Part shown: positions 1 to 64,000 of the stretch, piece after piece
Numbering within the stretch: the stretch's first letter is position 1
Layout: the number at the start of each line of letters is the position of its first letter
Assembly: GCF_000612665.1 (NCBI RefSeq)
Contig: NZ_HG942076.1
Coordinates: 62,001-126,000, forward strand
DNA from: Neobacillus dielmonensis
GTDB taxonomy: Bacteria > Bacillota > Bacilli > Bacillales > Cytobacillaceae
Direction: 5' to 3'
Length of the DNA: 64,000 bases
The notes under the pieces: generated by a model
Told to the model about the DNA's origin: nothing
Seen by the model: the letters and a program-made list of their open reading frames with translations, nothing else
Database searches by the model: none
Made by a program: the position numbers and the translations under genes

Positions 1-84
1 GTCAAGTGTGGATTAACCAAAAGTTTTACTTTTGTGATTTTATATAAATTTGTGTAAATTTCACATGCAATATGCCTGCAACAT

Positions 85-891
85 TTATTTATTATCAAAA
101 TTTTTCAACCATGCCTCGGCAAAGTCGACTGCTTCCTTAAGTGAAAAAAGACGACAATGTGCAGAACCCACTTTATTAGTTACTACTTTATTTTCTTGTT
201 CGAAGTCTTTGCCAATCTCCTCGAACAATTCCTCCCTAAACTCCAAATCTTCAAATCCTTTCCAAACTCTTTCTCCTTCTATTAGTATAGGGGCACCCTT
301 GCTTAAAATTTTCCGATAAGGAATCCTATATTCAGCAAGATGGAAACAAGTATTGCTGTCAAAATTAGCTCCCAACAATAATACGTAGGAATCAAGATGA
401 TAAAGTTTCCCTAGAGGAGACTGTTCACCTAGACCAAAATTGAGGCTTTGGCCGTCAATAATTTTATTTTTATCTTTCCCCCAAGCGATAAAGGAAAAGT
501 TAGGATGGCTGCTTCTGATAACCCCTGGATAAGTTCGAAAAACTTCTACTATTTTCCCCAATCCTCTAGTGGTAGGCGTATAGTCCGCATTATAGGCTGG
601 CATCGTTTCTCTAATAACCTTCCACCACTCCTTTGGAACAGGAGGGTTTTGCCATTCCGCAGGGTCTGATAATTCAACGGACTGGGAAGGCATCACGATC
701 GTTCCCTCCTCCGTCACAACATCCATTAAAGCTTGAATAACAGCAACCTCTCCGCCATTTACCCATCCAATAGCTGACAAGGAGGAATGCACCATGACCG
801 TCATTCCTTTACTCAAACCAAGAGCCCTTAAATCCTCAGCAATTGACTGTCTAGTTCTTGGAAAACTTGTACTCTCTATTAACGACTTCAT
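85..891 (-). CDS. AAC(3)-family N-acetyltransferase
   Basis: Aminoglycoside 3-N-acetyltransferase superfamily (Antibiotic_NAT fold), which moves acetyl from acetyl-CoA to an amine. Seen: the family N-terminal motif VMVHSSLSAIGWVNGG, the SHPNFSFIAWG segment holding the conserved His-Pro, and a C-terminal LLLGANFDSNTCFHLAE block, in the usual order and at about the usual length (268 aa). An in-frame ATG lies 11 codons upstream, but GGAG sits 9 nt before the ATG at 891, so I take that one. Many Bacillus chromosomal members do not confer aminoglycoside resistance, so the substrate is unknown. It stands alone, with a palindromic repeat directly upstream. Confidence 0.85.
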   Translation of the reverse strand: MKSLIESTSFPRTRQSIAEDLRALGLSKGMTVMVHSSLSAIGWVNGGEVAVIQALMDVVTEEGTIVMPSQSVELSDPAEWQNPPVPKEWWKVIRETMPAYNADYTPTTRGLGKIVEVFRTYPGVIRSSHPNFSFIAWGKDKNKIIDGQSLNFGLGEQSPLGKLYHLDSYVLLLGANFDSNTCFHLAEYRIPYRKILSKGAPILIEGERVWKGFEDLEFREELFEEIGKDFEQENKVVTNKVGSAHCRLFSLKEAVDFAEAWLKNFDNK

Positions 892-927
892 TCCATACAT
901 CTCCAATAGTAGTCTATTAAACACAAA

Positions 928-989
928 GAAACACAGGGCCGGTTCTCTTGTTGCAAAAAATGCAGCAGGAGAACCGTCCCCCCTGTTTC
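928..989. repeat. Dispersed GACGGTTCT palindrome, copy 1
   Basis: Imperfect inverted repeat. The left arm GAAACACAGGGCCGGTTCTC pairs with a right arm ending in CCTGTTTC across a 22-nt loop. It contains both orientations of the AGAACCGTCCC core found elsewhere in the window. It lies between the divergently placed acetyltransferase gene and the hxlA leader. Confidence 0.75.
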
Positions 990-1136
990 ATGTTGTCTAT
1001 TTTATTAGAGGTACGTTGATATAGCAATAAGCATCTAGGGGTCTAATTGCAGGAAGAATACTCGCCCTGCTTCACCTTTATTATTTCCCCACTTTTTTTA
1101 AAAAACCCAGTTGAAAACGACGAATTAGGACTTCGG

Positions 1137-1196
1137 CTGTACCAATGATTGTGAACATTGGGTACAGATACCGAGGGAATATCAAGTCATCCTCGG
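1137..1196 (+). promoter_or_regulatory. Two consecutive hairpins in the hxlA leader
   Basis: Upstream of hxlA are two adjacent inverted repeats. CTGTACCAATG (1137-1147) pairs with CATTGGGTACAG (1156-1167) with one bulged G, and CCGAGG (1171-1176) pairs with CCTCGG (1191-1196). They end about 50 nt before the hxlA start and have no T-tract. In B. subtilis hxlAB is activated by HxlR binding upstream DNA, but no hxlR gene lies beside this copy. The element could be protein-binding DNA or a structured mRNA leader. The function is inferred. Confidence 0.4.
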
Positions 1197-1247
1197 GCAA
1201 TCTACAATAGTGCTTCAATCAAATGAATGAGGAGGAGGGACATATAG

Positions 1248-1895
1248 ATGGAATTACAATTAGCATTAGATTTAGTCAATATACCTGAAGCCCTTGAGCT
1301 AATTAAAGAAGTGGAAGAGCATATTGATATTGTCGAAATCGGGACACCCGTGGTCATTAATGAAGGTCTCCATGCCGTAAAAGCTGTAAAAGATGCCTTC
1401 CCTGATTTAAAAGTATTAGCAGACCTAAAAATCATGGATGCTGCCGGATATGAAGTCATGAAAGCCTCTGAAGCAGGTGCAGATATCATTACCATCCTAG
1501 GTACAGCTGAAGATGAGTCCATCAAGGGAGCTGTGGCAGAGGCTAAAAAACAAGGCAAAAAAATCCTCGTCGACATGATTGCTGTAAAGGACCTAGCCGG
1601 ACGCGCAAAAGAAGTCGATGAGATGGGTGTCGATTATATTTGTGTTCATACTGGATATGATTTGCAGGCAGTTGGAAAAAATTCATTTGAAGATCTTCAC
1701 ACCATTAAAAGTGTTGTAAAAAATGCCAAAACGGCCATCGCAGGTGGGATTAAATTAGAAACACTTCCTGAAGCAATCAAAGAAAAGCCAGAATTGATCA
1801 TTGTCGGCGGCGGTATTACCGGACAAGCAGATAAAAAGTCGGCAGCAGCAAAAATGCAACAAATGATGAAAGATGAAATGGATGTACTTCACTAA
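1248..1895 (+). CDS. hxlA: 3-hexulose-6-phosphate synthase
   Basis: Condenses formaldehyde with D-ribulose 5-phosphate to give hexulose 6-phosphate, the first step of the ribulose monophosphate route, used in Bacillus for formaldehyde detoxification. Seen: a single OMP-decarboxylase-like TIM barrel of 215 aa with LALDLVN at the N-terminus, the catalytic ADLKIMDAAGYE segment, VDMIAVKD, VHTGYDLQ, and the C-terminal phosphate-binding AGGI and VVGGGIT loops. A strong GGAGGAGGG ribosome binding site lies 8 nt before the ATG. The stop is separated from hxlB by only 2 nt, so the two genes form one operon. The expected neighbour hxlR is absent here. Confidence 0.95.
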   Translation: MELQLALDLVNIPEALELIKEVEEHIDIVEIGTPVVINEGLHAVKAVKDAFPDLKVLADLKIMDAAGYEVMKASEAGADIITILGTAEDESIKGAVAEAKKQGKKILVDMIAVKDLAGRAKEVDEMGVDYICVHTGYDLQAVGKNSFEDLHTIKSVVKNAKTAIAGGIKLETLPEAIKEKPELIIVGGGITGQADKKSAAAKMQQMMKDEMDVLH

Positions 1896-1897
1896 AG

Positions 1898-2455
1898 ATG
1901 CAAACCACTCAATATTTTGCAGAAATTCTTAACGAACTAAGCCGCTCGATTCTCTTAATAAAGGATGATGAAGCTGAAAATCTGTTAAACGGAATTCTTG
2001 AGTCCAAGAAAGTGTTTGTGGCTGGGGCAGGAAGATCCGGGTTGATGGCAAAATCCTTTGCCATGAGAATGATGCATATGGGAATTGATTCCTACGTTAT
2101 CGGAGAGACGATAACCCCCAATTTTGAAAAATTGGATTTATTGATTATCGGTTCAGGCTCTGGTGAAACCAAAAGCTTAGTTTCTATGGCTGAGAAAGCT
2201 AAAAGCATTGGTGGAAAAATAGCCGCTGTTACCATCAATCCGACTTCCACGATTGGGCAGCTAGCCGATTTCACCATTGAATTACCCGGTGCTCAAAAAG
2301 ACCAATCAGGGGACGATTATCAAACAATCCAGCCAATGGGTTCCCTGTTTGAACAAACCCTTCTGCTCTTTTATGACGCCATCATTTTACGGTTCATGGA
2401 GAAAAAGGGATTAGATACGAATAAGATGTATGGCAGGCATGCCAATCTTGAATAA
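1898..2455 (+). CDS. hxlB: 6-phospho-3-hexuloisomerase
   Basis: Isomerises hexulose 6-phosphate to fructose 6-phosphate, completing formaldehyde fixation after HxlA. Seen: a single SIS sugar-isomerase domain with VAGAGRSGLMAKSFAMRM near residues 37-54 and the phosphate-binding IIGSGSGETKSL near residue 84; 185 aa is normal for the family. It starts 2 nt after the hxlA stop with no good Shine-Dalgarno of its own in the gap, so translation is probably coupled to hxlA. A perfect hairpin follows 40 nt downstream. Confidence 0.95.
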   Translation: MQTTQYFAEILNELSRSILLIKDDEAENLLNGILESKKVFVAGAGRSGLMAKSFAMRMMHMGIDSYVIGETITPNFEKLDLLIIGSGSGETKSLVSMAEKAKSIGGKIAAVTINPTSTIGQLADFTIELPGAQKDQSGDDYQTIQPMGSLFEQTLLLFYDAIILRFMEKKGLDTNKMYGRHANLE

Positions 2456-2495
2456 AAGACGTTCCCCTGCAAAGACTAATCACGTTATTGAAAAT

Positions 2496-2523
2496 AGAAA
2501 GCCACCCGTTAAGGTGGCTTTCT
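2496..2523. terminator. Hairpin between hxlB and csaA
   Basis: Perfect 11-bp stem AGAAAGCCACC / GGTGGCTTTCT with a 6-nt loop, lying between the convergent hxlB and csaA 3' ends. The T-tract is short on both strands, so it is a plausible bidirectional terminator. Confidence 0.7.
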
Positions 2524-2547
2524 CAGAAGCATCAGGGACGCTCGAAT

Positions 2548-2880
2548 TTATGAGATTCGTGTCCCATTTGGAACTCGCTCATCAGGTTTTAAAAGCACGA
2601 CATCCCCGTCTTCAGGTACCCCGCCGATTACCAAAACCTCAGATTTAAACCCTGCAATCCGCCTCGGAGGAAGATTCACGATTCCTACCACTTGACGTCT
2701 ACAAAGTTGTTCAGGCGTATATCTTCGTGTAATTTGAGCCGATGAATGCTTTATGCCGATCTCTTCGCCAAAATCAATTTCTAGTTTGATTGCCGGTTTT
2801 TTTGCTTCTGGAAAAGATGCGGCGCTAATGACTGTGCCCACCCGAATATCGAATGTAAAAAAATCCTCAATTTTTGCCAT
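2548..2880 (-). CDS. csaA: CsaA chaperone-like tRNA-binding-fold protein
   Basis: CsaA of B. subtilis is a dimeric OB-fold protein with chaperone and secretion-related activity, able to bind SecA and pre-proteins. Seen: the complete 110-aa single-domain tRNA_bind fold with FDIRVGTVISA at residues 10-20, the QITRRYTPEQL turn, and the VVGIVNLPPRRIAGFKSEVLV signature in the second half. No catalytic synthetase domain is attached, which separates it from MetRS/PheRS C-termini. The ribosome binding site is weak (GGTTGG). Single gene, convergent with hxlAB. Confidence 0.93.
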   Translation of the reverse strand: MAKIEDFFTFDIRVGTVISAASFPEAKKPAIKLEIDFGEEIGIKHSSAQITRRYTPEQLCRRQVVGIVNLPPRRIAGFKSEVLVIGGVPEDGDVVLLKPDERVPNGTRIS

Positions 2881-3027
2881 AGAAGACTTACCAACCCTCT
2901 TATCATTTAATTTTTAATGTTACTGTTTCCAACCCCTCTAGATTTTGGGGACGACTATAAAAAAGGATAGTTAAACTTATAGTAGAAAATTTCTTAAACA
3001 TTTTCTTTACCAAGTTTAATATCCTTT

Positions 3028-3729
3028 TTATCCATTATGAAGCATTCTATATTTTTGCGGAGATAGTCCCTCACACTTCACAAACCATCTTGTAAATGAG
3101 AAAGAATTTTCAAAACGTAATTCCTCACTAATCTCTGACATGGACCATGCTGTTGACGTTAATAAATGTTTGGCCTCTTTCAAACGGAGTTCAGAGATAT
3201 ATACTTTTGGACTTTTCCCCGTTTTTTTCTTAAACCACGATGAATAATAAACAGGATGGAAGTGCTCTATTTTTGCTAAAGTTTCTAATCTAATGGGCTC
3301 CTTATAATGTTTATGAATGTATTCAATGGAAGGTGGTTCCGCGATGTGAAGTTTGTTGGTCACATATCTCGTTAAATTGACTAAAGCCGATATGTTTTCT
3401 TGATTATTTGCCTCTTCTAATAGCAAATAACGAATCGAGGTCCATTGCTGGTCCATCCGTAAATACATGTGGCTTGTGTTCTCTGGCAAATACTGTGTTG
3501 GAATGTCTAAGATTAAAAATTCATTTCTGTCCATAGAGCGGTAATTATGTACTAATTGGGGTGGAATATAAAAACAATAATCAGAGTTAAGATCGATTGC
3601 TTGCCTGTTCGTTTGGATTTCCAGGGATCCTTTTAACGGAAAAAGAAATTGCCCAAACTCATGTTGATGGGATGTAAATTCTCTCATATAGGACCTTATC
3701 TCACATGTTACTTGGTTTGCAGTTCCCAT
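3028..3729 (-). CDS. AraC-family transcriptional regulator with cupin N-terminus
   Basis: Two-domain regulator of 233 aa. The N-terminal ~120 residues form a cupin-like sensor (SHQHEFGQFLFPLKGSLEIQ, then YFIPPQLVHNYR). The C-terminal ~100 residues hold the two AraC helix-turn-helix motifs (TLAKIEHFHPVYYSSWFKKK and MSEISEELRFENSFSFTRWF). The effector and target are unknown. It faces away from the methyltransferase gene across a 300-bp gap and is most likely autonomous. Family assignment is secure, the role is not. Confidence 0.9.
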   Translation of the reverse strand: MGTANQVTCEIRSYMREFTSHQHEFGQFLFPLKGSLEIQTNRQAIDLNSDYCFYIPPQLVHNYRSMDRNEFLILDIPTQYLPENTSHMYLRMDQQWTSIRYLLLEEANNQENISALVNLTRYVTNKLHIAEPPSIEYIHKHYKEPIRLETLAKIEHFHPVYYSSWFKKKTGKSPKVYISELRLKEAKHLLTSTAWSMSEISEELRFENSFSFTRWFVKCEGLSPQKYRMLHNG

Positions 3730-4030
3730 TTTCCACTTTCATCCAATTCCACCTCTACATTATAATATATTCCCATAAATAGATGGAATACAGTAAGAAT
3801 CTTTTTGTACGAAATCTCCCGATATTCATTTCGATTGTAATAATAGGCTGTTCAACCTAATGGCGCATGTATTTTCGACAATGTTTAGAATATATTGTGT
3901 ATAGAACATTTGAAGGTGAGTGATGATGATGTTAAAAAATACAATCCTTCACAGGTAGCAATGCGGAACGAAGGGGATAATCGCTAAACCGACTCCCTTT
4001 CATGAAAAAATATCATGGAGGGAAAAGTAT
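3730..4030. other. Intergenic region with a candidate promoter
   Basis: No gene is supportable here. The sequence TCGACA at 3875-3880, a 17-nt spacer and TGTATA at 3898-3903 could serve as a weak sigma-A-type promoter for the methyltransferase gene. A 12-codon ORF from the ATG triplets near 3925 is too short to support. A good GGAGGG ribosome binding site ends the region. Confidence 0.3.
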
Positions 4031-4789
4031 ATGTCTTATAGCACTTACGGCGAACTTTGTACAGAAGTGTATGATGTGACAAAACCAATAGGGTCCTTTT
4101 GGGGAATGGACTATTATCTTGACCGATTAAAAGAAGTCAAAGGTCCGATACTTGAGGCTATGGCAGGATCTGGCAGGATCCTCATTCCCCTTCTAGAAGC
4201 TGGCTTGTCGGTGGATGGTTCCGATTCCTCTCGCTCCATGCTCGCTTCATGCGAACAACGTTGCGCGGAACGGGGAATCACTCCCAATTTATATGAGGGT
4301 TCTTTGCAGGAGCTTTCCTTGCCAAATAAGTATGATGCGATTTTTATCGGAGGGGCCTCTTTTTTACTGATAGAAAATCGAGATGATTCCCTACAAGCCT
4401 TAGACCGCATCTATCACCAACTGAATAAAGCAGGGAAATTAATCATTGATTTAGAACTCCCCTCACCGGATTTAGAAATTGAAAGAATCAAGACAAGTAC
4501 GGTTATTTTGCCAGATGGTCACATCATTACAATAGAAAATAAATTGGTAGAAGTTGATTGGTATAACCAATTTACCGTAAGCTATATCAAATATGAGAAA
4601 TGGAATAATGGTGTTCTAGTGAATACTGAATTGCAGCGTTTTGCCTTACGATGGTATGGAATCGAAGAATTTAAGATGATTCTTGAAAAAATCGGATTCA
4701 CCGACATAATTGTCTCTGCCGATTATCAATTTGGAAATCAGCCTACAAAATCCACAACTCTTTATACTTTTGAATGTATAAAGAGGTAA
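4031..4789 (+). CDS. Class I SAM-dependent methyltransferase
   Basis: Rossmann-fold methyltransferase of unknown substrate, 252 aa. Motif I is ILEAMAGSGRILIPLLEAG (residues ~38-56), the acidic motif II is VDGSDSS, and motif IV-like IFIGGASFLL follows near residue 104. The closest general resemblance is to small-molecule methyltransferases of the Methyltransf_25 type. The ribosome binding site GGAGGG lies 8 nt before ATG. It is a single gene with its own terminator; neither neighbour suggests a pathway. Confidence 0.88.
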   Translation: MSYSTYGELCTEVYDVTKPIGSFWGMDYYLDRLKEVKGPILEAMAGSGRILIPLLEAGLSVDGSDSSRSMLASCEQRCAERGITPNLYEGSLQELSLPNKYDAIFIGGASFLLIENRDDSLQALDRIYHQLNKAGKLIIDLELPSPDLEIERIKTSTVILPDGHIITIENKLVEVDWYNQFTVSYIKYEKWNNGVLVNTELQRFALRWYGIEEFKMILEKIGFTDIIVSADYQFGNQPTKSTTLYTFECIKR

Positions 4790-4832
4790 TTCCCTATATT
4801 AGAAACGGCTTACTATAAAATTTTTTCTTATT

Positions 4833-4876
4833 AAACAAAAAGGGAATGGTTGTAAGCCATCCCTTTTTGTTTACAT
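4833..4876 (+). terminator. Rho-independent terminator
   Basis: Stem AAACAAAAAGGGAATGG (4833-4849) against CCATCCCTTTTTGTTT (4857-4872) with one bulge, the right arm carrying the T-run. Ends the methyltransferase transcript. Confidence 0.8.
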
Positions 4877-4930
4877 TATTCAAATGAACGGTCTTTGTCA
4901 AAATACGAGGAGTCCATTCTAGGTAAAAGT

Positions 4931-4957
4931 GAAGCAGGAGAACCGTTCCCCTGCTTC
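4931..4957. repeat. Dispersed palindrome, GAAGCAGG-arm type
   Basis: GAAGCAGG (4931-4938) and CCTGCTTC (4950-4957) flank AGAACCGTTCC. It sits 5 bp beyond the aldehyde dehydrogenase stop codon. The same arm and core combination recurs at 36364 and 46201. Confidence 0.75.
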
Positions 4958-4962
4958 ATTCA

Positions 4963-6420
4963 TTAAAACGGATATTCCATGTCTTTTTCTTGTACGGATA
5001 CCCATTTGGCTTGGGTGAATTCGTCGACAATCCATGGGTTGCCGAAGCGGCCGATTCCGCTGCCTTTCATGCCGCCGAATGGGGTGTTGGATAGGCAGTT
5101 GACGGTTTGGTCGTTGACGTGTGTCATGCCGGCTTCGATTTGGACGGCTGCTTCTTCACCGCGTGCTAAGTCACTGGTGAACACAGCCGAACTTAAACCA
5201 TAGACGGTGTCATTTGCGATTTCAATTGCTTCTTCATCAGAAGATGCTTTGATTAGCGAAACGACTGGTGAGAATAATTCGGTTTGTGCTAGGTCGCTAT
5301 CATTTTTAACGTTCCCAAAGATATATGGGGTTAACACATTGCCTTCGCGTTTACCTTCTAATAATAATTCCTGACCAGCCTCTTTTGCTTTTTCAATATA
5401 GCTTAAGGCTTTGTCCATTTGCACATGATTAATCAGTGGTCCAATTACAACGGAAGGATCTTTTGGATTGCCATATGGAACTTGTTTGGCACGTTCCACA
5501 AATTTGCGGGCAAATTCATCGTATAAGTCTTCATGAACGATAATCCGGTTAATGCTCATACAGATTTGACCTTGGTGTAAGTATTTACCCATGATGGCTG
5601 AGTTGACTGCTTGATTGACATCAGCATCTTTCAATACTACAAATGGATTGTTTCCGCCAAGTTCCAACGCGGTACGTTTCAACAATCCGCCAGCTACTCC
5701 GCCAATATGTTTACCAACACCAGTTGAACCAGTGAAGCTGATTAGTTTTGAATGTGGGTTCGTGATCATGGTATCGCCGATTTCAGGGATATCAGTAAGA
5801 ATGGAATTGAACACACCTGCTGGAACGCCAGCTTCTTCAAATGCTTTCGCGATGACGGAACCGCCGGAAATACCTGTTTGAATGTCTGCTTTATGGACAA
5901 CTGCGTTTCCTAATGCCAATGCTGGAGCAATGGTTCGCATTGATAAATAAAGTGGGAAGTTGAACGGGGAAATCGATGAAATGACGCCGAGTGGCAAACG
6001 ATACACTTTGTTTACTTTACCAGGGATGACAGAGTCGACTGTCGTTGCTTTGTTCACTTGGTCGATCATTTTTAATGATTCTTCTAAATCAGCAATAGAA
6101 AAGGCAACTTCTACATTGCTTTTCAACACACTGCTGCCGGATTCTGCCACTAATACATCGACAATTTCTTGTTGGTGTTCTTTGAAATAAGCAATAACTT
6201 TTTCAATGACAGATCTACGAAGTTCAGGATTTTTGGACCATTCTTTTTGTGCTTTGTTGGCTGCTTCAAAGGCCGATTCTAATTGCGCCTTGGAAGCAAT
6301 TTTAATATCGGCTACTACAGTATCGTCGAATGGATTTAAGTCGTTATAGACACGGCCAGTTTCGCCTTCAACCCATTCGCCGTTGATATAACTCTTGGTT
6401 AATGTAAAATATTGAGTCAT
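4963..6420 (-). CDS. NAD(P)-dependent aldehyde dehydrogenase
   Basis: Oxidises an aldehyde to the acid. 485 aa, full-length ALDH superfamily. Seen: the oxyanion Asn in SPFNFP (N154), the cofactor loop FTGSTGVGKHIG (~229-240), the general base Glu in ALELGGNNPF (E253) and the nucleophile in GQICMS (C287). The sequence resembles the aromatic aldehyde dehydrogenase group that includes B. subtilis YfmT (vanillin dehydrogenase), so benzaldehyde-type substrates are plausible but inferred. AGGAGG precedes the ATG. Monocistronic; a dispersed palindrome follows the stop. Confidence 0.92.
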   Translation of the reverse strand: MTQYFTLTKSYINGEWVEGETGRVYNDLNPFDDTVVADIKIASKAQLESAFEAANKAQKEWSKNPELRRSVIEKVIAYFKEHQQEIVDVLVAESGSSVLKSNVEVAFSIADLEESLKMIDQVNKATTVDSVIPGKVNKVYRLPLGVISSISPFNFPLYLSMRTIAPALALGNAVVHKADIQTGISGGSVIAKAFEEAGVPAGVFNSILTDIPEIGDTMITNPHSKLISFTGSTGVGKHIGGVAGGLLKRTALELGGNNPFVVLKDADVNQAVNSAIMGKYLHQGQICMSINRIIVHEDLYDEFARKFVERAKQVPYGNPKDPSVVIGPLINHVQMDKALSYIEKAKEAGQELLLEGKREGNVLTPYIFGNVKNDSDLAQTELFSPVVSLIKASSDEEAIEIANDTVYGLSSAVFTSDLARGEEAAVQIEAGMTHVNDQTVNCLSNTPFGGMKGSGIGRFGNPWIVDEFTQAKWVSVQEKDMEYPF

Positions 6421-6560
6421 AACAGGTTCCTCCTATAATGAAAGTTAATAAGACATTGTAATTATACTAAAATAATAATTCCTATCATTATAATGGACCC
6501 CTGTTCACAAATTTGCAACATTTTAGACTCGATGTACATTTGCTTATTATTGGTAATTAA

Positions 6561-6594
6561 GGAGGAACCGTGGATACCAAAGGGACGGTTCTCC
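6561..6594. repeat. Dispersed GACGGTTCT palindrome
   Basis: GGAGGAACCGT pairs imperfectly with ACGGTTCTCC across a short loop. It lies upstream of the aldehyde dehydrogenase gene and next to the first tandem array. Confidence 0.6.
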
Positions 6595-6653
6595 ACTGCA
6601 AACACTTACTATAATCACAAGAGTCTACGTTACCTAAATCCGATTTATTCAGT

Positions 6654-6960
6654 GTTTACGGTCACGTAGAGCCTGTCTACGTGACCCAAATCTAGTCTTT
6701 TTTCAATGTTTACGGTCACGTAGAGGCTGTCTACGTTACCCAAATCTAGTCTTTTCAATGTTTACGGTCACGTAGAGCCTGTCTACGTTACCCAAATCCA
6801 GTCTATTCTATGTTTACGGTCACGTAGAGCCTGTCTACGTTACCCCAATCTAGTCTTTTCAATGTTTACGGTCACGTAGAGGCTGTCTACGTTACCCAAA
6901 TCTAGTTTTTCAATGTTTACGAGTCACGTAGAGAAGGGGGTGTCAAGTAACCCCAATCGG
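6654..6960. repeat. Tandem array, six ~52-bp units each with a hairpin
   Basis: Units begin with GTTTACG at 6654, 6708, 6760, 6812, 6864 and 6915 (spacing 54, 52, 52, 52, 51); a partial half unit precedes at 6621-6653. Each of the first five has an inner inverted repeat ACGTAGA-GCCTG-TCTACGT (loop GCCTG or GGCTG); in unit 1 the stem extends to ten perfect pairs ending GTCAC/GTGAC. Linkers are CCAAATCTAGTCTTTTCAAT-like. The last unit is degenerate and runs into a dispersed GACGGTTCT element near 6980. No ORF fits. Another half unit occurs near 10081. Confidence 0.9.
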
Positions 6961-7012
6961 CATTTTTCAGTGTTTATGGACGGTTCTCATGGGACCACAC
7001 GAACTATAAAAG

Positions 7013-7049
7013 AAAAAGTATGCCTTCAACATGGAAAGACATACTTTTT
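7013..7049 (-). terminator. Terminator downstream of abfA
   Basis: AAAAAGTATGCCTT (7013-7026) pairs with AAGACATACTTTTT (ending 7049) with one mismatch. On the minus strand it ends in a T-run and follows the arabinofuranosidase stop. Confidence 0.75.
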
Positions 7050-7102
7050 CACGTGATTTTCCCTTTTAAACAGGTTGTTCCAGCCACTTGACTATCGTTC
7101 CA

Positions 7103-8635
<1,533 letters not shown>

Positions 8636-8653
8636 TCAAAATCCACTAGCCGG

Positions 8654-8693
8654 CACCATAAGAACCGTCCCCATGGTACCCCATGGTACCATA
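8654..8693. repeat. Dispersed repeat, CCATGGTACC-arm type
   Basis: AGAACCGTCC core followed by two tandem copies of the 10-bp CCATGGTACC (8671-8690). The same CCATGG or ATGGTACC arm type is seen around the copies at 10121 and 51765. Confidence 0.65.
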
Positions 8694-8747
8694 CCAATAT
8701 TCGGCAAAGATGAGTTAATTCCTCTATAGAAAGAGTGTGCGGGGAAT

Positions 8748-9146
8748 TTATTGAAGTATTCTGTATAATAATTTTCCAACCCAGAGTGCTAGCAAAATCC
8801 AAATTAGGATGAATAGTATGGCAGTAATCCAGTTCTTGGGTTTGCCATTTTCCCTCATTTCTTCAGCCTTTTCTCTGTTTTCTTCAATAATGTAAGGTGG
8901 GATTAATCTTAGTGCCAGTGAAATACCCAGAGGAACAATAATCAGGTCGTCGAGATAACCCAATACAGGAATGAAGTCGGGGATTAGATCGATTGGGCTA
9001 AAAGCATAAGCCACTACACAAATAGCCACTAACTTTGCGTACCATGGGACTCTATGATCCTTGTAAGATAGATAAAGGACGAATAAATTCTGTTTAAGCT
9101 TTCTTGCGTAGCTTTTTAATTTAGTTAAAGTATTTTCCTGTTCCAT
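8748..9146 (-). CDS. YkvA-like DUF1232 membrane protein
   Basis: 132 aa. The DUF1232 core is clear: VPWYAKLVAICVVAYAFSPIDLIPDFIPVLG followed by LDDLIIVPLGISLAL (residues ~33-82), a short hydrophobic hairpin typical of the YkvA family. A final transmembrane segment lies at ~108-128. The function of the family is not established. GGGGGGAG precedes the ATG. It forms no obvious operon with abfA. Confidence 0.8.
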   Translation of the reverse strand: MEQENTLTKLKSYARKLKQNLFVLYLSYKDHRVPWYAKLVAICVVAYAFSPIDLIPDFIPVLGYLDDLIIVPLGISLALRLIPPYIIEENREKAEEMRENGKPKNWITAILFILIWILLALWVGKLLYRILQ

Positions 9147-9160
9147 CTAACTCCCCCCCT

Positions 9161-9220
9161 TGTTTACGTTACCACAGGGACGATTCTTCTGGCTCCTTGA
9201 TATTCATAACATGGTGCCAC
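9161..9220. repeat. Composite dispersed repeat
   Basis: TGTTTACGTTACC joined to ACAGGGACGATTCTTCTGGC and CCTTGATATTCATAACATGGTGCC. The first word is the start motif of the 6654 array and the second is the dispersed core, which links the two families. It is closely related to the copy at 10121-10193. Confidence 0.6.
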
Positions 9221-9393
9221 CCTGCTTTATTTCCATACTCTTTTTATATGAAAAAATTTCTGGGCGTATCCCCAAACCGAGATGGGCGACATAAACATTT
9301 AATATGTCAATACATAGGCAAAAAAGTGGAAGATACTTTTCTAATTCGTAACTCTAACTTTTGAAACACCCTTCGTTCAATCATCCCTCTTGC

Positions 9394-9802
9394 CTATCTG
9401 CATCGTTGCCTTGCCAAATGGACAAACGTTTCAGGCACATCGGTAAAAGCAACAGCAAGAGGCTCGAAATAGACTTTGCCATTCATCCGCAGCAAGTGCC
9501 AGGTCAGAACGATATCTTCCCCGAATCTCCTGACCAGCCTGCATGGCCCTGCTGCTTGTTTCGTCAGTCGAGGCGTTATCAATCACGATAATTTTCAATT
9601 CCCCTTGATAATCTTGCTGGGCAATATACTGAAGGGTATCGCGAATGGTTTTTTCTTTATCTTTACAAGTGATCAAAATGGAGTCGGGGTCGGTTGGATG
9701 GTGTACCTTGCGTCCAGGTTGTTTATCAATGAAAGGGCTCATGACCAGGAAGGCATTTAAATCCCCAGGTATATAGGCGATCGCAGCGATGATGGATATT
9801 GA
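9394..9802 (-). pseudogene. Glycosyltransferase family 2 remnant
   Basis: Decayed GT2 gene. In one minus-strand frame (open from 9802 to about 9530) are the linker IAYIPGDLNAFLVMS and the GT-A start SILITCKDKEKTIRDTLQ with IVIDNASTDETSS. After a frameshift near 9530 a second frame gives FGEDIVLTWHLLRMNGKVYFEPL and VPETFVHLARQR, the segment that normally lies about 120 residues further on. So the catalytic middle (DxD region) is deleted and the frame is broken. An N-terminal hydrophobic stretch is detectable in a third frame near 9815-9845. The final stop is at 9394. No functional product is expected. Confidence 0.8.
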
Positions 9803-10078
9803 TTATTAATGCAACGATTCCAATCAGATTCCCTAAACGAAAAAAAAAAAACGAATCCATAGCATATCCATAACTTCCAAACGACTGGAATATAGTAGTG
9901 TATTTTGGATATTATTCCAATTACTCAGCAATCATTCCCCATAGAAAAATTTAATAACCTTTACTATTAACAAGGCTATCCCATTTATCCAAAACAGACT
10001 GAGTTTCCATTTCCTTTCTATAAATAAAAGTGAAGTAGTACGCCTGGCAAAGGCTCTGAAAACAGTTCGTCACCAAGA

Positions 10079-10193
10079 AGTGTCTACGTGACCCAAAACA
10101 GGACTTTTCAGTGTGAATGGGTACCACAGGGACGGTTCTTATGGCTTCTTGATATTCACAATATGGTGCCAATAGAACCGTCCCCATGGCTTC
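10079..10193. repeat. Array half-unit plus dispersed palindrome
   Basis: 10081-10120 reads TCTACGTGACCCAAA... and matches the second half of the 6654-array unit. It runs directly into ACCACAGGGACGGTTCTTATGGC (from 10123), which pairs with GCCAATAGAACCGTCCCCATGGC (to 10191). The right end abuts the stop codon of the hydrolase gene. The rest of 9803-10078 shows only AT-rich intergenic sequence. Confidence 0.7.
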
Positions 10194-11916
10194 ATACGAC
10201 TGGCAATATAATATGTGATGGGTATATTTCTTGATGGTAAATGGTTTGCTCTGCTGTTTGATGCACATTGCTGGAGATCATGGTGTCTCCTGTATTTACG
10301 TTGGTATCATATCTAGGAAAATTGCTCGATGAAATTTCTACTCGGATACGGTGGTCTGGCAGGAAAACGTTGCTTGTTGGCCATAGGTCGATGGTATACT
10401 CTAAAATCTCATTTTGGATCTGCTCCCCTTGGTCGGTGCCATTCCGATATTTTGCCCGTACAACTCCGTCCGTTAAATTATAAGCCGTGCCGTCTGGGAA
10501 AACGTCGACCAGCTTCGCGGTAAAATCGGTATCGACTGCACTCGTCTTGGCCCACAGCTTCACTTGGACCGGACCCGTCACTTCAAGTGGCTTCGCTAAA
10601 GGTTCAGAGGTGTAAACCAGCACATCCTCTCTCGCCTCTAACTGACGCTGATCCTTCGGTCCCATCGTTTGGACTCCAGCATACAAGGTTCCCCCGCCAT
10701 TGGTAGGCACCGGATTGGCTGGATCATAAACAAACATATCCTCCGGTTCATCCAGCAGCGGCTTCTCCCAGCTTAACCATCCATCTCCAAACCGGGAATT
10801 CGCCTTACCCTCACTGTGTAAGTAATAAGGAACATACTTGGCTCTCGCTATCGGCCATTCCTGCTCATCCCGCCATTCATTGATTCCCATGACAAACAGC
10901 CGGACCGGCGCCTCGTCCCTAAGCACCGTTTCTTCGCCCTTTAGCCAATGATCAAACCAGCGAATATGCAGGGCGGTTAAATCATCTTTCCCGTCAATCC
11001 AGTCGCCGGAAGCCCGTAGCCCAAAATTCCGCTCGCCAATTACTGAACTGAATACCCCGTGCCCCCACGGACCGATAATAAGTTTTTGCATCGCCTGCCC
11101 CTGTTTTTTCAGTTCCATATAGTTTTTTAAGGTGGACTGTAAAAGGTTATCGTACCAGCCAGCGATATGATAAGCAGGAAGCTGGATTTGGTGGTATTTT
11201 TCCAAAATGCTCATCCGCTGTGCCATTTCGTCGGTCACGTTTCCTTCCAGCATATCAAAGAAATATGCAGCCGCACCAAGCTCCTTCAGCGGCGGCCATT
11301 CCTGAACCGGCTTATACGAATACCATTCTTCCAACCGATCGTAGTAACCTGCCATTTTTTCCATCAGCATCCTATACTCATCCGAATCTCCATATTTTCT
11401 CCTCAGCTCTTCTGGGGCAACCGACTCCAGCGCCCATGTTTCTGAGGAGGCCACCAGGAATTTCCCGCCTTTATCCAGCGAATTATTCCGCCAATCATTT
11501 AATGTCATTGCCGGTACCATCGCCTGCAGATGCGGCGGTTGCTCCGTTGCCGCCAGCAACTGGGTAAATCCATAATAGGACAACCCGAACATGCCTACTT
11601 TTCCATTAGAATAAGGCAAGGAAGCAGCCCATTCTACCGTATCATAGCCATCCTCCGCTTCGTATAAAAACGGATAAAACTCGCCTTCTGAATGAAACCG
11701 GCCCCTTACATCCTGGACTATCACGACATAGCCATTTTGCACCATCCGATGGGTATCCAAGTAGCGGTGCGAATAGAACGGCAAATCCTTATTATAAGGA
11801 AGCCGCGTCAGCAGCACCGGAAACTCCCCTTCCTGATGGGGACGGTAGATGTCGGCATATAGGGTAACTCCATCACGCATTTGACAAGGCACATGCTTCT
11901 CGACTAAAATCTTCAT
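10192..11916 (-). CDS. CocE/NonD-family serine hydrolase
   Basis: 574 aa, X-Pro dipeptidyl-peptidase S15 superfamily (cocaine esterase-like). Seen: an N-terminal alpha/beta-hydrolase domain with MRDGVTLYADIYRP, VIVQDVRGRFHSEGEF, the nucleophile elbow GLSYYGF (S113), the later acid/His region with IIGPWGHGVFS, and a C-terminal jelly-roll domain (DTDFTAKLVDVFPDGTAYNL, HRIRVEISSSNFPRYD). It hydrolyses esters or amides; the substrate is unknown. No signal peptide. GGGAGG lies 10 nt before the ATG. The TGA stop touches a dispersed palindrome, which may have replaced the native end. Confidence 0.9.
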   Translation of the reverse strand: MKILVEKHVPCQMRDGVTLYADIYRPHQEGEFPVLLTRLPYNKDLPFYSHRYLDTHRMVQNGYVVIVQDVRGRFHSEGEFYPFLYEAEDGYDTVEWAASLPYSNGKVGMFGLSYYGFTQLLAATEQPPHLQAMVPAMTLNDWRNNSLDKGGKFLVASSETWALESVAPEELRRKYGDSDEYRMLMEKMAGYYDRLEEWYSYKPVQEWPPLKELGAAAYFFDMLEGNVTDEMAQRMSILEKYHQIQLPAYHIAGWYDNLLQSTLKNYMELKKQGQAMQKLIIGPWGHGVFSSVIGERNFGLRASGDWIDGKDDLTALHIRWFDHWLKGEETVLRDEAPVRLFVMGINEWRDEQEWPIARAKYVPYYLHSEGKANSRFGDGWLSWEKPLLDEPEDMFVYDPANPVPTNGGGTLYAGVQTMGPKDQRQLEAREDVLVYTSEPLAKPLEVTGPVQVKLWAKTSAVDTDFTAKLVDVFPDGTAYNLTDGVVRAKYRNGTDQGEQIQNEILEYTIDLWPTSNVFLPDHRIRVEISSSNFPRYDTNVNTGDTMISSNVHQTAEQTIYHQEIYPSHIILPVV

Positions 11917-12005
11917 ATTTAAAATGTCCTCCCTTTCTTTTTAAAAGGCTGTTTTCCTGCTTTTGTTTCACACAGAAAAAATAATATCAATATTTGGAAT
12001 TTACA

Positions 12006-12216
12006 TTAGCGACCGACCCGGCGTTTTTTTCAAGCGTTCGGTCGGTAATAAAGGCTATTAACGACCAATCCAGCTTTTTTTTCGAGCGTACAGACGTTAA
12101 TAAAGGCTATTGGCGACCGTTCTGAAGTTTTTCCCGCGAGATCAGTCGGTAAGAAAGATTGATTACCGACCGATCCTTCATCCTTTCCAAGAGTTCAGTC
12201 GGTAATAATTGGCCAC
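12006..12216. repeat. Second tandem array, four ~52-bp hairpin units
   Basis: Units start at 12006, 12058, 12110 and 12163 (spacing 52, 52, 53). Each opens with TTAGCGACCGACC-like sequence, has a T-rich middle and closes with GGTCGGTAATAAAGGCTA-like sequence, so CGACCGA and TCGGTCG arms form a hairpin. Units 2 and 3 have drifted. The sequence is unrelated to the 6654 array, but the period is the same. It fills the gap between the hydrolase promoter region and the opuC terminator; no ORF fits. Confidence 0.85.
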
Positions 12217-12235
12217 TGTTAATTTAGGAAATATT

Positions 12236-12273
12236 AAAAAAGTCCATCCCCACCTACCGGTCGGAATGGACTT
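12236..12273 (-). terminator. Terminator of the opuC operon
   Basis: Stem AAGTCCATTCC / GGGATGGACTT (arms 12263-12273 and 12240-12250) followed on the minus strand by a T-run, six bases after the opuCD stop. Confidence 0.8.
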
Positions 12274-12278
12274 CAAAC

Positions 12279-12956
12279 TTAAGCGGCCTGTTCCTTCAAT
12301 TGACCAGCTTTTCTTTTTTTAATGGGTGACAGCTTTCGCTCCAGCCAGCCCATTACCACATCGGCAATCACAGCCATTAACGCAGTGGGAATGGCACCTG
12401 CCAAAATAATCGGTGTTCCGTCCGTGACATTGGTTCCACGCAGGATAACGTCACCCAATCCTCCGGCACCAATAAAAGTCCCGATCGTGGCAATCCCGAT
12501 GGTAATAACCAAGGCGGTTCGAAGCCCGGCCATGATGACCGACATCGCCATCGGCAGCTCGACCATCCGTAGTACCTGAAACTTGGTCATCCCCATTGCT
12601 TTTCCCGACTCCAATAGCGCATGGTCCACGTTGCGTATCCCGGTATAAGTGTTTTTTATAATCGGCAATAAAGAGTAAAGGAATAAGGAAAAGACGACCG
12701 TATTGGTTCCAAGTCCCATCACGAGCATAAGCACCGCCAGCATCGCCAAAGCCGGAATCGTTTGGATAATATTCGCCAGTGAAATCACCCAGGTGCTGAG
12801 CTTCTTGTATCGTGCAATCAGAATGCCAACTGGAATCGCAATAATAGCAGCAAACAAGACGCCGTAAGCAGACATCAGAAAATGCCGATAAAACTGTTCC
12901 CACACATAAGCCGCATTTTGTGAATAGTAGTAAACAATATCATTGATGGTTTCCAT
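12279..12956 (-). CDS. opuCD: Osmoprotectant ABC transporter permease OpuCD
   Basis: 225 aa integral membrane subunit of the compatible-solute importer. Seen: about five or six transmembrane segments and the BPD_transp_1 EAA-type cytoplasmic loop (ESGKAMGMTKFQVLRMVELP, then MAGLR) that contacts the ATPase. Last gene of opuCA-CB-CC-CD, 11 bp after opuCC. The ribosome binding site AGGAGGTGACCTC-ATG is near-optimal. The partner permease OpuCB is about 45% similar by eye. The gene order is identical to B. subtilis opuC, which supports the name; opuB is the alternative paralogue. Confidence 0.9.
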   Translation of the reverse strand: METINDIVYYYSQNAAYVWEQFYRHFLMSAYGVLFAAIIAIPVGILIARYKKLSTWVISLANIIQTIPALAMLAVLMLVMGLGTNTVVFSLFLYSLLPIIKNTYTGIRNVDHALLESGKAMGMTKFQVLRMVELPMAMSVIMAGLRTALVITIGIATIGTFIGAGGLGDVILRGTNVTDGTPIILAGAIPTALMAVIADVVMGWLERKLSPIKKRKAGQLKEQAA

Positions 12957-12967
12957 GAGGTCACCTC

Positions 12968-13903
<936 letters not shown>

Positions 13904-14557
13904 CTATGCAGCTTCTCTCATCTTTTTCATTCCTTTAGGGGTTACCCAGCCTTCTACTTTTCCTAAAAGAAGATCGGTCAATAAAGCTAACAATGTAACA
14001 GGAACCGCACCGGCAATAATAAATTCAGGCTGATACAAGTTCAGGCCGCTGAAGATGTAATCCCCAAGACCGCCGCCGCCAATAAACGAAGCCAAGGTGG
14101 CCCAGCCGATTAAATAAACCGTCGATAAGCGGATACCTGCCATAATGACAGGGATGGCCAGCGGCACTTCCACATAGCGTATCCGTTCCCATCCAGTCAT
14201 ACCCATCCCGCGCCCTGCTTCTAGCAGGCTTTTTTGCACGCCATTCACGCCCGTATACGTGTTCCTCAGGATAGGTAGGACCGAATAGAAAAATAAAGCA
14301 ATAATAGCTGGTGTTTTTCCGACACCTAATAGAGGAATAAAGAATGCGAGGATCGCGAAGCTTGGAAAGGTTTGAATCACTCCTAATACGCCCATCACAA
14401 AACCGGCGCCTTTTGGAAACCGCGTTAACGCTACTCCAAGAGGAACGGCGATCAGGATGCCGAGCAAGGCGGCAATCACCGAAATATATAAATGCTCCCA
14501 TGTTTTATACAGCATTTCACTGCCGTTCATACTGAAAAATTGTAAAATCGTATCCAT
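13904..14557 (-). CDS. opuCB: Osmoprotectant ABC transporter permease OpuCB
   Basis: 217 aa, six hydrophobic segments, with the permease EAA loop [20 protein letters not shown] and [15 protein letters not shown] after it. Works with OpuCD as the membrane channel. It is 12 bp downstream of opuCA and 12 bp before opuCC; GGAGGG ribosome binding site. Assignment rests on operon order as well as family membership. Confidence 0.9.
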
Positions 14558-14569
14558 ATCGGCTCCCTC

Positions 14570-15709
14570 CTATCCTATTTTTGTCCATTCATCTTCGCCC
14601 CAAATAGAATCATAGACGATATCTACTAAACTAGCTCTGGTGACAATTCCGACAAGGCGATGTTTGTCATCCACAACCGGAACATATTTCATTCCGACTT
14701 TTAATATTTTTCGTACCGTATCACGCACAAGCGTCTGTTTTTCGACGGTGAAAATATCGGTTTCGACGACATCCTTGACCAAGCTTGCCTTTTTCCGCTT
14801 TTGGTCAATAATCTCTACATCAATAAAGCCTTGCAAGTTCTTCAACTCATCCACTACCAGCAACGAATCGACGCGGTGCTGCTTCATTAATTGGATGGCT
14901 TCCGATAAAGTGCGGTCGCCTGTAATCGTGACTGGACTTGGATTCATAATCTGCTCGACCGTTTGAATATTCGGCCTTGCCTGAACGAGACGATCCTTTC
15001 CGATAAATTCTTCCACAAACTCATTAACAGGATTGCGCAAAATTTCATCCGGTGTATCGCATTGGACAATTTGCCCGTCGCGCATAATCACGATTCGGTC
15101 AGCCAATTTCAATGCCTCATCCATATCATGGGTAACAAACACAATCGTTTTTTCCAGCTTCCGTTGCAGCTTTTTGAATTCTTCCTGCAGGGAATCCCTG
15201 GTGATCGGGTCTAGTGCGCCAAATGGCTCATCCATTAAAATCAGCGGCTGGTCGGCTGCCAATGCCCGCAGTACGCCAATCCGCTGCTGCTGGCCGCCGC
15301 TCAGTTCATGCGGATATTTTTCTAAATAATCGGGTGTCATATCAACAAGTGTTAGTAATTCTCGTGCCCTCGCACGGCGTTTGGCTTCGGGGACTTTCAA
15401 TAGTTTTAATACAAGGGAGATATTTTCTTGAATGGTCATATGAGGAAATAAACCAATCTGCTGGATCACATACCCGATTTCTCTTCTTAGCTGGACCGGA
15501 TCGCTTTCCATGATGTTTTTGCCATTAATATAGATGCGTCCCTCAGTGGGCTCAATTAAGCGGTTAATCATTTTCATTGTGGTCGTTTTGCCGCAGCCGC
15601 TCGGCCCGATAAAACAGATGAATTCGCCTTTTTCAATTTCCAGGTTTAAATCCTGGACCGCTCGTTTTCCCCCTTTGTACACCTTTGAAACGTGGTCGAA
15701 TTTGAGCAA
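14570..15709 (-). CDS. opuCA: Osmoprotectant ABC transporter ATPase OpuCA
   Basis: Energises compatible-solute uptake. Seen: Walker A GPSGCGKTT, Q-loop VIQQIGLFPHMT, signature LSGGQQQRIG, Walker B LILMDEPFGALD, switch His in VTHDMDE, then two C-terminal CBS domains (NPSPVTITGDRTLSEAIQLM and KVGMKYVPVVDD), as in OpuA/OpuC ATPases. An upstream ATG gives five extra residues, but GGAGGTG lies 6 nt before TTG at 15709, and starting there gives MLKFDHVSKVYKGGK, matching the family N-terminus; I use the TTG. First gene of the operon, divergent from the GbsR-type repressor gene. Confidence 0.93.
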   Translation of the reverse strand: MLKFDHVSKVYKGGKRAVQDLNLEIEKGEFICFIGPSGCGKTTTMKMINRLIEPTEGRIYINGKNIMESDPVQLRREIGYVIQQIGLFPHMTIQENISLVLKLLKVPEAKRRARARELLTLVDMTPDYLEKYPHELSGGQQQRIGVLRALAADQPLILMDEPFGALDPITRDSLQEEFKKLQRKLEKTIVFVTHDMDEALKLADRIVIMRDGQIVQCDTPDEILRNPVNEFVEEFIGKDRLVQARPNIQTVEQIMNPSPVTITGDRTLSEAIQLMKQHRVDSLLVVDELKNLQGFIDVEIIDQKRKKASLVKDVVETDIFTVEKQTLVRDTVRKILKVGMKYVPVVDDKHRLVGIVTRASLVDIVYDSIWGEDEWTKIG

Positions 15710-15789
15710 GTAAAGCACCTCCATGATTTGTTATAGAAAATAAAAAATTATCTATATTTAGTGTAAAGTATAATTTGTAAAATAAAAAG

Positions 15790-15826
15790 TTTACGAATTA
15801 CACGTATTTTATAAAATTTACGTAAA
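15790..15826. promoter_or_regulatory. Candidate operator between opuCA and gbsR-type gene
   Basis: In the AT-rich 260-bp divergent intergenic region, TTTACGTAAA (15817-15826) is a perfect palindrome, and a half-site TTTACG recurs at 15790-15795. A TTTACA / AATATA promoter pair for opuCA lies just downstream on the minus strand. A GbsR-type repressor would be expected to bind here; this is inference. Confidence 0.35.
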
Positions 15827-15971
15827 ATTTATATTGTATAAGAGTTGGTACCGCTTTTTCTTAAAAATACGCCCAATTCCTCCCGAATCCTATTGTGTTT
15901 GCTTTTTCGAAATTTTGGTAAATTATGATATAGTGGCAACGAACATGGATGAACTGGAAGGGTGAATTTCT

Positions 15972-16508
15972 TTGGATGAACGACCATCGGGAAAATTAAA
16001 ACAGATTGAGGAACAGTTTGTTGAAAAAATCGCCGACAACATGCACACATACGGGGTCTCGCCTACGGTTGGACGGGTGCTCGGCATTATCTATATGAAT
16101 CGAAGGCCAATGACATTGGACGAACTATCAGAGGAAACCGGAATGAGCAAAACCCGGATGAGTCAAGTTGTCCGCGAAATGGTCGATTTAAATATTGCGG
16201 AAAAAGTGTTTGAAAAAGGAGTCCGCAAAGATTTATACAATGTAGAACAGGATTATTATCAGACTTTCGTCTCATTGTTCACCTCCAACTGGCAAAAAAC
16301 AATTCAGAAAAACAAAATGTTTGAAAAAAAGATGTCTGCTGAATTGCAGACCTTTCGGGAAAACGAACCGCTCAATGAAGAGATGGAACAAAAGATTAAT
16401 GTGCTCCTCAAAGAAACGAAAGAATGGCTCGACTATTATCAATGGTTAGCCCGTCTCGTTGAATTCTTTGACAGCGGTGAAATCTTTAAGCATGTTCCAA
16501 AGCCATAA
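15972..16508 (+). CDS. GbsR/OpcR-type MarR-like repressor
   Basis: 178 aa winged-helix protein of the GbsR family. Seen: the characteristic start (EEQFVEKIADNMHTYGVSPTVGRVLG), the DNA-recognition helix region TLDELSEETGMSKTRMSQVV (~50-69), and a helical C-terminus (WLDYYQWLARLVEFFDSG). In B. subtilis the members GbsR and OpcR control choline oxidation genes and opuB/opuC. The start is TTG at 15972 with AAGGGTGA 7 nt upstream. Position between opuC and the carnitine genes implies it controls one or both. It ends in a strong terminator-like hairpin. Confidence 0.88.
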   Translation: MDERPSGKLKQIEEQFVEKIADNMHTYGVSPTVGRVLGIIYMNRRPMTLDELSEETGMSKTRMSQVVREMVDLNIAEKVFEKGVRKDLYNVEQDYYQTFVSLFTSNWQKTIQKNKMFEKKMSAELQTFRENEPLNEEMEQKINVLLKETKEWLDYYQWLARLVEFFDSGEIFKHVPKP

Positions 16509-16524
16509 AGCTTAAATGAGTAAC

Positions 16525-16563
16525 AAAAAAAGAAAATGGAACTTAACCCATTTTCTTTTTTTT
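16525..16563 (+). terminator. Terminator or attenuator between repressor and carnitine genes
   Basis: Perfect 15-bp stem A7GAAAATGG / CCATTTTCTTTTTTT with an 8-nt loop and a T-run. It ends only 25 bp before the next ATG, leaving little room for a separate promoter, so partial read-through is possible. Confidence 0.8.
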
Positions 16564-16587
16564 ATCATTTTTTGAGGAGGAAAATAT

Positions 16588-17469
16588 ATGCAAAAGAAAG
16601 TCATTGTAACTTGTGCTCTAACAGGAGCAGGAGATACCACCAAGAAAAGCCCCTATGTTCCGATTACCCCTGAGGAAATTGCCCAATCCGCCATTGACGC
16701 CGCTAAGGCGGGTGCCACCATTGCCCATATTCATGTCCGCGACCCCCAAACAGGCGGAATCAGCCATGACCCCGCATTGTTCCAAGAAGTGGTCGAACGC
16801 ATCCGGGAATCGGAAACCGACGTCATCCTCAACCTCACTTCCGGCGGAGGCGGCGACTGGATTCCCAGCGAAAACGATCCAACTGCCGGAGGACCGGGAT
16901 CCGATATGCAGACACCGGAAGAACGCCATGAGCCGATTGCGCGTTTGCTGCCCGAACTTTGTACGTTGGATTGCGGAAGCTTGAACTTTGGCGACCAGCT
17001 TTACATAAGCACGACCGACTGGCTGCGGCAGCAGGCCCGCCTGATTCAACAAAGCGGGGTCAAACCCGAACTGGAATGCTTCGATACAGGACAGCTCCGC
17101 TTCGCCCAGCAATTAATTGATGAAGGACTGATTGACGGCGACCCGATGTTCCAGTTTTGCCTGGGCATCCCGTGGGGAGCGGCAGCCGATGCGGAAACGA
17201 TAATTTATATGCGCGACAAACTTCCGAAAAATGCTCACTGGTCCGCTTTTGGCATCGGGCGGATGCAAATGCCGATGGCCATTCAGTCAATGCTGTTAGG
17301 CGGCCATGTCCGAGTCGGGCTCGAAGACAATCTTTATTTGGATAAAGGTGTGCTGGCCACCAATGCCCAGCTAGTAGACCGTGCCGTCAGCATCATGACT
17401 GGACTGGGCACAGAACCGATGACCCCTGCGGAGGCACGAACCCATCTAGGATTAAGAAAGGCGGAATAA
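16588..17469 (+). CDS. BKACE-type 3-dehydrocarnitine cleavage enzyme
   Basis: Beta-keto acid cleavage enzyme family (DUF849): a Zn-dependent TIM barrel that condenses a beta-keto acid with acetyl-CoA to give acetoacetate plus a CoA ester. Seen: metal-binding HIHVRDPQTG (H47, H49), ILNLTSGGGGDW, ELECFDTGQL and FCLGIPWGA; 293 aa is normal. The next two genes encode a carnitine-dehydrogenase-like enzyme and a thioesterase, so the substrate is inferred to be 3-dehydrocarnitine, giving acetoacetate and betainyl-CoA, as for CdhC in Pseudomonas. GAGGAGG ribosome binding site. Confidence 0.87.
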   Translation: MQKKVIVTCALTGAGDTTKKSPYVPITPEEIAQSAIDAAKAGATIAHIHVRDPQTGGISHDPALFQEVVERIRESETDVILNLTSGGGGDWIPSENDPTAGGPGSDMQTPEERHEPIARLLPELCTLDCGSLNFGDQLYISTTDWLRQQARLIQQSGVKPELECFDTGQLRFAQQLIDEGLIDGDPMFQFCLGIPWGAAADAETIIYMRDKLPKNAHWSAFGIGRMQMPMAIQSMLLGGHVRVGLEDNLYLDKGVLATNAQLVDRAVSIMTGLGTEPMTPAEARTHLGLRKAE

Positions 17470-17471
17470 GA

Positions 17472-18434
17472 TTGGACACTCATTCTATTAAACAAATAAC
17501 GGTTGTTGGCACAGGTGTGATCGGCAACGGCTGGATTGCCCGTTTTTTATCACAAGGCTATGACGTCATTGCGACTGACCCGGCCCCAAACGCAGAAGCT
17601 CGGATGTTTGAAAGCATGGAACGTGCCTGGCTGGCATTAGAAAAACTAGGTTTGGCTGCCGAAGCCTCCAAAGATCGGCTGAAGTTTGAGCCGGATTTGG
17701 CAACGGCGGTGGCAAATGCCGATTTGATTCAAGAAAATGTTCCAGAACGGGAGGAATTAAAACGGCAGGTTTTAGCAGAAATAGACCGTCACGCAAAAAC
17801 CGATGCCATCATTGCCTCGAGCACATCAGGACTGATGCCAACAACGCTGCAGAAGGATTGCACCCGCCCCGAGCGCATTCTGGTGGCCCATCCCTTCAAT
17901 CCTGTCTATTTAATTCCACTGGTCGAACTGGTGGGCGGGGAAAAAACTTCTCCAGAGGTGGTAGCAGCGGCGGAGCAATTCTATCACTCTATTAAAATGA
18001 AACCGCTGGTCATTTCAGCAGAAATAGAAGGACATGTGGCCGACAGGCTGATGGAAGCCATCTGGCGTGAAGCCTTGCATCTTGTCAATGACGGCGTGGC
18101 AACAACCGAAGAGGTGGATGCGGCAATTATTTATGGACCAGGGTTACGGTGGGCGTTAATGGGACCGTTCTTAACCTTGCACTTAGCCGGCGGGGAGCAA
18201 GGGATGCGGCATATGCTAGAACAATTCGGTCCTGCCTTGAAACTGCCTTGGACCAAGCTCGAGGCACCAGAATTAACGGAGGAGCTGAGCAATAAAGTCA
18301 TTGATGGCTGCGAACAGCAGACAGCAGGCCAATCAATTGCCGGGTTGGAAGAGCGGCGTGACCAATTTCTCATTGAACTGCAGCAATTGCTGGCCAAATA
18401 CTGGCCGGGTGCCAATCTTAATGGAAATATTTAA
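17472..18434 (+). CDS. L-carnitine 3-dehydrogenase
   Basis: NAD-dependent 3-hydroxyacyl-dehydrogenase superfamily, 320 aa. Seen: Rossmann motif VVGTGVIGNGWIARFLSQGY (residues ~9-28), ENVPEREELK, ASSTSGLMPT and VAHPFNPVYLIPLVELVGG with the catalytic His. These are close to the carnitine dehydrogenase subgroup, and the neighbours (cleavage enzyme, thioesterase) fit L-carnitine to 3-dehydrocarnitine. The start is TTG at 17472, 2 nt after the previous stop, with AAAGGCGG upstream, so the genes are translationally linked. Confidence 0.87.
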   Translation: MDTHSIKQITVVGTGVIGNGWIARFLSQGYDVIATDPAPNAEARMFESMERAWLALEKLGLAAEASKDRLKFEPDLATAVANADLIQENVPEREELKRQVLAEIDRHAKTDAIIASSTSGLMPTTLQKDCTRPERILVAHPFNPVYLIPLVELVGGEKTSPEVVAAAEQFYHSIKMKPLVISAEIEGHVADRLMEAIWREALHLVNDGVATTEEVDAAIIYGPGLRWALMGPFLTLHLAGGEQGMRHMLEQFGPALKLPWTKLEAPELTEELSNKVIDGCEQQTAGQSIAGLEERRDQFLIELQQLLAKYWPGANLNGNI

Positions 18435-18452
18435 AGTAAAGGGGATGACTCA

Positions 18453-18965
18453 ATGTCGCAGATGGAAAACCCGCTTCTAGTGGAAACGGTCCGTAGTGAG
18501 TGGATTGATTATAATGGCCATATGACGGATTCTGCGTATGCCAAGGTATTCAGCATCGCAGTGGATCAGCTGATGGTGGAAATAGGACTGGGGGCTGAAT
18601 TTCGGGAAGTTAATCAGTACTCCATTTACACGCTAGAGACGCACCTTTGCTATTTAAAAGAAGCACATGAAGGCCAGGAGCTGCGGATTAACTTGCAGCT
18701 GCTTGACTTTGATTCCAAGCGGATGCATGTATTTTTCACGATGATAAATCAGGATGGAGACTGGCTCGCAACCAGTGAGCAAATGCTGATGGGGATGAAC
18801 ATGAAAACTGGACGCCCTGCCCCTTTCCCTCCTAGCATCCAATCTCAGATCCAAGGACTGGTAGAACTCCAGCAAAACCTGCCAAAGCCGAAAGAAGCTG
18901 GCCGAAGAATTGGCTTAATGAAGCACAGTGACAGTTCGAGGCCACCGAAAAACAGTTCCATATAA
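18453..18965 (+). CDS. Thioesterase, probable betainyl-CoA thioesterase
   Basis: 170 aa hot-dog-fold acyl-CoA thioesterase (4HBT-like). Seen: SEWIDYNGHMTDSAYAKVFS (residues 12-31) with the catalytic Asp/Asn-Gly-His pattern, and YTLETHLCYLKEAHEGQELRI, followed by a longer, less conserved tail. Third gene of the carnitine cluster, 18 bp after the dehydrogenase gene. Inferred to hydrolyse betainyl-CoA to glycine betaine, the CdhB step in Pseudomonas. The AAAGGGGATG ribosome binding site lies just before the start. Confidence 0.83.
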   Translation: MSQMENPLLVETVRSEWIDYNGHMTDSAYAKVFSIAVDQLMVEIGLGAEFREVNQYSIYTLETHLCYLKEAHEGQELRINLQLLDFDSKRMHVFFTMINQDGDWLATSEQMLMGMNMKTGRPAPFPPSIQSQIQGLVELQQNLPKPKEAGRRIGLMKHSDSSRPPKNSSI

Positions 18966-18999
18966 AGGGAAATCTTATAGTTTTCCTAAATAACTAGAA

Positions 19000-19023
19000 T
19001 AGCCCCCATTGGGATGGGGGCTA
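19000..19023. terminator. Hairpin after the carnitine genes
   Basis: TAGCCCCCAT / ATGGGGGCTA, perfect 10-bp stem with a 4-nt loop, but without a good T-tract on either strand. It probably marks the end of the carnitine operon. Confidence 0.5.
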
Positions 19024-19105
19024 AAATCATTCAAGTTACAGAAAAATGTAGTGTCAGACAAACCCAGACTTGGAAGCTGTTCAAACAGATAGCAAAGATC
19101 GTATG

Positions 19106-20302
19106 CTATCTTTCCTCTTTTAAGAGTTTTGCTTCTCTTATTATGTTTGAGATGGCTATTTTGACATTCTCCGGAGTGGTGGCCAGGTTCAGTCGAATGT
19201 ATCCCTTATAATCAGTACCGAACCATTCGCCAAAGTCCACTGCGAGCCGGCAGCGGTCTTGAATAAATTCTTTTGTCTTGTCTGGCGGAACCAATTTCGT
19301 CAGGTTCATAAACATTAAATAGGTTCCTTCTAAAGGTGTGACGATAATTTCTGGAAGCTCCTTATGAAGCGTGTCTTTTGCATACATATAGTTTGAGTAA
19401 ATGACATTCTTCAAGGATTCTAACCACTCACTTCCGCCAGTATAGCCTGCTTCAGTGGCAGTAAGTCCCATTGTATTAAACTCTGTTTGATTCACTGTTT
19501 TGATATATCGGTCATATTTTTCTCTTAGTATATCATCTGTAATGATGATATTGGAATGAATCAATGCTGCCAGGTTGAAAGTCTTGGAAGCGGAATTCAC
19601 TGTAATGATTCGATCGCGATAGTTTCCGCCTTTCACCACTGCCGCCGGAATATGTTGATGGTTATCAAAAGTGAAGTCCTGGTGGATTTCATCTGACACA
19701 ATCAAAACATTGTGTTTCTTACAAATTTCAAACAGTTTGGCTTGTTCTTCTTCGGTCCACACTCTGCCAGCCGGATTATGCGGGGAACAGTGTATGTACA
19801 GTTTGGCACGGCTGTCAATGATGGCTTGTTCGAAACGGTCATAATCAATGGCGAAATAACCATTTTCATAGTTTAATGAGCAAGTAATGAGTTTTCGGCC
19901 GCAATCACGAACCGCATTATGGAACGGATAATAGACTGGGATAAGAATGATGACGGAATCCTCAGGTTCCGTAAAAGCATTAATAAACCAGTAGAGCGCA
20001 GCCACGACACCCGTCGAATAGCGAATCCATTCTTTTTTCAGTGGAAAAGAAAATCTCTCATCCATCCATTTGAAGTAGGCATCATAATAACTCTGCGGAA
20101 CATAAGAATAACCAAACACCCCATGGTTGACACGGTTAGCAAGGGCTTCGGTAATCGAATCTGCTGTTTTAAAGTCCATGTCGGCTACCCACATGGCAAG
20201 CAGGTCTGGATCTCCAAAACGCTGTTCTAATAAATCCCATTTTAAAGATGTAGTATTGTGTCTTTCTACTTTATACTTTGCCACAAATTCTTCCTTATTC
20301 AT
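19106..20302 (-). CDS. PatB/MalY-type PLP-dependent C-S lyase
   Basis: Fold-type I aminotransferase family member of the PatB/MalY group, which cleaves cystathionine or other cysteine S-conjugates. Seen: WVADMDFKTADSI near the N-terminus (family signature), CSPHNPAGRVW (substrate carboxylate site), VSDEIHQDF with the PLP Asp, and the Schiff-base Lys in SASKTFN (~residue 240). I start at ATG 20302 because GAGGGAG lies 6 nt upstream; the ATG seven codons earlier has no such site. Length 398 aa. Context gives no substrate. Confidence 0.9.
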   Translation of the reverse strand: MNKEEFVAKYKVERHNTTSLKWDLLEQRFGDPDLLAMWVADMDFKTADSITEALANRVNHGVFGYSYVPQSYYDAYFKWMDERFSFPLKKEWIRYSTGVVAALYWFINAFTEPEDSVIILIPVYYPFHNAVRDCGRKLITCSLNYENGYFAIDYDRFEQAIIDSRAKLYIHCSPHNPAGRVWTEEEQAKLFEICKKHNVLIVSDEIHQDFTFDNHQHIPAAVVKGGNYRDRIITVNSASKTFNLAALIHSNIIITDDILREKYDRYIKTVNQTEFNTMGLTATEAGYTGGSEWLESLKNVIYSNYMYAKDTLHKELPEIIVTPLEGTYLMFMNLTKLVPPDKTKEFIQDRCRLAVDFGEWFGTDYKGYIRLNLATTPENVKIAISNIIREAKLLKEER

Positions 20303-20405
20303 TCTATTCTCCCTCTGTTGCAACTGTAATATCGTTTAGTCAACTTTTTCAATAATTTAAGTTTATTTCTTTTTTCTGATAAGTCAATCATATATCATAC
20401 AACAG

Positions 20406-20519
20406 TGCCACAGGGTGCCACAGGAACGGCGCCATAGGGACGGTTCTACTGGCTTTATCAGAATCGTCCTTGTGCTCTTCTTTCCTGCCATATTGCCCAC
20501 AAGAACCGTCCCCCTGGTC
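20406..20519. repeat. Dispersed GACGGTTCT palindrome, long copy
   Basis: CCACAGGGTGCCACAGGAACGGCGCCATAGGGACGGTTCTACTGGC-type left part and a right part GCCCACAAGAACCGTCCCCCTGGTCC. The right end abuts the stop codon (TAG at 20520-20522) of the histidine kinase gene. The left part has several tandem CCACAGG words. Confidence 0.7.
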
Positions 20520-21881
20520 CTAGCGGGCAGGCAAAAGCAGTTCTACCTCGGTCCCAGACCCTTCTTTGCTTTGTATGTTGATTTCTCCTTTGTGCAGCTT
20601 GATGATTCGTTGGGCAATGTGAAGGCCTAGACCAGAGCCTCCTGTTTCCCGGCTTCTTGCTTTGTCCACACGGTAGAATCGTTCAAAGATATTTTCCAGC
20701 TCTTCCTGGGGGATGCCAATTCCATAATCTTTTACACGAATAATAGCATTCTGGTCGTTTTTTTCTAGGAAGACTTCTATTTTATCGTTACTATATTTCA
20801 TCGCATTATCGAGCAAGATAATAATCACTTGTTTCATTTTTAATTCATCCGCTGTAATCAGAATCGGTGATTGCTCGAAATGAAGGATCATTTCCCGTTT
20901 ATACACTTGTTTCAGCTGTTTTAAAATGGATTGGCATAACGATACCAAGTTCACCACATTCATTTCCAATTCGATGTCCTTCTCTAATGAGGCCACCTCT
21001 AAAAAGGTTTCTGTCATTTTTTGAATCCGGGTGGCCTCTGAGTGAATCGCTTGGATGGCTTCCTCTACCATTTCTTTATCATCGAGCCCATGGCGCCTAA
21101 GCAAATTGGCATAACTTTTAATGACCGTTAAGGGCGTCTTCAGCTCATGGGAGGCATCCGAAACAAACTGAGCTTGCTTTTCAAAGTTTTCCTCGAGTCT
21201 GTCAATCATCCGGTTAAACGTATTGGCTAAGGTTTGCAGTTCATCCTTTGTTTCATTATGAATCGTGATTTTCTTCGGCACCCCGCTTTTCTCAATATCC
21301 TCCATCGTATTAATCATATTGGAAATCGGCCGCATGATGATATTGGATAGCCATCTGCCACTAAGCAATGACAAAATAACGGCTAATAACGTGCTGATTC
21401 CAAGAATCCACAAAAGGATATCCTTCCTCGTTTCAAGGCCTTCCAATTCTTCTCCAATTTCCAAACTCCCCTTAAGATCGGGTACATCTTTCACAGGAAC
21501 ACGAACAATTAGCACCTGCTTTTCCTTCTTTTCCAACACTAAAGCACGTCTTTCCGCTTCCTGGGTGGAGACAAACTTCCCTTTGATTTTTTTGGACAGT
21601 CCCTTTTCGTTCGTTACCTCATAAAGGGTTTTTCCATCGGGCTGCACAATCCGGATATAGGAATGGACGGTTAAATTATTCGTTAATTCCCTTTGGATTT
21701 GATCAGGCGCAGCATTGTCGTGAAGGTTGGCGATGATATCCTTAGCCTTTTGGTACGCAGCATCTTCTTCCATATTGACCGTTGTTTTCATAAACAAAAT
21801 AAACACGATAATATTGATTAAAATTAAGATAAGGAGCATCCAGGCAGTCGTTAACAAATTAATTTTTAATGTGATCCTCAT
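20520..21881 (-). CDS. Sensor histidine kinase
   Basis: 453 aa membrane kinase. Seen: transmembrane segments at ~10-32 and ~152-172 bracketing an extracytoplasmic sensor domain, a HAMP region, phosphoacceptor SDASHELKTPLTVIKS (His near residue 243), N-box LLDNAMKYSND, G1 KDYGIGIP and G2 GSGLGLHIA. It overlaps the response regulator gene by 23 nt with its own AGGAG inside that gene. Resembles the B. subtilis YkoH / ArlS group; the nearby ykoN/ykoS/ykoT-like genes fit that comparison. The signal is unknown. The stop codon is directly joined to a dispersed repeat. Confidence 0.9.
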   Translation of the reverse strand: MRITLKINLLTTAWMLLILILINIIVFILFMKTTVNMEEDAAYQKAKDIIANLHDNAAPDQIQRELTNNLTVHSYIRIVQPDGKTLYEVTNEKGLSKKIKGKFVSTQEAERRALVLEKKEKQVLIVRVPVKDVPDLKGSLEIGEELEGLETRKDILLWILGISTLLAVILSLLSGRWLSNIIMRPISNMINTMEDIEKSGVPKKITIHNETKDELQTLANTFNRMIDRLEENFEKQAQFVSDASHELKTPLTVIKSYANLLRRHGLDDKEMVEEAIQAIHSEATRIQKMTETFLEVASLEKDIELEMNVVNLVSLCQSILKQLKQVYKREMILHFEQSPILITADELKMKQVIIILLDNAMKYSNDKIEVFLEKNDQNAIIRVKDYGIGIPQEELENIFERFYRVDKARSRETGGSGLGLHIAQRIIKLHKGEINIQSKEGSGTEVELLLPAR

Positions 21882-22572
21882 CTGTCTTCTCCTTTATGGT
21901 ATAGCCGATGCCTCTAACGGTAGTAATTAATGGTGTCGAAAAATCCTCTTCTATTTTTTTCCGTAAATGCCGGATGAACACGTCAATGACATTGGTTTCT
22001 CCCTCATAATCATAGCCCCAAACATTTAGAAGGATATGTTCTCGTGTAACCACTTTATTTTTATTTAAAATTAAATACACCAATAGGTCATATTCCTTGG
22101 GCGTTAACACAATGGACGTACCCGCTCTGGTAACCTCCCGTGTGTCAGTGTTAATGACTAAATCTCCTAGAGAGAGATTTGAATCATCCTCCATCTGCCC
22201 ATGTTTTGAATAATGGCGGAGACAGGAGCGAATTCTTGCTAATAATTCTTCAATTTCAAATGGCTTTGTCACGTAATCATTCGCACCCTGATCAAGCCCT
22301 GCCACTTTATCAAAGGTGGTATTTCTGGCAGTGAGTAGAATAACAGGAAGGTCTTCTTTTTCCTTTCTTAATCTCCTCAACACCTCGATGCCGCTTAATT
22401 TAGGCAGCATTACATCCAATAGGATTAAGTCGATATCCGTATGTAGGGCCGTTTCCAGCCCGTCCTTGCCGTTATGTTCCACTGTTACCCTGTATCCTTC
22501 ATATTCTAGTTCCATTTTTAGAACCCGGGCAATCTGAATTTCATCTTCTACCACTAAAATATGGGTTTTCAC
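21859..22572 (-). CDS. OmpR-family response regulator
   Basis: 237 aa: receiver domain with phosphorylation Asp in LILLDVMLPKLSG (~D54), switch Thr in LLTARN and Lys in VTKPFE, then a winged-helix Trans_reg_C domain (LTPKEYDLLVYLILNKNKVVTREHI, VIDVFIRHLRKKI). The start is GTG at 22572 with AAGGGGGG upstream. Forms a pair with the overlapping kinase gene (YkoG/ArlR type). The DedA-PAP2 gene lies 29 bp upstream in the same direction and may be in the same transcript. Confidence 0.92.
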   Translation of the reverse strand: MKTHILVVEDEIQIARVLKMELEYEGYRVTVEHNGKDGLETALHTDIDLILLDVMLPKLSGIEVLRRLRKEKEDLPVILLTARNTTFDKVAGLDQGANDYVTKPFEIEELLARIRSCLRHYSKHGQMEDDSNLSLGDLVINTDTREVTRAGTSIVLTPKEYDLLVYLILNKNKVVTREHILLNVWGYDYEGETNVIDVFIRHLRKKIEEDFSTPLITTVRGIGYTIKEKTDEDHIKN

Positions 22573-22601
22573 TCCATTTCCCCCCCTTAATTCAATTCGA
22601 G

Positions 22602-23894
22602 CTAAGCGTTCCCCATGTCTTGTTTATCTAAAACAAAACGCAGCATTTCGATTAATAAAAATAAGAAAAACATCCAGACAGCACCATAAATATACCCACC
22701 CGTCATATCACTTGGAAGTACATGAGAGATAGCAATATTGGCTAAAGCTAACCCTACTAACAGCAACAACCCGATGAAGGTGACTGATAGATGTAAAAAA
22801 TTATTTTTCGAATGCCGTAGAAGCAAATACAGGCATGTGCCATAAATGACGATGGTAATCAAGGCAGTTTCATCAGGGAAATTGACGGAACGAAATGTAC
22901 CTGCCCCTCCTAGCCAGCGCAGGTAATCAAATATTTTCCTGATGAGGTTGAGATAAGGAATAGCACCAAGTACAGCAGCTCCCAGTAAGAAATATTCTAA
23001 TGCCCGATTACGATTATTTCTCCAAATGATGATGCTGGTCATAGCCATTATAATGGAAAAAGTGGCAGGATGCTGAAACGGTAAAAACCTTTCCAACAGG
23101 TTTGCATTCACATTTTTACGGATAACATACTCTGTAATTTCATTAAAGCGAGTAAACTCACTATATAAATAGTCTTGACCAAGACCAAACATTAAAATGA
23201 CAAGACCGATTAATCCTAACGTGAGAAAAATAAGAAATACTTCAGCAGCCCGGATCGTCCGGAACCGCAAAGTCAGTTTCTTTACCCAACCAAGCAAAAA
23301 CCGCTGGATTGGCTCTTTATAAAAGCGGTAAGCCAAAAAGAGAATGATAATCGCAGCGAACGCAATAAGGAAGACCACTAAATATTTACTGGCTGCCTGA
23401 TGAAATTCCTCATAACGTGGTCCTAAAATCTTTCCAAGCGTAATAAAACAAAACCCCCACAAGAAGGAACCAGCATAGGCAGGGATCATAAATTTCCGGA
23501 AAGGCATCCTTGAAATTCCTGAAACATACCCGGTAAAATGCCGTATGCCCGGAATGAAATAGGCAAAAATGAGCAATTTGCTTCCGATCCTTTCAAACCA
23601 GGAGGCCACTTTTTGATACCTCTCAGGTCCGAGATGAATGTAATGACCGTATTTCTCTATTAATTTGTATCCTCCCGCATGACCAATCCAGTAGGTGCTT
23701 GTGATACCAATGCCGCCTGCGCAAAAAACAGTGAGCAGGGCCAGCATATAGTTCATTTTACCTAGAAAGACAAAATAGCCCGCATAGCTCATTAAGACTT
23801 CACCTGAAATGGGGAATGCAAGAAGTTCTAGTAAGATTCCAAGAAATAAGATTATATAACTGTGCTGTTCAAATAATGTAATGAAATGTGACAT
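22602..23894 (-). CDS. DedA-PAP2 fusion membrane protein
   Basis: 430 aa. Residues ~1-190 form a DedA/SNARE-associated (VTT) domain: LLELLAFPISGEVLMSYAGY, YWIGHAGGYKLIEKYG and AYFIPGIRHFTGYVSGISRM. Residues ~225-425 look like a PAP2 phosphatase with six membrane segments, but its motifs are degraded: the usual PSGH is PDET in NFPDETALITIVIYG, and the third motif is SHVLPSDMTGG. DedA proteins include undecaprenyl-phosphate flippases. Fusions of this kind are known in Bacillaceae; here the phosphatase half is probably inactive. GGAGG ribosome binding site; upstream of the two-component genes and divergent from bcrC. Confidence 0.85.
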   Translation of the reverse strand: MSHFITLFEQHSYIILFLGILLELLAFPISGEVLMSYAGYFVFLGKMNYMLALLTVFCAGGIGITSTYWIGHAGGYKLIEKYGHYIHLGPERYQKVASWFERIGSKLLIFAYFIPGIRHFTGYVSGISRMPFRKFMIPAYAGSFLWGFCFITLGKILGPRYEEFHQAASKYLVVFLIAFAAIIILFLAYRFYKEPIQRFLLGWVKKLTLRFRTIRAAEVFLIFLTLGLIGLVILMFGLGQDYLYSEFTRFNEITEYVIRKNVNANLLERFLPFQHPATFSIIMAMTSIIIWRNNRNRALEYFLLGAAVLGAIPYLNLIRKIFDYLRWLGGAGTFRSVNFPDETALITIVIYGTCLYLLLRHSKNNFLHLSVTFIGLLLLVGLALANIAISHVLPSDMTGGYIYGAVWMFFLFLLIEMLRFVLDKQDMGNA

Positions 23895-24087
23895 ATAAAT
23901 GCCTCCACAATGTGTTCCTCACTTACTAACTACATCCTTCCACTTCACTGTAACACTACATGCGAATGATGTTTCTTTTTTAATGGATTCTTAATGTTTT
24001 TTTCATAGCCTGTTTAGGTTTCTTTTTTATAGTTAAGGTACCCAATTAGGGCGCAAGGCAATTGAACTTTAACATAAGGAGCGAATT

Positions 24088-24675
24088 ATGAATTACAATC
24101 TTTTTAAATCCATTAATCAGTTAGCAGGTCATCACCCTTTTTTAGATAGTTTGATGGCGGGTGTGACGAACTATGCCTTAATCATCTATGCCATTGTGTT
24201 GCTTCTCATTTGGTTTTTCGGCAAAAATCAGTATAAGAGAACAGTCGTCTACGCTGCGATAACGGGTGTCCTGGGATTATTGATCAACTTTGTCATCGGT
24301 CACCTTTACTTTGAACCACGGCCGTTTGTGACCCATCATGTCCATTTATTAGTGGGACATGCTGCGGACGCTTCATTCCCAAGTGATCATACAACCGGTG
24401 CCTTCGCCTTAGCGCTGGCCGTTCTTTTCGTTCATCGAAAAATTGGAACCGGGATGCTCTTGTTTGCCTTCTTAACAGGTTTTTCCCGGATTTATGTTGG
24501 GCATCATTATCCCTTTGATATCCTAGGAAGCATGATTGTTTCGTTTGTCATTAGTACGATTGTTTACAAACTAAGCCCATTGCTGGAACCAATGGCGAAT
24601 GCGATGATCGACCTGTATAACCGAATCCCATTTGTTCCGAAAACAACTGAAAAGGATAAAGCAATAAATCAATAA
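24088..24675 (+). CDS. bcrC: Undecaprenyl-diphosphatase BcrC
   Basis: Dephosphorylates undecaprenyl pyrophosphate to the monophosphate carrier and gives bacitracin tolerance. 195 aa PAP2 membrane protein with intact motifs: FEPRPF (C1), SFPSDHTTGAFAL (C2, PSDH variant) and GFSRIYVGHHYPFDIL (C3, catalytic His). The start MNYNLFKSINQLAGHHPFLD is characteristic of BcrC/YwoA. AAGGAG lies 7 nt before ATG. Monocistronic with a terminator; in B. subtilis the gene responds to ECF sigma factors, but I could not place such a promoter here. Confidence 0.92.
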   Translation: MNYNLFKSINQLAGHHPFLDSLMAGVTNYALIIYAIVLLLIWFFGKNQYKRTVVYAAITGVLGLLINFVIGHLYFEPRPFVTHHVHLLVGHAADASFPSDHTTGAFALALAVLFVHRKIGTGMLLFAFLTGFSRIYVGHHYPFDILGSMIVSFVISTIVYKLSPLLEPMANAMIDLYNRIPFVPKTTEKDKAINQ

Positions 24676-24752
24676 CAGCAACACCGTTTTCTCGAAAGTA
24701 CCTAGTTTAATCACAGAGCACACATAAAATCACAAATATTCACAGTAAAAAT

Positions 24753-24785
24753 GCTTAGAGATGAAAATAACTCTAAGCCTTTTTA
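24753..24785 (+). terminator. Terminator after bcrC
   Basis: GCTTAGAG / CTCTAAGC stem with a 10-nt loop followed by CTTTTTA. Confidence 0.8.
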
Positions 24786-24958
24786 TATTATCTTTTATTA
24801 CTAAACCCCCCGTTAGCATAAGTACATTTCTTCACAATAGAACCGAACTTCGAAATAGGTTTGATCCCCATGTACATATTTTTTTATCAAAATAAAGCCT
24901 TTGATTTTCTTAATTATCCATGTATATTACAGTCATATCATTTTTAAGGAGTGCCTTT

Positions 24959-25204
24959 ATGTTTATTAAGCTTTCAAAAGAGCAACAGCAATTAATGATT
25001 TCTGATATTCAATATTTCTTTTCCCAAGATAGAGATGAAGAAATAACTGAATTTGCTGCAGAAAGAGTATTAGATTTCATTAAGGAGAAGCTTGCTGCAC
25101 ACTTCTATAACGCCGCTGTCTTGGATGTTAAACATGTAGTAGAACAGCAATTTTCTTCTCTTGAAGATGAAATCTTAACACTTGAACGTCCAATCAAAAG
25201 ATAA
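24959..25204 (+). CDS. DUF2164 family protein
   Basis: 81 aa cytoplasmic protein starting MFIKLSKEQQQLMISDIQYFF, with ERVLDFIKEKLAAHFYNAAVLD in the middle, the typical DUF2164 pattern. No function is established for the family. The start at 24959 is chosen because AAGGAG lies 8 nt upstream; an earlier ATG in frame lacks a site. It is followed by its own hairpin terminator. Confidence 0.85.
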   Translation: MFIKLSKEQQQLMISDIQYFFSQDRDEEITEFAAERVLDFIKEKLAAHFYNAAVLDVKHVVEQQFSSLEDEILTLERPIKR

Positions 25205-25211
25205 ATTATGC

Positions 25212-25241
25212 AGAGTGGAATATTTTCTTTTCCACTCTTTT
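25212..25241 (+). terminator. Terminator after DUF2164 gene
   Basis: AGAGTGGAA / TTCCACTCT stem with a 9-nt loop, then TTTCT. Confidence 0.7.
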
Positions 25242-25459
25242 CTGTCGCTGTTTAGGTCAAATACGCATTATTTGTTTTTTTTCATCTAATACAACCCGTT
25301 AGCTGAAGTATAATCTTTCACAATCATACAACCAAGAAATTACCCCTTCCTGAAAAAGGTAAATAACAAACAAATCCAATTAATTTCAACGCTTGTCCAT
25401 TTCGTAATTCAGTGAACTCACATAAAATGTACTATCCTTATAAAAAGGTGGTGATAAAT

Positions 25460-25555
25460 GTGAATTACGGTGGTGGAGCTTCTGGCTTTGCTTTAATCGT
25501 TGTTCTCTTCATCCTGTTAATTATTGTCGGTACACATTTTATGAGAGGTTACTAA
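25460..25555 (+). CDS. YjcZ-family small sporulation protein
   Basis: A 31-residue protein: a Gly-rich start (MNYGGGASGF) followed by one hydrophobic helix (ALIVVLFILLIIVG) and a short tail ending FMRGY. This is the pattern of the YjcZ/SscA-like tiny membrane proteins made during sporulation in Bacillus. GTG start with AGGTGGTG 6 nt upstream. It is flanked by a strong terminator. Function in spore assembly is inferred from the family. Confidence 0.85.
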   Translation: MNYGGGASGFALIVVLFILLIIVGTHFMRGY

Positions 25556-25618
25556 GCATGTAATAGGACAAGCCGCCAATCCTATATTACTGAAAGCCTC
25601 CTTTATCTGAACGGTTTT

Positions 25619-25645
25619 GAAGCGTGGCCACGCTTCTTTTTTTAT
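25619..25645 (+). terminator. Terminator after YjcZ-type gene
   Basis: Perfect 18-bp palindrome GAAGCGTGGCCACGCTTC followed by a run of seven T. The stretch from 25646 to 25835 holds nothing I can identify. Confidence 0.85.
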
Positions 25646-25835
25646 TTATTTGCTCCGTTAAACGATCATTCTAGCGCAACTTAGGTTTCAATCGTTATCC
25701 ACTACCAATTACTTTTACCTAATTTTTCCTCATTCTTATTAAAAACTAAACTTTCCCTTATTCCACTTTTCTAGCACTACGAGTCAAATCTACTCTCGGA
25801 TCTATCAATTAATCATTCAGTTTAAGAATTGTAAT

Positions 25836-25876
25836 ACAAAAAATAATCCCATCTCATTATTTGAGAAGGGATCATT
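25836..25876 (-). terminator. Terminator of the Excalibur lipoprotein gene
   Basis: On the minus strand AATGATCCCTTCTCA pairs with TGAGATGGGATTATT (two mismatches), followed by a T-run, 44 bp beyond the stop codon. Confidence 0.75.
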
Positions 25877-25919
25877 CATCATTCAATACCTTAAAAAGGT
25901 CTACTAAAGTGTTAATACT

Positions 25920-26450
25920 CTATCTTTCACATGCAAAATTATCGTGATCTCTATCCATTTTAGATTGATAGGCTGGATGATCAGAAGGAACGCCATCTGG
26001 ATATTTCTTTCTTAGTTCTGTGCAATTGGCAAAGAGCTCTGCTCCTCCACTTGAAGCTGAAACTGCAGCTGCTTTGGCTTCTGCCTCTGCCTGCGCTTTG
26101 GCTTCTGCCTCTGCCTGCGCTTTGGCCTCTGCTTCTGCCTGCGCTTTGGCCTCTGCTTCTGCCTGCGCTTTGGCTTCTGCTTCTGCCTTTGCTTTGGCTT
26201 CTGCTTCTGCCTTCGCTTTGGCTTCTGCTTCTGCCTTCGCTTTGGCTTCTGCTTCTGCCTTCGCTTTGGCCTCTGCTTCTGCCTTTGCTTTAGCTTCTGC
26301 CTTTGCTTTAGCTTCTGCCTTTGCTTTGGCCTCAGTACTCTTTTCCTCATTTTTTTCTTCTGCTTTTGAGGTTTTTGAACTTTCAGATGAACAAGCGACT
26401 AAACTAAAAATTAAAAATAAGGCAAGTAAACCAACTAAATACTTTTTCAA
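25920..26450 (-). CDS. Excalibur-domain lipoprotein with Ala/Glu/Lys repeat
   Basis: Surface lipoprotein. Seen: signal peptide with hydrophobic core LVGLLALFLIFSL and lipobox VACS, a charged linker, then about 85 residues of AEAEAKAK-type repeats, and a C-terminal Excalibur calcium-binding domain (FANCTELRKKYPDGVP ... DRDHDNFACE) with its paired Cys and Asp-rich loop. The upstream in-frame ATG lacks a site; GGGGG lies 8 nt before TTG at 26450, giving MKKYLVGLLAL, so I choose that. The repeat would be a long charged helix holding the domain off the membrane. Excalibur domains often accompany nuclease domains, absent here. Confidence 0.85.
   Translation of the reverse strand: MKKYLVGLLALFLIFSLVACSSESSKTSKAEEKNEEKSTEAKAKAEAKAKAEAKAKAEAEAKAKAEAEAKAKAEAEAKAKAEAEAKAKAEAEAKAQAEAEAKAQAEAEAKAQAEAEAKAQAEAEAKAAAVSASSGGAELFANCTELRKKYPDGVPSDHPAYQSKMDRDHDNFACER
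26070..26335. repeat. In-gene 24-bp tandem DNA repeat
   Basis: On the plus strand, near-identical units CTTTGGCTTCTGCTTCTGCC recur about every 24 bp (eight codons), grading into shorter 18-bp units at the right end. They encode the AEAEAKAK repeats and are of the kind that changes copy number by slippage. Antisense ORFs across it are artefacts of the repeat. Confidence 0.85.
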
Positions 26451-26597
26451 TTCAATAACCCCCATAATTTTTTCTATCATTGTATAACAATATCATATAT
26501 TGTAATATTTTTACTTATTTCAGAAAAAATTAGTTATGATTTTTAACAGTCAGTTCTTCAAGGAAACCCTTATTTTTGTAAACCAATGTTTTTGATT

Positions 26598-28277
26598 TTA
26601 TATAACCTTGTACAAGTAAATCTTCCAAAACGCTTCTTTTGATTGAAAAACCTTTTGCAATTCGAGCTGATTTTCCTTGGCATTTTCAATCGGCACAGCG
26701 GATAGGATATACTCTCCACCCATCTGTTTGAAAGCTTTCATATTCAAATCTAAGTGACGAACGACTACCGACGAATGTTTAGAGAACAGATAGTTTTTCC
26801 CCAATTCATCGACAAACAGATAGCAACGTCCGCCCCATTGATCAAAGTAGCTTGCTAACGTTTTATTTTTCGCCAATTCCGGCGCCATAATCTTTCGGAA
26901 TTGATGTTTATAAGACAATGGATAAAAGTTATTATACGTATCGAGCGTGTACATCCCATTATACTGAGCGATGGCAGGATGCAAACCGATGCTCGCGACC
27001 CGGTAATCCTCCACAGGCTTGCCGATAAACTTCTTAATGTCGGCAAACTCCTTTTCGGCATAAAATTCTCCAAAAGATGGTGAAGAATGATACCAAATTT
27101 GTTCATTCGAAGGAATCAATACAATCACCTGCAGCAGGGCAAAAACGACAGCGGTGGTGCGCCACTTTTTCTGGTACCGCCACAAAATTTGCAGAGATAA
27201 AGCAAATAACACATAAATGATCATCGGCCGTAAATAATGATAGCGCGAAAAATTAAACGTGTTTAAAATACCGAACTTTTCCTTCAACGGCACCCAGCCG
27301 TCATACCACCAGAAAGCATACCAAACAGAGAGTAAAAAGTTGGCAAGATGTAACCCGATAAATAATTTTTCCTTCTGCCAGCTCTTTTGCGAAATTACAA
27401 TCACCAGGGCAATCATGGACACTGGCAGGATAATGATCCCAAACAGGGTTTCATCCTGGTTATGGCCGACAATATAATTCTTAAAAATGAGCAAAATCGT
27501 TTGCATCAAGTTATTCTTTGATTCAAAAAACTCCGAGCGGTTGGTTTTTTCATGTGAAAAAATAAGCGAACCCAGCTGCCGGTATTCAATCGCTAAATAA
27601 ATTAATGTCATATAGGCAATCGAAAAAAACAATCGCCACTGCGGCTTTTTGGTCCTGATGACATCCACCAGCCAAAAGATTCCCAGCGCACTTAGGAAAA
27701 AGAAAAAACCTAGCATAAAGGTCGAATAAAACGGCAATAGGGTGATGGTCACGAAGCTAATCACCGTTTGCTCGCGATGACGGATATTCAAGAACGCCCA
27801 TAAAGCTAAAGGCATCCCCAATATACTTAGCATTCCATTTGGCCAGAATGGGATCAAAGCAAAAGTTAAGGCCGAAATCACTCGGATCAATCCTTGTTTT
27901 TCTTCGGTAATGACATATTTTTTTAATAGTAAGTACATGCCCAAAAAGGCGAAAAAGCGGGAAATAGCTTGATTGAGCCCATAGGCAATAACAGGTGGAA
28001 ACAAGCGGAATAGCTCGACAATCCCATAATACTCCGAATACAGGGCATTTCTTGATAGTTCTCCATTGATAATCTGGGGAATGTTGGCCTGCAAGGAACC
28101 AAATAATTGGCGGCTGTCAACTAATACCTTGTACCAAGCGACATTCGAATCCAAATTGTCATGAATCCTTATGTGAGCATGTTCCCCAAGAATAAAGTAG
28201 GGTGCCACCCAAAGGACAAGAATGGTGATGGCAACTATTAGATAAATCCTCTCTCGTGTTAAAGCAATTCGTTTCAT
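26598..28277 (-). CDS. DUF6044 (YkoS-like) GT-C-type membrane protein
   Basis: About 560 aa with roughly eleven transmembrane segments and a soluble C-terminal part. Seen: an N-terminal membrane helix followed by an acidic extracytoplasmic loop HAHIRIHDNLDSNVAWYK, as in YfhO/YkoS-type proteins thought to transfer sugars from undecaprenyl-phosphate carriers outside the cell. Last gene of a six-gene operon directly after GT2 and GtrA genes, which are the other parts of a three-component glycosylation system. The second ATG (28277) fits the AAGGA site better than the first (28286). The acceptor is unknown. Confidence 0.8.
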   Translation of the reverse strand: MKRIALTRERIYLIVAITILVLWVAPYFILGEHAHIRIHDNLDSNVAWYKVLVDSRQLFGSLQANIPQIINGELSRNALYSEYYGIVELFRLFPPVIAYGLNQAISRFFAFLGMYLLLKKYVITEEKQGLIRVISALTFALIPFWPNGMLSILGMPLALWAFLNIRHREQTVISFVTITLLPFYSTFMLGFFFFLSALGIFWLVDVIRTKKPQWRLFFSIAYMTLIYLAIEYRQLGSLIFSHEKTNRSEFFESKNNLMQTILLIFKNYIVGHNQDETLFGIIILPVSMIALVIVISQKSWQKEKLFIGLHLANFLLSVWYAFWWYDGWVPLKEKFGILNTFNFSRYHYLRPMIIYVLFALSLQILWRYQKKWRTTAVVFALLQVIVLIPSNEQIWYHSSPSFGEFYAEKEFADIKKFIGKPVEDYRVASIGLHPAIAQYNGMYTLDTYNNFYPLSYKHQFRKIMAPELAKNKTLASYFDQWGGRCYLFVDELGKNYLFSKHSSVVVRHLDLNMKAFKQMGGEYILSAVPIENAKENQLELQKVFQSKEAFWKIYLYKVI

Positions 28278-28316
28278 TTTCTCCATTCCTTATCACAATA
28301 ATAAACACCGGTTCTT

Positions 28317-28736
28317 TTAAGCCGGTGTTTCTGCGTTCTTTTTTGGAAAAACAAGCCATTTTTGCAAAAAATAATTTAATATCGTATATAAACACGTGCT
28401 GACCAAAATCGCAACATCTGTTGAAATGGCGGCTGGAACGATAGGGATGTGCCCCAACACCAAATGGACGGCGTGTTTTCCCATGTAGAAGGCTGCGAAA
28501 TAGCAGAACAAGATGACACCTGCAAATCGAACCAAACTCTTGGAGACGGAACTCTTGCTTTTAAACGTAAAACTTCGATTCAAGCAATAGCTGATACATG
28601 CCCCAATGGAGTTCCCTAAAAAAGTGGCCGTCCAATAGGAAAGTCCAAGCAAATGATAGAAGAGAAACATGACGGACAAGCCGATCAGGGTGTTGGCAAC
28701 CCCCACCATAATAAAGCGAATAAAGGTATATTTCAT
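28317..28736 (-). CDS. GtrA-family flippase-like protein
   Basis: 139 aa, four transmembrane helices, GtrA/DPMS3 family: FIRFIMVGVANTLIGLSVMFL at the N-terminus, NRSFTFKSK in the central loop and LNYFLQKWLVF at the end are family hallmarks. GtrA-type proteins are proposed to flip undecaprenyl-phosphate-linked sugars. Its ATG overlaps the GT2 stop (ATGA), so the two are translationally coupled. GtcA-type proteins of Gram-positives decorate teichoic acids in this way. Confidence 0.88.
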   Translation of the reverse strand: MKYTFIRFIMVGVANTLIGLSVMFLFYHLLGLSYWTATFLGNSIGACISYCLNRSFTFKSKSSVSKSLVRFAGVILFCYFAAFYMGKHAVHLVLGHIPIVPAAISTDVAILVSTCLYTILNYFLQKWLVFPKKNAETPA

Positions 28737-29716
28737 TTTCCTACCATGAAGGCATCTTGTTTTTGATTTGAAAAAGCATCCACTTCAATCGCATACCTTG
28801 GCCGCCGTTTCACTTCACGATATATTTTTCCAATATATTCGCCAATAATCCCCACAGCTAAAAGCTGCAGTCCGCCCACAAACCAGATCGATATAATGAG
28901 TGAAGTCCAACCTGATTCTGTATGTCCGGCCAGTTCTTGAAAAATTGCATAGCCGCCGGCCAGCGCGCTAATAATCACAGCCAGAAAGCCGATCATGGTT
29001 ACAAAGCGGATCGGGGTAATACTAAAGGAAGTGATCCCGTCAAACGCAAAGGCCAGCATTTTTTTCAATGGATACTTGGACTCCCCGGCAAATCTTTCTT
29101 TTCGATCATAAAAAACTTTCGTAGACGGAAAACCGACAAGCGGAATGAGTCCCCGCAGAAATAGGTTCGTTTCCTTATATTTAAATAATTCATCCAATGC
29201 CCGTTTGCTCATCAACCGAAAGTCAGCATGATTGGGGATTAAATGAATACCGATTTTATTCATAAACCGATAAAAGCCTTCGGCCGTTGTCCGTTTGAAA
29301 AAAGTATCGGTTTCCCGCTTGTCTCTTACCCCGTACACGACATCAAAACCATCGCGGTACTTTTCCACAAACGTACGGATAACCTGGACATCATCCTGAA
29401 GGTCAGCATCAATAGAAACCACACAATCGGATTGGGCGGCAGCTGTTTCAAGCCCTGCTAACAGGGCATTCTGATGTCCTGCATTTCTTGCTAATTTAAT
29501 CCCTTTCACGAAAGGGTTTTTCGCCATTTCTTTTTCAATGAAAGCCCATGTCCTATCCTTGCTGCCGTCATCGACAAACAGGATTTTACTATCCCTTGAG
29601 ATCAGGTAATCATCGATTAAATGGGTTAATACGGCAGATAATTGTTTTGAAGTTTCCGGTAAAACCTCTTCTTCGTTATAACATGGAACAACAATCGTTA
29701 AAATGGGTCCTATCAT
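28733..29716 (-). CDS. CsbB/YkoT-like polyisoprenyl-phosphate glycosyltransferase
   Basis: GT2 enzyme predicted to load a sugar from a nucleotide donor onto undecaprenyl phosphate. Seen: TIVVPCYNEEEVLPE, FVDDGSKDRTW, SIDADLQDD (metal-binding DxD region), then two C-terminal transmembrane helices (~232-255 and ~268-290), as in CsbB and YkoT. The ATG at 29716 is preferred to the GTG three codons upstream, since GGGAG is 10 nt before it. It overlaps the GtrA gene by 4 nt; the sugar is unknown. Confidence 0.9.
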   Translation of the reverse strand: MIGPILTIVVPCYNEEEVLPETSKQLSAVLTHLIDDYLISRDSKILFVDDGSKDRTWAFIEKEMAKNPFVKGIKLARNAGHQNALLAGLETAAAQSDCVVSIDADLQDDVQVIRTFVEKYRDGFDVVYGVRDKRETDTFFKRTTAEGFYRFMNKIGIHLIPNHADFRLMSKRALDELFKYKETNLFLRGLIPLVGFPSTKVFYDRKERFAGESKYPLKKMLAFAFDGITSFSITPIRFVTMIGFLAVIISALAGGYAIFQELAGHTESGWTSLIISIWFVGGLQLLAVGIIGEYIGKIYREVKRRPRYAIEVDAFSNQKQDAFMVGK

Positions 29717-29750
29717 TAGAATCACGCTCCCTTACAATCGCGTCAGATGC

Positions 29751-30449
29751 TTACAACTCTTTTAGTAATTCGTCGACACGTACACAGGTGTATCCCTTTA
29801 TTTTCACGGCTTTTAATACATCCTTTAGCGCATTAATCGTATTCCTGGGAGCATCTAATTCCGCCCCCGGCGTATCGCCGCAGTCATGCAGCAGGATGAC
29901 ATCGCCGCCTTTTATGTTGGCTAGACGGTTTTTAATTTTTTCACTGCCGCCAGAGGTCCGCCAATCCTCGGCCATGATCGACCAGAGAATAATCTGGTAT
30001 CTGCTTTTTTTAACAAAATCAAAAAGATTCAACATTCCCCATGGCGGTCGGTAATAAACAGGCCGGACCCCCGTGATTGTTTCAATAATCTTCGCTGTAT
30101 CCTCGAGCCCCTTGTGAACTTTCCAAGGGGACATCAACCAGTTTGATTGGTGAACATAGTTGTGAATGCCAATCAAATGGCCTTCTTGATGCATGCGCCG
30201 AATCAACTCAGGCTGCTTTTCAGCTTTGGCTCCAACCACAAAGAAGGTCGCGTTTACTCCATTTTTCTTCAATAAATCTAATAGGATGGGAGTATAGTTG
30301 GGGTCTGGCCCATCATCAAACGTAAAAGCAACTTGTGATGAGTCTTTCCTGCTCTTTACAACCTTCAGACCTAGACCACGTGATAGAAAATAGGGCACAA
30401 CAGTGTATAGTAGAATGATGAATAGAATGGCTGAAATCATGTAGCCCAT
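29751..30449 (-). CDS. Membrane-anchored polysaccharide deacetylase
   Basis: NodB-homology deacetylase (CE4): TM anchor ~3-25, then VAFTFDDGPDP (catalytic and metal Asp), IGIHNYVHQ (metal His pair), YYRPPWG and VILLHDCG. 232 aa. The start ATG 30449 has GGGAGG 8 nt upstream; a longer in-frame extension overlaps the upstream gene and is not likely used. It sits between lipid-type glycosyltransferases and the GT2/GtrA/DUF6044 set, so it may deacetylate the sugar made by this operon, but peptidoglycan cannot be excluded. Confidence 0.88.
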   Translation of the reverse strand: MGYMISAILFIILLYTVVPYFLSRGLGLKVVKSRKDSSQVAFTFDDGPDPNYTPILLDLLKKNGVNATFFVVGAKAEKQPELIRRMHQEGHLIGIHNYVHQSNWLMSPWKVHKGLEDTAKIIETITGVRPVYYRPPWGMLNLFDFVKKSRYQIILWSIMAEDWRTSGGSEKIKNRLANIKGGDVILLHDCGDTPGAELDAPRNTINALKDVLKAVKIKGYTCVRVDELLKEL

Positions 30450-30474
30450 ATAATGAAGCACCTCCCTTTCCTTT

Positions 30475-31632
30475 TTATCCGATTTTCTTTGTTTGTCTCC
30501 GATTTGCCGCGCTGACAATCACACGGAGGGCATCGGAGGAAGATGTTTTGGTTTGTGCTTTTTTGATTCTCTGCTTCATCAACTGTAATGGTGCAGAATC
30601 TTGGATAAGATTTTCCACCAGGTCAATTAGTTCCTTCTTAGACTTTGCTATGAGTGCAAATCCTGATTGAGTTAAATAGTTGGCATTATCTTCTTCCTGA
30701 CCTGGCAGGGAATGATAGATTAGCAAGGGCAATTCCATCGCGAGTGCCTCCGAGATGGTCACTCCCCCTGGCTTTGAGATCATTAAGTCCGATATCGCCA
30801 TTAATTCCTGGACATTGTCACAGTAGCCCAAGATTCTCACATCATGTTTGGAGCCTTTTAATTCCCAGTCTAATTGATGCTTTAACTTGGTGTTTTTTCC
30901 GCAAACGATAAAAACCTGAATCGGAATGGACAGGCCCTCTAACGACTGGAAGATGGAATGTTCTTTTCCAAAGAAGCCATCCCCGCCTCCCATGATGAGG
31001 AGCGTGAATTGGTTATGATGAACTTGATACTTTTTCAAAAGAATGTCCCTAGGGTCGACTTCCAAGAATCTTTTGCGAATTGGGATTCCGGTGTGTTTGA
31101 TTTTGTACTCTTCAACCCCTAATGATATCAATCGATCACGTACCTCAGTGGATGCCACTATATATTGATCTGTACCGGGATAAATCCAATAGGAATGGTC
31201 TGTAAAATCGGTAATGATGGTGACGGCTGGAATGTCAATCAACCTCTGCTCTTTTAATTTGGAGATGATCCCAGCAGCAAATGGGTAAGTGCTGACCACT
31301 ACCTTTGGCTCGATCGCTTGAATGATTTTTAGCATAGACTGCATCCCTACTAAAAAGAGTGAGTTTAACTTATCGGACAAAGCATTCCGAATTCGGGTTT
31401 TCTGGTAGAAAAAGCTGTACAACTGCGGAAACTTAGCGATGCCTCTTTTATAAAGGTAACGGCTGATTGGGTAAAGATAGGGATGAATCCATTCCATGAC
31501 ATCCATCGTGACAGGCTCCGCATCAGCAAGCATATACTCTATCGCCTCACTAATGGCATTGGCTACTTGTTTATGGCCATCACCAAATGTGGCTGAAAGA
31601 ATGAGATATTTGTCTTTTTCTACGGACTTCAT
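30475..31632 (-). CDS. MGDG-synthase-like glycosyltransferase (YkoN-like) A
   Basis: GT-B enzyme related to UgtP/YkoN that moves a sugar to a lipid acceptor at the membrane. Seen: N-terminal LILSATFGDGHKQVANAI, DVMEWIHPYLYP, central VTIITDFTDHSYW, and C-terminal nucleotide-sugar site LMISKPGGVTISEALAMELP followed by PGQEEDNANYL. The ORF can be read from a TTG at 31653, but GGAGGAGAAAGG immediately precedes ATG 31632, so I use that. Second gene of the operon; the upstream paralogue ends 22 bp earlier. Confidence 0.88.
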   Translation of the reverse strand: MKSVEKDKYLILSATFGDGHKQVANAISEAIEYMLADAEPVTMDVMEWIHPYLYPISRYLYKRGIAKFPQLYSFFYQKTRIRNALSDKLNSLFLVGMQSMLKIIQAIEPKVVVSTYPFAAGIISKLKEQRLIDIPAVTIITDFTDHSYWIYPGTDQYIVASTEVRDRLISLGVEEYKIKHTGIPIRKRFLEVDPRDILLKKYQVHHNQFTLLIMGGGDGFFGKEHSIFQSLEGLSIPIQVFIVCGKNTKLKHQLDWELKGSKHDVRILGYCDNVQELMAISDLMISKPGGVTISEALAMELPLLIYHSLPGQEEDNANYLTQSGFALIAKSKKELIDLVENLIQDSAPLQLMKQRIKKAQTKTSSSDALRVIVSAANRRQTKKIG

Positions 31633-31654
31633 TCCTTTCTCCTCCTCTCCCAAT

Positions 31655-32821
31655 CTAAGCTCTCGCTAATCGATAAACCTTTAACTGCTCAACCTGACCT
31701 GCAGGCTTCAGTGGTTCTTGTTCCAGAACTCCGTTCATCATTTTCGCCAGTTCTATCGGTCCCTCCATTTCAATTCCATTTTGATAGGCTAGGATTGATT
31801 GTTCCCATTGATTCATCCTATTAGGGTCGTTTAAGATGCTCAGCAATTCCTGTTCAAACGATGCTTTCGGGTCAAGTTTAAAAACCAGCCCTTTTTGAGT
31901 TAAATACCGTAAATTGATTTCTTCCTGTCCCGGAAGGACAGAATGGACAAATACGGGCAGCCTTTTTTGCAGAACCTCACTAATCGTGACCCCGCCTGGT
32001 TTGGAGACAATCGCATCCATTTTTTCATACAATTTGTTCATCTCAGCCCTTGATGATAGGTAGGGCAGCGGCTTGATATGGTCCACATTCCAGGACAGGA
32101 TTTCCTGGTACAATTTCTGATTGTTTCCGCATAAGACGTAGAAATCGCATGATGAGGATTGCTTGGATGTTTTCAAGAGTTTGACAATCCCTCCCAGACC
32201 ACTATTTCCGCCAGAAATGACGATTTGGGGCCTGCTCCCTCGTTTTTTCACCATCGTGGTTTTGCTGATTTCCGGATGGACGGGAATACCCGTCACGATA
32301 ATCCTTTGTTCCGATAGATGATGTTTTTTTATAAGTTCTTCTTTGACGTCCCGGCTGGGAACAAAATGATATTCAATTTCTTCTCGGCCCCACACATTGT
32401 TAATGAAGAAATCTGTGTAGGCATTGATAACCGGTACATCACATTTTCTCTTTCTTTTCAACTGACTGAGAAGATAGGATGGGAAACCATGTGTGCAGAC
32501 AATTAAATCCGGCTTCTCCTCCATGAGCAGCTGCTCCATTTTTTTCAAAAAGAAATAATGATGCCATTTAAAGGAATGGTCATTTGCTGTATAAAAGAAT
32601 TTTTTATAGGCAAGGTCATATGTGTCTGGCGCATAGCGAATCCATTTTAAATACCCGCTTGTAATCATTTTTTCAAGCTGTGGATTGGCATAGCTTAAAA
32701 GGTCAACTTTTTTCATCATTGTTCCAGTTAATTGCTTCTCCACAATATCCATTAATGCCTCGGCAACCTGATGATGCCCTGAGCGCATTTGTAAAAACGG
32801 CAAGAACAAAATCTTTTTCAT
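31655..32821 (-). CDS. MGDG-synthase-like glycosyltransferase (YkoN-like) B
   Basis: Paralogue of the following gene, 388 aa: LPFLQMRSGHHQVAEALMDI at the N-terminus, NAYTDFFINNVWG in the middle, and donor site IVSKPGGVTISEVLQKRLP with PGQEEINLRYL. First gene of the six-gene operon; AGGAGATG ribosome binding site. Two successive enzymes of this type could build a two-sugar glycolipid, though different acceptors are equally possible. Upstream lie a 19-bp inverted repeat and a DedA gene reading the same way. Confidence 0.88.
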   Translation of the reverse strand: MKKILFLPFLQMRSGHHQVAEALMDIVEKQLTGTMMKKVDLLSYANPQLEKMITSGYLKWIRYAPDTYDLAYKKFFYTANDHSFKWHHYFFLKKMEQLLMEEKPDLIVCTHGFPSYLLSQLKRKRKCDVPVINAYTDFFINNVWGREEIEYHFVPSRDVKEELIKKHHLSEQRIIVTGIPVHPEISKTTMVKKRGSRPQIVISGGNSGLGGIVKLLKTSKQSSSCDFYVLCGNNQKLYQEILSWNVDHIKPLPYLSSRAEMNKLYEKMDAIVSKPGGVTISEVLQKRLPVFVHSVLPGQEEINLRYLTQKGLVFKLDPKASFEQELLSILNDPNRMNQWEQSILAYQNGIEMEGPIELAKMMNGVLEQEPLKPAGQVEQLKVYRLARA

Positions 32822-32957
32822 GACTGTTTCATCTCCTGTTCAGCAGGAAGCTTTTGTAATTTCTACTTTCCTAATCTAACACCGATTAATGTTAAAGCTT
32901 GCTTTTTCATCAATTTTTAATGAAACGGACAGGAGATTTTTAAGTTTAGGCAAAAGA

Positions 32958-33005
32958 AAAGGTGTCAGGCACCATGCGGGAATACACATGGTGCCTGACA
33001 CCTTT
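32958..33005. repeat. GGTGTCAGGCACC inverted repeat
   Basis: Perfect 19-bp arms AAAGGTGTCAGGCACCATG (32958-32976) and CATGGTGCCTGACACCTTT (32987-33005) with a 10-nt loop, 12 bp after the DedA stop. A different family from the GACGGTTCT repeats; elements with this word are common between Bacillus genes. Confidence 0.85.
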
Positions 33006-33016
33006 GAGGGCCTATT

Positions 33017-33604
33017 TCAGGCTTTTCTTTTTTTAAAAAAATTCACGAACACAACCAACAAAAAAATCAGCAACAGTACCAGCCCTAAATAAGGAACATA
33101 TTTAGGATTGATGTGAAAGGCGCTTCCGGCATAATAGCCGGCTAAAATAAACGGGAGTGTCCATAATACAGTTCCTAAAAAGGAAGAGACAAGAAAATCC
33201 ATAAATGAAATACGGTTTATTCCTGCAAAATACGGGCTGATTTGCCGGATACCGGGCATGTAAAAACCAAATACAATCGTTTTGTGGACATTTTTCATAT
33301 ATTTGTTTTTCACTTTTGCCCAGCGTTCTTCTGTAATTCCAACGTATTTGCCATATTTCTCGATAAAATGGCTTCCTACATATTTGCCCAGTACATAGGC
33401 TGACAGCATGCCAGAAAAAGCTCCCAGAACCGCTGTCAAGCAAGCAGGTATAAGAGACAGGCTATGTTGATTAATTAACACGCCGATTAAAAATAGCAGT
33501 GATTCTTCCGGTGCCGGAATACCTACGATGCCAAAGAATAAAAAGATGAAAATAATCAGATAGCCGTACGTATTAAGATAATGTAACAGAGAGTCAATGG
33601 TCAT
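33017..33604 (-). CDS. DedA-family membrane protein
   Basis: 195 aa single VTT/DedA domain: FGIVGIPAPEESLLFLIGVL at the N-terminus, YVLGKYVGSHFIEKYGKY, and YMPGIRQISPYFAGINRISF, plus a basic C-terminus (FFKKRKA). Family members move undecaprenyl phosphate or phosphatidylethanolamine across the membrane. GAGG ribosome binding site. It lies directly upstream of the glycosylation operon, which needs recycled carrier lipid, but a hairpin repeat separates them. Confidence 0.88.
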   Translation of the reverse strand: MTIDSLLHYLNTYGYLIIFIFLFFGIVGIPAPEESLLFLIGVLINQHSLSLIPACLTAVLGAFSGMLSAYVLGKYVGSHFIEKYGKYVGITEERWAKVKNKYMKNVHKTIVFGFYMPGIRQISPYFAGINRISFMDFLVSSFLGTVLWTLPFILAGYYAGSAFHINPKYVPYLGLVLLLIFLLVVFVNFFKKRKA

Positions 33605-33681
33605 AATTCCTCTTTATTCACTTGATGAATTAAGTTTAAACCTACACTATTTATTTATATCCAATATGAAAATTTGTATTT

Positions 33682-34572
33682 TTATTTGTTTAAAACACTA
33701 AAATCAGCATCTGTTAAATCGATGACTTTTCCTTTAGCAAGATCGACTGCGTAACGTCCATTGGTAGAGGTATGACCTGAGACCAAGGTAGAATACCTAA
33801 CAATATAATAGCGATTGTAGGTTTCTTCGAATTGCACAAAATGATTTTGATCTTCTACCAGGTCATCTTTTGCACGCAAGTAATCTTTTACCAAGGAAAT
33901 AGCCTTATTTCGATTGTTTTCTTCGATGGCTGCTTGGTTTTCAGAAGACGGTGTACTATGTTTATTCATTTCAAAAAATGTACCGCCCCCAAATAAAATC
34001 AGTTTATTTTTATCAGGCGTAATGAAGGTAACCGTACAAATTCCATTTGCGTCCGTTGCATCAAGCTCAGTAACCGTATCTCCCGTAATACCAAGCTGCT
34101 CAAAGGTCACTCGATATTCTGATGGAAAAGCAGCCTTCGCAATAACTCGCTTTTTATAAACAGGATTCGTGGCCACATTGTTCATATCCTCGATTTTTTC
34201 TCCGAAACAAGTGGCGCTCTCTTTTGAAAAGGTTACTTGTTTTTCGATTAACGCATTGATGTCGTCTGTGCTATAAGTTCCTGCGGGACCATATGCGATG
34301 ACTTTTTTAATTTGCCACTGACCATAATAAAATTCTTCACTTTGTTGATTTCCATTGGTGTTTGTATTGGAAGCCTGTGTGGTTTGCTTGGATTGGGATT
34401 GTGTTGAGTCTTCAGATGATTGTTCGGTTTTTGTAGTAGTATTATCACTCTTTTTGCTAGGTGTTTCCGATTGTGTTTGATTTTGTTTTGTTGTCCCTTC
34501 AGATGAAGATTGACAAGCAGCCAAAGAAAATAATAGGACAGCGGATAAGATGGTTGCGATAAAAAATTTCAA
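33682..34572 (-). CDS. Hypothetical lipoprotein
   Basis: 296 aa. Signal peptide with lipobox LAAC (residues ~17-20), then a ~60-residue Ser/Thr/Gln/Lys-rich linker, then a folded part beginning YYGQWQIKKVIAYGP. This part resembles short stress-type lipoprotein domains in Bacillus, with two Cys (ATCFGEKI and NGICTVTF). I cannot assign a function. The start is TTG at 34572 with GGGG 8 nt upstream. Not clearly in an operon. Confidence 0.75.
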   Translation of the reverse strand: MKFFIATILSAVLLFSLAACQSSSEGTTKQNQTQSETPSKKSDNTTTKTEQSSEDSTQSQSKQTTQASNTNTNGNQQSEEFYYGQWQIKKVIAYGPAGTYSTDDINALIEKQVTFSKESATCFGEKIEDMNNVATNPVYKKRVIAKAAFPSEYRVTFEQLGITGDTVTELDATDANGICTVTFITPDKNKLILFGGGTFFEMNKHSTPSSENQAAIEENNRNKAISLVKDYLRAKDDLVEDQNHFVQFEETYNRYYIVRYSTLVSGHTSTNGRYAVDLAKGKVIDLTDADFSVLNK

Positions 34573-34631
34573 ATTCTAAAACCCCTTTCTCCTACCATTC
34601 TAACAAAAAACGACAATATTTTTAAATGAAA

Positions 34632-34687
34632 CACAGTGACCGTTCTTCTGCTTCAAATGAATAAAGCCAGAAGAACCGTCCCCGTGG
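34632..34687. repeat. Dispersed GACGGTTCT palindrome
   Basis: CACAGTGACCGTTCTTCTGCTT opposite GCCAGAAGAACCGTCCCCGTGG in a 56-bp imperfect inverted repeat, located in the divergent gap between the lipoprotein and phosphatase genes, an exception to the usual 3'-end location. Confidence 0.7.
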
Positions 34688-34720
34688 CGATGTCATACCT
34701 TGTGTTAAGGAGGAATGTGG

Positions 34721-35185
34721 ATGATCAATGTTTTATTTGTTTGTCTGGGGAATATTTGCCGTTCCCCAATGGCCGAGGCTTTGTTTCGCCACTTAGTCAA
34801 AAAAGAAAAATTAGCCAGCCGCATTGCAGTGGATTCCGCTGCAACTTTTCCATGGCAATTTAACTTTCCCCCGCATGCAGGAACGGTTTATACCCTAAAA
34901 AAATACAAAATCCCATCTGATGGGCTTGTGGGGCGCTCGCTAAAGAAAGAAGACTTTTGGAAGTTCGACTATATTATTGGGATGGACAAAAACAACATAA
35001 AAGATATTTATAGGATTACCGGGAAGCCAAATCATCCCAAAATTTTCAGGCTGCTCGACCTCACCAAACACAAGAATGATATTCCCGATCCGGCTTTTAC
35101 AGGCGATTTTGAGGAAACCTATCGCCTGGTGTCAGCCGGCTGTAGGCAATTACTAAAAAAAATCCGCAGCGAACACAATTTATAA
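34721..35185 (+). CDS. Low-molecular-weight protein-tyrosine phosphatase
   Basis: 154 aa LMW-PTP fold (as in B. subtilis YwlE/YfkJ). Seen: the P-loop CLGNICRS at residues 8-15 (CX5R) and the late acid loop DIPDPAFTGDF. It removes phosphate from phosphotyrosine or phosphoarginine proteins; I cannot tell which. The start ATG 34721 has AAGGAGG 7 nt upstream; the ATG two codons earlier is too close to it. Single gene with its own terminator. Confidence 0.92.
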   Translation: MINVLFVCLGNICRSPMAEALFRHLVKKEKLASRIAVDSAATFPWQFNFPPHAGTVYTLKKYKIPSDGLVGRSLKKEDFWKFDYIIGMDKNNIKDIYRITGKPNHPKIFRLLDLTKHKNDIPDPAFTGDFEETYRLVSAGCRQLLKKIRSEHNL

Positions 35186-35191
35186 AGCATT

Positions 35192-35218
35192 AGTCAGGGG
35201 AATCATCCTGACTTTTTA
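35192..35218 (+). terminator. Terminator after phosphatase gene
   Basis: AGTCAGG / CCTGACT with an 8-nt loop, then TTTTTAT. Confidence 0.8.
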
Positions 35219-35364
35219 TATTTACCAATCTTTTACGCTTTTTTTGTTTGTATCAAAAGTCGATGCACAGTGGATCGTTCTACATACTGTTTCAGAAAAT
35301 GGAAAAACTTTTAATACGGGTATATCATCCTATTTATTTTATTGAGAAGGGAACTTCTTAAATC

Positions 35365-35858
35365 ATGCTAAGAGATCAGCTAATTTTAGCAACGATGTGG
35401 GTGTTCGGTATTATCGGCTTTATTCTGTTTATTCCACGCAGTGACCGCCGTAAGGGGCTCTTGTCACTCCTTGTTTTTCAAGCTTTCATCTGGACTTGTG
35501 ATATGCCTGCATTTTCATATGGTTGGTTAAGTGCACCTGTCAGGATATTCCCTAAAGCGTCTGATCTCACTATTACCATCAACTACTTTTTTTACCCCGT
35601 ATTGTTTTCCATCTATTACGTACACAAGAGAACAAAGAACAGCCTTTGGGCTAGATTCCTCTATTACTTTGTTGGGTCTCGTGTGTCACTTTATATGATC
35701 TTGTTCTGGAAAGATACACTGATTTATTAGAATACGGCCGTTTGACGTGGTACGGGATGTGGCTTTACATAGCGTTTCTCTTTTACGTGAGTCATGTCTT
35801 CTGTAATTGGTTCTATAAGGAAAAGACTGTTTTTTGGCCGAACTGGAGGAGCAAATGA
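35365..35858 (+). pseudogene. CBO0543-type membrane protein, frameshifted
   Basis: The first frame encodes MLRDQLILATMWVFGIIGFI and about three membrane segments, then stops at 35730. Shifting frame near 35705 recovers LERYTDLLEYGRLTWYGMWL, another membrane helix and a natural end WPNWRSK with TGA at 35856-35858. The recovered part aligns with IEKYTDLIKYIHWEWYLSW of the next gene, so one gene was broken by a single-base indel, or the site is a sequencing error. Family: the CBO0543 group of small four-helix proteins, function unknown. Confidence 0.8.
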
Positions 35859-36316
35859 GAATTGACTGGTGGATATTGGCGGGGGTTTACGTAGTGTCTA
35901 CAGGGCTTCTATTCTTTATCCCCAAGAATAAAGTCCGACTAGCGATAGTGGCGTTTTTGTTTAAACAGATTATTACTTTTCTGATAGGGTTAGTTGTCGT
36001 GGAACTGGGAATGATTACATATCCTGTTCGTTTATTTGCATCGATAAACCGGACTAGCTTCACGTATGAACATTATGCGTTTCCAGTCGCCTGTGCCATC
36101 TTTAATGTCTGGTACCCCTATAAACGAGGAACCTTTGTTCAATTGGGGTATTACATTGGATTTAGTTCTGTTTTGACAATTGCTGAAGTCATTATTGAAA
36201 AATACACCGACCTCATCAAATATATTCATTGGGAATGGTATCTAAGTTGGATTACCATTTGTCTTTCGTTTTTTCTATCCCGTTTATTCTGTGTATGGTT
36301 TTTCTCTAAGGCTTAA
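35855..36316 (+). CDS. CBO0543-family membrane protein
   Basis: 153 aa, four transmembrane helices, ending LSRLFCVWFFSKA. Related to the broken gene just upstream and overlapping its stop by ATGA (ATG 35855, TGA 35856-35858), with GGAGGAG before it. That coupling shows the two were made together before the frameshift. The family is multi-copy in spore formers; function unknown. Confidence 0.8.
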   Translation: MRIDWWILAGVYVVSTGLLFFIPKNKVRLAIVAFLFKQIITFLIGLVVVELGMITYPVRLFASINRTSFTYEHYAFPVACAIFNVWYPYKRGTFVQLGYYIGFSSVLTIAEVIIEKYTDLIKYIHWEWYLSWITICLSFFLSRLFCVWFFSKA

Positions 36317-36363
36317 ATCCTGGGATTGTAGAATATTGGGACGCTTCTTGTGCTTCAAACAAA

Positions 36364-36392
36364 TGAAACAGGAGAACCATCCCCCTGCTTCA
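36364..36392. repeat. Dispersed palindrome overlapping the LysR stop codon
   Basis: TGAAACAGGAGAACCATCCCCCTGCTTCA. The minus-strand TGA stop (36390-36392) of the LysR gene is the last three bases of the repeat. GAAACAGG/CCTGCTTC arms flank the core. Confidence 0.75.
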
Positions 36393-37265
36393 TCTCTGCT
36401 TCACTGTATCGAGAAATTGTTTGACGATGGTGGATTGGTTGTCTGTTCGCCAGGCGATGCTCATTTTTACTTGAGGGGCTTCTCCTTCAATGCTTACGTA
36501 GGCAACATCCCGCGCATGTAAATTGACTGTTGATTTTGGCACGATACTGATCCCCAGTCCTGCTGCAACCAGCCCAACGGCTGTTTGTATTTCTTTCACG
36601 TCTTGCCGAATGATGGGGCTAAAGCCAGCATCACGGCATTTGGAGAGGATATCATCGTACCAGCTCGACCAAACCTCTCTTTCCACTAAAATGAACCGTT
36701 CGGTGCTCAATTCACTCATCGATACGGAAGCCCGTTTGGCTAGTGAATGCCATTTGGGTACAACGGCGATACAAGTTTCTTGATGAACGGATAAAAGCGA
36801 GAGAAGCGGATCGACTACGGGAGGCCTTACAAAGCCAATGTCGATTTCTTTCCTGTGAAAGGCCTCGATTTGCATGGGAGTAGGCATCTCGCGAAGATCC
36901 AAATCTACGGATGGAAACTGTTCCTGAAACTCCCGAACAATGATCGGAAGAATATCGAATGTGGCAGAGCCGACAAATCCAATCACTAACCGACCCACTA
37001 CTCCCATTTGTGCCCTTTGCGCTGCAGCTTTAGCCAGCTCTAATTGGGGAAGGATTTGGCGAACTTCGTGCAAAAAAACCTTTCCCGCGTTTGTCAGCTC
37101 CACATGCCGCTTTGACCGCTCAAACAATTTCACACCAAGTTCCCTCTCAAGCTGCAATATTTGTTGACTTAATGGCGGCTGGGTCATCTGTAAGCGCAAG
37201 GCGGCACGTCCAAAATGCAGCTCCTCCGCCACTACCGTGAAATATTCAAGCTGACGCAGTTCCAC
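36390..37265 (-). CDS. LysR-family transcriptional regulator
   Basis: 291 aa. N-terminal winged helix MELRQLEYFTVVAEELHFGRAALRL with PPLSQQILQLERELGVKLFERS (recognition helix), then the two-lobe effector domain (LVIGFVGSATFDILPIIV onward). It is divergent from an EamA transporter gene 136 bp away, the normal arrangement in which a LysR activator controls the neighbour in response to its substrate. Its stop codon lies in a dispersed palindrome. Confidence 0.93.
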   Translation of the reverse strand: MELRQLEYFTVVAEELHFGRAALRLQMTQPPLSQQILQLERELGVKLFERSKRHVELTNAGKVFLHEVRQILPQLELAKAAAQRAQMGVVGRLVIGFVGSATFDILPIIVREFQEQFPSVDLDLREMPTPMQIEAFHRKEIDIGFVRPPVVDPLLSLLSVHQETCIAVVPKWHSLAKRASVSMSELSTERFILVEREVWSSWYDDILSKCRDAGFSPIIRQDVKEIQTAVGLVAAGLGISIVPKSTVNLHARDVAYVSIEGEAPQVKMSIAWRTDNQSTIVKQFLDTVKQR

Positions 37266-37401
37266 GCTATGATTCCTCCTGATTAAGTCGTTTTCCGACT
37301 TAAAAGTATGATATTTATATATTAGACACGAATATATTCCCGTTGTAAAGTATTGTTTGAAAATAAAGAAAAATTAAACACCTAGAGAGAGGGTCATTTC
37401 T

Positions 37402-38271
37402 ATGAAGGTTTCGATGGTGATTCTGTGCCTTATATGGGGATTTAATTTTGTGATTATGAAGTTTGGAAATGGGGCGTTTCCTCCTGTCCTGTTCGCAGCA
37501 TTGCGATTTTTGACCGGTGCCATCGTCCTCCTTGGCGTAAGTTTTATGAAAAAAATCCCTCTGCCGAATAAATCGGATGTTAAGTGGTTTGTTCTCTGCG
37601 GATTGTTCCAAACCACCTATTTTAACATCGCCATTCAAATCTCACTTAACTATGTGAGTGCCGGTCTGACCTCCGTTCTCACCTACAGTATGCCGCTGTT
37701 TTTATCGATTATGGCCCATAAATGGATCCCTGAAGAGCAGTTGACCGCAAAAAAGACAGTTGGGATTGTTCTTGGCATCGTTGGTTTAGTTCTCGCCATG
37801 GACATCCATTTAGGAGGATCCTTCTGGGCTATGTTACTGGCGTTAAGTTCTGCTATTTCTTGGGCGGTTGCCAACTTGCTGTTTAAACTGAAATTAAAGC
37901 ATTGTGATAGCATCCAATTTACCACTTGGCAAATGACGATTGGCGCGGTGGGATTATTGGTCTATTCGCTTTCCTTTGAACACGGTCAAGCACATTGGGG
38001 ATTTCTGCCGCTCGTTTATATTCTATTCTCGGGGATTGTGGCCTCTGCCTTGGCGTTCGTGATGTGGAATCATATTTTAAGAAGCACAGAAGCTAGCAAA
38101 GCCTCCACTTCGCTGCTCCTTGTCCCAGTTGTAGGGGTTATCTCTGGCGGACTATTTTTGCATGAAAGCTTAAAACTAGTGACGTTAGCAGGGATTTTAC
38201 TGGTCCTGGCAGGAATTTGGTTTGTGAATAGCAAACATAACCAAATGACATCAAATGTTGTGGATGCTTAG
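37402..38271 (+). CDS. EamA/DMT-family permease
   Basis: 289 aa with ten predicted transmembrane helices in two EamA halves (VILCLIWGFNFVIMKFGNG and AMLLALSSAISWAVANLLFK start the halves). The family exports amino acids and metabolites or imports drugs; the substrate here is unknown. GAGAGAGGG ribosome binding site. Likely controlled by the divergent LysR gene. A strong bidirectional terminator follows. Confidence 0.9.
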   Translation: MKVSMVILCLIWGFNFVIMKFGNGAFPPVLFAALRFLTGAIVLLGVSFMKKIPLPNKSDVKWFVLCGLFQTTYFNIAIQISLNYVSAGLTSVLTYSMPLFLSIMAHKWIPEEQLTAKKTVGIVLGIVGLVLAMDIHLGGSFWAMLLALSSAISWAVANLLFKLKLKHCDSIQFTTWQMTIGAVGLLVYSLSFEHGQAHWGFLPLVYILFSGIVASALAFVMWNHILRSTEASKASTSLLLVPVVGVISGGLFLHESLKLVTLAGILLVLAGIWFVNSKHNQMTSNVVDA

Positions 38272-38275
38272 GGCA

Positions 38276-38307
38276 AAAAATCCATCCTTTCAGAGGGATG
38301 GATTTTT
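38276..38307. terminator. Bidirectional terminator
   Basis: AAAAATCCATCC / GGATGGATTTTT, perfect 12-bp stem with an 8-nt loop, between the convergent permease and racemase genes, with A/T runs on both sides. Confidence 0.85.
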
Positions 38308-38313
38308 CCTTTT

Positions 38314-39006
38314 TTATTCTTCCATTGCCAGATTAACAGCTTCGATTGCATGAAGCACGGCGGTATCAAATAAGGGAACTTCCGCATCCTCAGGCTTCAC
38401 TAGCAAGCCAATCTCGGTACAGCCTAATATGATTCCTTCCGCTCCCCGATCCACTAAATTCCTGATTACCTTTTGATAAAATTCCTTGGAATCCTGTTTG
38501 ACTGTACCTAAACATAATTCTTTAAAAATTATATCATTTAGACGGTCAATTTCCTCTCTATCCGGAATCAGTACCTTTATGCCACATGCTTCAATTCTAG
38601 ATGTATAAATGTCTTCTACCATCGTATATTTTGTACCGAGTAACCCGACTTTCTTTATATGAAATTCCTGCATTTGTTTGACGGTCGCATCAGCAATATG
38701 CAGAACGGGAATTGTTATGTTTGCTTCGATTTCACTAACAACCTTATGCATGGTGTTGGTACAGATTACAATATAATCTGCACCTGCTTTCTCTAAGGAA
38801 GACGCGGCGTTAGCCAAAACAGCACCAGCACGGTCCCACTCTCCATTTGCTTGGTATCTTTCAATTTCAGCAAAATCAACGCTAAATAGAATGCATTGGG
38901 CTGAATGCAATCCGCCCAATCTATTTTTCACTTCTTCATTTATGATACGGTAATACTCTTTCGAAGATTCCCAACTCATGCCGCCAATTAATCCAATTGT
39001 TTTCAA
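38314..39006 (-). CDS. Aspartate/glutamate racemase family protein
   Basis: 230 aa cofactor-independent racemase (YgeA/RacX type). Seen: TIGLIGGMSWESSKEYYR at the N-terminus, first catalytic Cys in VICTNTMH, second in ILGCTEIGLL, the two-cysteine mechanism of this family. The start is TTG at 39006 with GGGAGG upstream, and that site overlaps the last codons of a small upstream ORF. It interconverts L and D amino acids, perhaps for cell wall or spore use. Confidence 0.9.
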   Translation of the reverse strand: MKTIGLIGGMSWESSKEYYRIINEEVKNRLGGLHSAQCILFSVDFAEIERYQANGEWDRAGAVLANAASSLEKAGADYIVICTNTMHKVVSEIEANITIPVLHIADATVKQMQEFHIKKVGLLGTKYTMVEDIYTSRIEACGIKVLIPDREEIDRLNDIIFKELCLGTVKQDSKEFYQKVIRNLVDRGAEGIILGCTEIGLLVKPEDAEVPLFDTAVLHAIEAVNLAMEE

Positions 39007-39010
39007 TCCC

Positions 39011-39181
39011 CTATTCCTCCCTTTGAAAATCAGAGTTATCTATTTTATGTTTTGGCAGTTTTAACGATTGGAATAGAATAGACTCCCATTCACGCCTTGC
39101 TTCGAGAACAGCCAATGTCCCTTCTATCCCTTCAGCACCTAGCCTTTTTCCAATCCCTTGGTATGTAATATTAGTGATCAT
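39011..39181 (-). CDS. Possible small protein upstream of the racemase
   Basis: 56-codon ORF from ATG 39181 to TAG 39011-39013: starts MITNITYQGIGKRLG, middle AVLEARREWESILFQSL, mixed charged and hydrophobic pattern. The racemase Shine-Dalgarno lies in its last codons (CAA AGG GAG GAA TAG), suggesting translational coupling. The reading frame stays open upstream to about 39280 without any start codon, so it may be the end of a truncated gene. No SD is visible before the ATG. I do not recognise a family. Confidence 0.4.
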   Translation of the reverse strand: MITNITYQGIGKRLGAEGIEGTLAVLEARREWESILFQSLKLPKHKIDNSDFQREE

Positions 39182-39342
39182 TTTTGTAGGTAATTTTATT
39201 TTACAATATAAGTTATCGACGATTATAAAAGTATTTTTATTTTTTCCAAAATGCGGTTGGCCTTTTATGGGAACTATGGTGATAATTCAACATGGAAATA
39301 TTATTGTAAAATAGTAAAATATTTGTGTAGGGGTGATAAAAA

Positions 39343-40788
39343 TTGAATAGCTCTGTAAATGATGAAGTAGAACAACAATATCAAGCAGATTTATTATTAG
39401 ATAAAATAATCATTAAAGATATTTATTATAACGATGAAGAGGAAAATGCTTTTGTTCCGGCAACTTTGACCCTGTTTGGACATTGTTACGAGATCGAGAC
39501 CTATACTCGCCAATCCTCCGTATGGAAAAGAATTACCCATAAATCAAACGGCAAAGGTGAAGAGGAATTCACCATAACCCCTTCTTCGATGTATAAAGGC
39601 GAAGTAGAAGTTTGCATGAATCAAGATACTACCTTTTTGATGGTACCGGAAAAAGCGGAGACGGTTAAGCAGCATGTGGATTCTCTTAATCAAAAGTTTA
39701 CGGACGAGAGAATCAAGTTTAAGAGTGAAATGGAATTAAAGGCTACGCAAATACTTCTGTATAACCAAGAAATAAATAGTCTATTAACCAACTTCATTGA
39801 GAGTGTGGACCCATTTACCTTTTTCCAAGCCGATATGATTATCGGAGTCGAATATAAGTTATATAGTAAAAACAGAATTGGCAAGATGTTGCTTTTATCA
39901 ACTGATACGATGAGAAGATCATTACTTATGCACGATGAGTTCGAAACAAAGGGCGGAAAAGACGGGGCCGTTCAAACGACCACATACGAAAAACTCAACA
40001 ATCAGGAACAAGTTGACCGTTACTTTGAAAATCATTTTGACTTACTTGTAAAATTAATCAACAAAAAGCTTCAACTCAATGATTTGACGCATACCTATTA
40101 CTTAACCTATGTTCTTTTATATAAAAAAGTAATTGAATATTTTTCCCTAAAATGGGCTCAAGATTATGGGGAATATTTCACCAATATTGAAGAACAATCA
40201 TTAGAGGAAGCGGTGGTCACCTACTGTTGTATTGATACCATCGATCCTGAGTTGGTGCGGCATGCTTCACCTTTCGTTTATTATTTGATGCATCATCGTA
40301 AATTTGAAGACTTAGACAATTACTTGGATTGTACGGATTTGTTTGTGGAAGTCCTCAATGAGGCGTTAGAGAATAAAAAGTTATTGGATTTCGAGCGTAA
40401 CTTAATGAGAAATCAGCAGAAAATGAAGGTTACCATTAATGATGTGGATTTAATGAGTGGTCATGAATTTGAAAACTTTGTGGGTGTACTGTTTGCGAAA
40501 ATGGGTTATACCACAACAGTGACGAAGGGTTCAGGCGACCAAGGAATTGATGTAATCGTAGAGAAAAACGGAAAACGATTTGGGGTCCAAGCTAAATGCT
40601 ATTCCTCTGCCGTTAACAATAAAGCCGTTCAAGAAGTGGTAGCTGGTTTGAGTTATTACCAGCTTGAAAAAGGAATCGTCATCACCAATAACTATTTTAC
40701 CGATTCTGCTAGAGATTTGGCTTATTCAAACGACGTGATTCTCTGGGATCGAAATTATATTAAAGAAAAACTAAGTGAACTATTTTAA
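39343..40788 (+). CDS. Mrr-type restriction endonuclease-like protein
   Basis: 481 aa. Residues ~1-365 are an unrecognised region with no membrane segments. The C-terminal ~110 residues are an Mrr_cat PD-(D/E)XK nuclease: MSGHEFENFVGVLFAKMGY (371-389), GSGDQGIDVIV (D403) and VQAKCY (Q416-K418), then IVITNNYFT and the closing LWDR. Mrr-type enzymes cut methylated DNA. No methyltransferase gene is adjacent. The start is TTG 39343 with GGGGTGA upstream. Could be a defence nuclease of unknown trigger. Confidence 0.85.
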   Translation: MNSSVNDEVEQQYQADLLLDKIIIKDIYYNDEEENAFVPATLTLFGHCYEIETYTRQSSVWKRITHKSNGKGEEEFTITPSSMYKGEVEVCMNQDTTFLMVPEKAETVKQHVDSLNQKFTDERIKFKSEMELKATQILLYNQEINSLLTNFIESVDPFTFFQADMIIGVEYKLYSKNRIGKMLLLSTDTMRRSLLMHDEFETKGGKDGAVQTTTYEKLNNQEQVDRYFENHFDLLVKLINKKLQLNDLTHTYYLTYVLLYKKVIEYFSLKWAQDYGEYFTNIEEQSLEEAVVTYCCIDTIDPELVRHASPFVYYLMHHRKFEDLDNYLDCTDLFVEVLNEALENKKLLDFERNLMRNQQKMKVTINDVDLMSGHEFENFVGVLFAKMGYTTTVTKGSGDQGIDVIVEKNGKRFGVQAKCYSSAVNNKAVQEVVAGLSYYQLEKGIVITNNYFTDSARDLAYSNDVILWDRNYIKEKLSELF

Positions 40789-40830
40789 ATAAGCTAGGGT
40801 TTTCCTTTTAGTATGTCCCTGCTCCTAAAA

Positions 40831-40859
40831 AAAAGGCAGGCTCAGACGCCTGTCTTTTA
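40831..40859. terminator. Terminator between nuclease and DUF4064 genes
   Basis: AAAGGCAGGC / GCCTGTCTTT with a short loop and A/T runs on both sides; it serves the convergent genes and touches the DUF4064 stop. Confidence 0.75.
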
Positions 40860-41177
40860 TGATTCTTTTGGGGTGGTTTTAATGCGGAAGGAAAGGATTC
40901 CTGCAATGAGTAGGAAGATAAACGCGAAGATATAAAACAATCCGTTTGCGACCAACCCATAAATAGCAATAATAATCAACAAAATACCGCTAATTTTATT
41001 AAACTTCCATGCAAGAAACCCTAAGATAATAGCCAATGCAGAAATCCAAAAAACCGTAGCACCGCTGCTGGCCATGTCTTTTTCTCCAAACACCGCCCCG
41101 CCTGCTGTGACTAAAAATCCACTAACAATTCCCGATATACCGCCTAGAATCGATAATACAGCAACCCAAGCTTTCAT
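40857..41177 (-). CDS. Small four-helix membrane protein (DUF4064-like)
   Basis: 106 aa, four hydrophobic segments: AWVAVLSILGGISGIVSGFL, VFWISALAIILGFLAW, GILLIIIAIYGLVANGLF and IFAFIFLLIAGILSF, ending in a basic KTTPKES tail. This pattern fits the DUF4064 group of small Firmicutes membrane proteins; function unknown. It is monocistronic. Confidence 0.7.
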   Translation of the reverse strand: MKAWVAVLSILGGISGIVSGFLVTAGGAVFGEKDMASSGATVFWISALAIILGFLAWKFNKISGILLIIIAIYGLVANGLFYIFAFIFLLIAGILSFRIKTTPKES

Positions 41178-41307
41178 TTTATTACTCCTTTGTTCATTTT
41201 TATAAACCTATCCCCAATAAGTTAGCCATTTATTTGCGATGAACTTTACATCTCCTCATTCATTATTTTGCTCTTAATTACCATCATCATGCATTGGTAC
41301 TTATAGT

Positions 41308-41360
41308 ACAGAGGGACGGCTCTCCTGCTTCAAAATTTGAAGTGGAAGAACCGTCCCTGT
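41308..41360. repeat. Dispersed GACGGTTCT palindrome
   Basis: ACAGAGGGACGGCTCTCCTGCTTC opposite GAAGTGGAAGAACCGTCCCTGT in an imperfect inverted repeat, ending 3 bp before the stop codon of the spore germination-type gene. Confidence 0.7.
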
Positions 41361-41363
41361 GCA

Positions 41364-41612
41364 TCAAGTTTCAGACACGTTATCGATTTGTCCTTGGTCA
41401 TTGGTAATATTCTCGTTCACTTTGGTATTCATACTGGATGCAGCAGGAGATCCATCCCCCGCTGAGAAATTTGTCCCAAAAAATTTCAAGTTGGATGTGT
41501 GGCTATTTTGAACAGTCGCACCGAAATTGATATTGGCGTTTTGGGCCAAACCGTTCACTTGTATATTGGAAATATTAATTTGAAATGACTTTGGTTCACT
41601 TTCATTTGCCAC
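41364..41612 (-). CDS. GerPA/GerPF-like small spore protein
   Basis: 82 aa, no signal peptide or membrane segment. Seen: SFQINISNIQVNGLAQNANINFG followed by an Asn-rich segment, the pattern of the GerPA/PF coat-associated proteins that let germinants through the spore coat. Its GDGSPAAS segment (41435-41466) is encoded by DNA resembling the dispersed repeat (GGGGATGGATCTCCTGC). It faces away from the gerA-type operon 272 bp distant. Family assignment is by resemblance only. Confidence 0.65.
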   Translation of the reverse strand: MANESEPKSFQINISNIQVNGLAQNANINFGATVQNSHTSNLKFFGTNFSAGDGSPAASSMNTKVNENITNDQGQIDNVSET

Positions 41613-41674
41613 TTCTATTCACCTCCAATCGGTCATGGAGCCGTACAATCGGTCGTTTATACATGCTATGTGAA

Positions 41675-41811
41675 ACGCGGGTACGGTTCTTGTGCACCAC
41701 CCTAGAGATGAACTAGTCAACGCCACCCAAATAAACAAGTGAACGTGCTGGCCACTCCTTATAAACAGGCTCCAAAGGGAACCAGAAGAACCGTCCCTTT
41801 GGTCCCCTTGG
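41675..41811. repeat. Pair of dispersed repeat fragments
   Basis: ACGCGGGTACGGTTCTTGTGC (41675-41695) and CCAAAGGGAACCAGAAGAACCGTCCCTTTGG (41772-41802) in the gap before the germination operon. The second is a compact palindrome with CCAAAGGG/CCCTTTGG arms. Confidence 0.65.
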
Positions 41812-41884
41812 CACCCAAATCTAGGAATAATGACCCAGGTTATTTTGGATGTTTTGGTAAAAGTTATGGGTAGGGAGGCGGTAT

Positions 41885-43453
41885 GTGGTGCTTTTTAAGA
41901 GTAGCCAACGGATGAAGAAGTTGGAATATGGTAAAGGCTCGGAGCCGTGTGCGGTTCTTTCCTCTTCGCTTGATGAGACAACGGCTGGAATTAAGCAGGT
42001 TTTAGGTGATAATGATGATTTGGTAATCAAGTCCTTCAAGGTTTTTGGACAGTATGAAGCAGCCATTTTCTATTTTTCTAATTTAGTCAAACAGGATAGT
42101 ATCAATCATGATATTCTAAAACCTCTTATGTATGTCCCAGATCATTTAAAGGATCGAAACCGGCCGTTAAGCCAGTTAGCCGAACTGATTACCAAAGAAA
42201 CACTTTACCATAGCCAGGCTCAGCCTGAGCAGAGTATGGAAAAAGTAATCGAGTTCATTTTATGCGGTGAAACCGTGCTGATTATTGACGGTATGGAGGA
42301 AGCGATTCACATTGGGACACGCAATGTGGAAAAGCGGTCCATCTCCCAGCCGGAAACCGAGCAAGTTATTTTAGGGCCCCGCGAAGGATTCATTGAAAAC
42401 ATTCAAACCAACCTCGCATTGCTTCGATACCGGCTGCCAACCCCTGACTTCCAAGTCAAAACCATGAAAATCGGACGCCTGACCCAATCCACCGCAGCCT
42501 ATTGCTATTTAAAGGGCATCGCGGATGAAAATGTCGTACAGGAAGTGGAAAGAAGACTGTCCGAAATCGAGATTGATGCCATCATGGATGTTGGCTATCT
42601 CGAACAATTTATCGAGGATAATCCCTTTTCCCCGTTTCCACAAATCCAAAGTACGGAAAGACCGGATAAAACGGTTGCCAATCTGGCCGAAGGCAGAGTG
42701 GCCATTTTTGTGGATGGGTCCCCTTTTGCCTTGCTTGTCCCTGTCGTTTTCAACCAATTTTATCAAACAACAGAAGATTATTCGTCCCGGTTTATGATGG
42801 GCAGCTTTGTCCGAATGGCCCGAATGCTGGCGCTTGTGTTTTCGCTGATTTTCCCTGCGCTTTATGTCTCGTTCATCTCGTTCAATCCCGAATTGCTGCC
42901 AACCGAATTTGCTATTGCCGTTGCCGGAGGCCGGGCCGGTGTTCCCTACCCAGCCGTCGTCGAAGTATTGATTATTGAAGTGGCCATGGAGGTCTTAAGG
43001 GAAGCCACCGTCCGATTGCCGAAGCAGGTCGGCGGCGCCTTATCGATTGTCGGGGTTTTAGTGGTCGGACAGGCCGCAGTTGAGGCCGGTTTGGCAAGTC
43101 CCATCACCGTTGTCGCCATTGCCCTTACGACCATTGGCTCCTTTGCGACTCCTGCCTATTCCGCGGCATTTGCGCTCCGGATGCTGCGGTTTCCGATCAT
43201 GATTCTGGCCGGTATTTTTGGCTTATATGGGGTTGTTATCGGCATCATCTTTATTTTTAACCACATGCTGTCGCTGAAATCATTCGGAGTGCCGTATATG
43301 GCGCCGGTCTCCCCAGAGAACTACCAGGGGATGAAAGATGTGGTTTTCCGTGCCCCATTGTGGCTAATGCCTAGAAGACCGGCATTTCTCAACTCCAGAA
43401 ATCGCAGACGATTAAGCCAAAGTAACAAGCGGAACGGTTTTGATCATGAATAG
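41885..43453 (+). CDS. GerA-family germinant receptor A subunit
   Basis: 522 aa GerXA subunit of an inner-membrane spore germinant receptor. Seen: cytoplasmic N-terminal domain (SSSLDETTAGIKQVLGDN, then LIIDGMEEAIHIGTRNVEKR), the highly conserved EGFIENIQTNLALLRYRL, and a membrane domain with FVDGSPFALLVPVVFNQF and VAGGRAGVPYPAVVEVLIIE. GTG start with GGGAGG 6 nt upstream. First of four co-directional genes. Which nutrient it senses cannot be read from sequence. Confidence 0.93.
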   Translation: MVLFKSSQRMKKLEYGKGSEPCAVLSSSLDETTAGIKQVLGDNDDLVIKSFKVFGQYEAAIFYFSNLVKQDSINHDILKPLMYVPDHLKDRNRPLSQLAELITKETLYHSQAQPEQSMEKVIEFILCGETVLIIDGMEEAIHIGTRNVEKRSISQPETEQVILGPREGFIENIQTNLALLRYRLPTPDFQVKTMKIGRLTQSTAAYCYLKGIADENVVQEVERRLSEIEIDAIMDVGYLEQFIEDNPFSPFPQIQSTERPDKTVANLAEGRVAIFVDGSPFALLVPVVFNQFYQTTEDYSSRFMMGSFVRMARMLALVFSLIFPALYVSFISFNPELLPTEFAIAVAGGRAGVPYPAVVEVLIIEVAMEVLREATVRLPKQVGGALSIVGVLVVGQAAVEAGLASPITVVAIALTTIGSFATPAYSAAFALRMLRFPIMILAGIFGLYGVVIGIIFIFNHMLSLKSFGVPYMAPVSPENYQGMKDVVFRAPLWLMPRRPAFLNSRNRRRLSQSNKRNGFDHE

Positions 43454-43500
43454 CGGAAAGTACAAGTTAGAAAGGATACAAGGAATGGAGGATGCGAGTA

Positions 43501-44610
43501 ATGGAGAATACAAGACCAATCACAACCTATCAAGCCGCTGCGATTTTAATTAGTACCATTATTGGCGTGGGTGTCCTCCCGCTGCCCCTGTTTGCCGTAC
43601 AAGCAGGTGACACGGGAGCACCCCTTGTCACCCTTCTAGGTATGGTTTTAGGGGCGATTGGGCTATTCATCCTTACCTTTTTGGGGATTCGCCATCCCGA
43701 AAAGACCATCATTACCTATAGCGAAGACATCATCGGAAAGGTACTCGGCAGGATTTGCAGCCTATTTGTCATCCTATTTTTCTTTGTGTTAACCGGGCTT
43801 GCTGCCCGTGAATTCGGTGAGGTAGTGGTGACCGGCGTTTTACAGGAAACCCCGTTAGAGGTCACTGTCATCGTCATGCTTTTGCTCGCCTGTATCAGCT
43901 GCCGCAATGCGATCAATGTATTTTCTTACATTCACAATTTTTATCTTCCGATGCTAGTAGCCCCAGTTTTAATCGTAGTCGCCTTATCGTTAAAAAATGC
44001 GGATCCGTTATATTTACGCCCGATCATCGGCACCAATCTTCCCCATATGTTATTTGGGACCTTAACCATTTCCGCACTGTTTCAAGGTTCGTTTATTATA
44101 ACGATGATTATTCCTTTTATGAAAAATCCCAAAAAGGCGATAAAGGCAAGCCTGTTTGGGATATCCATCTCGGGTGGATTGTATTTATTACTGGTGATTG
44201 CGACAGTAGCAGTTTTTGGAGCAGAAGAGATAAAGCAAATTTTTTGGCCGACGCTGGAATTGGCGAGAACAACAGCGTTGCCTGGAAATGTCCTGCAGCG
44301 GCTGGATGTCATCTTCCTAGCCGTTTGGGTGACTGCCGTATTTACTACGTTATTCTCGAGCTATTATTTTACGATTTATTCGATCCAACAATTGCTGCAC
44401 CTTCAGGACCATAAGATGCTATCTTGCTCTATTTTCCCGTTCGTGTTTATTTCTGCGATGCTGCCACAAAATCTGATCCAAATGTATGAGTTTATTAAGT
44501 TTGTGGGCAGAGTAGGCTTGCTGATTACCATTTTGTACCCCGGAATACTGCTAATTATTGATTTTATTAAGAATAGGAGGCGGAAAGAAAATGCGTCGCA
44601 ACAAACGTAA
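43501..44610 (+). CDS. GerB-type germinant receptor permease subunit
   Basis: 369 aa, ten transmembrane helices, APC-superfamily spore germination permease: TTYQAAAILISTIIGVGVLPLP near the start and LARTTALPGNVLQRLDVIFL late. It carries the ligand-binding site in GerAB homologues. ATG 43501 is chosen over 43492 because GGAGG fits with 9-nt spacing. The end overlaps the next gene by about 20 nt, typical of ger operons. Confidence 0.92.
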   Translation: MENTRPITTYQAAAILISTIIGVGVLPLPLFAVQAGDTGAPLVTLLGMVLGAIGLFILTFLGIRHPEKTIITYSEDIIGKVLGRICSLFVILFFFVLTGLAAREFGEVVVTGVLQETPLEVTVIVMLLLACISCRNAINVFSYIHNFYLPMLVAPVLIVVALSLKNADPLYLRPIIGTNLPHMLFGTLTISALFQGSFIITMIIPFMKNPKKAIKASLFGISISGGLYLLLVIATVAVFGAEEIKQIFWPTLELARTTALPGNVLQRLDVIFLAVWVTAVFTTLFSSYYFTIYSIQQLLHLQDHKMLSCSIFPFVFISAMLPQNLIQMYEFIKFVGRVGLLITILYPGILLIIDFIKNRRRKENASQQT

Positions 44611-45805
44611 CCTAGTACTTCTGCTGCTTTTCGTCCTCCTCCTCCCATTGCTTTCCGGGTGCTGGGACGCAATGGAAATGGAACGCCGTGCCAACATATT
44701 GGCCATTGGCATTGACGAAGCGAGTGAAAAGGAGCAGGAGAAGGATGGAGAGGTAGCTCATTTAAAAAAAAGTTTTCAGATGCCAAACCAGAAATTGATT
44801 AAGGTAACGGCTCAGATTGCGATTCCGGGTCGGATTCCCCTTGGGCCTGACCAAGGAGGCGACCAAAAGCCCGTATTGGTCATGAGTGTCGTCGGCCATA
44901 CACTGGAGGATGCTTTGCTGAATCTTCAGCAGCAAGTGGCGGACGAGCTGTTTCTCGGACATTTACGAATTATTGTGTTAAATGAAAACGTGGCGAAGCA
45001 GGGAACAAAACGGCTCAATGATTTTCTCAGGCGCAATCCAGAAATTCGCAGAACGGCGGCTCTGGTCGTGTCAAAAGAAGCTGCCTCCAAATATATGAAG
45101 CTGGCGCCTGATTTGGACCGAGTTCCCTCCCTGTATTTGGCCGATATGGTCGATAATTTATCTTCTTTAGGGAGGTTCCCGCCTAGTTTTATCGGACTAT
45201 TTTGGACAATTTATTCCAGTAAAGGGCAGGAAGCCTACCTTCCGTATTTAACCATAAAGCAAAAGGACATCATCGAACTAAAAGGGCTTGCCTATTTTAA
45301 GGGAGATAAAATGGTAGGCAAAACATCACCGCTTGAAATCGGCGTGTTTATGGCAGTAAAAGGAGATAGCAAAGGCGGGTACGGCGCTTTTGTACATGTT
45401 CCTGGCACCGATCAAATGGTCATGGTCCAAGTAAGGAGCCGGAAAACCAAAACCAAGATTGAACTCAAAAACGGACGCCCTCATGTCAGGCTTAAGGTCC
45501 GCTATGAATGTGAAATCGATGAAAAGGAAAGTCCAAAAGTGAAAATCAACGACTCAAAAGTGTTGAAGAGTATTGAAAAAGAAACAGCCAAAGACATGAG
45601 GATGTCGATTGAAAAATTAATTGCCACCACACAAAACGCTGGCTCTGATGTTTTTGGTTTTGGAGAACACTTTCGGGCCAAGCTGCCACGGTATTGGAAC
45701 CGAAACATCAAAACAAAAGAAAATTGGGAAGCTGCCTATCAACAGCTCACCTACGATGTGAAAGTAGATACCTTTATTCACCGCGTCGGCATGAAAGCAA
45801 AATAA
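44591..45805 (+). CDS. Ger(x)C-family germinant receptor lipoprotein
   Basis: 404 aa. Lipoprotein signal (LVLLLLFVLLLPLLSGC), then the GerC start CWDAMEMERRANILAIGID and the C-terminal GerAC domain (RVPSLYLADMVDNL, FGFGEHFRAKLPRYW). Anchored outside the inner spore membrane with subunits A and B. The start ATG 44591 has AGGAGG about 10 nt upstream; an earlier ATG in frame lacks one. Overlaps the B subunit gene, so the operon is translationally linked. Confidence 0.92.
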   Translation: MRRNKRNLVLLLLFVLLLPLLSGCWDAMEMERRANILAIGIDEASEKEQEKDGEVAHLKKSFQMPNQKLIKVTAQIAIPGRIPLGPDQGGDQKPVLVMSVVGHTLEDALLNLQQQVADELFLGHLRIIVLNENVAKQGTKRLNDFLRRNPEIRRTAALVVSKEAASKYMKLAPDLDRVPSLYLADMVDNLSSLGRFPPSFIGLFWTIYSSKGQEAYLPYLTIKQKDIIELKGLAYFKGDKMVGKTSPLEIGVFMAVKGDSKGGYGAFVHVPGTDQMVMVQVRSRKTKTKIELKNGRPHVRLKVRYECEIDEKESPKVKINDSKVLKSIEKETAKDMRMSIEKLIATTQNAGSDVFGFGEHFRAKLPRYWNRNIKTKENWEAAYQQLTYDVKVDTFIHRVGMKAK

Positions 45806-45815
45806 CAACAGAAGG

Positions 45816-46028
45816 ATGATGATTCGTTTGAATATCGGCTATATGATGTACGCCATCATACTATTCGGCCTATCCGGCCTCATACTCCTGCTAACAGACG
45901 TCAAAAAATACAAAAAAGACGGCCTGAAAAAAGAACAAAAAGTCTCACGTCTCCTTGGCTGGATGAACATCATGATCGGAACCGGATTACTCGCCTTCAA
46001 TTGGATCTATCAGAACTTCGTCTGGTGA
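45816..46028 (+). CDS. Small CLC_0170-like membrane protein, GerD-subunit type
   Basis: 70 aa with two hydrophobic segments (YMMYAIILFGLSGLILLLT and IMIGTGLLAFNWIYQ) joined by a basic loop KKYKKDGLKKEQK. Small two-helix proteins like this follow or lie inside gerA-type operons (GerXD subunits that modulate receptor output). It is 10 bp after the C subunit gene. The start could be the second ATG or the TTG six codons in; SD AAGG. Confidence 0.75.
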   Translation: MMIRLNIGYMMYAIILFGLSGLILLLTDVKKYKKDGLKKEQKVSRLLGWMNIMIGTGLLAFNWIYQNFVW

Positions 46029-46229
46029 CCACCACGGGACCACGGGGACCACGGGGACGGTTCTTCCGGTTCCATTGGGATCACAGGGTCAGTTCTTCCG
46101 GTTCCATGAAACACGGGGACGGTTCTTGCGCTTCAAACTTGCAGCGTAAGATCCATCCTCGCACTACTTGTCTGGCTAAATTAAAAAACGTTTCTAAAAC
46201 GAAGCAGGAGAACCGTCCCCCTGCTTCAC
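46022..46229. repeat. Cluster of four dispersed repeat cores
   Basis: Three cores in one orientation with tandem CCACGGGGA words (GGGACGGTTCTTCCGG near 46057, GGGTCAGTTCTTCCGG near 46087, GGGGACGGTTCTTGCGC near 46115), then a compact reverse copy GAAGCAGG-core-CCTGCTTC at 46201-46227, 8 bp beyond the beta-lactamase stop. Confidence 0.75.
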
Positions 46230-46234
46230 CCCGT

Positions 46235-47167
46235 TTATTTCAGAGCATTAAGTGCGATCTTGGCAGCTTCTGCGATAAGCGCGTTGTCATAGGCGGCATT
46301 TTGGGTATCGCGGCTGGATAGAACGGCTATGACAATCGGGGCTCGGTTTGGCGGCCACACAACCGCGATGTCATTCCGTGTTCCATAGCTTCCTGCTCCA
46401 CTCTTATCTGCGACCTCCCAGTCAGTTGGTGCACCGGCACGAATTAAGGCATCTCCGGTGGCATTTCCCTGCATCCAATCTGTCAGCAGCGCCCGTTTTC
46501 CAGCAGGGAGCACGTCATCTACAGCGAAAGCCTCGAGGCTGGCAGCAAGGGCTTTTGGTGTGCTGGTATCTCGTTTATCGCCAGGAATAGCTGCGTTCAA
46601 TTCAGTCTCATAGCGATCAGCCATAGTCGTATGATCGCCAATCTGTCTCAATGCTGCTTCAAATCCCTCAGGGCCTCCCAATTTTTTCAATAAAAGGTTC
46701 CCTGCAGTGTTGTCACTATATCGGACAGCCGCATCGATTACTTCCCGAAGCGTCATTCCGGTATCTACGTGAAGCTCCGTGACAGGTGAATACGAAACGA
46801 TGTCCTCGCTGTTGTAGGTAACTAATTCGTCGAGTTGGTCCATGGAGGATTGCTGCAGCAATGCACCTGCGGCTAAAGCCTTGTAAGTAGATGCATAAGC
46901 GAACCGCTCATTCGGCCGATAAGAGACGGTCCGATTGGTACCTGTATCGATCGCGTAGACTCCGAGCCGTGCGTCAAATTGGCTCTCGAGGTTGGCAAAC
47001 TCACGGTTTAATTGAGATACTGGTGTCTTCTTGACTGCCTTTTCGGGCTTGTCGGAAAGGTTTTGGGCAGCCTTTGACCAGCCGGCGAGCGGCACAATGG
47101 CAAGCATTAGCACAAGCAAGGCAACGATAAAATGATTCAAACTGAAATAATGATGTGATTTTCTCAA
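46235..47167 (-). CDS. Class A beta-lactamase
   Basis: 310 aa secreted serine beta-lactamase. Seen: hydrophobic signal segment ([18 protein letters not shown]), catalytic S93-T-Y-K96, SDN at 151-153, the omega-loop Glu in RYETELN (E187) and KSG at 255-257. All class A motifs are intact, so it should hydrolyse penicillins; the spectrum cannot be predicted. It belongs to an inducible regulon with two BlaI-type dyads at its promoter. No lipobox Cys is seen, so it is probably released. Confidence 0.93.
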
Positions 47168-47298
47168 GATTTTAACCTCTTTCTATTTATAATTGATGTC
47201 TGAGTCAGTCATAATGTTTTAATCCAAACTAATCGGCGCTAAGTTTAAAATGCCGGGCAAATTGTTCTCCTTTCTCCAATACTGATAGTTACAGCCCT

Positions 47299-47361
47299 AA
47301 TACCACGCATGTAGTATTAAGGCGCGTATATAATACTACATTCGTAGTAATTAGCTGTCAA
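47299..47361 (-). promoter_or_regulatory. Beta-lactamase promoter with two BlaI-type operators
   Basis: On the minus strand TTGACA (47356-47361) and TAGTAT (47333-47338) are separated by 17 nt. The dyad AATACTACATTCGTAGTAATT (47332-47352) lies across the spacer and -10; a second, AATACCACGCATGTAGTATT (47299-47318), lies downstream. Both match the TACTACA-TGTAGTA BlaI/MecI pattern. The -35 abuts the PBP stop codon. BlaI binding is inferred. Confidence 0.8.
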
Positions 47362-49407
47362 TTATTTTGTATTTGGCTGTCCTTGCTCAGTATCGTCAAA
47401 ATAGGCCCGAAACACCCGCTGGCTGATAACATTAGCTGCACTGTGCGGCTGGGCGTAACCATCACGGTAGGCATTTGGCACAATAACAGCAATAGCAATC
47501 TTGGGATCATCGAATGGAGCATAACCAGCAAACGAAAGATTCCAAGTCTTCACCCCCTTTTTATAAGATTCCGAAGTCCCGGTTTTTCCTGCCGCATCAT
47601 AAGGTTCATTTTTAAAAAATCCTCTCGCTGTTCCTTGTGAACCATGGGTCACCAGCCAAAAACCCTGCTGAACCCGCTTCAGCATTTCCTCACTCATATC
47701 CACCCGATTCAGCACCACTGGTTCGATTTCATCCATTACGTTTCCCGACTCATCTCCATCCGGATTGGGCTCACGGATTTCTCTCACCAATTGGGGCTTC
47801 ATGCGATAGCCGCCATTGGCAATGGTGGTGATATACTGGGCAATCTGCATCGGCGTATACGTGTCCAGTTGTCCAATGGCAATTTGAAAATACGTGCTGG
47901 CATTGATTCCTTTTATTCCAGCCGTCTCATTGGTAAAACCAATACCAGTCGGCACGCCCAAACCGAATTGGTTGAAATAATAGCGGATCGTTTCGATTTT
48001 TTTCGGATTGATATTCAAGGTGCCATTAGGGACATACTTGCCCCCCATCATTTCAATTGCGGTTTTCCACATATAAACATTGGATGAACGTTCCAATGCC
48101 TCTAATTCATTAATTCTATTCATGACCGTATAAGAAGAAAAGGTCCCTGATCCCTTAAAATGCATGACTTCATCCAATTCGGTCTCCCCGAAATCCCTAA
48201 CACCGGTTTGGTATCCGGCTAATACGGTAGCACCTTTGACGACGGACCCCTGTTCAAAGGCGTACGTAAAGGTTCCCGGGGTAAAATCAGTAAAGTCTCC
48301 GGACTCCCGGTTATACACTTTTCCTGACATCGCCAGAATCCGGCCGGTTTTCGGCTCCATGGCCACAACAAAGGCCGTATCAAGGGTATCGGTATGCGGC
48401 TTTTGAATCGCTTGGACTAACTCCTCCTGCATGATTTTTTCTACCTGGGCCTGAAATTCCATATCAATGGTCAGAACCAGGTCCTTGCCGCTCTGCCCTT
48501 CTGAAACTGTCTCTGTCCTCACCACATTTCCACTTTGGTCGGTCACCGTTTTCACTTTTTCCTTTTCGCCCCGCAGGACGCTGTCATAAAGCTCTTCAAT
48601 ATAGCTTTTTCCGACGCGGTCATTCAATTCATACCCTTTCGCCGTATAGTAGGATGCTTTTTCTGCCGGCAGGCCTTCATCGGCACTCGTTACCTCCCCA
48701 AGCATATTCCAAAATGTATCCCCGTATGTACGGCCCCTCTTCCAATCGGTTGTAACATCCAATCCTGGCAGGTTTTCCAGATTGGCATTAACCCTCGCAT
48801 ATTCTTCGTCGGTTACATTTTCATTTTTGACCATCGTCGGGGTTAAAGCGATGGCGGTCGATAGTTTCCGGTAGATGGCTGCCAGGTTTTTGTCCATTGT
48901 CTGGAGATCACTCTCTGTAATGCGGTCCAATTTTAATTGATATAAATCCTTGTCGGTCAGTTTTTCCTGTTTATATAATTTCTCCTCCTTGTTAGTAATT
49001 AAATCCGTACCATTCTTATGTTCCAGCAGCCAGATATCCTTCAAATCCCGATCGGTTACTTTATTGATTTCTTTTTCGTTCATGACAAGAAAGGTATTTA
49101 GTTTCTTGGCCAATTTAAGCAGCTCATCAGGCTGCGGATTTTTCGGCGGTGTATAGACAATCGCCTTTTCCGGGATATTATAGACGACTAACCGATCATT
49201 GGTGTCGTATATTTTTCCGCGCGGGACGGAATAGCTGACCGGTGTCACATCCGTCTTCTTGGCTTGGGCCGCAAAGGCTTCTCCTTTTAAAATTTGAATA
49301 AACCCAAGACGAAGAATTAACAGTGAGAAAAGTGCAAACACCAGGAAAAACAGACTATTCAATCTCCAGCGAATCTTACCTTTTACAATCTTTTCTTTTT
49401 TCTGCAA
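47362..49407 (-). CDS. Class B penicillin-binding protein (transpeptidase)
   Basis: 681 aa membrane-anchored PBP2-type transpeptidase. Seen: N-terminal TM ~17-38, PBP dimerisation domain (YSVPRGKIYDTNDRLVVYN), then SxxK at S388-K391 (EQGSVVKG), SSN at 441-443 and KTGT in AAGKTGTSES. No transglycosylase domain. TTG start with AAAGGG 9 nt upstream. It lies between blaR1 and the beta-lactamase gene and has its own TACTACA-type dyad, so it is likely an inducible low-affinity PBP, inferred. Confidence 0.9.
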   Translation of the reverse strand: MQKKEKIVKGKIRWRLNSLFFLVFALFSLLILRLGFIQILKGEAFAAQAKKTDVTPVSYSVPRGKIYDTNDRLVVYNIPEKAIVYTPPKNPQPDELLKLAKKLNTFLVMNEKEINKVTDRDLKDIWLLEHKNGTDLITNKEEKLYKQEKLTDKDLYQLKLDRITESDLQTMDKNLAAIYRKLSTAIALTPTMVKNENVTDEEYARVNANLENLPGLDVTTDWKRGRTYGDTFWNMLGEVTSADEGLPAEKASYYTAKGYELNDRVGKSYIEELYDSVLRGEKEKVKTVTDQSGNVVRTETVSEGQSGKDLVLTIDMEFQAQVEKIMQEELVQAIQKPHTDTLDTAFVVAMEPKTGRILAMSGKVYNRESGDFTDFTPGTFTYAFEQGSVVKGATVLAGYQTGVRDFGETELDEVMHFKGSGTFSSYTVMNRINELEALERSSNVYMWKTAIEMMGGKYVPNGTLNINPKKIETIRYYFNQFGLGVPTGIGFTNETAGIKGINASTYFQIAIGQLDTYTPMQIAQYITTIANGGYRMKPQLVREIREPNPDGDESGNVMDEIEPVVLNRVDMSEEMLKRVQQGFWLVTHGSQGTARGFFKNEPYDAAGKTGTSESYKKGVKTWNLSFAGYAPFDDPKIAIAVIVPNAYRDGYAQPHSAANVISQRVFRAYFDDTEQGQPNTK

Positions 49408-49455
49408 AAATATCAGCCCTTTCCAATTGGGAGGTTTGTATGAAAAGCGAATTCT

Positions 49456-49477
49456 AATATACTACAAATGTAGTATT
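49456..49477 (-). promoter_or_regulatory. BlaI-type operator upstream of the PBP gene
   Basis: Near-perfect dyad AATATACTACAAATGTAGTATT, core 49460-49475, 48 bp upstream of the PBP start. Overlaps the probable promoter. Confidence 0.75.
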
Positions 49478-49528
49478 TGAGACTGAAAACGCCCAAAAAG
49501 GGAGGTTCATCCTTTCTGGGACTATTCT

Positions 49529-51322
49529 TTAATAAATTTGTTTATCATGCAGGATTTGCTTGGCAATCTCCGCAGCCTTGCTTCCTTGGGCCTGCCCATC
49601 CTGATTTTGAATATTGACGGCAAAATAGTAGCGGCTATCACCCTTTGTGACAAAGCCAACAAACCAGCCATTTACATTTTTTCCATTGATCATGCCGGTT
49701 CCCGTTTTTCCATATAATTGCCGATTGTTTTGCTCAGCAATGAAGATGGCTTGTTTAACCGCTTGAATATGTTCCGGTTTAAAGCCAAACTGATTTTTTT
49801 CAAATGCAGTTAATAGCTGTACCTGTTCAATCGGCGATATTTTTAACGAGGATTCCATCCAGTAGCCATCCAGCTTCCCTGACAAGTCCTCATTTCCGTA
49901 TTTTATCTTATGGAAGTACTCCTGCAGCCTGTTTCTCCCTATCTCCCGGTCGGTATTTTGGAAGTACCAATTGACCGAACGGCTGATGGCAGTGGATAGC
50001 GTTTGATTTTGGTTCCATTCTGGAATCGGGTGAACGGTTCCGTCCCAGTTCTGTTTATTGCTAGTTGGAGAAATCACATTAGATTCCAGTGCGAATAGAG
50101 CTGCATAAATTTTATAGGTGCTGTCAGGTGAAACCCTCTGTTCACTCATCTCCCGATTATAAATCTGATATTGGTTTTTAGTGGCATCATATAAAACAAA
50201 GCTGCCGTTGCAGCCATCAAAATAGGAGCTTAAATCTTCATAGACTGCATTTTTGCCGCTAAAATGATACACATCATCATGACTGGCAATAACAGATGTA
50301 ACCGGGGAAACCACTAGCACAACGATTCCTAAAATGGCACAAATGATTTTGCTTTTCCACTTCAATAAGGAAGAATCGCATGCGAAGCTGGCAATGCGTT
50401 GGATTCTCTCCTTGATTTGTGTTTTGGTCCCGCCAATTCCCGGGGCAAACTGTTCATAGGCCTGGTTGGTTTTTCGATCGGCAAACCGAATAATCGTATG
50501 CCCATACTCGATACAGCCGCTCTCATCCAAGAGATGGAGCACTGAAGCATCACAAGCCAATTCCCGATCGATTCGCATTCTTTTAATGGCATACCAGACG
50601 AACGGGTTAAACCAATATAGGATCCGTAATAGCCACATACCGTAGTTAACGAACACATCTCTGCTTTTATGATGATGCAGTTCGTGCAAAAATACATATT
50701 TTAATTCATTTAACGAGAATTCCCTTCTCGTTTTGCTTGGTAAAAAAATATAGGGCCGGAAAATACCCAACGTGATCGGTGAGGTTATATGGGAAGTCTC
50801 TCGCAGCCTGATGCTTCTGTTCACTCCAACAATCTGTTTACACGTTTCTAACAGTTCACTTATTTGTGGATTCGTAACCACGGCAGCTGATTTTTTGATT
50901 TGATAGATTTGATAGTTAGCAAAAACCGCTGCCCCTACAAAAAGAACCACTCCCATGACCCAAACTGCAAAAAGGATATGATAGACAAAATCTGGCGTTT
51001 GATTCACCGATACTGTGAAATCGTGCAATAAATCACTGTTGGGTGCCTGCGAGGCATCCCATCCGGTCAACGTTTCACTTTTCACTGCTCCGTCTTGATG
51101 AAAGAACAGCAGGCTTTTCAAATAGCGGGTTCCTTCTCCAAGGTGAGAATAAGTCCAAGGTAGGATGGAAGCCAGGATGGGAAAGAACAGAACATACCAA
51201 ATATGGTATTGGGATTTCACCGTCATATGGTTAATCAATAGCTTTTTTGTCAATAGAACCAAGAATATGAGGAGGGATACCACGATTGTACTTATTAAAA
51301 CTCGCAGCAAAATGGTATCCAT
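49529..51322 (-). CDS. blaR1: BlaR1-type beta-lactam sensor protease
   Basis: 597 aa. Seen: an N-terminal region with four membrane segments, the M56 zinc-protease motif HELHHH (~213-218) with the downstream RELACDASVL Glu, and a C-terminal class-D-like sensor domain with S401-T-Y-K404 (acylated by beta-lactams) and GKTGTG. Acylation activates the protease, which leads to loss of BlaI. The start overlaps the blaI stop by 1 nt (TAATG). Alternative name mecR1. Confidence 0.92.
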   Translation of the reverse strand: MDTILLRVLISTIVVSLLIFLVLLTKKLLINHMTVKSQYHIWYVLFFPILASILPWTYSHLGEGTRYLKSLLFFHQDGAVKSETLTGWDASQAPNSDLLHDFTVSVNQTPDFVYHILFAVWVMGVVLFVGAAVFANYQIYQIKKSAAVVTNPQISELLETCKQIVGVNRSIRLRETSHITSPITLGIFRPYIFLPSKTRREFSLNELKYVFLHELHHHKSRDVFVNYGMWLLRILYWFNPFVWYAIKRMRIDRELACDASVLHLLDESGCIEYGHTIIRFADRKTNQAYEQFAPGIGGTKTQIKERIQRIASFACDSSLLKWKSKIICAILGIVVLVVSPVTSVIASHDDVYHFSGKNAVYEDLSSYFDGCNGSFVLYDATKNQYQIYNREMSEQRVSPDSTYKIYAALFALESNVISPTSNKQNWDGTVHPIPEWNQNQTLSTAISRSVNWYFQNTDREIGRNRLQEYFHKIKYGNEDLSGKLDGYWMESSLKISPIEQVQLLTAFEKNQFGFKPEHIQAVKQAIFIAEQNNRQLYGKTGTGMINGKNVNGWFVGFVTKGDSRYYFAVNIQNQDGQAQGSKAAEIAKQILHDKQIY

Positions 51323-51711
51323 TATTTCTCTCCTTCTTTCTTTTCCCTCATGGACAAGATTTTCTTTAATTCCGATATATCTTCATTGGATAATTGATCA
51401 TTTTCAATAAAATTTAACACCATCGAATGGATCGTGCCGCCAAAAAACTGCTGCAAAAAGGACTTACTTTTTTGCTCCACATACTCGTGCTTTTCAACCA
51501 ATGAGGTATAAATAAACGCCCGGCCCGCTTTTCTGGCCTGCAACGCCTTCTTCTTGACCAGCCGTGACAGCAAAGTATGAATGGTATTCGGCTTCCAATC
51601 ACTCTCCTTCGCCAACCTCTCCACCACCTCAGGCGTCGAAATCGGCTCATACTCCCACACAACCTTCATCACCTCATACTCAGCCTCTGAAATCTGCGGA
51701 ATCTCCCTCAT
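51322..51711 (-). CDS. blaI: BlaI/MecI repressor
   Basis: Penicillinase repressor family. 129 aa: winged helix at the N-terminus (ISEAEYEVMKVVWEYEPIST, VERLAKESDWKPNTIHTLLSRLVKKKALQ), then a dimerisation helix region. The start ATG 51711 has AGGAGG upstream; in-frame extension above it is unlikely. It binds TACTACA dyads in front of blaI, the PBP gene and the beta-lactamase gene until BlaR1 signals. Confidence 0.93.
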   Translation of the reverse strand: MREIPQISEAEYEVMKVVWEYEPISTPEVVERLAKESDWKPNTIHTLLSRLVKKKALQARKAGRAFIYTSLVEKHEYVEQKSKSFLQQFFGGTIHSMVLNFIENDQLSNEDISELKKILSMREKKEGEK

Positions 51712-51727
51712 AATAGCCCTCCTGCTC

Positions 51728-51750
51728 TTACAACTGTAGTATTTATTATA
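51728..51750 (-). promoter_or_regulatory. BlaI-type operator and -10 upstream of blaI
   Basis: Minus strand TATAAT (about 51745-51750) directly followed by the dyad TACTACAGTTGTAA (51728-51741), so the repressor would block its own promoter. No good -35 is seen; the upstream sequence is a dispersed repeat. Confidence 0.65.
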
Positions 51751-51764
51751 ACACAAATGAAGCC

Positions 51765-51842
51765 AAGGAGACCACAGGGACCACAGGGACAGTTCTCATG
51801 GTATCCAAGGAAGCCACCAGAACCGTCCCCTTGGCGCCCTTG
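51765..51842. repeat. Dispersed GACGGTTCT palindrome
   Basis: Tandem CCACAGGGA words then CAGTTCTCATGG, opposed by CCACCAGAACCGTCCCCTTGG. It lies between blaI and the VOC gene, in a divergent gap, hence not at a 3' end. Confidence 0.65.
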
Positions 51843-51955
51843 GAGTGCAAAAGAAGATCTAAAGGTCTAATATAGAAATGCAGGATTGGTCACGGCATGA
51901 CCTGGACACCTTTATAGTAGCGAGCCAATTTTTAATGAAAAAGGAGGAGTACGAA

Positions 51956-52309
51956 ATGTTTAAGAGCAGCACAGTAACGATCGTAGTAGATGATTTAAAA
52001 AAAGCAGAAAAGTTTTACGTGGAAACCCTGGGATTACCTGTTCAATTCAAAGTGGAAGGGCATTTGGTGCAGGTCGAAGCATCAGGGTTGGCCATAGGAC
52101 TGGTTCACCCTCGTGAAGGACAAGATTCCCATCCGGGAAAATCAGGGAGCGTTCATATTGGCTTGGAAGTACAAGAAATCGATGCAGCAATCGAGTCACT
52201 AAAATCACGTGGGGTAGAATTCCAGCCAATCATGGAAGAAGAAGCAACCCGAATCGCTTACTTTAGTGACCCAGAAGGGAATCCCCTTTACTTGATTGAG
52301 TTAAAGTAG
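51956..52309 (+). CDS. VOC-family (glyoxalase-like) protein
   Basis: 117 aa single vicinal-oxygen-chelate domain: VTIVVDDLKKAEKFYVETLGLP at the N-terminus and AYFSDPEGNPLYLIEL at the end, with two beta-alpha-beta modules. Glyoxalase, fosfomycin-resistance and dioxygenase roles share this fold, so no substrate is given. The start ATG 51956 has AAGGAGGAG upstream; a longer in-frame reading lacks one. Its stop touches the next dispersed repeat. Confidence 0.85.
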   Translation: MFKSSTVTIVVDDLKKAEKFYVETLGLPVQFKVEGHLVQVEASGLAIGLVHPREGQDSHPGKSGSVHIGLEVQEIDAAIESLKSRGVEFQPIMEEEATRIAYFSDPEGNPLYLIELK

Positions 52310-52311
52310 TG

Positions 52312-52402
52312 GGAACCACAGGGACCACAGGGACGGTTCTACTGGCGTCTGGGTCGCCCCTTGGCCAAATAGTAGCCATTAGAACCGTCCCCCTGGAGTC
52401 CA
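52312..52402. repeat. Dispersed palindrome extending into a coding region
   Basis: AACCACAGGGACCACAGGGACGGTTCTACTGGC and, 30 bp on, GCCATTAGAACCGTCCCCCTGG form an imperfect inverted repeat. Bases 52339-52402 are read as the C-terminal end of the 534-aa gene, which stops inside the first core. Confidence 0.8.
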
Positions 52403-53943
52403 TTCCACAATGATATGTAGTCTTCTAATTTTTTGGTTACGTATTGTAGATAGAAAGATACCATGGTGTATGGATCGGCGATATCTTTTACGTCATAGCG
52501 ATTTAATGGTTGGATATGGTTTTTCCATTTTGTTAGGTCGTGAAGGATCAAAGGGATGTCGTTATGGTTTTTGACTTTTTCCGGGTCCATGATCCGGTTC
52601 GGAAATAAGGGAACATTCCACTTTGATACTTCTGAAACGACTACTTCCAGTTTTTCAAGTGCTTGTTTGACTTCCGTCTGGTGCTCTTCAAAAATGGAAT
52701 AGAAATCCTTTTCGACTTCTTCCCATTGATCCCCCCAGCTTAACCGAGCAAAATAATAACCATTCATTAACTGAATCTCTTTCCATGGATACAAAACGTC
52801 CCATTCTTTCGCATGTTCTTTCGGAACATAAGGAACAATTAAATTCACCAAATTTTCGATCCCCAGCTGATAAAACAGCTCGATATCTTCATGAATTCGG
52901 TTAAATAATGGCGGGAACAAATCGCCAAGCATAAAATGATCACTATAATACTCAAAGACGGTTAACTCTCTTTGCTTCATAGTGGCTGCATCGCGCCATT
53001 TTTGTAAGGCATTCATGGGTCGTGCTTCATTTGTGAAGGATTGTTGATAATTTCTGCCCCAATAAGCAAATAACGTATTCACCGATGATGAGCTTTCCAC
53101 CTCTTCCGTTAACTCTAACATTTTCCACGAAAGGCCGGCATTATAAGCGATATGTTCCACTTGTATATGTGGAAGCTGCTTTTGGATCTGTTCCGTAAAC
53201 GCCATATAACGAGCTAAAAAAGGCTGGTCATCCTCGATCCCAATATCAGCCGGCCATAATGATATTCTTTCAATCGAACTTGTTTCAGCACAATACTCAC
53301 TTATGGTGTGAATCATCCTGTCCTTCCAAGTATCATCTGCAAAGTTGATCTGTGTTTTTTCCGAAACAGAAGATTCCTTCAATAAATAGTGCATACTATG
53401 TCCGCCCAAAGTGATAGATAATCCACGTTTGGTTATCTCTTTTTCCACGATAGGCTTCACTTTATCCCATAACATAAAAGTAAAGAATAGTTCATTCACA
53501 TAATGCTTGGCTGCCCAGTCAATTAGCTGGACAAGAAAATCAGGATCATCATAGTTCTCAACAACCAAACCTCTTCGCTTCATTTTTCCTTTATGGATAA
53601 TAGGAACAATTTGTTGGTCATCAAAGCTAACTTTTTCTTTTGAAAAAAAATGAACCCACTTATACCCAAACCATTGTTTACAAACAGCATACACACCAAA
53701 AAGCACGGAACGGGGATTAGAACCAACAATATAAATCTCTTTTTCTTCCTGGATGACTTGAAAAGCATCATCTTGAAGTATAGGTTGTTCAATGAGTCCT
53801 TTATCAAAAAAATCTTGACCCATCCCTAATACAAACACATAATCGATGGGCTGCGGTACCCTTTCGGCATATTTGTGCAGCTCCTCTTTCGCAAATCGAA
53901 TAGGTGCTTGATCATTTAAAATAGTACATTTTATGGCAGACAT
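52339..53943 (-). CDS. DUF4838/GH67-like glycosidase-type protein
   Basis: 534 aa. The N-terminal ~110 residues have the GH67/GH20b-type pattern of helper domains (DYVFVLGMG, IYIVGSNPRSVLFGVYAV). The middle is a barrel-like region with RRGLVVENYDDPDFLVQLIDW and WPADIGIEDDQP. I cannot name catalytic residues or substrate. Last gene of a nine-gene run. The final ~19 residues, from LQGDGSNGYY to the end, are encoded by the dispersed repeat, so the native C-terminus is lost or extended. Confidence 0.65.
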   Translation of the reverse strand: MSAIKCTILNDQAPIRFAKEELHKYAERVPQPIDYVFVLGMGQDFFDKGLIEQPILQDDAFQVIQEEKEIYIVGSNPRSVLFGVYAVCKQWFGYKWVHFFSKEKVSFDDQQIVPIIHKGKMKRRGLVVENYDDPDFLVQLIDWAAKHYVNELFFTFMLWDKVKPIVEKEITKRGLSITLGGHSMHYLLKESSVSEKTQINFADDTWKDRMIHTISEYCAETSSIERISLWPADIGIEDDQPFLARYMAFTEQIQKQLPHIQVEHIAYNAGLSWKMLELTEEVESSSSVNTLFAYWGRNYQQSFTNEARPMNALQKWRDAATMKQRELTVFEYYSDHFMLGDLFPPLFNRIHEDIELFYQLGIENLVNLIVPYVPKEHAKEWDVLYPWKEIQLMNGYYFARLSWGDQWEEVEKDFYSIFEEHQTEVKQALEKLEVVVSEVSKWNVPLFPNRIMDPEKVKNHNDIPLILHDLTKWKNHIQPLNRYDVKDIADPYTMVSFYLQYVTKKLEDYISLWNGLQGDGSNGYYLAKGRPRRQ

Positions 53944-53971
53944 CTAGACAACTCCTTACTCGACCTTTACA

Positions 53972-55813
53972 TCAATCTAGCAGCGACTGATCCAATTCCT
54001 TCAATAGTAGCCCCGACAAGATAATCGCATTCGTCCAACCGCTTTCTATGACATACGCTCCCCAGCCGGTATCACCATTGTTGCCAAAATACTCACCACG
54101 ATCTAGGTGAAAAGAACGCATCCAGCCACCCTCAAATTCACGTCTTGGTGAAGAAATTTGAATGGAAGCGACAAATTGAACAATTTTTTCATGAAAATCT
54201 ATGAAACTAGGATTAAGTGTGGCTTTCACTGCTTCCCACGCATTTACACATAAGAAATTATTGGTATATAACTGATCCGCAATGCCTTCGTGATTCAACC
54301 GAAAAACACCCGTATCTTCCGTGCCATAGCGTTCGGGATCTGGATTATCGGCTTCCTCAACTCCACCGAGTGGATGTTGATGTTGGGACAAATAATCCAT
54401 CACTTCCTCTAACCCGTTACGGATAACTTCATCTTTTGTTATCGAATAAACCTGGGCCAATGATAATAAAAATCGGCTATACCCGGCTGTTTTGCTATAC
54501 ATGAACTTCAGTTTCTGTTTATTTTCCAACAACGTTAACGTGCCCTTATAGGCTGCCTGCAAAAATGCTTCATCCTTTGAAACCAAATAGGCTTGCAGGA
54601 AGGCAGCATGAACTATCGCTTCGAAATGAGGATTCATGCTCGCTTCCGTTGAATTCCGAAAATAGGATGTTCCTTTTTCCACTAGCTCTCTTTCTCGGAT
54701 ACATTCCGGACGCAGTCCATTTTTATTTTGCGTGTTTAATAGGGCATATGCCGTTAGCAGACCTCTTTTTTTATATTCCTCATTCCCTGTTTTTCGATAA
54801 AGATATAATAAAACAAGCGCCACCCAGCTATTATCATCTGAAAAGATTTGATCTGGCTTACTCCTTGGGCTCTGAAACCACTTCCAAAAACCATATGTAA
54901 CCGAATGAGGATCATCATCCTGATACCCCGCATCAAACAAATAGTTTAGTAAACGTTCCGACATGTTCTTCCACTCAAGATTCTTGGAATATTCTCCATA
55001 CAAGTGAAACAGTAATGCGGTATGGGCATGACAATCAGGTCGTAAATCTTCGCTGATATTCCCTCGAATCGAGTGAACATTTTCATAAACGCCAAGGCTT
55101 CCATCCTCACTCGGCAAAATACCAGATTGTAAAAACCAATTCACACCTTTTTCAATGGTTTTTCCCATATCGGTACCTTCCGAAGTTTGAATAACATGAA
55201 CCATTTGCTTTAATGGCAAACCATAATCCTTTTTCAGCCATTTCACCACATCATTCCACAGCCAGTTCGGGCGCAATGTCCACTTTTGTTGATTGCCTAA
55301 AAAGGAAAAAGTAGAAAAAACCGCCTTCCCTTCCCCATGATGTTTTACAAGGATTCCTGGATATTCCCCTTCCTCTTCTGCCTGATGCGTTTCTTTAAAA
55401 TGACCAATATCGATTAATCGTTCCGTATCAAATGGTAACCCGGTTAAAAAAGGCCCTTGCCATTCGAGCAGCTGGCCTTTTTGACAATAGAGATTGTCGC
55501 TGGCAATAACTAATTTCTCCAGACGACGATTGGTCACAGCGAAATCTTGCTTGAATCCAAACAGCCGGGATGTAGGGAAATCCTCACAATTTATAAGTTC
55601 CCCGTACAGTGTCCCGCCTTGCTCTACAAATTCCCACAGTTTTTCTATTATGTCATAAGGCAATTTCAATGGTCTCCCGTTGTCATTGCCATTGATGATA
55701 ACAAACTCATACTGTAATAGATTTTTATCGATTAACTCCTCGGGATGGGAAAAATGGTCTGTGAAGTTCACAAACTGTTCCATTTGCTTGCTTTTGTCAA
55801 CCAGAGCGATCAA
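53972..55813 (-). CDS. Large hypothetical, glutaminase-fold plus toroid-like domains
   Basis: About 613 aa. Residues ~1-210 look like a ThuA/GATase-type alpha/beta domain (VIINGNDNGRPLKLPYDIIEKLWEF, EQGGTLYGELINCEDFP). The rest is helical, with repeated Trp/Tyr-rich segments (DDNSWVALVLLYLYRKTG, FLLSLAQVYSITKD) typical of (alpha/alpha)6 toroid sugar enzymes. A longer reading from 55864 overlaps the FAD gene; I prefer TTG 55813 with GGAG 8 nt upstream. Probably a glycoside hydrolase, lyase or epimerase; unassigned. Confidence 0.65.
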   Translation of the reverse strand: MIALVDKSKQMEQFVNFTDHFSHPEELIDKNLLQYEFVIINGNDNGRPLKLPYDIIEKLWEFVEQGGTLYGELINCEDFPTSRLFGFKQDFAVTNRRLEKLVIASDNLYCQKGQLLEWQGPFLTGLPFDTERLIDIGHFKETHQAEEEGEYPGILVKHHGEGKAVFSTFSFLGNQQKWTLRPNWLWNDVVKWLKKDYGLPLKQMVHVIQTSEGTDMGKTIEKGVNWFLQSGILPSEDGSLGVYENVHSIRGNISEDLRPDCHAHTALLFHLYGEYSKNLEWKNMSERLLNYLFDAGYQDDDPHSVTYGFWKWFQSPRSKPDQIFSDDNSWVALVLLYLYRKTGNEEYKKRGLLTAYALLNTQNKNGLRPECIRERELVEKGTSYFRNSTEASMNPHFEAIVHAAFLQAYLVSKDEAFLQAAYKGTLTLLENKQKLKFMYSKTAGYSRFLLSLAQVYSITKDEVIRNGLEEVMDYLSQHQHPLGGVEEADNPDPERYGTEDTGVFRLNHEGIADQLYTNNFLCVNAWEAVKATLNPSFIDFHEKIVQFVASIQISSPRREFEGGWMRSFHLDRGEYFGNNGDTGWGAYVIESGWTNAIILSGLLLKELDQSLLD

Positions 55814-55829
55814 GCCATCCACTCCATTC

Positions 55830-57410
55830 TTAAACTTTATGAATCTTTGGCCATTCCAATTCAATGCCTGCTGCTGTCAACTGGGACTGGAAATCCTTTA
55901 AAATTGGTGCTTGATTTCTCACCTCAGAGGGAATGATTTTTTTATCAATGCAATAAGAAGCTAAATGTCCTGCCGCTTCACCGATATTCCACTCCACAGG
56001 ATGAAGCCGGTAACAGCCATTGGTCAAATGGGTGGTTCCAATATTTTTACTCGCAGGCAGTAAATTCCGCACTCGTACGGGAATCAAACTGCCGAGCGGA
56101 ATTTGAAAGGGATGGGCAGCGATATCAATGTAACTATTCATTCCTGTACTTGGATGCAGATCCAAACGATAACAGCCAATTCCTACACTATCTTCAAAAA
56201 ACGTGGCTGTATCCTTCCCATCGACTTCCCCACTAATATGCTGCTCTTTCACGGTGAATTCTGCTTGAATTCGCCTGGATTCCCGTATATAGGGATACAT
56301 AGCCAAACCATCCTCCGTACCCAGAACATCTTTCCTTAACCGAAGTCCAGGATAGCCAGTGCCGCCATCTGGCCGAGGGGCTTCGGTCTGCATCCAATAA
56401 AGTAAAGATAAGCTTAATTGTTTCGCATTATATAGATGCTTTTCTCTTTCTTCATCCGGTACATCTATAATCGGCCCCAGCCAATAATCATTTTGCGGCC
56501 AATTGACAATGGTCACGTCACTTTGAAAAGTCCCCGGGGCAAAATTGGTTTGATCAATAATTCGGCGATAATTCCATAATGAAAAACGATTGGGTTCATA
56601 AAAAAAGGAATATTCAATTGGCTCCAATGTATGGGGAACAAGTCCCCACCAGCTCAATTGTTTGGTTGGCCAAAATGGCGCCTGATAGTCCTTCCAAAAC
56701 TCATATTGAGCAGGTTTTTCGATGGTATGGTCTTCCCCTTCGAGATAATCCATCGCAAAACAATAAGTAAAAGCCTGCATATTAAAGGGTTCTGCCTCCC
56801 CATTAACCGCGTGGTCTTCACCTGTTTCTGCCTGTGACTCGGCTCCAATGACATATTCCACATTGGCAAGTGGCAATACATCTCCAGTTTCCGTTGCATC
56901 CAAATAGTACTTTCCCGTTAAAAACAGTGAATCTCCAGTTAATACACTGCACACCGTAAGGCCAAGTACATCGTCATTTTCTGTTTCTGCCTGACTTATT
57001 TTGTATCCCAATAAAATGGTGAGCTTGCCGCTGCTCAAATAAGGAGCAAACAAATCATACAGAACACGCAATGATACTCTTGGTTCATGACTAATACTGC
57101 TTACGATCGCATTACCAGGATTAAATGGAGGGTTGTTCTCTTGGCTATGATTCACTGGATAGTTAGCAAAATAATAGTCTCTAATTTTTCTTCGGAATGT
57201 TCGGTAATTTCTCGTCGCACCGAAACTTTCGATCCATGGATGTTCATCGGGCGGCACTCCTTGATTGGTAATCTGACCGCCAATCCAATTTGTTTCTTCT
57301 GTTAAAAGTACTGTTTTTCCAGTTTGCAGTGCAGCAAGTGCCGCCGCACATCCGCCAAGACTGCCGCCAATAATGACCAGATCTGCAGATCGTTCTTGTG
57401 AAGCCGTCAA
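55830..57410 (-). CDS. FAD-dependent oxidoreductase (FAD_oxidored type)
   Basis: About 526 aa. Seen: an N-terminal dinucleotide-binding motif VIIGGSLGGCAAALAAL with TEETNWIGGQITNQGVP, a family signature of PF12831 proteins, and a late DATETGDVLPLANVEY. Members act on sugars or sugar-derived acids in many glycan loci. I start at TTG 57410 with GAAGGGG 8 nt upstream; GTG 57419 is the alternative. Gene is 16 bp before the following gene in the operon. Confidence 0.85.
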   Translation of the reverse strand: MTASQERSADLVIIGGSLGGCAAALAALQTGKTVLLTEETNWIGGQITNQGVPPDEHPWIESFGATRNYRTFRRKIRDYYFANYPVNHSQENNPPFNPGNAIVSSISHEPRVSLRVLYDLFAPYLSSGKLTILLGYKISQAETENDDVLGLTVCSVLTGDSLFLTGKYYLDATETGDVLPLANVEYVIGAESQAETGEDHAVNGEAEPFNMQAFTYCFAMDYLEGEDHTIEKPAQYEFWKDYQAPFWPTKQLSWWGLVPHTLEPIEYSFFYEPNRFSLWNYRRIIDQTNFAPGTFQSDVTIVNWPQNDYWLGPIIDVPDEEREKHLYNAKQLSLSLLYWMQTEAPRPDGGTGYPGLRLRKDVLGTEDGLAMYPYIRESRRIQAEFTVKEQHISGEVDGKDTATFFEDSVGIGCYRLDLHPSTGMNSYIDIAAHPFQIPLGSLIPVRVRNLLPASKNIGTTHLTNGCYRLHPVEWNIGEAAGHLASYCIDKKIIPSEVRNQAPILKDFQSQLTAAGIELEWPKIHKV

Positions 57411-57433
57411 TTTATTCACCCCTTCATTTTCAG

Positions 57434-57483
57434 GACGCCTGTAAAAGCAATCAAGGAACTATTATTTAAGTTTTACAGGCGTC
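57434..57483. repeat. Inverted repeat over the end of the first Gfo gene
   Basis: Perfect 13-bp arms GACGCCTGTAAAA (57434-57446) and TTTTACAGGCGTC (57471-57483) with a 24-nt loop. The second arm is inside the last codons (KTPVK) of the Gfo/Idh/MocA gene. A likely intercistronic mRNA hairpin. Confidence 0.7.
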
Positions 57484-58436
57484 TTCTTTTCATGAGACTG
57501 ATAGGCTGCAAGTGCAACTTCAACCGCTTTCATACCGGAATGGCCTGTAGCCAGAGGCGCTCTTCCTTCTCTAATACTGTTAACAAAGTCTTCGATTAGT
57601 CCTGCGTCCATATCGTCGCCCCAGCCAATCCACTGGACACCATCGGAATCAGAATATAAATCAATCTTTTGGGAAAAAGCGTCTACCTTTAGCGTTCCAT
57701 TGGTTCCGATAATCTCGAGTGTGACATCGCCCCATGTCGGATAAGAACGATTCCTAGACCAGCTGCAATCTAATGTAGCAAACATCCCATTGGTAAATTC
57801 CATGGTAATAATGCCACAATCATCAATTGGTTGATTGGTATACACACTGCCAATTTCAGCGTAAACCTCATTTACTTCGGCGCCTGTGAACCATCTGATA
57901 ATATCGACCACATGGACGGTATGATCAAGAACCGCTCCACCGCCAGATTTTGCTTTGTCAATAAACCAGCCGCCAGGGTTCGTTCCACGGTTTGTTCCTT
58001 TGATGGCCAAAATTTCGCCGAGCACGCCCTGATCAATCATCTCTTTAGCCTGTTGAATCGGCGTGTTAAACCGAACAGGAAAAGCGGTTCCTAACAACAC
58101 TTGGTTTTCTTCACAAACGGTGATCATTTCTTCCATATCGGCTAGATTGGTCGCCAATGGTTTTTCACAGAGTACATGTTTGCCAGCCTTGGCGGCAGCC
58201 ACCACATGTTGATGATGGAAACTGTTTTCTGAGGTAACGATTACGGCATCAATATCGGTTTGTAGCAAATCTTGATAATTTTTAAAATAGGCTGTGTCAA
58301 AAAGCTGAGAAGCCTGTTTGCCTCTCTCTTCGTTATCATCGGCGATTCCTGCTAGCGTGACACCTTCCATTGCTTTCAATACGGATGCATAACTATTGGC
58401 ATGCATATGGGCAAAACTGATGATGCCAATTTTCAT
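57462..58436 (-). CDS. Gfo/Idh/MocA-family oxidoreductase A
   Basis: 324 aa NAD(P)-dependent sugar dehydrogenase type: Rossmann start KIGIISFAHMHANSYASVL, CEKPLA (the conserved EKP with catalytic Lys), then the C-terminal beta-sheet domain (GAVLDHTVHVVDIIRWFTG with active-site His). Overlaps the second Gfo gene by ATGA, so they are coupled. Paired enzymes of this kind often make and reduce 3-keto-sugars. Substrate unknown. Confidence 0.9.
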   Translation of the reverse strand: MKIGIISFAHMHANSYASVLKAMEGVTLAGIADDNEERGKQASQLFDTAYFKNYQDLLQTDIDAVIVTSENSFHHQHVVAAAKAGKHVLCEKPLATNLADMEEMITVCEENQVLLGTAFPVRFNTPIQQAKEMIDQGVLGEILAIKGTNRGTNPGGWFIDKAKSGGGAVLDHTVHVVDIIRWFTGAEVNEVYAEIGSVYTNQPIDDCGIITMEFTNGMFATLDCSWSRNRSYPTWGDVTLEIIGTNGTLKVDAFSQKIDLYSDSDGVQWIGWGDDMDAGLIEDFVNSIREGRAPLATGHSGMKAVEVALAAYQSHEKKTPVKLK

Positions 58437-59446
58437 AGCAGAACGCCCCCTTCACGGCCCAACGATACTGGTAAGCCGGTTTTTAATGATTGAAGTGCAG
58501 CTACTGAAATTTCCATGGCTTTATAAGCATCTTCCGCTGAGACAATCGGCGTTGCATTTGTTTTTAAACAGGTTAAGAAATGCTCCAGTTCAATCGTATA
58601 AGGTGTTTTTTTCAAAGGACTTTGGGGAACGGCTACACCGCCGCTGCTCTTTGCTTTCGATTGTTTCATAGAAAGAAGCACAGGCTCTTCTTTTAAGCTA
58701 TCATATTCAATGATGCCGGTTTTTCCGGCAAATTCAAATTGTGTCGAAAAAGTCTGATGGGCCCAGGTTCCCTCCACATGGGCAATCACCCCAGATTGAA
58801 AGACTAACGTAACCAGAGCATAATCAAGGTGTTCGATGTTTCGTTCAGCAAGACCTTTCGCAAATACGCGGTCCACTTCTCCAAAGTTCCAGCGCAAATA
58901 ATCAAAATCATGGATCATTAAGTCAAGGATGACCCCGCCGCTTTTCGTATGGTCTGCATACCAATCACTCCAGCCTGCAGGAAATTCTCCTCCCCGTCTT
59001 GTACGAACGACCCCAATCTCGCCAATCGTTTCATTGGCAATCAACTCGTGTACTTTTGCATATTGCGGGAAAAACCGCACCACATGACCAACAAATAATT
59101 TCACCTGTTTTGCTTCACAGTAATCAATCATTTCTCGTGCGTCTTCCAATGTATAAGCCAAAGGTTTTTCGCAGATGACATGGATTCCATAATCAGCCGC
59201 TTTCATCACATATTCTTTATGCAAATAAGTAGGAACACAAATATCGATGACATCAATATGTTCCAGGGTGTTTACGGCTTCGTCCAAGGTTTGAAAAAGC
59301 TTTGTATCATGCTGACCAATGATTTGTTCCGCTTGTTCTTTTCTCAAATCGACAATTCCTGCTAAATGAACATCTTCCATAGAATAATAGGAAGCAGCAT
59401 GTTCCATTCCCATTGTTCCTGCACCAATCAATAAAATTTCTTGCAT
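58433..59446 (-). CDS. Gfo/Idh/MocA-family oxidoreductase B
   Basis: 337 aa paralogue: ILLIGAGTMGMEHAASYYSM, VICEKPLAYTLEDA and GGVILDLMIHDFDYLRWNFG carry the same three motifs. Its stop overlaps the start of oxidoreductase A by 4 nt. The two may act as a dehydrogenase pair on different intermediates. GAGAAAGAGG ribosome binding site. Third gene after GH20 and GH1. Confidence 0.9.
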   Translation of the reverse strand: MQEILLIGAGTMGMEHAASYYSMEDVHLAGIVDLRKEQAEQIIGQHDTKLFQTLDEAVNTLEHIDVIDICVPTYLHKEYVMKAADYGIHVICEKPLAYTLEDAREMIDYCEAKQVKLFVGHVVRFFPQYAKVHELIANETIGEIGVVRTRRGGEFPAGWSDWYADHTKSGGVILDLMIHDFDYLRWNFGEVDRVFAKGLAERNIEHLDYALVTLVFQSGVIAHVEGTWAHQTFSTQFEFAGKTGIIEYDSLKEEPVLLSMKQSKAKSSGGVAVPQSPLKKTPYTIELEHFLTCLKTNATPIVSAEDAYKAMEISVAALQSLKTGLPVSLGREGGVLL

Positions 59447-59473
59447 ATGATTAGCCCCTCTTTCTCAGCCTAT

Positions 59474-60817
59474 TTATATTTCCATCCAGCCATTTGCGAT
59501 GACTTTTTTATACCAGTAGTAGCTTTCCTTTTTCTTTCGCTCCAATGTTTGAAAGTCTACATAAACAAGACCAAACCGTTTTCCATAGCCTTCTGCCCAT
59601 TCAAAATTATCGAGTAACGACCATGCCAGATAGCCGATAATCGGGATTCCCGATTCAATCGCTCGGCTTACCGCTGTTAAATGCTGTTGGTAATATTTTA
59701 CTCGGTTTTGGTCCATCACTTTTCCATTCACCAGTTCGTCCCTACAGCATGCCCCGTTTTCTGTAATAAATAAGGGAATAGGTCCATAGCGTTCGGCAAG
59801 ATAATGAAACACCTTATAGAGACCGTCTGCATAGATCGGCCATTCGATATAGGTTTGGTCATAATCGATTTCAATGTTTTCAATATCCAATAATCCAGTG
59901 TCTTTTTTATAACGAGCAACGTTTCCGGAATAATAGTTGACTCCGATGAAATCAATCGGCTGCTGAATGATTTCCATGTCACCCTCTTCGACATGGAGCT
60001 CGGCCCCTTTGTTTTTAAACCACTCAACCAAGTATGGAGGATATTCCCCTTTGAAAATCGGGTCGAGAAACCAGTCAATATTATGACCAATCTCCCTCCT
60101 GCAAGCCTCCATGTCTTCCGGTTTCTGGCTAAATGGTTCCCTCCAGGTTGTATTCGTGGCGGTACCGATTTGACCTTCTATCCCCAAATCCCTAAATAAC
60201 TTGACTGCTCTTCCATGTGCTAAAACTAAATGATGCGATACATCAACGGCTAGCTGCAGGTCTGTAAATCCGGGTGCATGAACACCTTGATAATTTGATA
60301 AAAAGGCCGCACATAATGGCTCATTAATTGTTTGCCAATATTTCACTTTTCCATTAAATTCGCTAAAAATCGTTTCCGCATACTGACTAAAAGCATCAAC
60401 CGTGTCTCGATTTGCCCAGCCGCCTTGATCCTGCAGACTCTGCGGGAGATCCCAATGATACAGGGTAAGCATTGGTTCGATTCCTTTTTCCACTAATCTA
60501 TCAACCAGTTTATGATAATAGTTCAACCCTTTAGGATTGAGTTCTCCTGTTCCGTTCGGATAAATCCTTGGCCAGGAAACAGAAAAACGATACACCTTCG
60601 CCCCTAATTGGTCTAATAAATCAATATCCTCTGGATAACGATGATAGCTATCACATGCGACATCGCCGTTATCTCCATTTTTCACATTTCCTGGAGTATG
60701 GGAAAAGGTATCCCATATCGATAGACTTCTCCCATCCTCGAATGCCGCACCTTCTACCTGATAGGCAGCTGTAGCCGTTCCCCACTTCATATCTTTTGGA
60801 AACTGAATAATTGGCAT
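59474..60817 (-). CDS. GH1 beta-glucosidase-type glycosidase
   Basis: 447 aa full-length GH1: WGTATAAYQVEGA at the N-terminus, acid/base in TINEPLC, nucleophile in LFITENGA, and C-terminal LLDNFEWAEGYGKRFGLVYVD. It hydrolyses beta-glucosides or beta-galactosides; the phospho-specific signature is not visible. GGAGGG before ATG overlaps the GH20 stop. Cytoplasmic, no signal peptide, so it acts on imported oligosaccharides. Confidence 0.93.
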   Translation of the reverse strand: MPIIQFPKDMKWGTATAAYQVEGAAFEDGRSLSIWDTFSHTPGNVKNGDNGDVACDSYHRYPEDIDLLDQLGAKVYRFSVSWPRIYPNGTGELNPKGLNYYHKLVDRLVEKGIEPMLTLYHWDLPQSLQDQGGWANRDTVDAFSQYAETIFSEFNGKVKYWQTINEPLCAAFLSNYQGVHAPGFTDLQLAVDVSHHLVLAHGRAVKLFRDLGIEGQIGTATNTTWREPFSQKPEDMEACRREIGHNIDWFLDPIFKGEYPPYLVEWFKNKGAELHVEEGDMEIIQQPIDFIGVNYYSGNVARYKKDTGLLDIENIEIDYDQTYIEWPIYADGLYKVFHYLAERYGPIPLFITENGACCRDELVNGKVMDQNRVKYYQQHLTAVSRAIESGIPIIGYLAWSLLDNFEWAEGYGKRFGLVYVDFQTLERKKKESYYWYKKVIANGWMEI

Positions 60818-60829
60818 CTGTTTGCCCTC

Positions 60830-62710
60830 CTAAAGGATATTGCCTGCTGTAGCAATCCGGTGGTAGAAGTGGTTGCCTAAAGAGCCTTCAGCGATTCCAT
60901 TGGGTCCATCATGCACCAGCCGCTCTGCTTCCAACTCTTCTATGATGGCGATTTGATTTTCTATCCATTGGTGAATTCGCCATTGTGCCGTTTCCATCCG
61001 GGCGATTGCTCCGCCATAGCGAAGCTCCAATACTTCCCAGCCAAATGGTTTATATAAGGAAAACCATACGTCCCTATGCTTGTGCCGTAGAACCCCGACC
61101 TCTTTGGTCAGTTGTTTCACTTCTTCCAAAAGAGAGGCCATTTTTTCTTTATCCTTAAGATCATAGGCAGCCTTTAACTGGATGCCCATTTCTGCTTTTA
61201 CACTTAAAACACGAGCTAATTGTTCGTAGAACTCAAATAAAGATCGTGCGTTAGGGTTTCTATCTTTGGCAGCATGTAAAAGGGGAACAAGTTTTTGATA
61301 ATGCTCATTCATGTTTAGTCCACGAATATTTTCATCAAATAATCCAAGCAGTAAATCCTGCCACAACAGAAACTTTGAAGCATTGGACGAGCGTAAATTA
61401 TTTTTCATAACGCCCGGGGTTTCATCTAATTGGTTGAATAGAAGAAAATCATCTAACTGATTGCCCGTACTGAAATGGAATCGTTCTGCTAAATGAGCTT
61501 TGTTCACTGTTTGATGGTAAGTGTGTTCAGCAAACAACTGAATGACAGGCAATGCAGTAGTAAGTGGGGTTTCTGCTCCATTATCTCCCCATAGTGTAGT
61601 GAAAACTTCTTGGATGCCTTCTTTTTTGCATGCCGTTAAAGCCGCTTCCGTCGTCGCAAACGCTCTTCCATAGTTGGGTGATATCCCATTCCATGTCCAG
61701 GCACCGCCAGCAAAAACAGTCTCTCTTCCCAATTGTTTATGCTTCTCAAAATAAGTGCGATAAAATGCCTCGTCTTCATGATAGTAGTCCCAATAAACAA
61801 GCTGAACATTTTCTGGTATGGAATCAATTGCTTCCTGAGGAATATTGACTTCCGAATCATAATATTCCCCATCCTTAGAGCCCAATCGGAAGTACATATC
61901 GCTCCAAATCATCGGTTTCAAACCATGCTGCTCGGCAATGGACACCACTTGGCTTAAGTGCTGGTTCATAATCTCAAATCGATTTTGATAGCCATTTTGA
62001 TCTAAATAACGTCCTAGTCCAAGCTGATGGGCTTCATCCATTCCAATATGAATTCGTTTCGATTTAAATGGCCTTGAAGCAGCCTCAATCATACTTTCAA
62101 TAAACTGATAGGTTTTCGGTTCACCGACTAGTAAAATATCAGCGGTGTCTCTTATGTTGGCAGCATAGCCCCATTTCAATGCCATCGTTAAATGGGCCAG
62201 GGTTTGAATGCAGGGGATCATTTCAATTCCAAAGCGATCCGCATATTCGTCACATGTTTTCAGTTCGGATTCGGTATACCTACCACGCATATAGCCGAAA
62301 TACGGATAATCCGGAACTTCATAGGTATCTTCTGTGTACAGCATGACGACGTTTAATCCCATAATGGCCATTTTCCTAAGCAGCCCTTTTACTTCATCCA
62401 CTTTTAATACAGCATTTCGAGAAGCATCCAGCATCACACCACTGGTTTGAAATTGAGGCTGTTCTGTCAGTTCAAATTCGCCAAGCTTTGTGTATTTCTC
62501 TACCCATAAACCAATCGCACGAAAAAAGTGAATTTTATCCTGATAGAAAATCTCGCCTTTACCGTCTTTGTTGCGAACCTGGATAGGACCGACCCGTTGC
62601 GTGACTGAAATCGGGTATCCCGTTTCTGTTAATTGTATGTTCAATTCTTCCGATAAAGATTGTAAACCCATCAATATGGAATTCGTTTCACCCAATAAAT
62701 GAATTTGCAT
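60830..62710 (-). CDS. GH20 hexosaminidase, GcnA-like
   Basis: 626 aa. The GH20 barrel runs about residues 85-400 with GVMLDASRNAVLKVDEVKGLLRK (barrel entry) and the catalytic Asp-Glu pair in IHIGMDEAHQLG, then TTLWGDNGAE. A long helical C-terminal domain follows, as in GcnA-type enzymes. It removes terminal beta-linked GlcNAc or GalNAc. GAGG ribosome binding site. A perfect 26-bp palindrome lies just upstream. Substrate inferred only from family. Confidence 0.85.
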   Translation of the reverse strand: MQIHLLGETNSILMGLQSLSEELNIQLTETGYPISVTQRVGPIQVRNKDGKGEIFYQDKIHFFRAIGLWVEKYTKLGEFELTEQPQFQTSGVMLDASRNAVLKVDEVKGLLRKMAIMGLNVVMLYTEDTYEVPDYPYFGYMRGRYTESELKTCDEYADRFGIEMIPCIQTLAHLTMALKWGYAANIRDTADILLVGEPKTYQFIESMIEAASRPFKSKRIHIGMDEAHQLGLGRYLDQNGYQNRFEIMNQHLSQVVSIAEQHGLKPMIWSDMYFRLGSKDGEYYDSEVNIPQEAIDSIPENVQLVYWDYYHEDEAFYRTYFEKHKQLGRETVFAGGAWTWNGISPNYGRAFATTEAALTACKKEGIQEVFTTLWGDNGAETPLTTALPVIQLFAEHTYHQTVNKAHLAERFHFSTGNQLDDFLLFNQLDETPGVMKNNLRSSNASKFLLWQDLLLGLFDENIRGLNMNEHYQKLVPLLHAAKDRNPNARSLFEFYEQLARVLSVKAEMGIQLKAAYDLKDKEKMASLLEEVKQLTKEVGVLRHKHRDVWFSLYKPFGWEVLELRYGGAIARMETAQWRIHQWIENQIAIIEELEAERLVHDGPNGIAEGSLGNHFYHRIATAGNIL

Positions 62711-62739
62711 TTGTACTACCTCATTTCACGTGTAAATAT

Positions 62740-62765
62740 GACCCATTGTATCGATACAATGGGTC
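62740..62765. promoter_or_regulatory. Perfect 26-bp palindrome in front of the GH20 gene
   Basis: A perfect 26-bp palindrome with 13-bp arms GACCCATTGTATC and GATACAATGGGTC. The central TTGTATCGATACAA has the centre-CG form of LacI-type operators. It lies 30 bp upstream of the GH20 start and 21 bp after the dehydrogenase stop. It could equally be a terminator or processing hairpin. No regulator gene is in the window part of the cluster. Confidence 0.55.
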
Positions 62766-62786
62766 AACTTATTTCTCGAAACTTCG

Positions 62787-63791
62787 TTACTTAAAGCAAA
62801 TAAGCTTTGTAAGTGTCGTAGATTCCTTATTAAACAGTTTTTCAAACTCTTGCGGCGCTTGATTAAATTCAATTACCTCTGTAATGAATGGTTGAACATC
62901 AACCCGTCTTTCTTTGACAAGCCGAATATATTCCTCTACATTTCTGCCTTCCGTCCAGCGAACATATTCATACGGATAGTCAATCGCTTCTTTTTCATAT
63001 ACATGGTCATACCGGCCAGGACCGCCTGCTCGAGAAATCAACAGCTCTGCTTCTTTCGCAAACATTAGCTCTCTTGGAAAATCCGGTTCAACATCGCCGA
63101 CAATAACAGCCTTCCCTTTATTGCGGATCCATTTCAAACATTCTTGTGTCAGCGGCGAACGTTTCCCCCCCGCACATAATAGCACGGCATCAGCTCCACG
63201 GGATTTGGTCTCAATCCGTATCGCCTCTTCCATTTCCTCAACCGTTGAATAGGCTTTAATGGATTCTCCCTGCAGCATATCAACCCGGCTTTTATGTAGA
63301 TCATAGGCAATGACATTGTAGGCAGCAGCATGGGCGATTTTTGCAATTAATTGTCCTAAAACGCCTAACCCGACAATAACTGCTGTTTCACCAAATTGAA
63401 GGTTGGCAATCCTTAGTGCATGGATTGCAATGGCGCCAAGTCCCCCAAGAGCTGCTTCCTTAGGGTCAACAGATTCAGGAACTTTTGCATAAAGCGTGCT
63501 AGGAACTAACAAATATTCATCATGGTGAACATATGGAGCCCCATAACAGGCAACCAAATCCCCTTTTTTCACATCGGTGATCTTACTTCCGCATTCCACT
63601 ACTTCCCCCATTGCACTATAACCGAGATGAACCTGCTTATTTTCACTATTTGATAGAATTGTAAGTTCTGTTCCTGGTGAAATGACAGAATACAACGTTT
63701 TGACTAATATATAGGAAGGTTTTCCTTCTATCTGTGGTATCTCGTCTTCAATAATTTCAATCTTCTGGTTGTGCGCTACAATTCTTTTCAT
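62787..63791 (-). CDS. MDR-family dehydrogenase lacking zinc Cys
   Basis: 334 aa medium-chain dehydrogenase/reductase: GroES-like part (LGYSAMGEVVECGSKITDVKKGD), then NAD-binding AVIVGLGVLGQLIAKIA. The usual zinc-ligand CGICGSD is YSVISPGTEL, so the catalytic Cys is absent and the enzyme may not use zinc in the usual way. Such enzymes are frequent next to Gfo/Idh/MocA genes. First complete gene of the cluster after the lyase. The gap to the lyase gene is 21 bp. Confidence 0.87.
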   Translation of the reverse strand: MKRIVAHNQKIEIIEDEIPQIEGKPSYILVKTLYSVISPGTELTILSNSENKQVHLGYSAMGEVVECGSKITDVKKGDLVACYGAPYVHHDEYLLVPSTLYAKVPESVDPKEAALGGLGAIAIHALRIANLQFGETAVIVGLGVLGQLIAKIAHAAAYNVIAYDLHKSRVDMLQGESIKAYSTVEEMEEAIRIETKSRGADAVLLCAGGKRSPLTQECLKWIRNKGKAVIVGDVEPDFPRELMFAKEAELLISRAGGPGRYDHVYEKEAIDYPYEYVRWTEGRNVEEYIRLVKERRVDVQPFITEVIEFNQAPQEFEKLFNKESTTLTKLICFK

Positions 63792-63812
63792 CCGAACTCT
63801 GCCTTCCGTCTA

Positions 63813-64000
63813 TTATTTAGCGAACCACTTGGATAAATTGGCTTTGACAAATTCATCATCCTGTAAGTGTGGGTAGCTAGCATAAATCCGATCCAGCTCT
63901 TCTGCCTGACCAGGACTTAGTACTTCACGGTCAAGCAAACACCAATTTCCTTGTAACAATCCTTGTCTTGCCAATATTTCATTAATGCCAGCAATACTTC
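63813..64000 (-). CDS. DHDPS-family lyase, partial
   Basis: Only the C-terminal ~62 residues are present; the gene continues past the window edge. Seen: INEILARQGLLQGNWCLLDRE, LSPGQAEELDRIYASYPHL, and the closing KANLSKWFAK, typical of dihydrodipicolinate synthase family aldolases (N-acetylneuraminate lyase/sugar-acid aldolase group). It would supply the aldol or retro-aldol step of the cluster. The catalytic Lys lies outside the window. Confidence 0.8.
   Translation of the reverse strand, partial: SIAGINEILARQGLLQGNWCLLDREVLSPGQAEELDRIYASYPHLQDDEFVKANLSKWFAK

Follow-up and report, generated by a model that had tools for sequence, protein, structure and literature searches.

The window, by which we mean the whole 64,000-nucleotide stretch analysed here, contains at positions 52339-64000 nine close-set genes on the minus strand that belong to a genuine, conserved sugar-catabolic locus of Bacillus relatives. 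From gene order, conservation, protein families, predicted folds and gene linkage, the basis also for all that is said below about substrate, step order, cellular locations and reactions, we infer with a probability of about one half that the locus serves the uptake and catabolism of an oligosaccharide with N-acetylated amino sugars, ManNAc among them.

The tight packing of the nine genes, described in the initial annotation, is borne out by the ORF list, with eight complete minus-strand ORFs in the window and a ninth, DHDPS-like gene that runs past its end (Table 1), and by the gaps between them: 21 bp (DHDPS/MDR), 76 bp (MDR/GH20), 12 bp (GH20/GH1), 27 bp (GH1/GFO_E), -4 bp (GFO_E/GFO_D), 42 bp (GFO_D/FAD_C), -35 bp (FAD_C/TOR_B, presuming the mechanically listed TTG start) and 28 bp (TOR_B/DUF_A). 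The true start of TOR_B may lie further in. The locus runs on for about 8 kb past position 64000, where a check for transporter and regulator genes had been proposed; both were found there, as an ABC importer and a divergent regulator, together with an SDR and a third Gfo/Idh gene. The locus thus consists of two minus-strand gene runs split by the opposite-strand regulator gene.

Table 1. Genes of the locus in the window and past its end.
Gene	Position	Strand	Assignment
DUF_A, 534 aa	52339..53943	-	TIM-barrel glycosidase-like; distant DUF4838 relative; GH84/GH115/GH20-like predicted fold
TOR_B, 630 aa	53972..55864	-	N-terminal part plus (alpha/alpha)6 barrel; NanE-linked in relatives
FAD_C, 529 aa	55830..57419	-	FAD-dependent oxidoreductase, PF12831
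GFO_D	57462..58436	-	Gfo/Idh/MocA oxidoreductase
GFO_E	58433..59446	-	Gfo/Idh/MocA oxidoreductase
GH1, accessory	59474..60817	-	beta-glycosidase; Pfam and NCBIfam-type model matches
GH20, accessory	60830..62710	-	GH20 plus C-terminal GH20C domain; beta-N-acetylhexosaminidase type
MDR	62787..63791	-	MDR-superfamily dehydrogenase without zinc ligands
DHDPS, 3' end	63813..64000	-	DHDPS-superfamily lyase; full gene L003:813-1868, window-equivalent 63813-64868
Past the window	L003:1868-8762		SDR, regulator (+ strand), third Gfo/Idh, two ABC permeases, binding protein

In a set of 192 further family genomes, 12 carry the locus, and since gene order is the same in 11 of these 12 carriers (G081 is rearranged), the clustering is not due to chance. 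FAD_C, GFO_D and MDR each occur in all 12 sibling loci and GFO_E in 11. The two glycosidase genes are accessory members, with GH1 in 7 and GH20 in 9 of the 12 loci; given their loss from 5 and 3 siblings, respectively, the suggested centring of the operon on exo-glycosidases is not supported, and we dropped that reading. TOR_B was found in 2 of 398 Bacilli genomes sampled, and the carriers of TOR_B loci are Bacillaceae, Paenibacillaceae and near relatives.

As judged from its neighbour genes, TOR_B is tied to ManNAc metabolism. Of 36 TOR_B loci, 14 carry a gene for NanE (ManNAc-6-P 2-epimerase) no more than 10 kb from TOR_B, in each case on the same strand, and 22 have none within this distance; the comparison set of 33 SDR-DHDPS loci without a nearby TOR_B contains none. 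Restricted to divergent TOR_B loci, the contrast is 12/20 versus 0/33. The linkage recurs across several genera, and in five loci NanE directly adjoins TOR_B, with gaps of -120 to 28 nt as calculated from mechanical starts. The NanE proteins of L067, L057, L075 and L074 pass the Pfam cut-off, and three of these are among the five adjacent ones. ROK and NagA genes, both at 33% identity or more, occur in 15/36 and 14/36 TOR_B loci, respectively, versus 0/33 comparison loci for each. The ROK contrast hinges on the identity limit chosen, because ROK proteins of 25-29% identity occur in 5/33 comparison loci, and the NagA excess comes mostly from close relatives of the window (3/20 among divergent loci); L224, of the comparison set, does have a NagA-like gene (33% identity), on the opposite strand. 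There was no discrimination for NagB (1/36 versus 2/33) or, with close relatives dropped, for MDR (2/20 versus 4/33). FAD_C is near TOR_B in 28/36 loci, and DUF_A occurs in only 2/20 divergent ones. The Fisher tests applied to such counts ignore shared ancestry, and the linkage counts used identity limits that include 35% (NanE), 33% (ROK, NagA), 40% (SdaAA) and 38% (M20).

The shortest locus, L067 of Gracilibacillus, reads SBP-ABC-ABC-TOR_B-NanE-ROK on a 9-kb contig and may be short only through the contig end; the same genome has SDR-DHDPS-MDR-FAD_C on a separate contig. L075 reads NagA-NagB-TOR_B-NanE-ROK, with a NagB above its cut-off. Among the sibling operons, 10 of 12 carry NanE, a ROK kinase or NagA (NanE in 3), which, with the NanE linkage, makes it likely that an amino sugar is involved, one of the substrates considered in the initial annotation. 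Representatives of these NanE and NagA proteins exceed the NCBIfam cut-offs, and the ROK representative reaches the cut-off of no kinase model, not even that of NanK. The window operon itself has no NanE, ROK or NagA; its genome carries two NanE genes on contig C46, apart from the operon.

The toroid-like label given to TOR_B holds, in that structure prediction and fold comparison yield an (alpha/alpha)6 barrel as its core, preceded by a poorly modelled N-terminal part of about 225 residues that is extra relative to the AGE, GH76 and GH88 barrels. The predicted structure matched sugar 2-epimerases (AGE, Z 28.6), GH76 (27.2) and GH88 (26.8), where absence from the VIA-align list excludes no fold. 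These barrels share the core fold with TOR_B, which differs from them in its NanE linkage and in having no clear sequence membership: weak Pfam matches of the family are spread across GH88, pectate lyase and GH127. We rejected a GH88-type unsaturated glucuronyl hydrolase, since the window member scores under the GH88 cut-off (14 of 27 members match, best E 2.4e-6) and the hhalign match to a profile of nine GH88/105 proteins is short (45 columns, E 0.005). Membership in GH76 was suggested by an Asp-Asp pair, present in 27/27 members and aligned to the DD of two GH76 proteins, which we take to be the GH76 catalytic pair, but one of three distant relatives covering the site has DG instead and the AGE profile scores better (seven proteins, E 2e-4, versus 1.3e-3 for GH76; the profiles are unequal in depth and the E-values give no firm ranking). 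PF03663 (GH76) matched 1 of the 27 members (E 0.0021) and not that of the window. As for the epimerases, the only His residues invariant in the 27 rows are H264, H413 and H419, and the GHxIE-like stretch, compared for the His pair that is presumably catalytic in N-acylglucosamine 2-epimerases, contains no His; an epimerase making ManNAc from GlcNAc was set aside by reasoning, as pointless beside NanE. The 27 rows comprise the window protein and 26 of 37 TOR_B ORFs, leaving out near-duplicates, L061, L077 and the split L076; the orthologue alignment used 12 of 13, one being split over two stretches. Conserved residues of TOR_B include D343, H413, D530, E591, D598 and E607. TOR_B is predicted to be the likeliest ManNAc-releasing enzyme of the locus.

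If TOR_B is an N-acetylmannosaminidase, it would be a tool to open Gram-positive wall polymers and a way for bacilli to feed on them. The teichoic-acid linkage unit is ManNAc-GlcNAc, and this unit, or a ManNAc-GlcNAc secondary cell-wall polymer of other Gram-positives, would as the target be a special case of our main reading. It fits the families in which TOR_B loci are found, and the available text of PMC6801904 describes ManNAc as a constituent of wall polymers in Gram-positives, with repeats of beta-ManNAc and GlcNAc in those of Bacillus and Paenibacillus. We nevertheless regard this target as unlikely, since it is hard to see what GH1 and the redox enzymes would do on such a polymer and Pfam found no wall-binding or ketal-removing family among 21 locus proteins.

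For DUF_A, the predicted model is closest to GH84 (Z 20.8, rmsd 4.9 over 416 aligned residues), with GH115 (19.8) and GH20 (19.6) within about 1 Z unit and identities of 6-13%. The window protein matches no Pfam family and, at E <= 1e-3, no PDB sequence; its earlier DUF4838 label has weak support, with DUF4838 matching 3 of 13 alignment members (best E 5.3e-7). DUF4838 is equated with GH163 endo-beta-N-acetylglucosaminidases in the available text of PMC9870897. From the domain layout and predicted fold common to it and GH84, GH20 and GH115, we read DUF_A as a predicted GH84/GH20/GH115-like glycosidase. To say of it and of the NanE-linked TOR_B that they have no assignable role was thus too strong. 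The accessory glycosidases are clear family members: GH1 scores 607.1 bits in Pfam (cut-off 22.6, E 2e-182) and exceeds the beta-glucosidase equivalog cut-off (TIGR03356, 603.5 versus 478.5), and GH20 has catalytic and GH20C C-terminal domains of 51.3 and 224.4 bits (cut-offs 22.3 and 27).

Among the redox enzymes, FAD_C matches PF12831 (FAD_oxidored, E 1.9e-96) and MDR matches ADH_zinc_N (E 1.2e-8). The zinc Cys had been reported missing from MDR, and the usual zinc ligands are indeed absent in all 12 aligned sequences (12 of 13 MDRs, window included), which carry SPGTE and GYS where we take the usual motifs to be CGTD and GHE. GFO_D matches DgpA2 (9m37, E 3e-30) and the glucuronide-3-dehydrogenase 8tdi (E 3e-13). 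Such matches could point to an ordinary or C-linked plant beta-glycoside as the substrate, subject to 3-keto oxidation and beta-elimination by the Gfo/Idh and FAD enzymes with GH1 and GH20 as helpers, the amino-sugar genes of the siblings then belonging to neighbouring functions. The beta-glucosidase-type GH1 is in keeping with this, as are matches of GFO_D and GFO_E to the BT_2158/BT_2159 glycoside 3-dehydrogenase models (NF058563/NF058561), but these reach only 36-58 bits versus cut-offs of 650/750, by which the two are not of the characterised 3-dehydrogenase type. GH1 is moreover missing from those 5 of 12 siblings, DUF1080 was absent from the 21 locus proteins in the Pfam scan, and the same-strand NanE linkage recurs in several genera; we consider a plant glycoside unlikely. 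The levoglucosan and glycoside beta-elimination pathways, for which we know of no amino-sugar genes, resemble the locus in using Gfo/Idh/MocA enzymes. They do so for keto-sugar bond breaking, with partner genes that, in the available text of PMC7676230 (levoglucosan) and PMC10628242 (O-/C-glycosides), differ from those of the locus, and GFO_D and GFO_E fall far under the equivalog cut-offs of such models.

SDR and DHDPS form a second module that is wider in distribution than the TOR_B part. A DHDPS of this type occurs in 42/398 Bacilli genomes (about one in ten) versus 2/398 for TOR_B, so this half is not specific to the glycan; we give no weight to its presence in 18/18 TOR_B genomes searched (those of 18 of the 36 loci), which would need the base rate within Paenibacillus. 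The protein scores 25.4 bits with PF00701 (cut-off 22.1), and two residues that do not vary across 12 rows, K176 and Y148, align with a Lys and a Tyr of DHDPS, presumably its Schiff-base and active-site residues. Neighbourhoods were fetched for 20 of the 42 genomes. In Paenibacillus the module sits with an L-serine ammonia-lyase (SdaAB, SdaAA) and an M20 amidohydrolase, and M20 and SdaAA are each found in 15/33 SDR-DHDPS loci; the window operon has no M20 and no Sda. In 17 of the 18 genomes searched, a set without G243, SdaAA had a single match, and it may here be the housekeeping L-serine deaminase. The two neighbours suggest an N-acyl-L-amino-acid-like intermediate, and the DHDPS looks like part of an unassigned route for an acylated fragment.

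If this DHDPS were a diverged N-acetylneuraminate lyase yielding ManNAc and pyruvate, the locus could be one for sialic acids (nonulosonates), with a NanOx-like Gfo/Idh acting on anhydro-sialic acids. The lyase 8u8w (E 5e-4) was the only match of a single-sequence PDB search at E <= 1e-3, RgNanOx 6z3b matches GFO_D (E 6e-24) and GFO_E (E 1e-20), among many other relatives, and NanE and DHDPS occur together in five fused clusters (L048, L056, L059, L063, L077). The alignment-based search, however, tied 8u8w (E 9e-4) with dihydrodipicolinate synthase (E 3.5e-4). TIGR00683 (NanA, cut-off 382) gave 20-28 bits for the locus DHDPS proteins where listed and no match at E <= 1e-3 for that of the window genome, whose one match (141.6 bits) is on another contig; it exceeded the cut-off in 1 of 31 genomes. 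In 7 of the 13 genomes of the family, a NanA-like gene of 198-394 bits lies away from this locus, within about 5 kb of another NanE copy. Nine NanE-bearing TOR_B loci contain no DHDPS within the fetched stretch; it lies about 11-12 kb off in the same cluster in L057 and L075, and far away or on a different contig in L064, L066, L069, L072 and L074. After the alignment search, the linkage counts, with NanE absent from 33/33 SDR-DHDPS loci without nearby TOR_B, and the TIGR00683 scan, which went with zero sialidase matches in Pfam among the 21 locus proteins, we demoted a sialic-acid cluster to very unlikely. NanE, ROK and NagA make up the normal sialate route in the available text of PMC7535918, whose nan operons with NanOx can share NanE, ROK/NanK, Gfo/Idh, a DHDPS-superfamily enzyme and an ABC importer with the locus; unlike them, it has no canonical NanA, its DHDPS is of a distant subfamily, and FAD_C, MDR, SDR, DUF_A and TOR_B are additional.

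Returning to a ManNAc-containing oligosaccharide as the substrate, uptake would be through the locus-encoded ABC importer, followed by intracellular trimming of sugars by the accessory GH20 and GH1 and the GH84/GH115-like DUF_A. TOR_B would free the ManNAc residue or make it available to a ROK kinase for phosphorylation, NanE would convert the product to GlcNAc-6-P for NagA/NagB, and in the window genome NanE would be supplied from contig C46. FAD_C, the Gfo/Idh enzymes and MDR might bring a ring carbon to the keto form, leading to bond breakage or removal of a substituent, and SDR-DHDPS might turn the resulting 2-keto acid into pyruvate and a small N-acyl fragment. The stepwise oxidation of a beta-linked disaccharide put forward in the initial annotation may or may not apply. 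We think it quite unlikely that TOR_B founds a new family of ManNAc-releasing glycosidases and that, jointly, SDR-DHDPS is an oxidative, phosphate-free ManNAc route. Such a route would run from ManNAc via N-acetylmannosaminate, mannosaminate and 2-keto-3-deoxygluconate to pyruvate and glyceraldehyde, with M20 and the L-serine-type ammonia-lyase as partners in Paenibacillus; in a variant, retro-aldol cleavage would give N-acetylserine semialdehyde and, on reduction by the SDR, N-acetyl-L-serine.

A literature search, mostly of papers outside subscription, turned up neither a paper on an N-acetylmannosaminidase nor, as the initial annotation had supposed, a locus already described for this combination of genes. 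The ong cluster of Pseudoalteromonas, for oxidised-chitin catabolism, is likewise an amino-sugar cluster with transporters, regulator and hexosaminidase, and in the available text of PMC9537276 KDG is reached from an N-acetylated sugar acid by removal of first the acetyl and then the amino group, with no prior phosphorylation. These steps resemble the SDR-DHDPS-SdaAB-SdaAA-M20 set of Paenibacillus, which is possibly, by analogy, a mirror of the ong pathway. The ong cluster, as described there, uses a D-aminoacylase, a D-serine-deaminase-type PLP enzyme, KdgK and an SSS transporter, in contrast to M20 and an Fe-S L-serine ammonia-lyase (neither in the window operon), a DHDPS-type aldolase, Gfo, MDR and FAD enzymes and an ABC importer here. 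By our own derivation, C2 of ManNAc has the configuration of an L-amino acid and that of GlcNAc the D type, which, on the oxidative ManNAc route, would explain the L-type acylase and deaminase genes here versus the D-type ones of ong.

The tightly packed minus-strand cluster of the initial annotation is real: eight complete genes, together with the 3' end of another, occupy 52339-64000 of the window (G000:C64:62001-126000, in a genome of 4.56 Mb), with gaps of -35 to 76 bp. Pfam and NCBIfam scans bore out GH1, GH20 (GH20C type), two Gfo/Idh/MocA proteins (GFO_D and GFO_E), a PF12831 FAD oxidoreductase (FAD_C) and an MDR dehydrogenase. A search for transporter and regulator genes beyond 64000 had been suggested, and two ABC permeases, a binding protein and a regulator-like protein, REG, were present there, with the plus-strand REG splitting the minus-strand genes into two runs. 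The sole Pfam match of REG was a GdpP-type GGDEF domain, below cut-off; by eye its C-terminus is HTH-like, an unusual regulator architecture. No published description of the locus was found in the literature searched. Its best place is among the loci for amino-sugar catabolism, as a new variant for which we infer substrate and reactions, and it includes two proteins of unassigned reaction, DUF_A and TOR_B, and a widespread module of an extended SDR and the DHDPS-like lyase.

Genes of the locus at and beyond the window end. L003 is a stretch that overlaps and extends the window; window position = 63000 + L003 coordinate.
Feature	Coordinates	Strand	Remark
DHDPS, complete gene	L003:813-1868	-	partly outside window
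SDR (extended)	L003:1868-2932	-
REG, regulator-like protein, 480 aa	L003:3031-4473	+	between SDR and GFO_S
GFO_S, third, smaller Gfo/Idh	L003:4539-5438	-
ABC permease	L003:5470-6276	-
ABC permease	L003:6310-7266	-
Binding protein (SBP)	L003:7494-8762	-

DUF_A was matched in 13 of 193 family genomes, window genome counted. The order DUF_A-TOR_B-FAD_C-GFO_D-GFO_E-(GH1)-(GH20)-MDR-DHDPS-SDR-/REG/-GFO_S-ABC2-ABC1-SBP was kept in 11 of the 12 siblings (the stretch fetched from G019 stops short of SBP), with GH1 present in seven and GH20 in nine of the 12; in the remaining genome, G081, the locus is rearranged, with GFO_E, DHDPS, SDR, REG and GFO_S missing at that site. Genes for the ManNAc-6-P 2-epimerase NanE (3/12), a ROK kinase (6/12) and NagA (6/12), identified by eye and checked on a single representative per family, were inserted in sibling operons, at least one of them in 10 of 12. 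The NanE (E 6e-92) and NagA (E 2e-98) representatives exceeded their own cut-offs, and the ROK representative fell below those of all kinase models. The window operon itself contains no NanE, ROK, NagA or NagZ-type GH3. Contig C46 of its genome carries two NanE genes. One belongs to a second cluster, together with genes for a ROK protein, an ABC importer, an RpiR-type regulator and two AXE1-family esterases. This amino-sugar cluster (L095, G000:C46:86000-105000) also contains a DUF4127 protein; its ABC importer, Gfo/Idh and TIM-barrel isomerases were recognized by eye.

To examine the neighbourhood of TOR_B, we scanned a one-genome-per-species collection with its alignment, requiring one of two short peptide motifs, which distant relatives escape. 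This yielded 36 loci, every one in Bacillaceae, Paenibacillaceae or near relatives, in which NanE (14), ROK (15), NagA (14) and FAD_C (28) occurred within 10 kb. The comparison set consisted of 33 SDR-DHDPS loci without TOR_B nearby, 13 from Paenibacillus genomes with TOR_B elsewhere and 20 from a class sample; FAD_C was found in two of these, and NanE, ROK and NagA in none at the identity limits of the script, although the ROK contrast hinges on that limit (proteins of 25-29% identity in 5/33) and one locus, L224, has a NagA-like gene of 33% identity on the opposite strand. For TOR_B loci below 65% identity the NanE contrast was 12/20 versus 0/33 (Fisher p 5e-7, relatedness ignored), and the odds of the readings considered here rest on it. 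NanE shares the strand of TOR_B in 14 of 14 cases and directly adjoins it in five loci (L057, L059, L067, L074, L075), with all four of the adjacent proteins scanned passing the Pfam cut-off. In L067, a 9-kb contig of a Gracilibacillus MAG, the order is SBP-ABC-ABC-TOR_B-NanE-ROK; the contig stops right after ROK and the SDR-DHDPS set is on another contig of the genome. L075 (Jeotgalibacillus) has NagA and NagB too. A NagZ-type GH3 protein occurred in 8 of the 36 loci; the one tested best matched beta-N-acetylhexosaminidase in NCBIfam (160 bits against a cut-off of 207). These associations point to TOR_B as the link of the locus to N-acetylmannosamine (ManNAc). Distant TOR_B relatives were seen in other classes of the phylum (L236, L237, L238, L239), adjoined by Gfo/Idh-like genes in the first three and in L238 additionally by FAD and D-2-hydroxyacid dehydrogenase-like genes.

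Structure prediction, suggested earlier for the two large proteins, gave models for both. For TOR_B (mean pLDDT 68.2; residues 281-500 mostly >75; N-terminal third of poor quality) residues 230-630 were predicted to form an (alpha/alpha)6 barrel, matching sugar 2-epimerase 3vw5 (Z 28.6), GH76 (27.2) and GH88 (26.8). With hhalign E-values of 2e-4 for the epimerase family and 1.3e-3 for GH76, the sequence does not decide between the two; the invariant Asp343-Asp344 aligns with the GH76 DD, but of the three distant relatives that span this position one reads DG, which argues against a GH76 reading. The AlphaFold2 model of DUF_A (mean pLDDT 80.6) has a GH84/GH115/GH20-like fold, with a near tie between GH84 O-GlcNAcase 6rhe (Z 20.8, rmsd 4.9, 416 residues aligned), GH115 4c91 (Z 19.8) and GH20 2epo (Z 19.6); Foldseek ranked GH115 top. 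Family matches in the 13-member DUF_A alignment were to DUF4838 (3), NAGLU_N (4) and GH67N (1); DUF4838 is described in PMC9870897 as GH163 endo-beta-N-acetylglucosaminidase. DUF_A is almost limited to the group of the window (2/20 divergent TOR_B loci). Genes resembling DUF_A (L165, 35%; L212, 37%) and FAD_C (L211, 53%; L212, 55%) were likewise seen next to SDR-DHDPS in loci with no TOR_B close by.

The SDR-DHDPS module is a separate unit: DHDPS orthologues were present in 42 of 398 Bacilli genomes and TOR_B in two, and among 33 DHDPS loci SDR was found in all and REG nearby in 27. DHDPS retains the superfamily Lys and Tyr columns and reads HTTQFE where GTTGE is usual. Of the 13 Paenibacillus loci, 12 have SdaAA and 11 an M20 amidohydrolase after the module; among the 20 class-sample loci these genes are present in only three and four, respectively (15/33 each overall). 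Of 14 Paenibacillus genomes, 13 had SdaAA close to DHDPS, and 17 of 18 genomes had just one SdaAA match; the SdaAB/SdaAA pair tested exceeded the L-serine ammonia-lyase cut-offs. The presence of an acylase and a deaminase for L-hydroxy-amino acids next to an aldolase of the pyruvate type suggests that the module may handle an N-acyl-L-amino-acid-like intermediate. In the ong pathway (PMC9537276) N-acetylglucosaminate undergoes analogous chemistry, carried out by D-type enzymes; those accompanying the SDR-DHDPS module are L-type. By our own derivation ManNAc is configured at C2 like an L-amino acid, so that a ManNAc-derived acid would need L-type enzymes; on a novel reading of low probability, those beside SDR-DHDPS would act on such an acid.

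With its repeats of beta-ManNAc and GlcNAc (PMC6801904), the Gram-positive wall polymer makes an attractive candidate substrate, but nothing within the locus proves the link. The redox set could possibly serve a 3-keto plant-glycoside route; the 3-dehydrogenase models matched only far below cut-off. A sialate locus is disfavoured, as canonical NanA exceeded its cut-off in only 1 of 31 genomes, NanE is absent from 33 of 33 SDR-DHDPS loci, and 7 of 13 family genomes carry a separate NanA-like gene near another NanE copy.

Past the binding protein, L003 encodes a GNAT protein and a membrane protein, along with a second PF12831 protein and large propeller proteins, of which one carries carbohydrate-binding and FIMAH domains (CBM_4_9, FIMAH). 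The second PF12831 FAD protein adjoins the very large propeller proteins, and together their genes take up L003:11016-12611, 12870-14909, 14927-17974 and 18396-19979 (window-equivalent 74016-82979); the FAD protein was found in 9 and a 1015-aa propeller protein in 10 of 12 sibling loci, both travelling with the locus. The window genome is rich in GH88-family enzymes (ten matches, nine over cut-off), two of them encoded upstream of the window on the same contig (G000:C64:35035-36027 and 50591-51550). Just downstream of the operon, at 47362-51756 on the minus strand, a penicillin-binding-protein transpeptidase gene precedes genes for a BlaR1-type sensor, which combines M56 peptidase and transpeptidase domains, and for a BlaI-type repressor.
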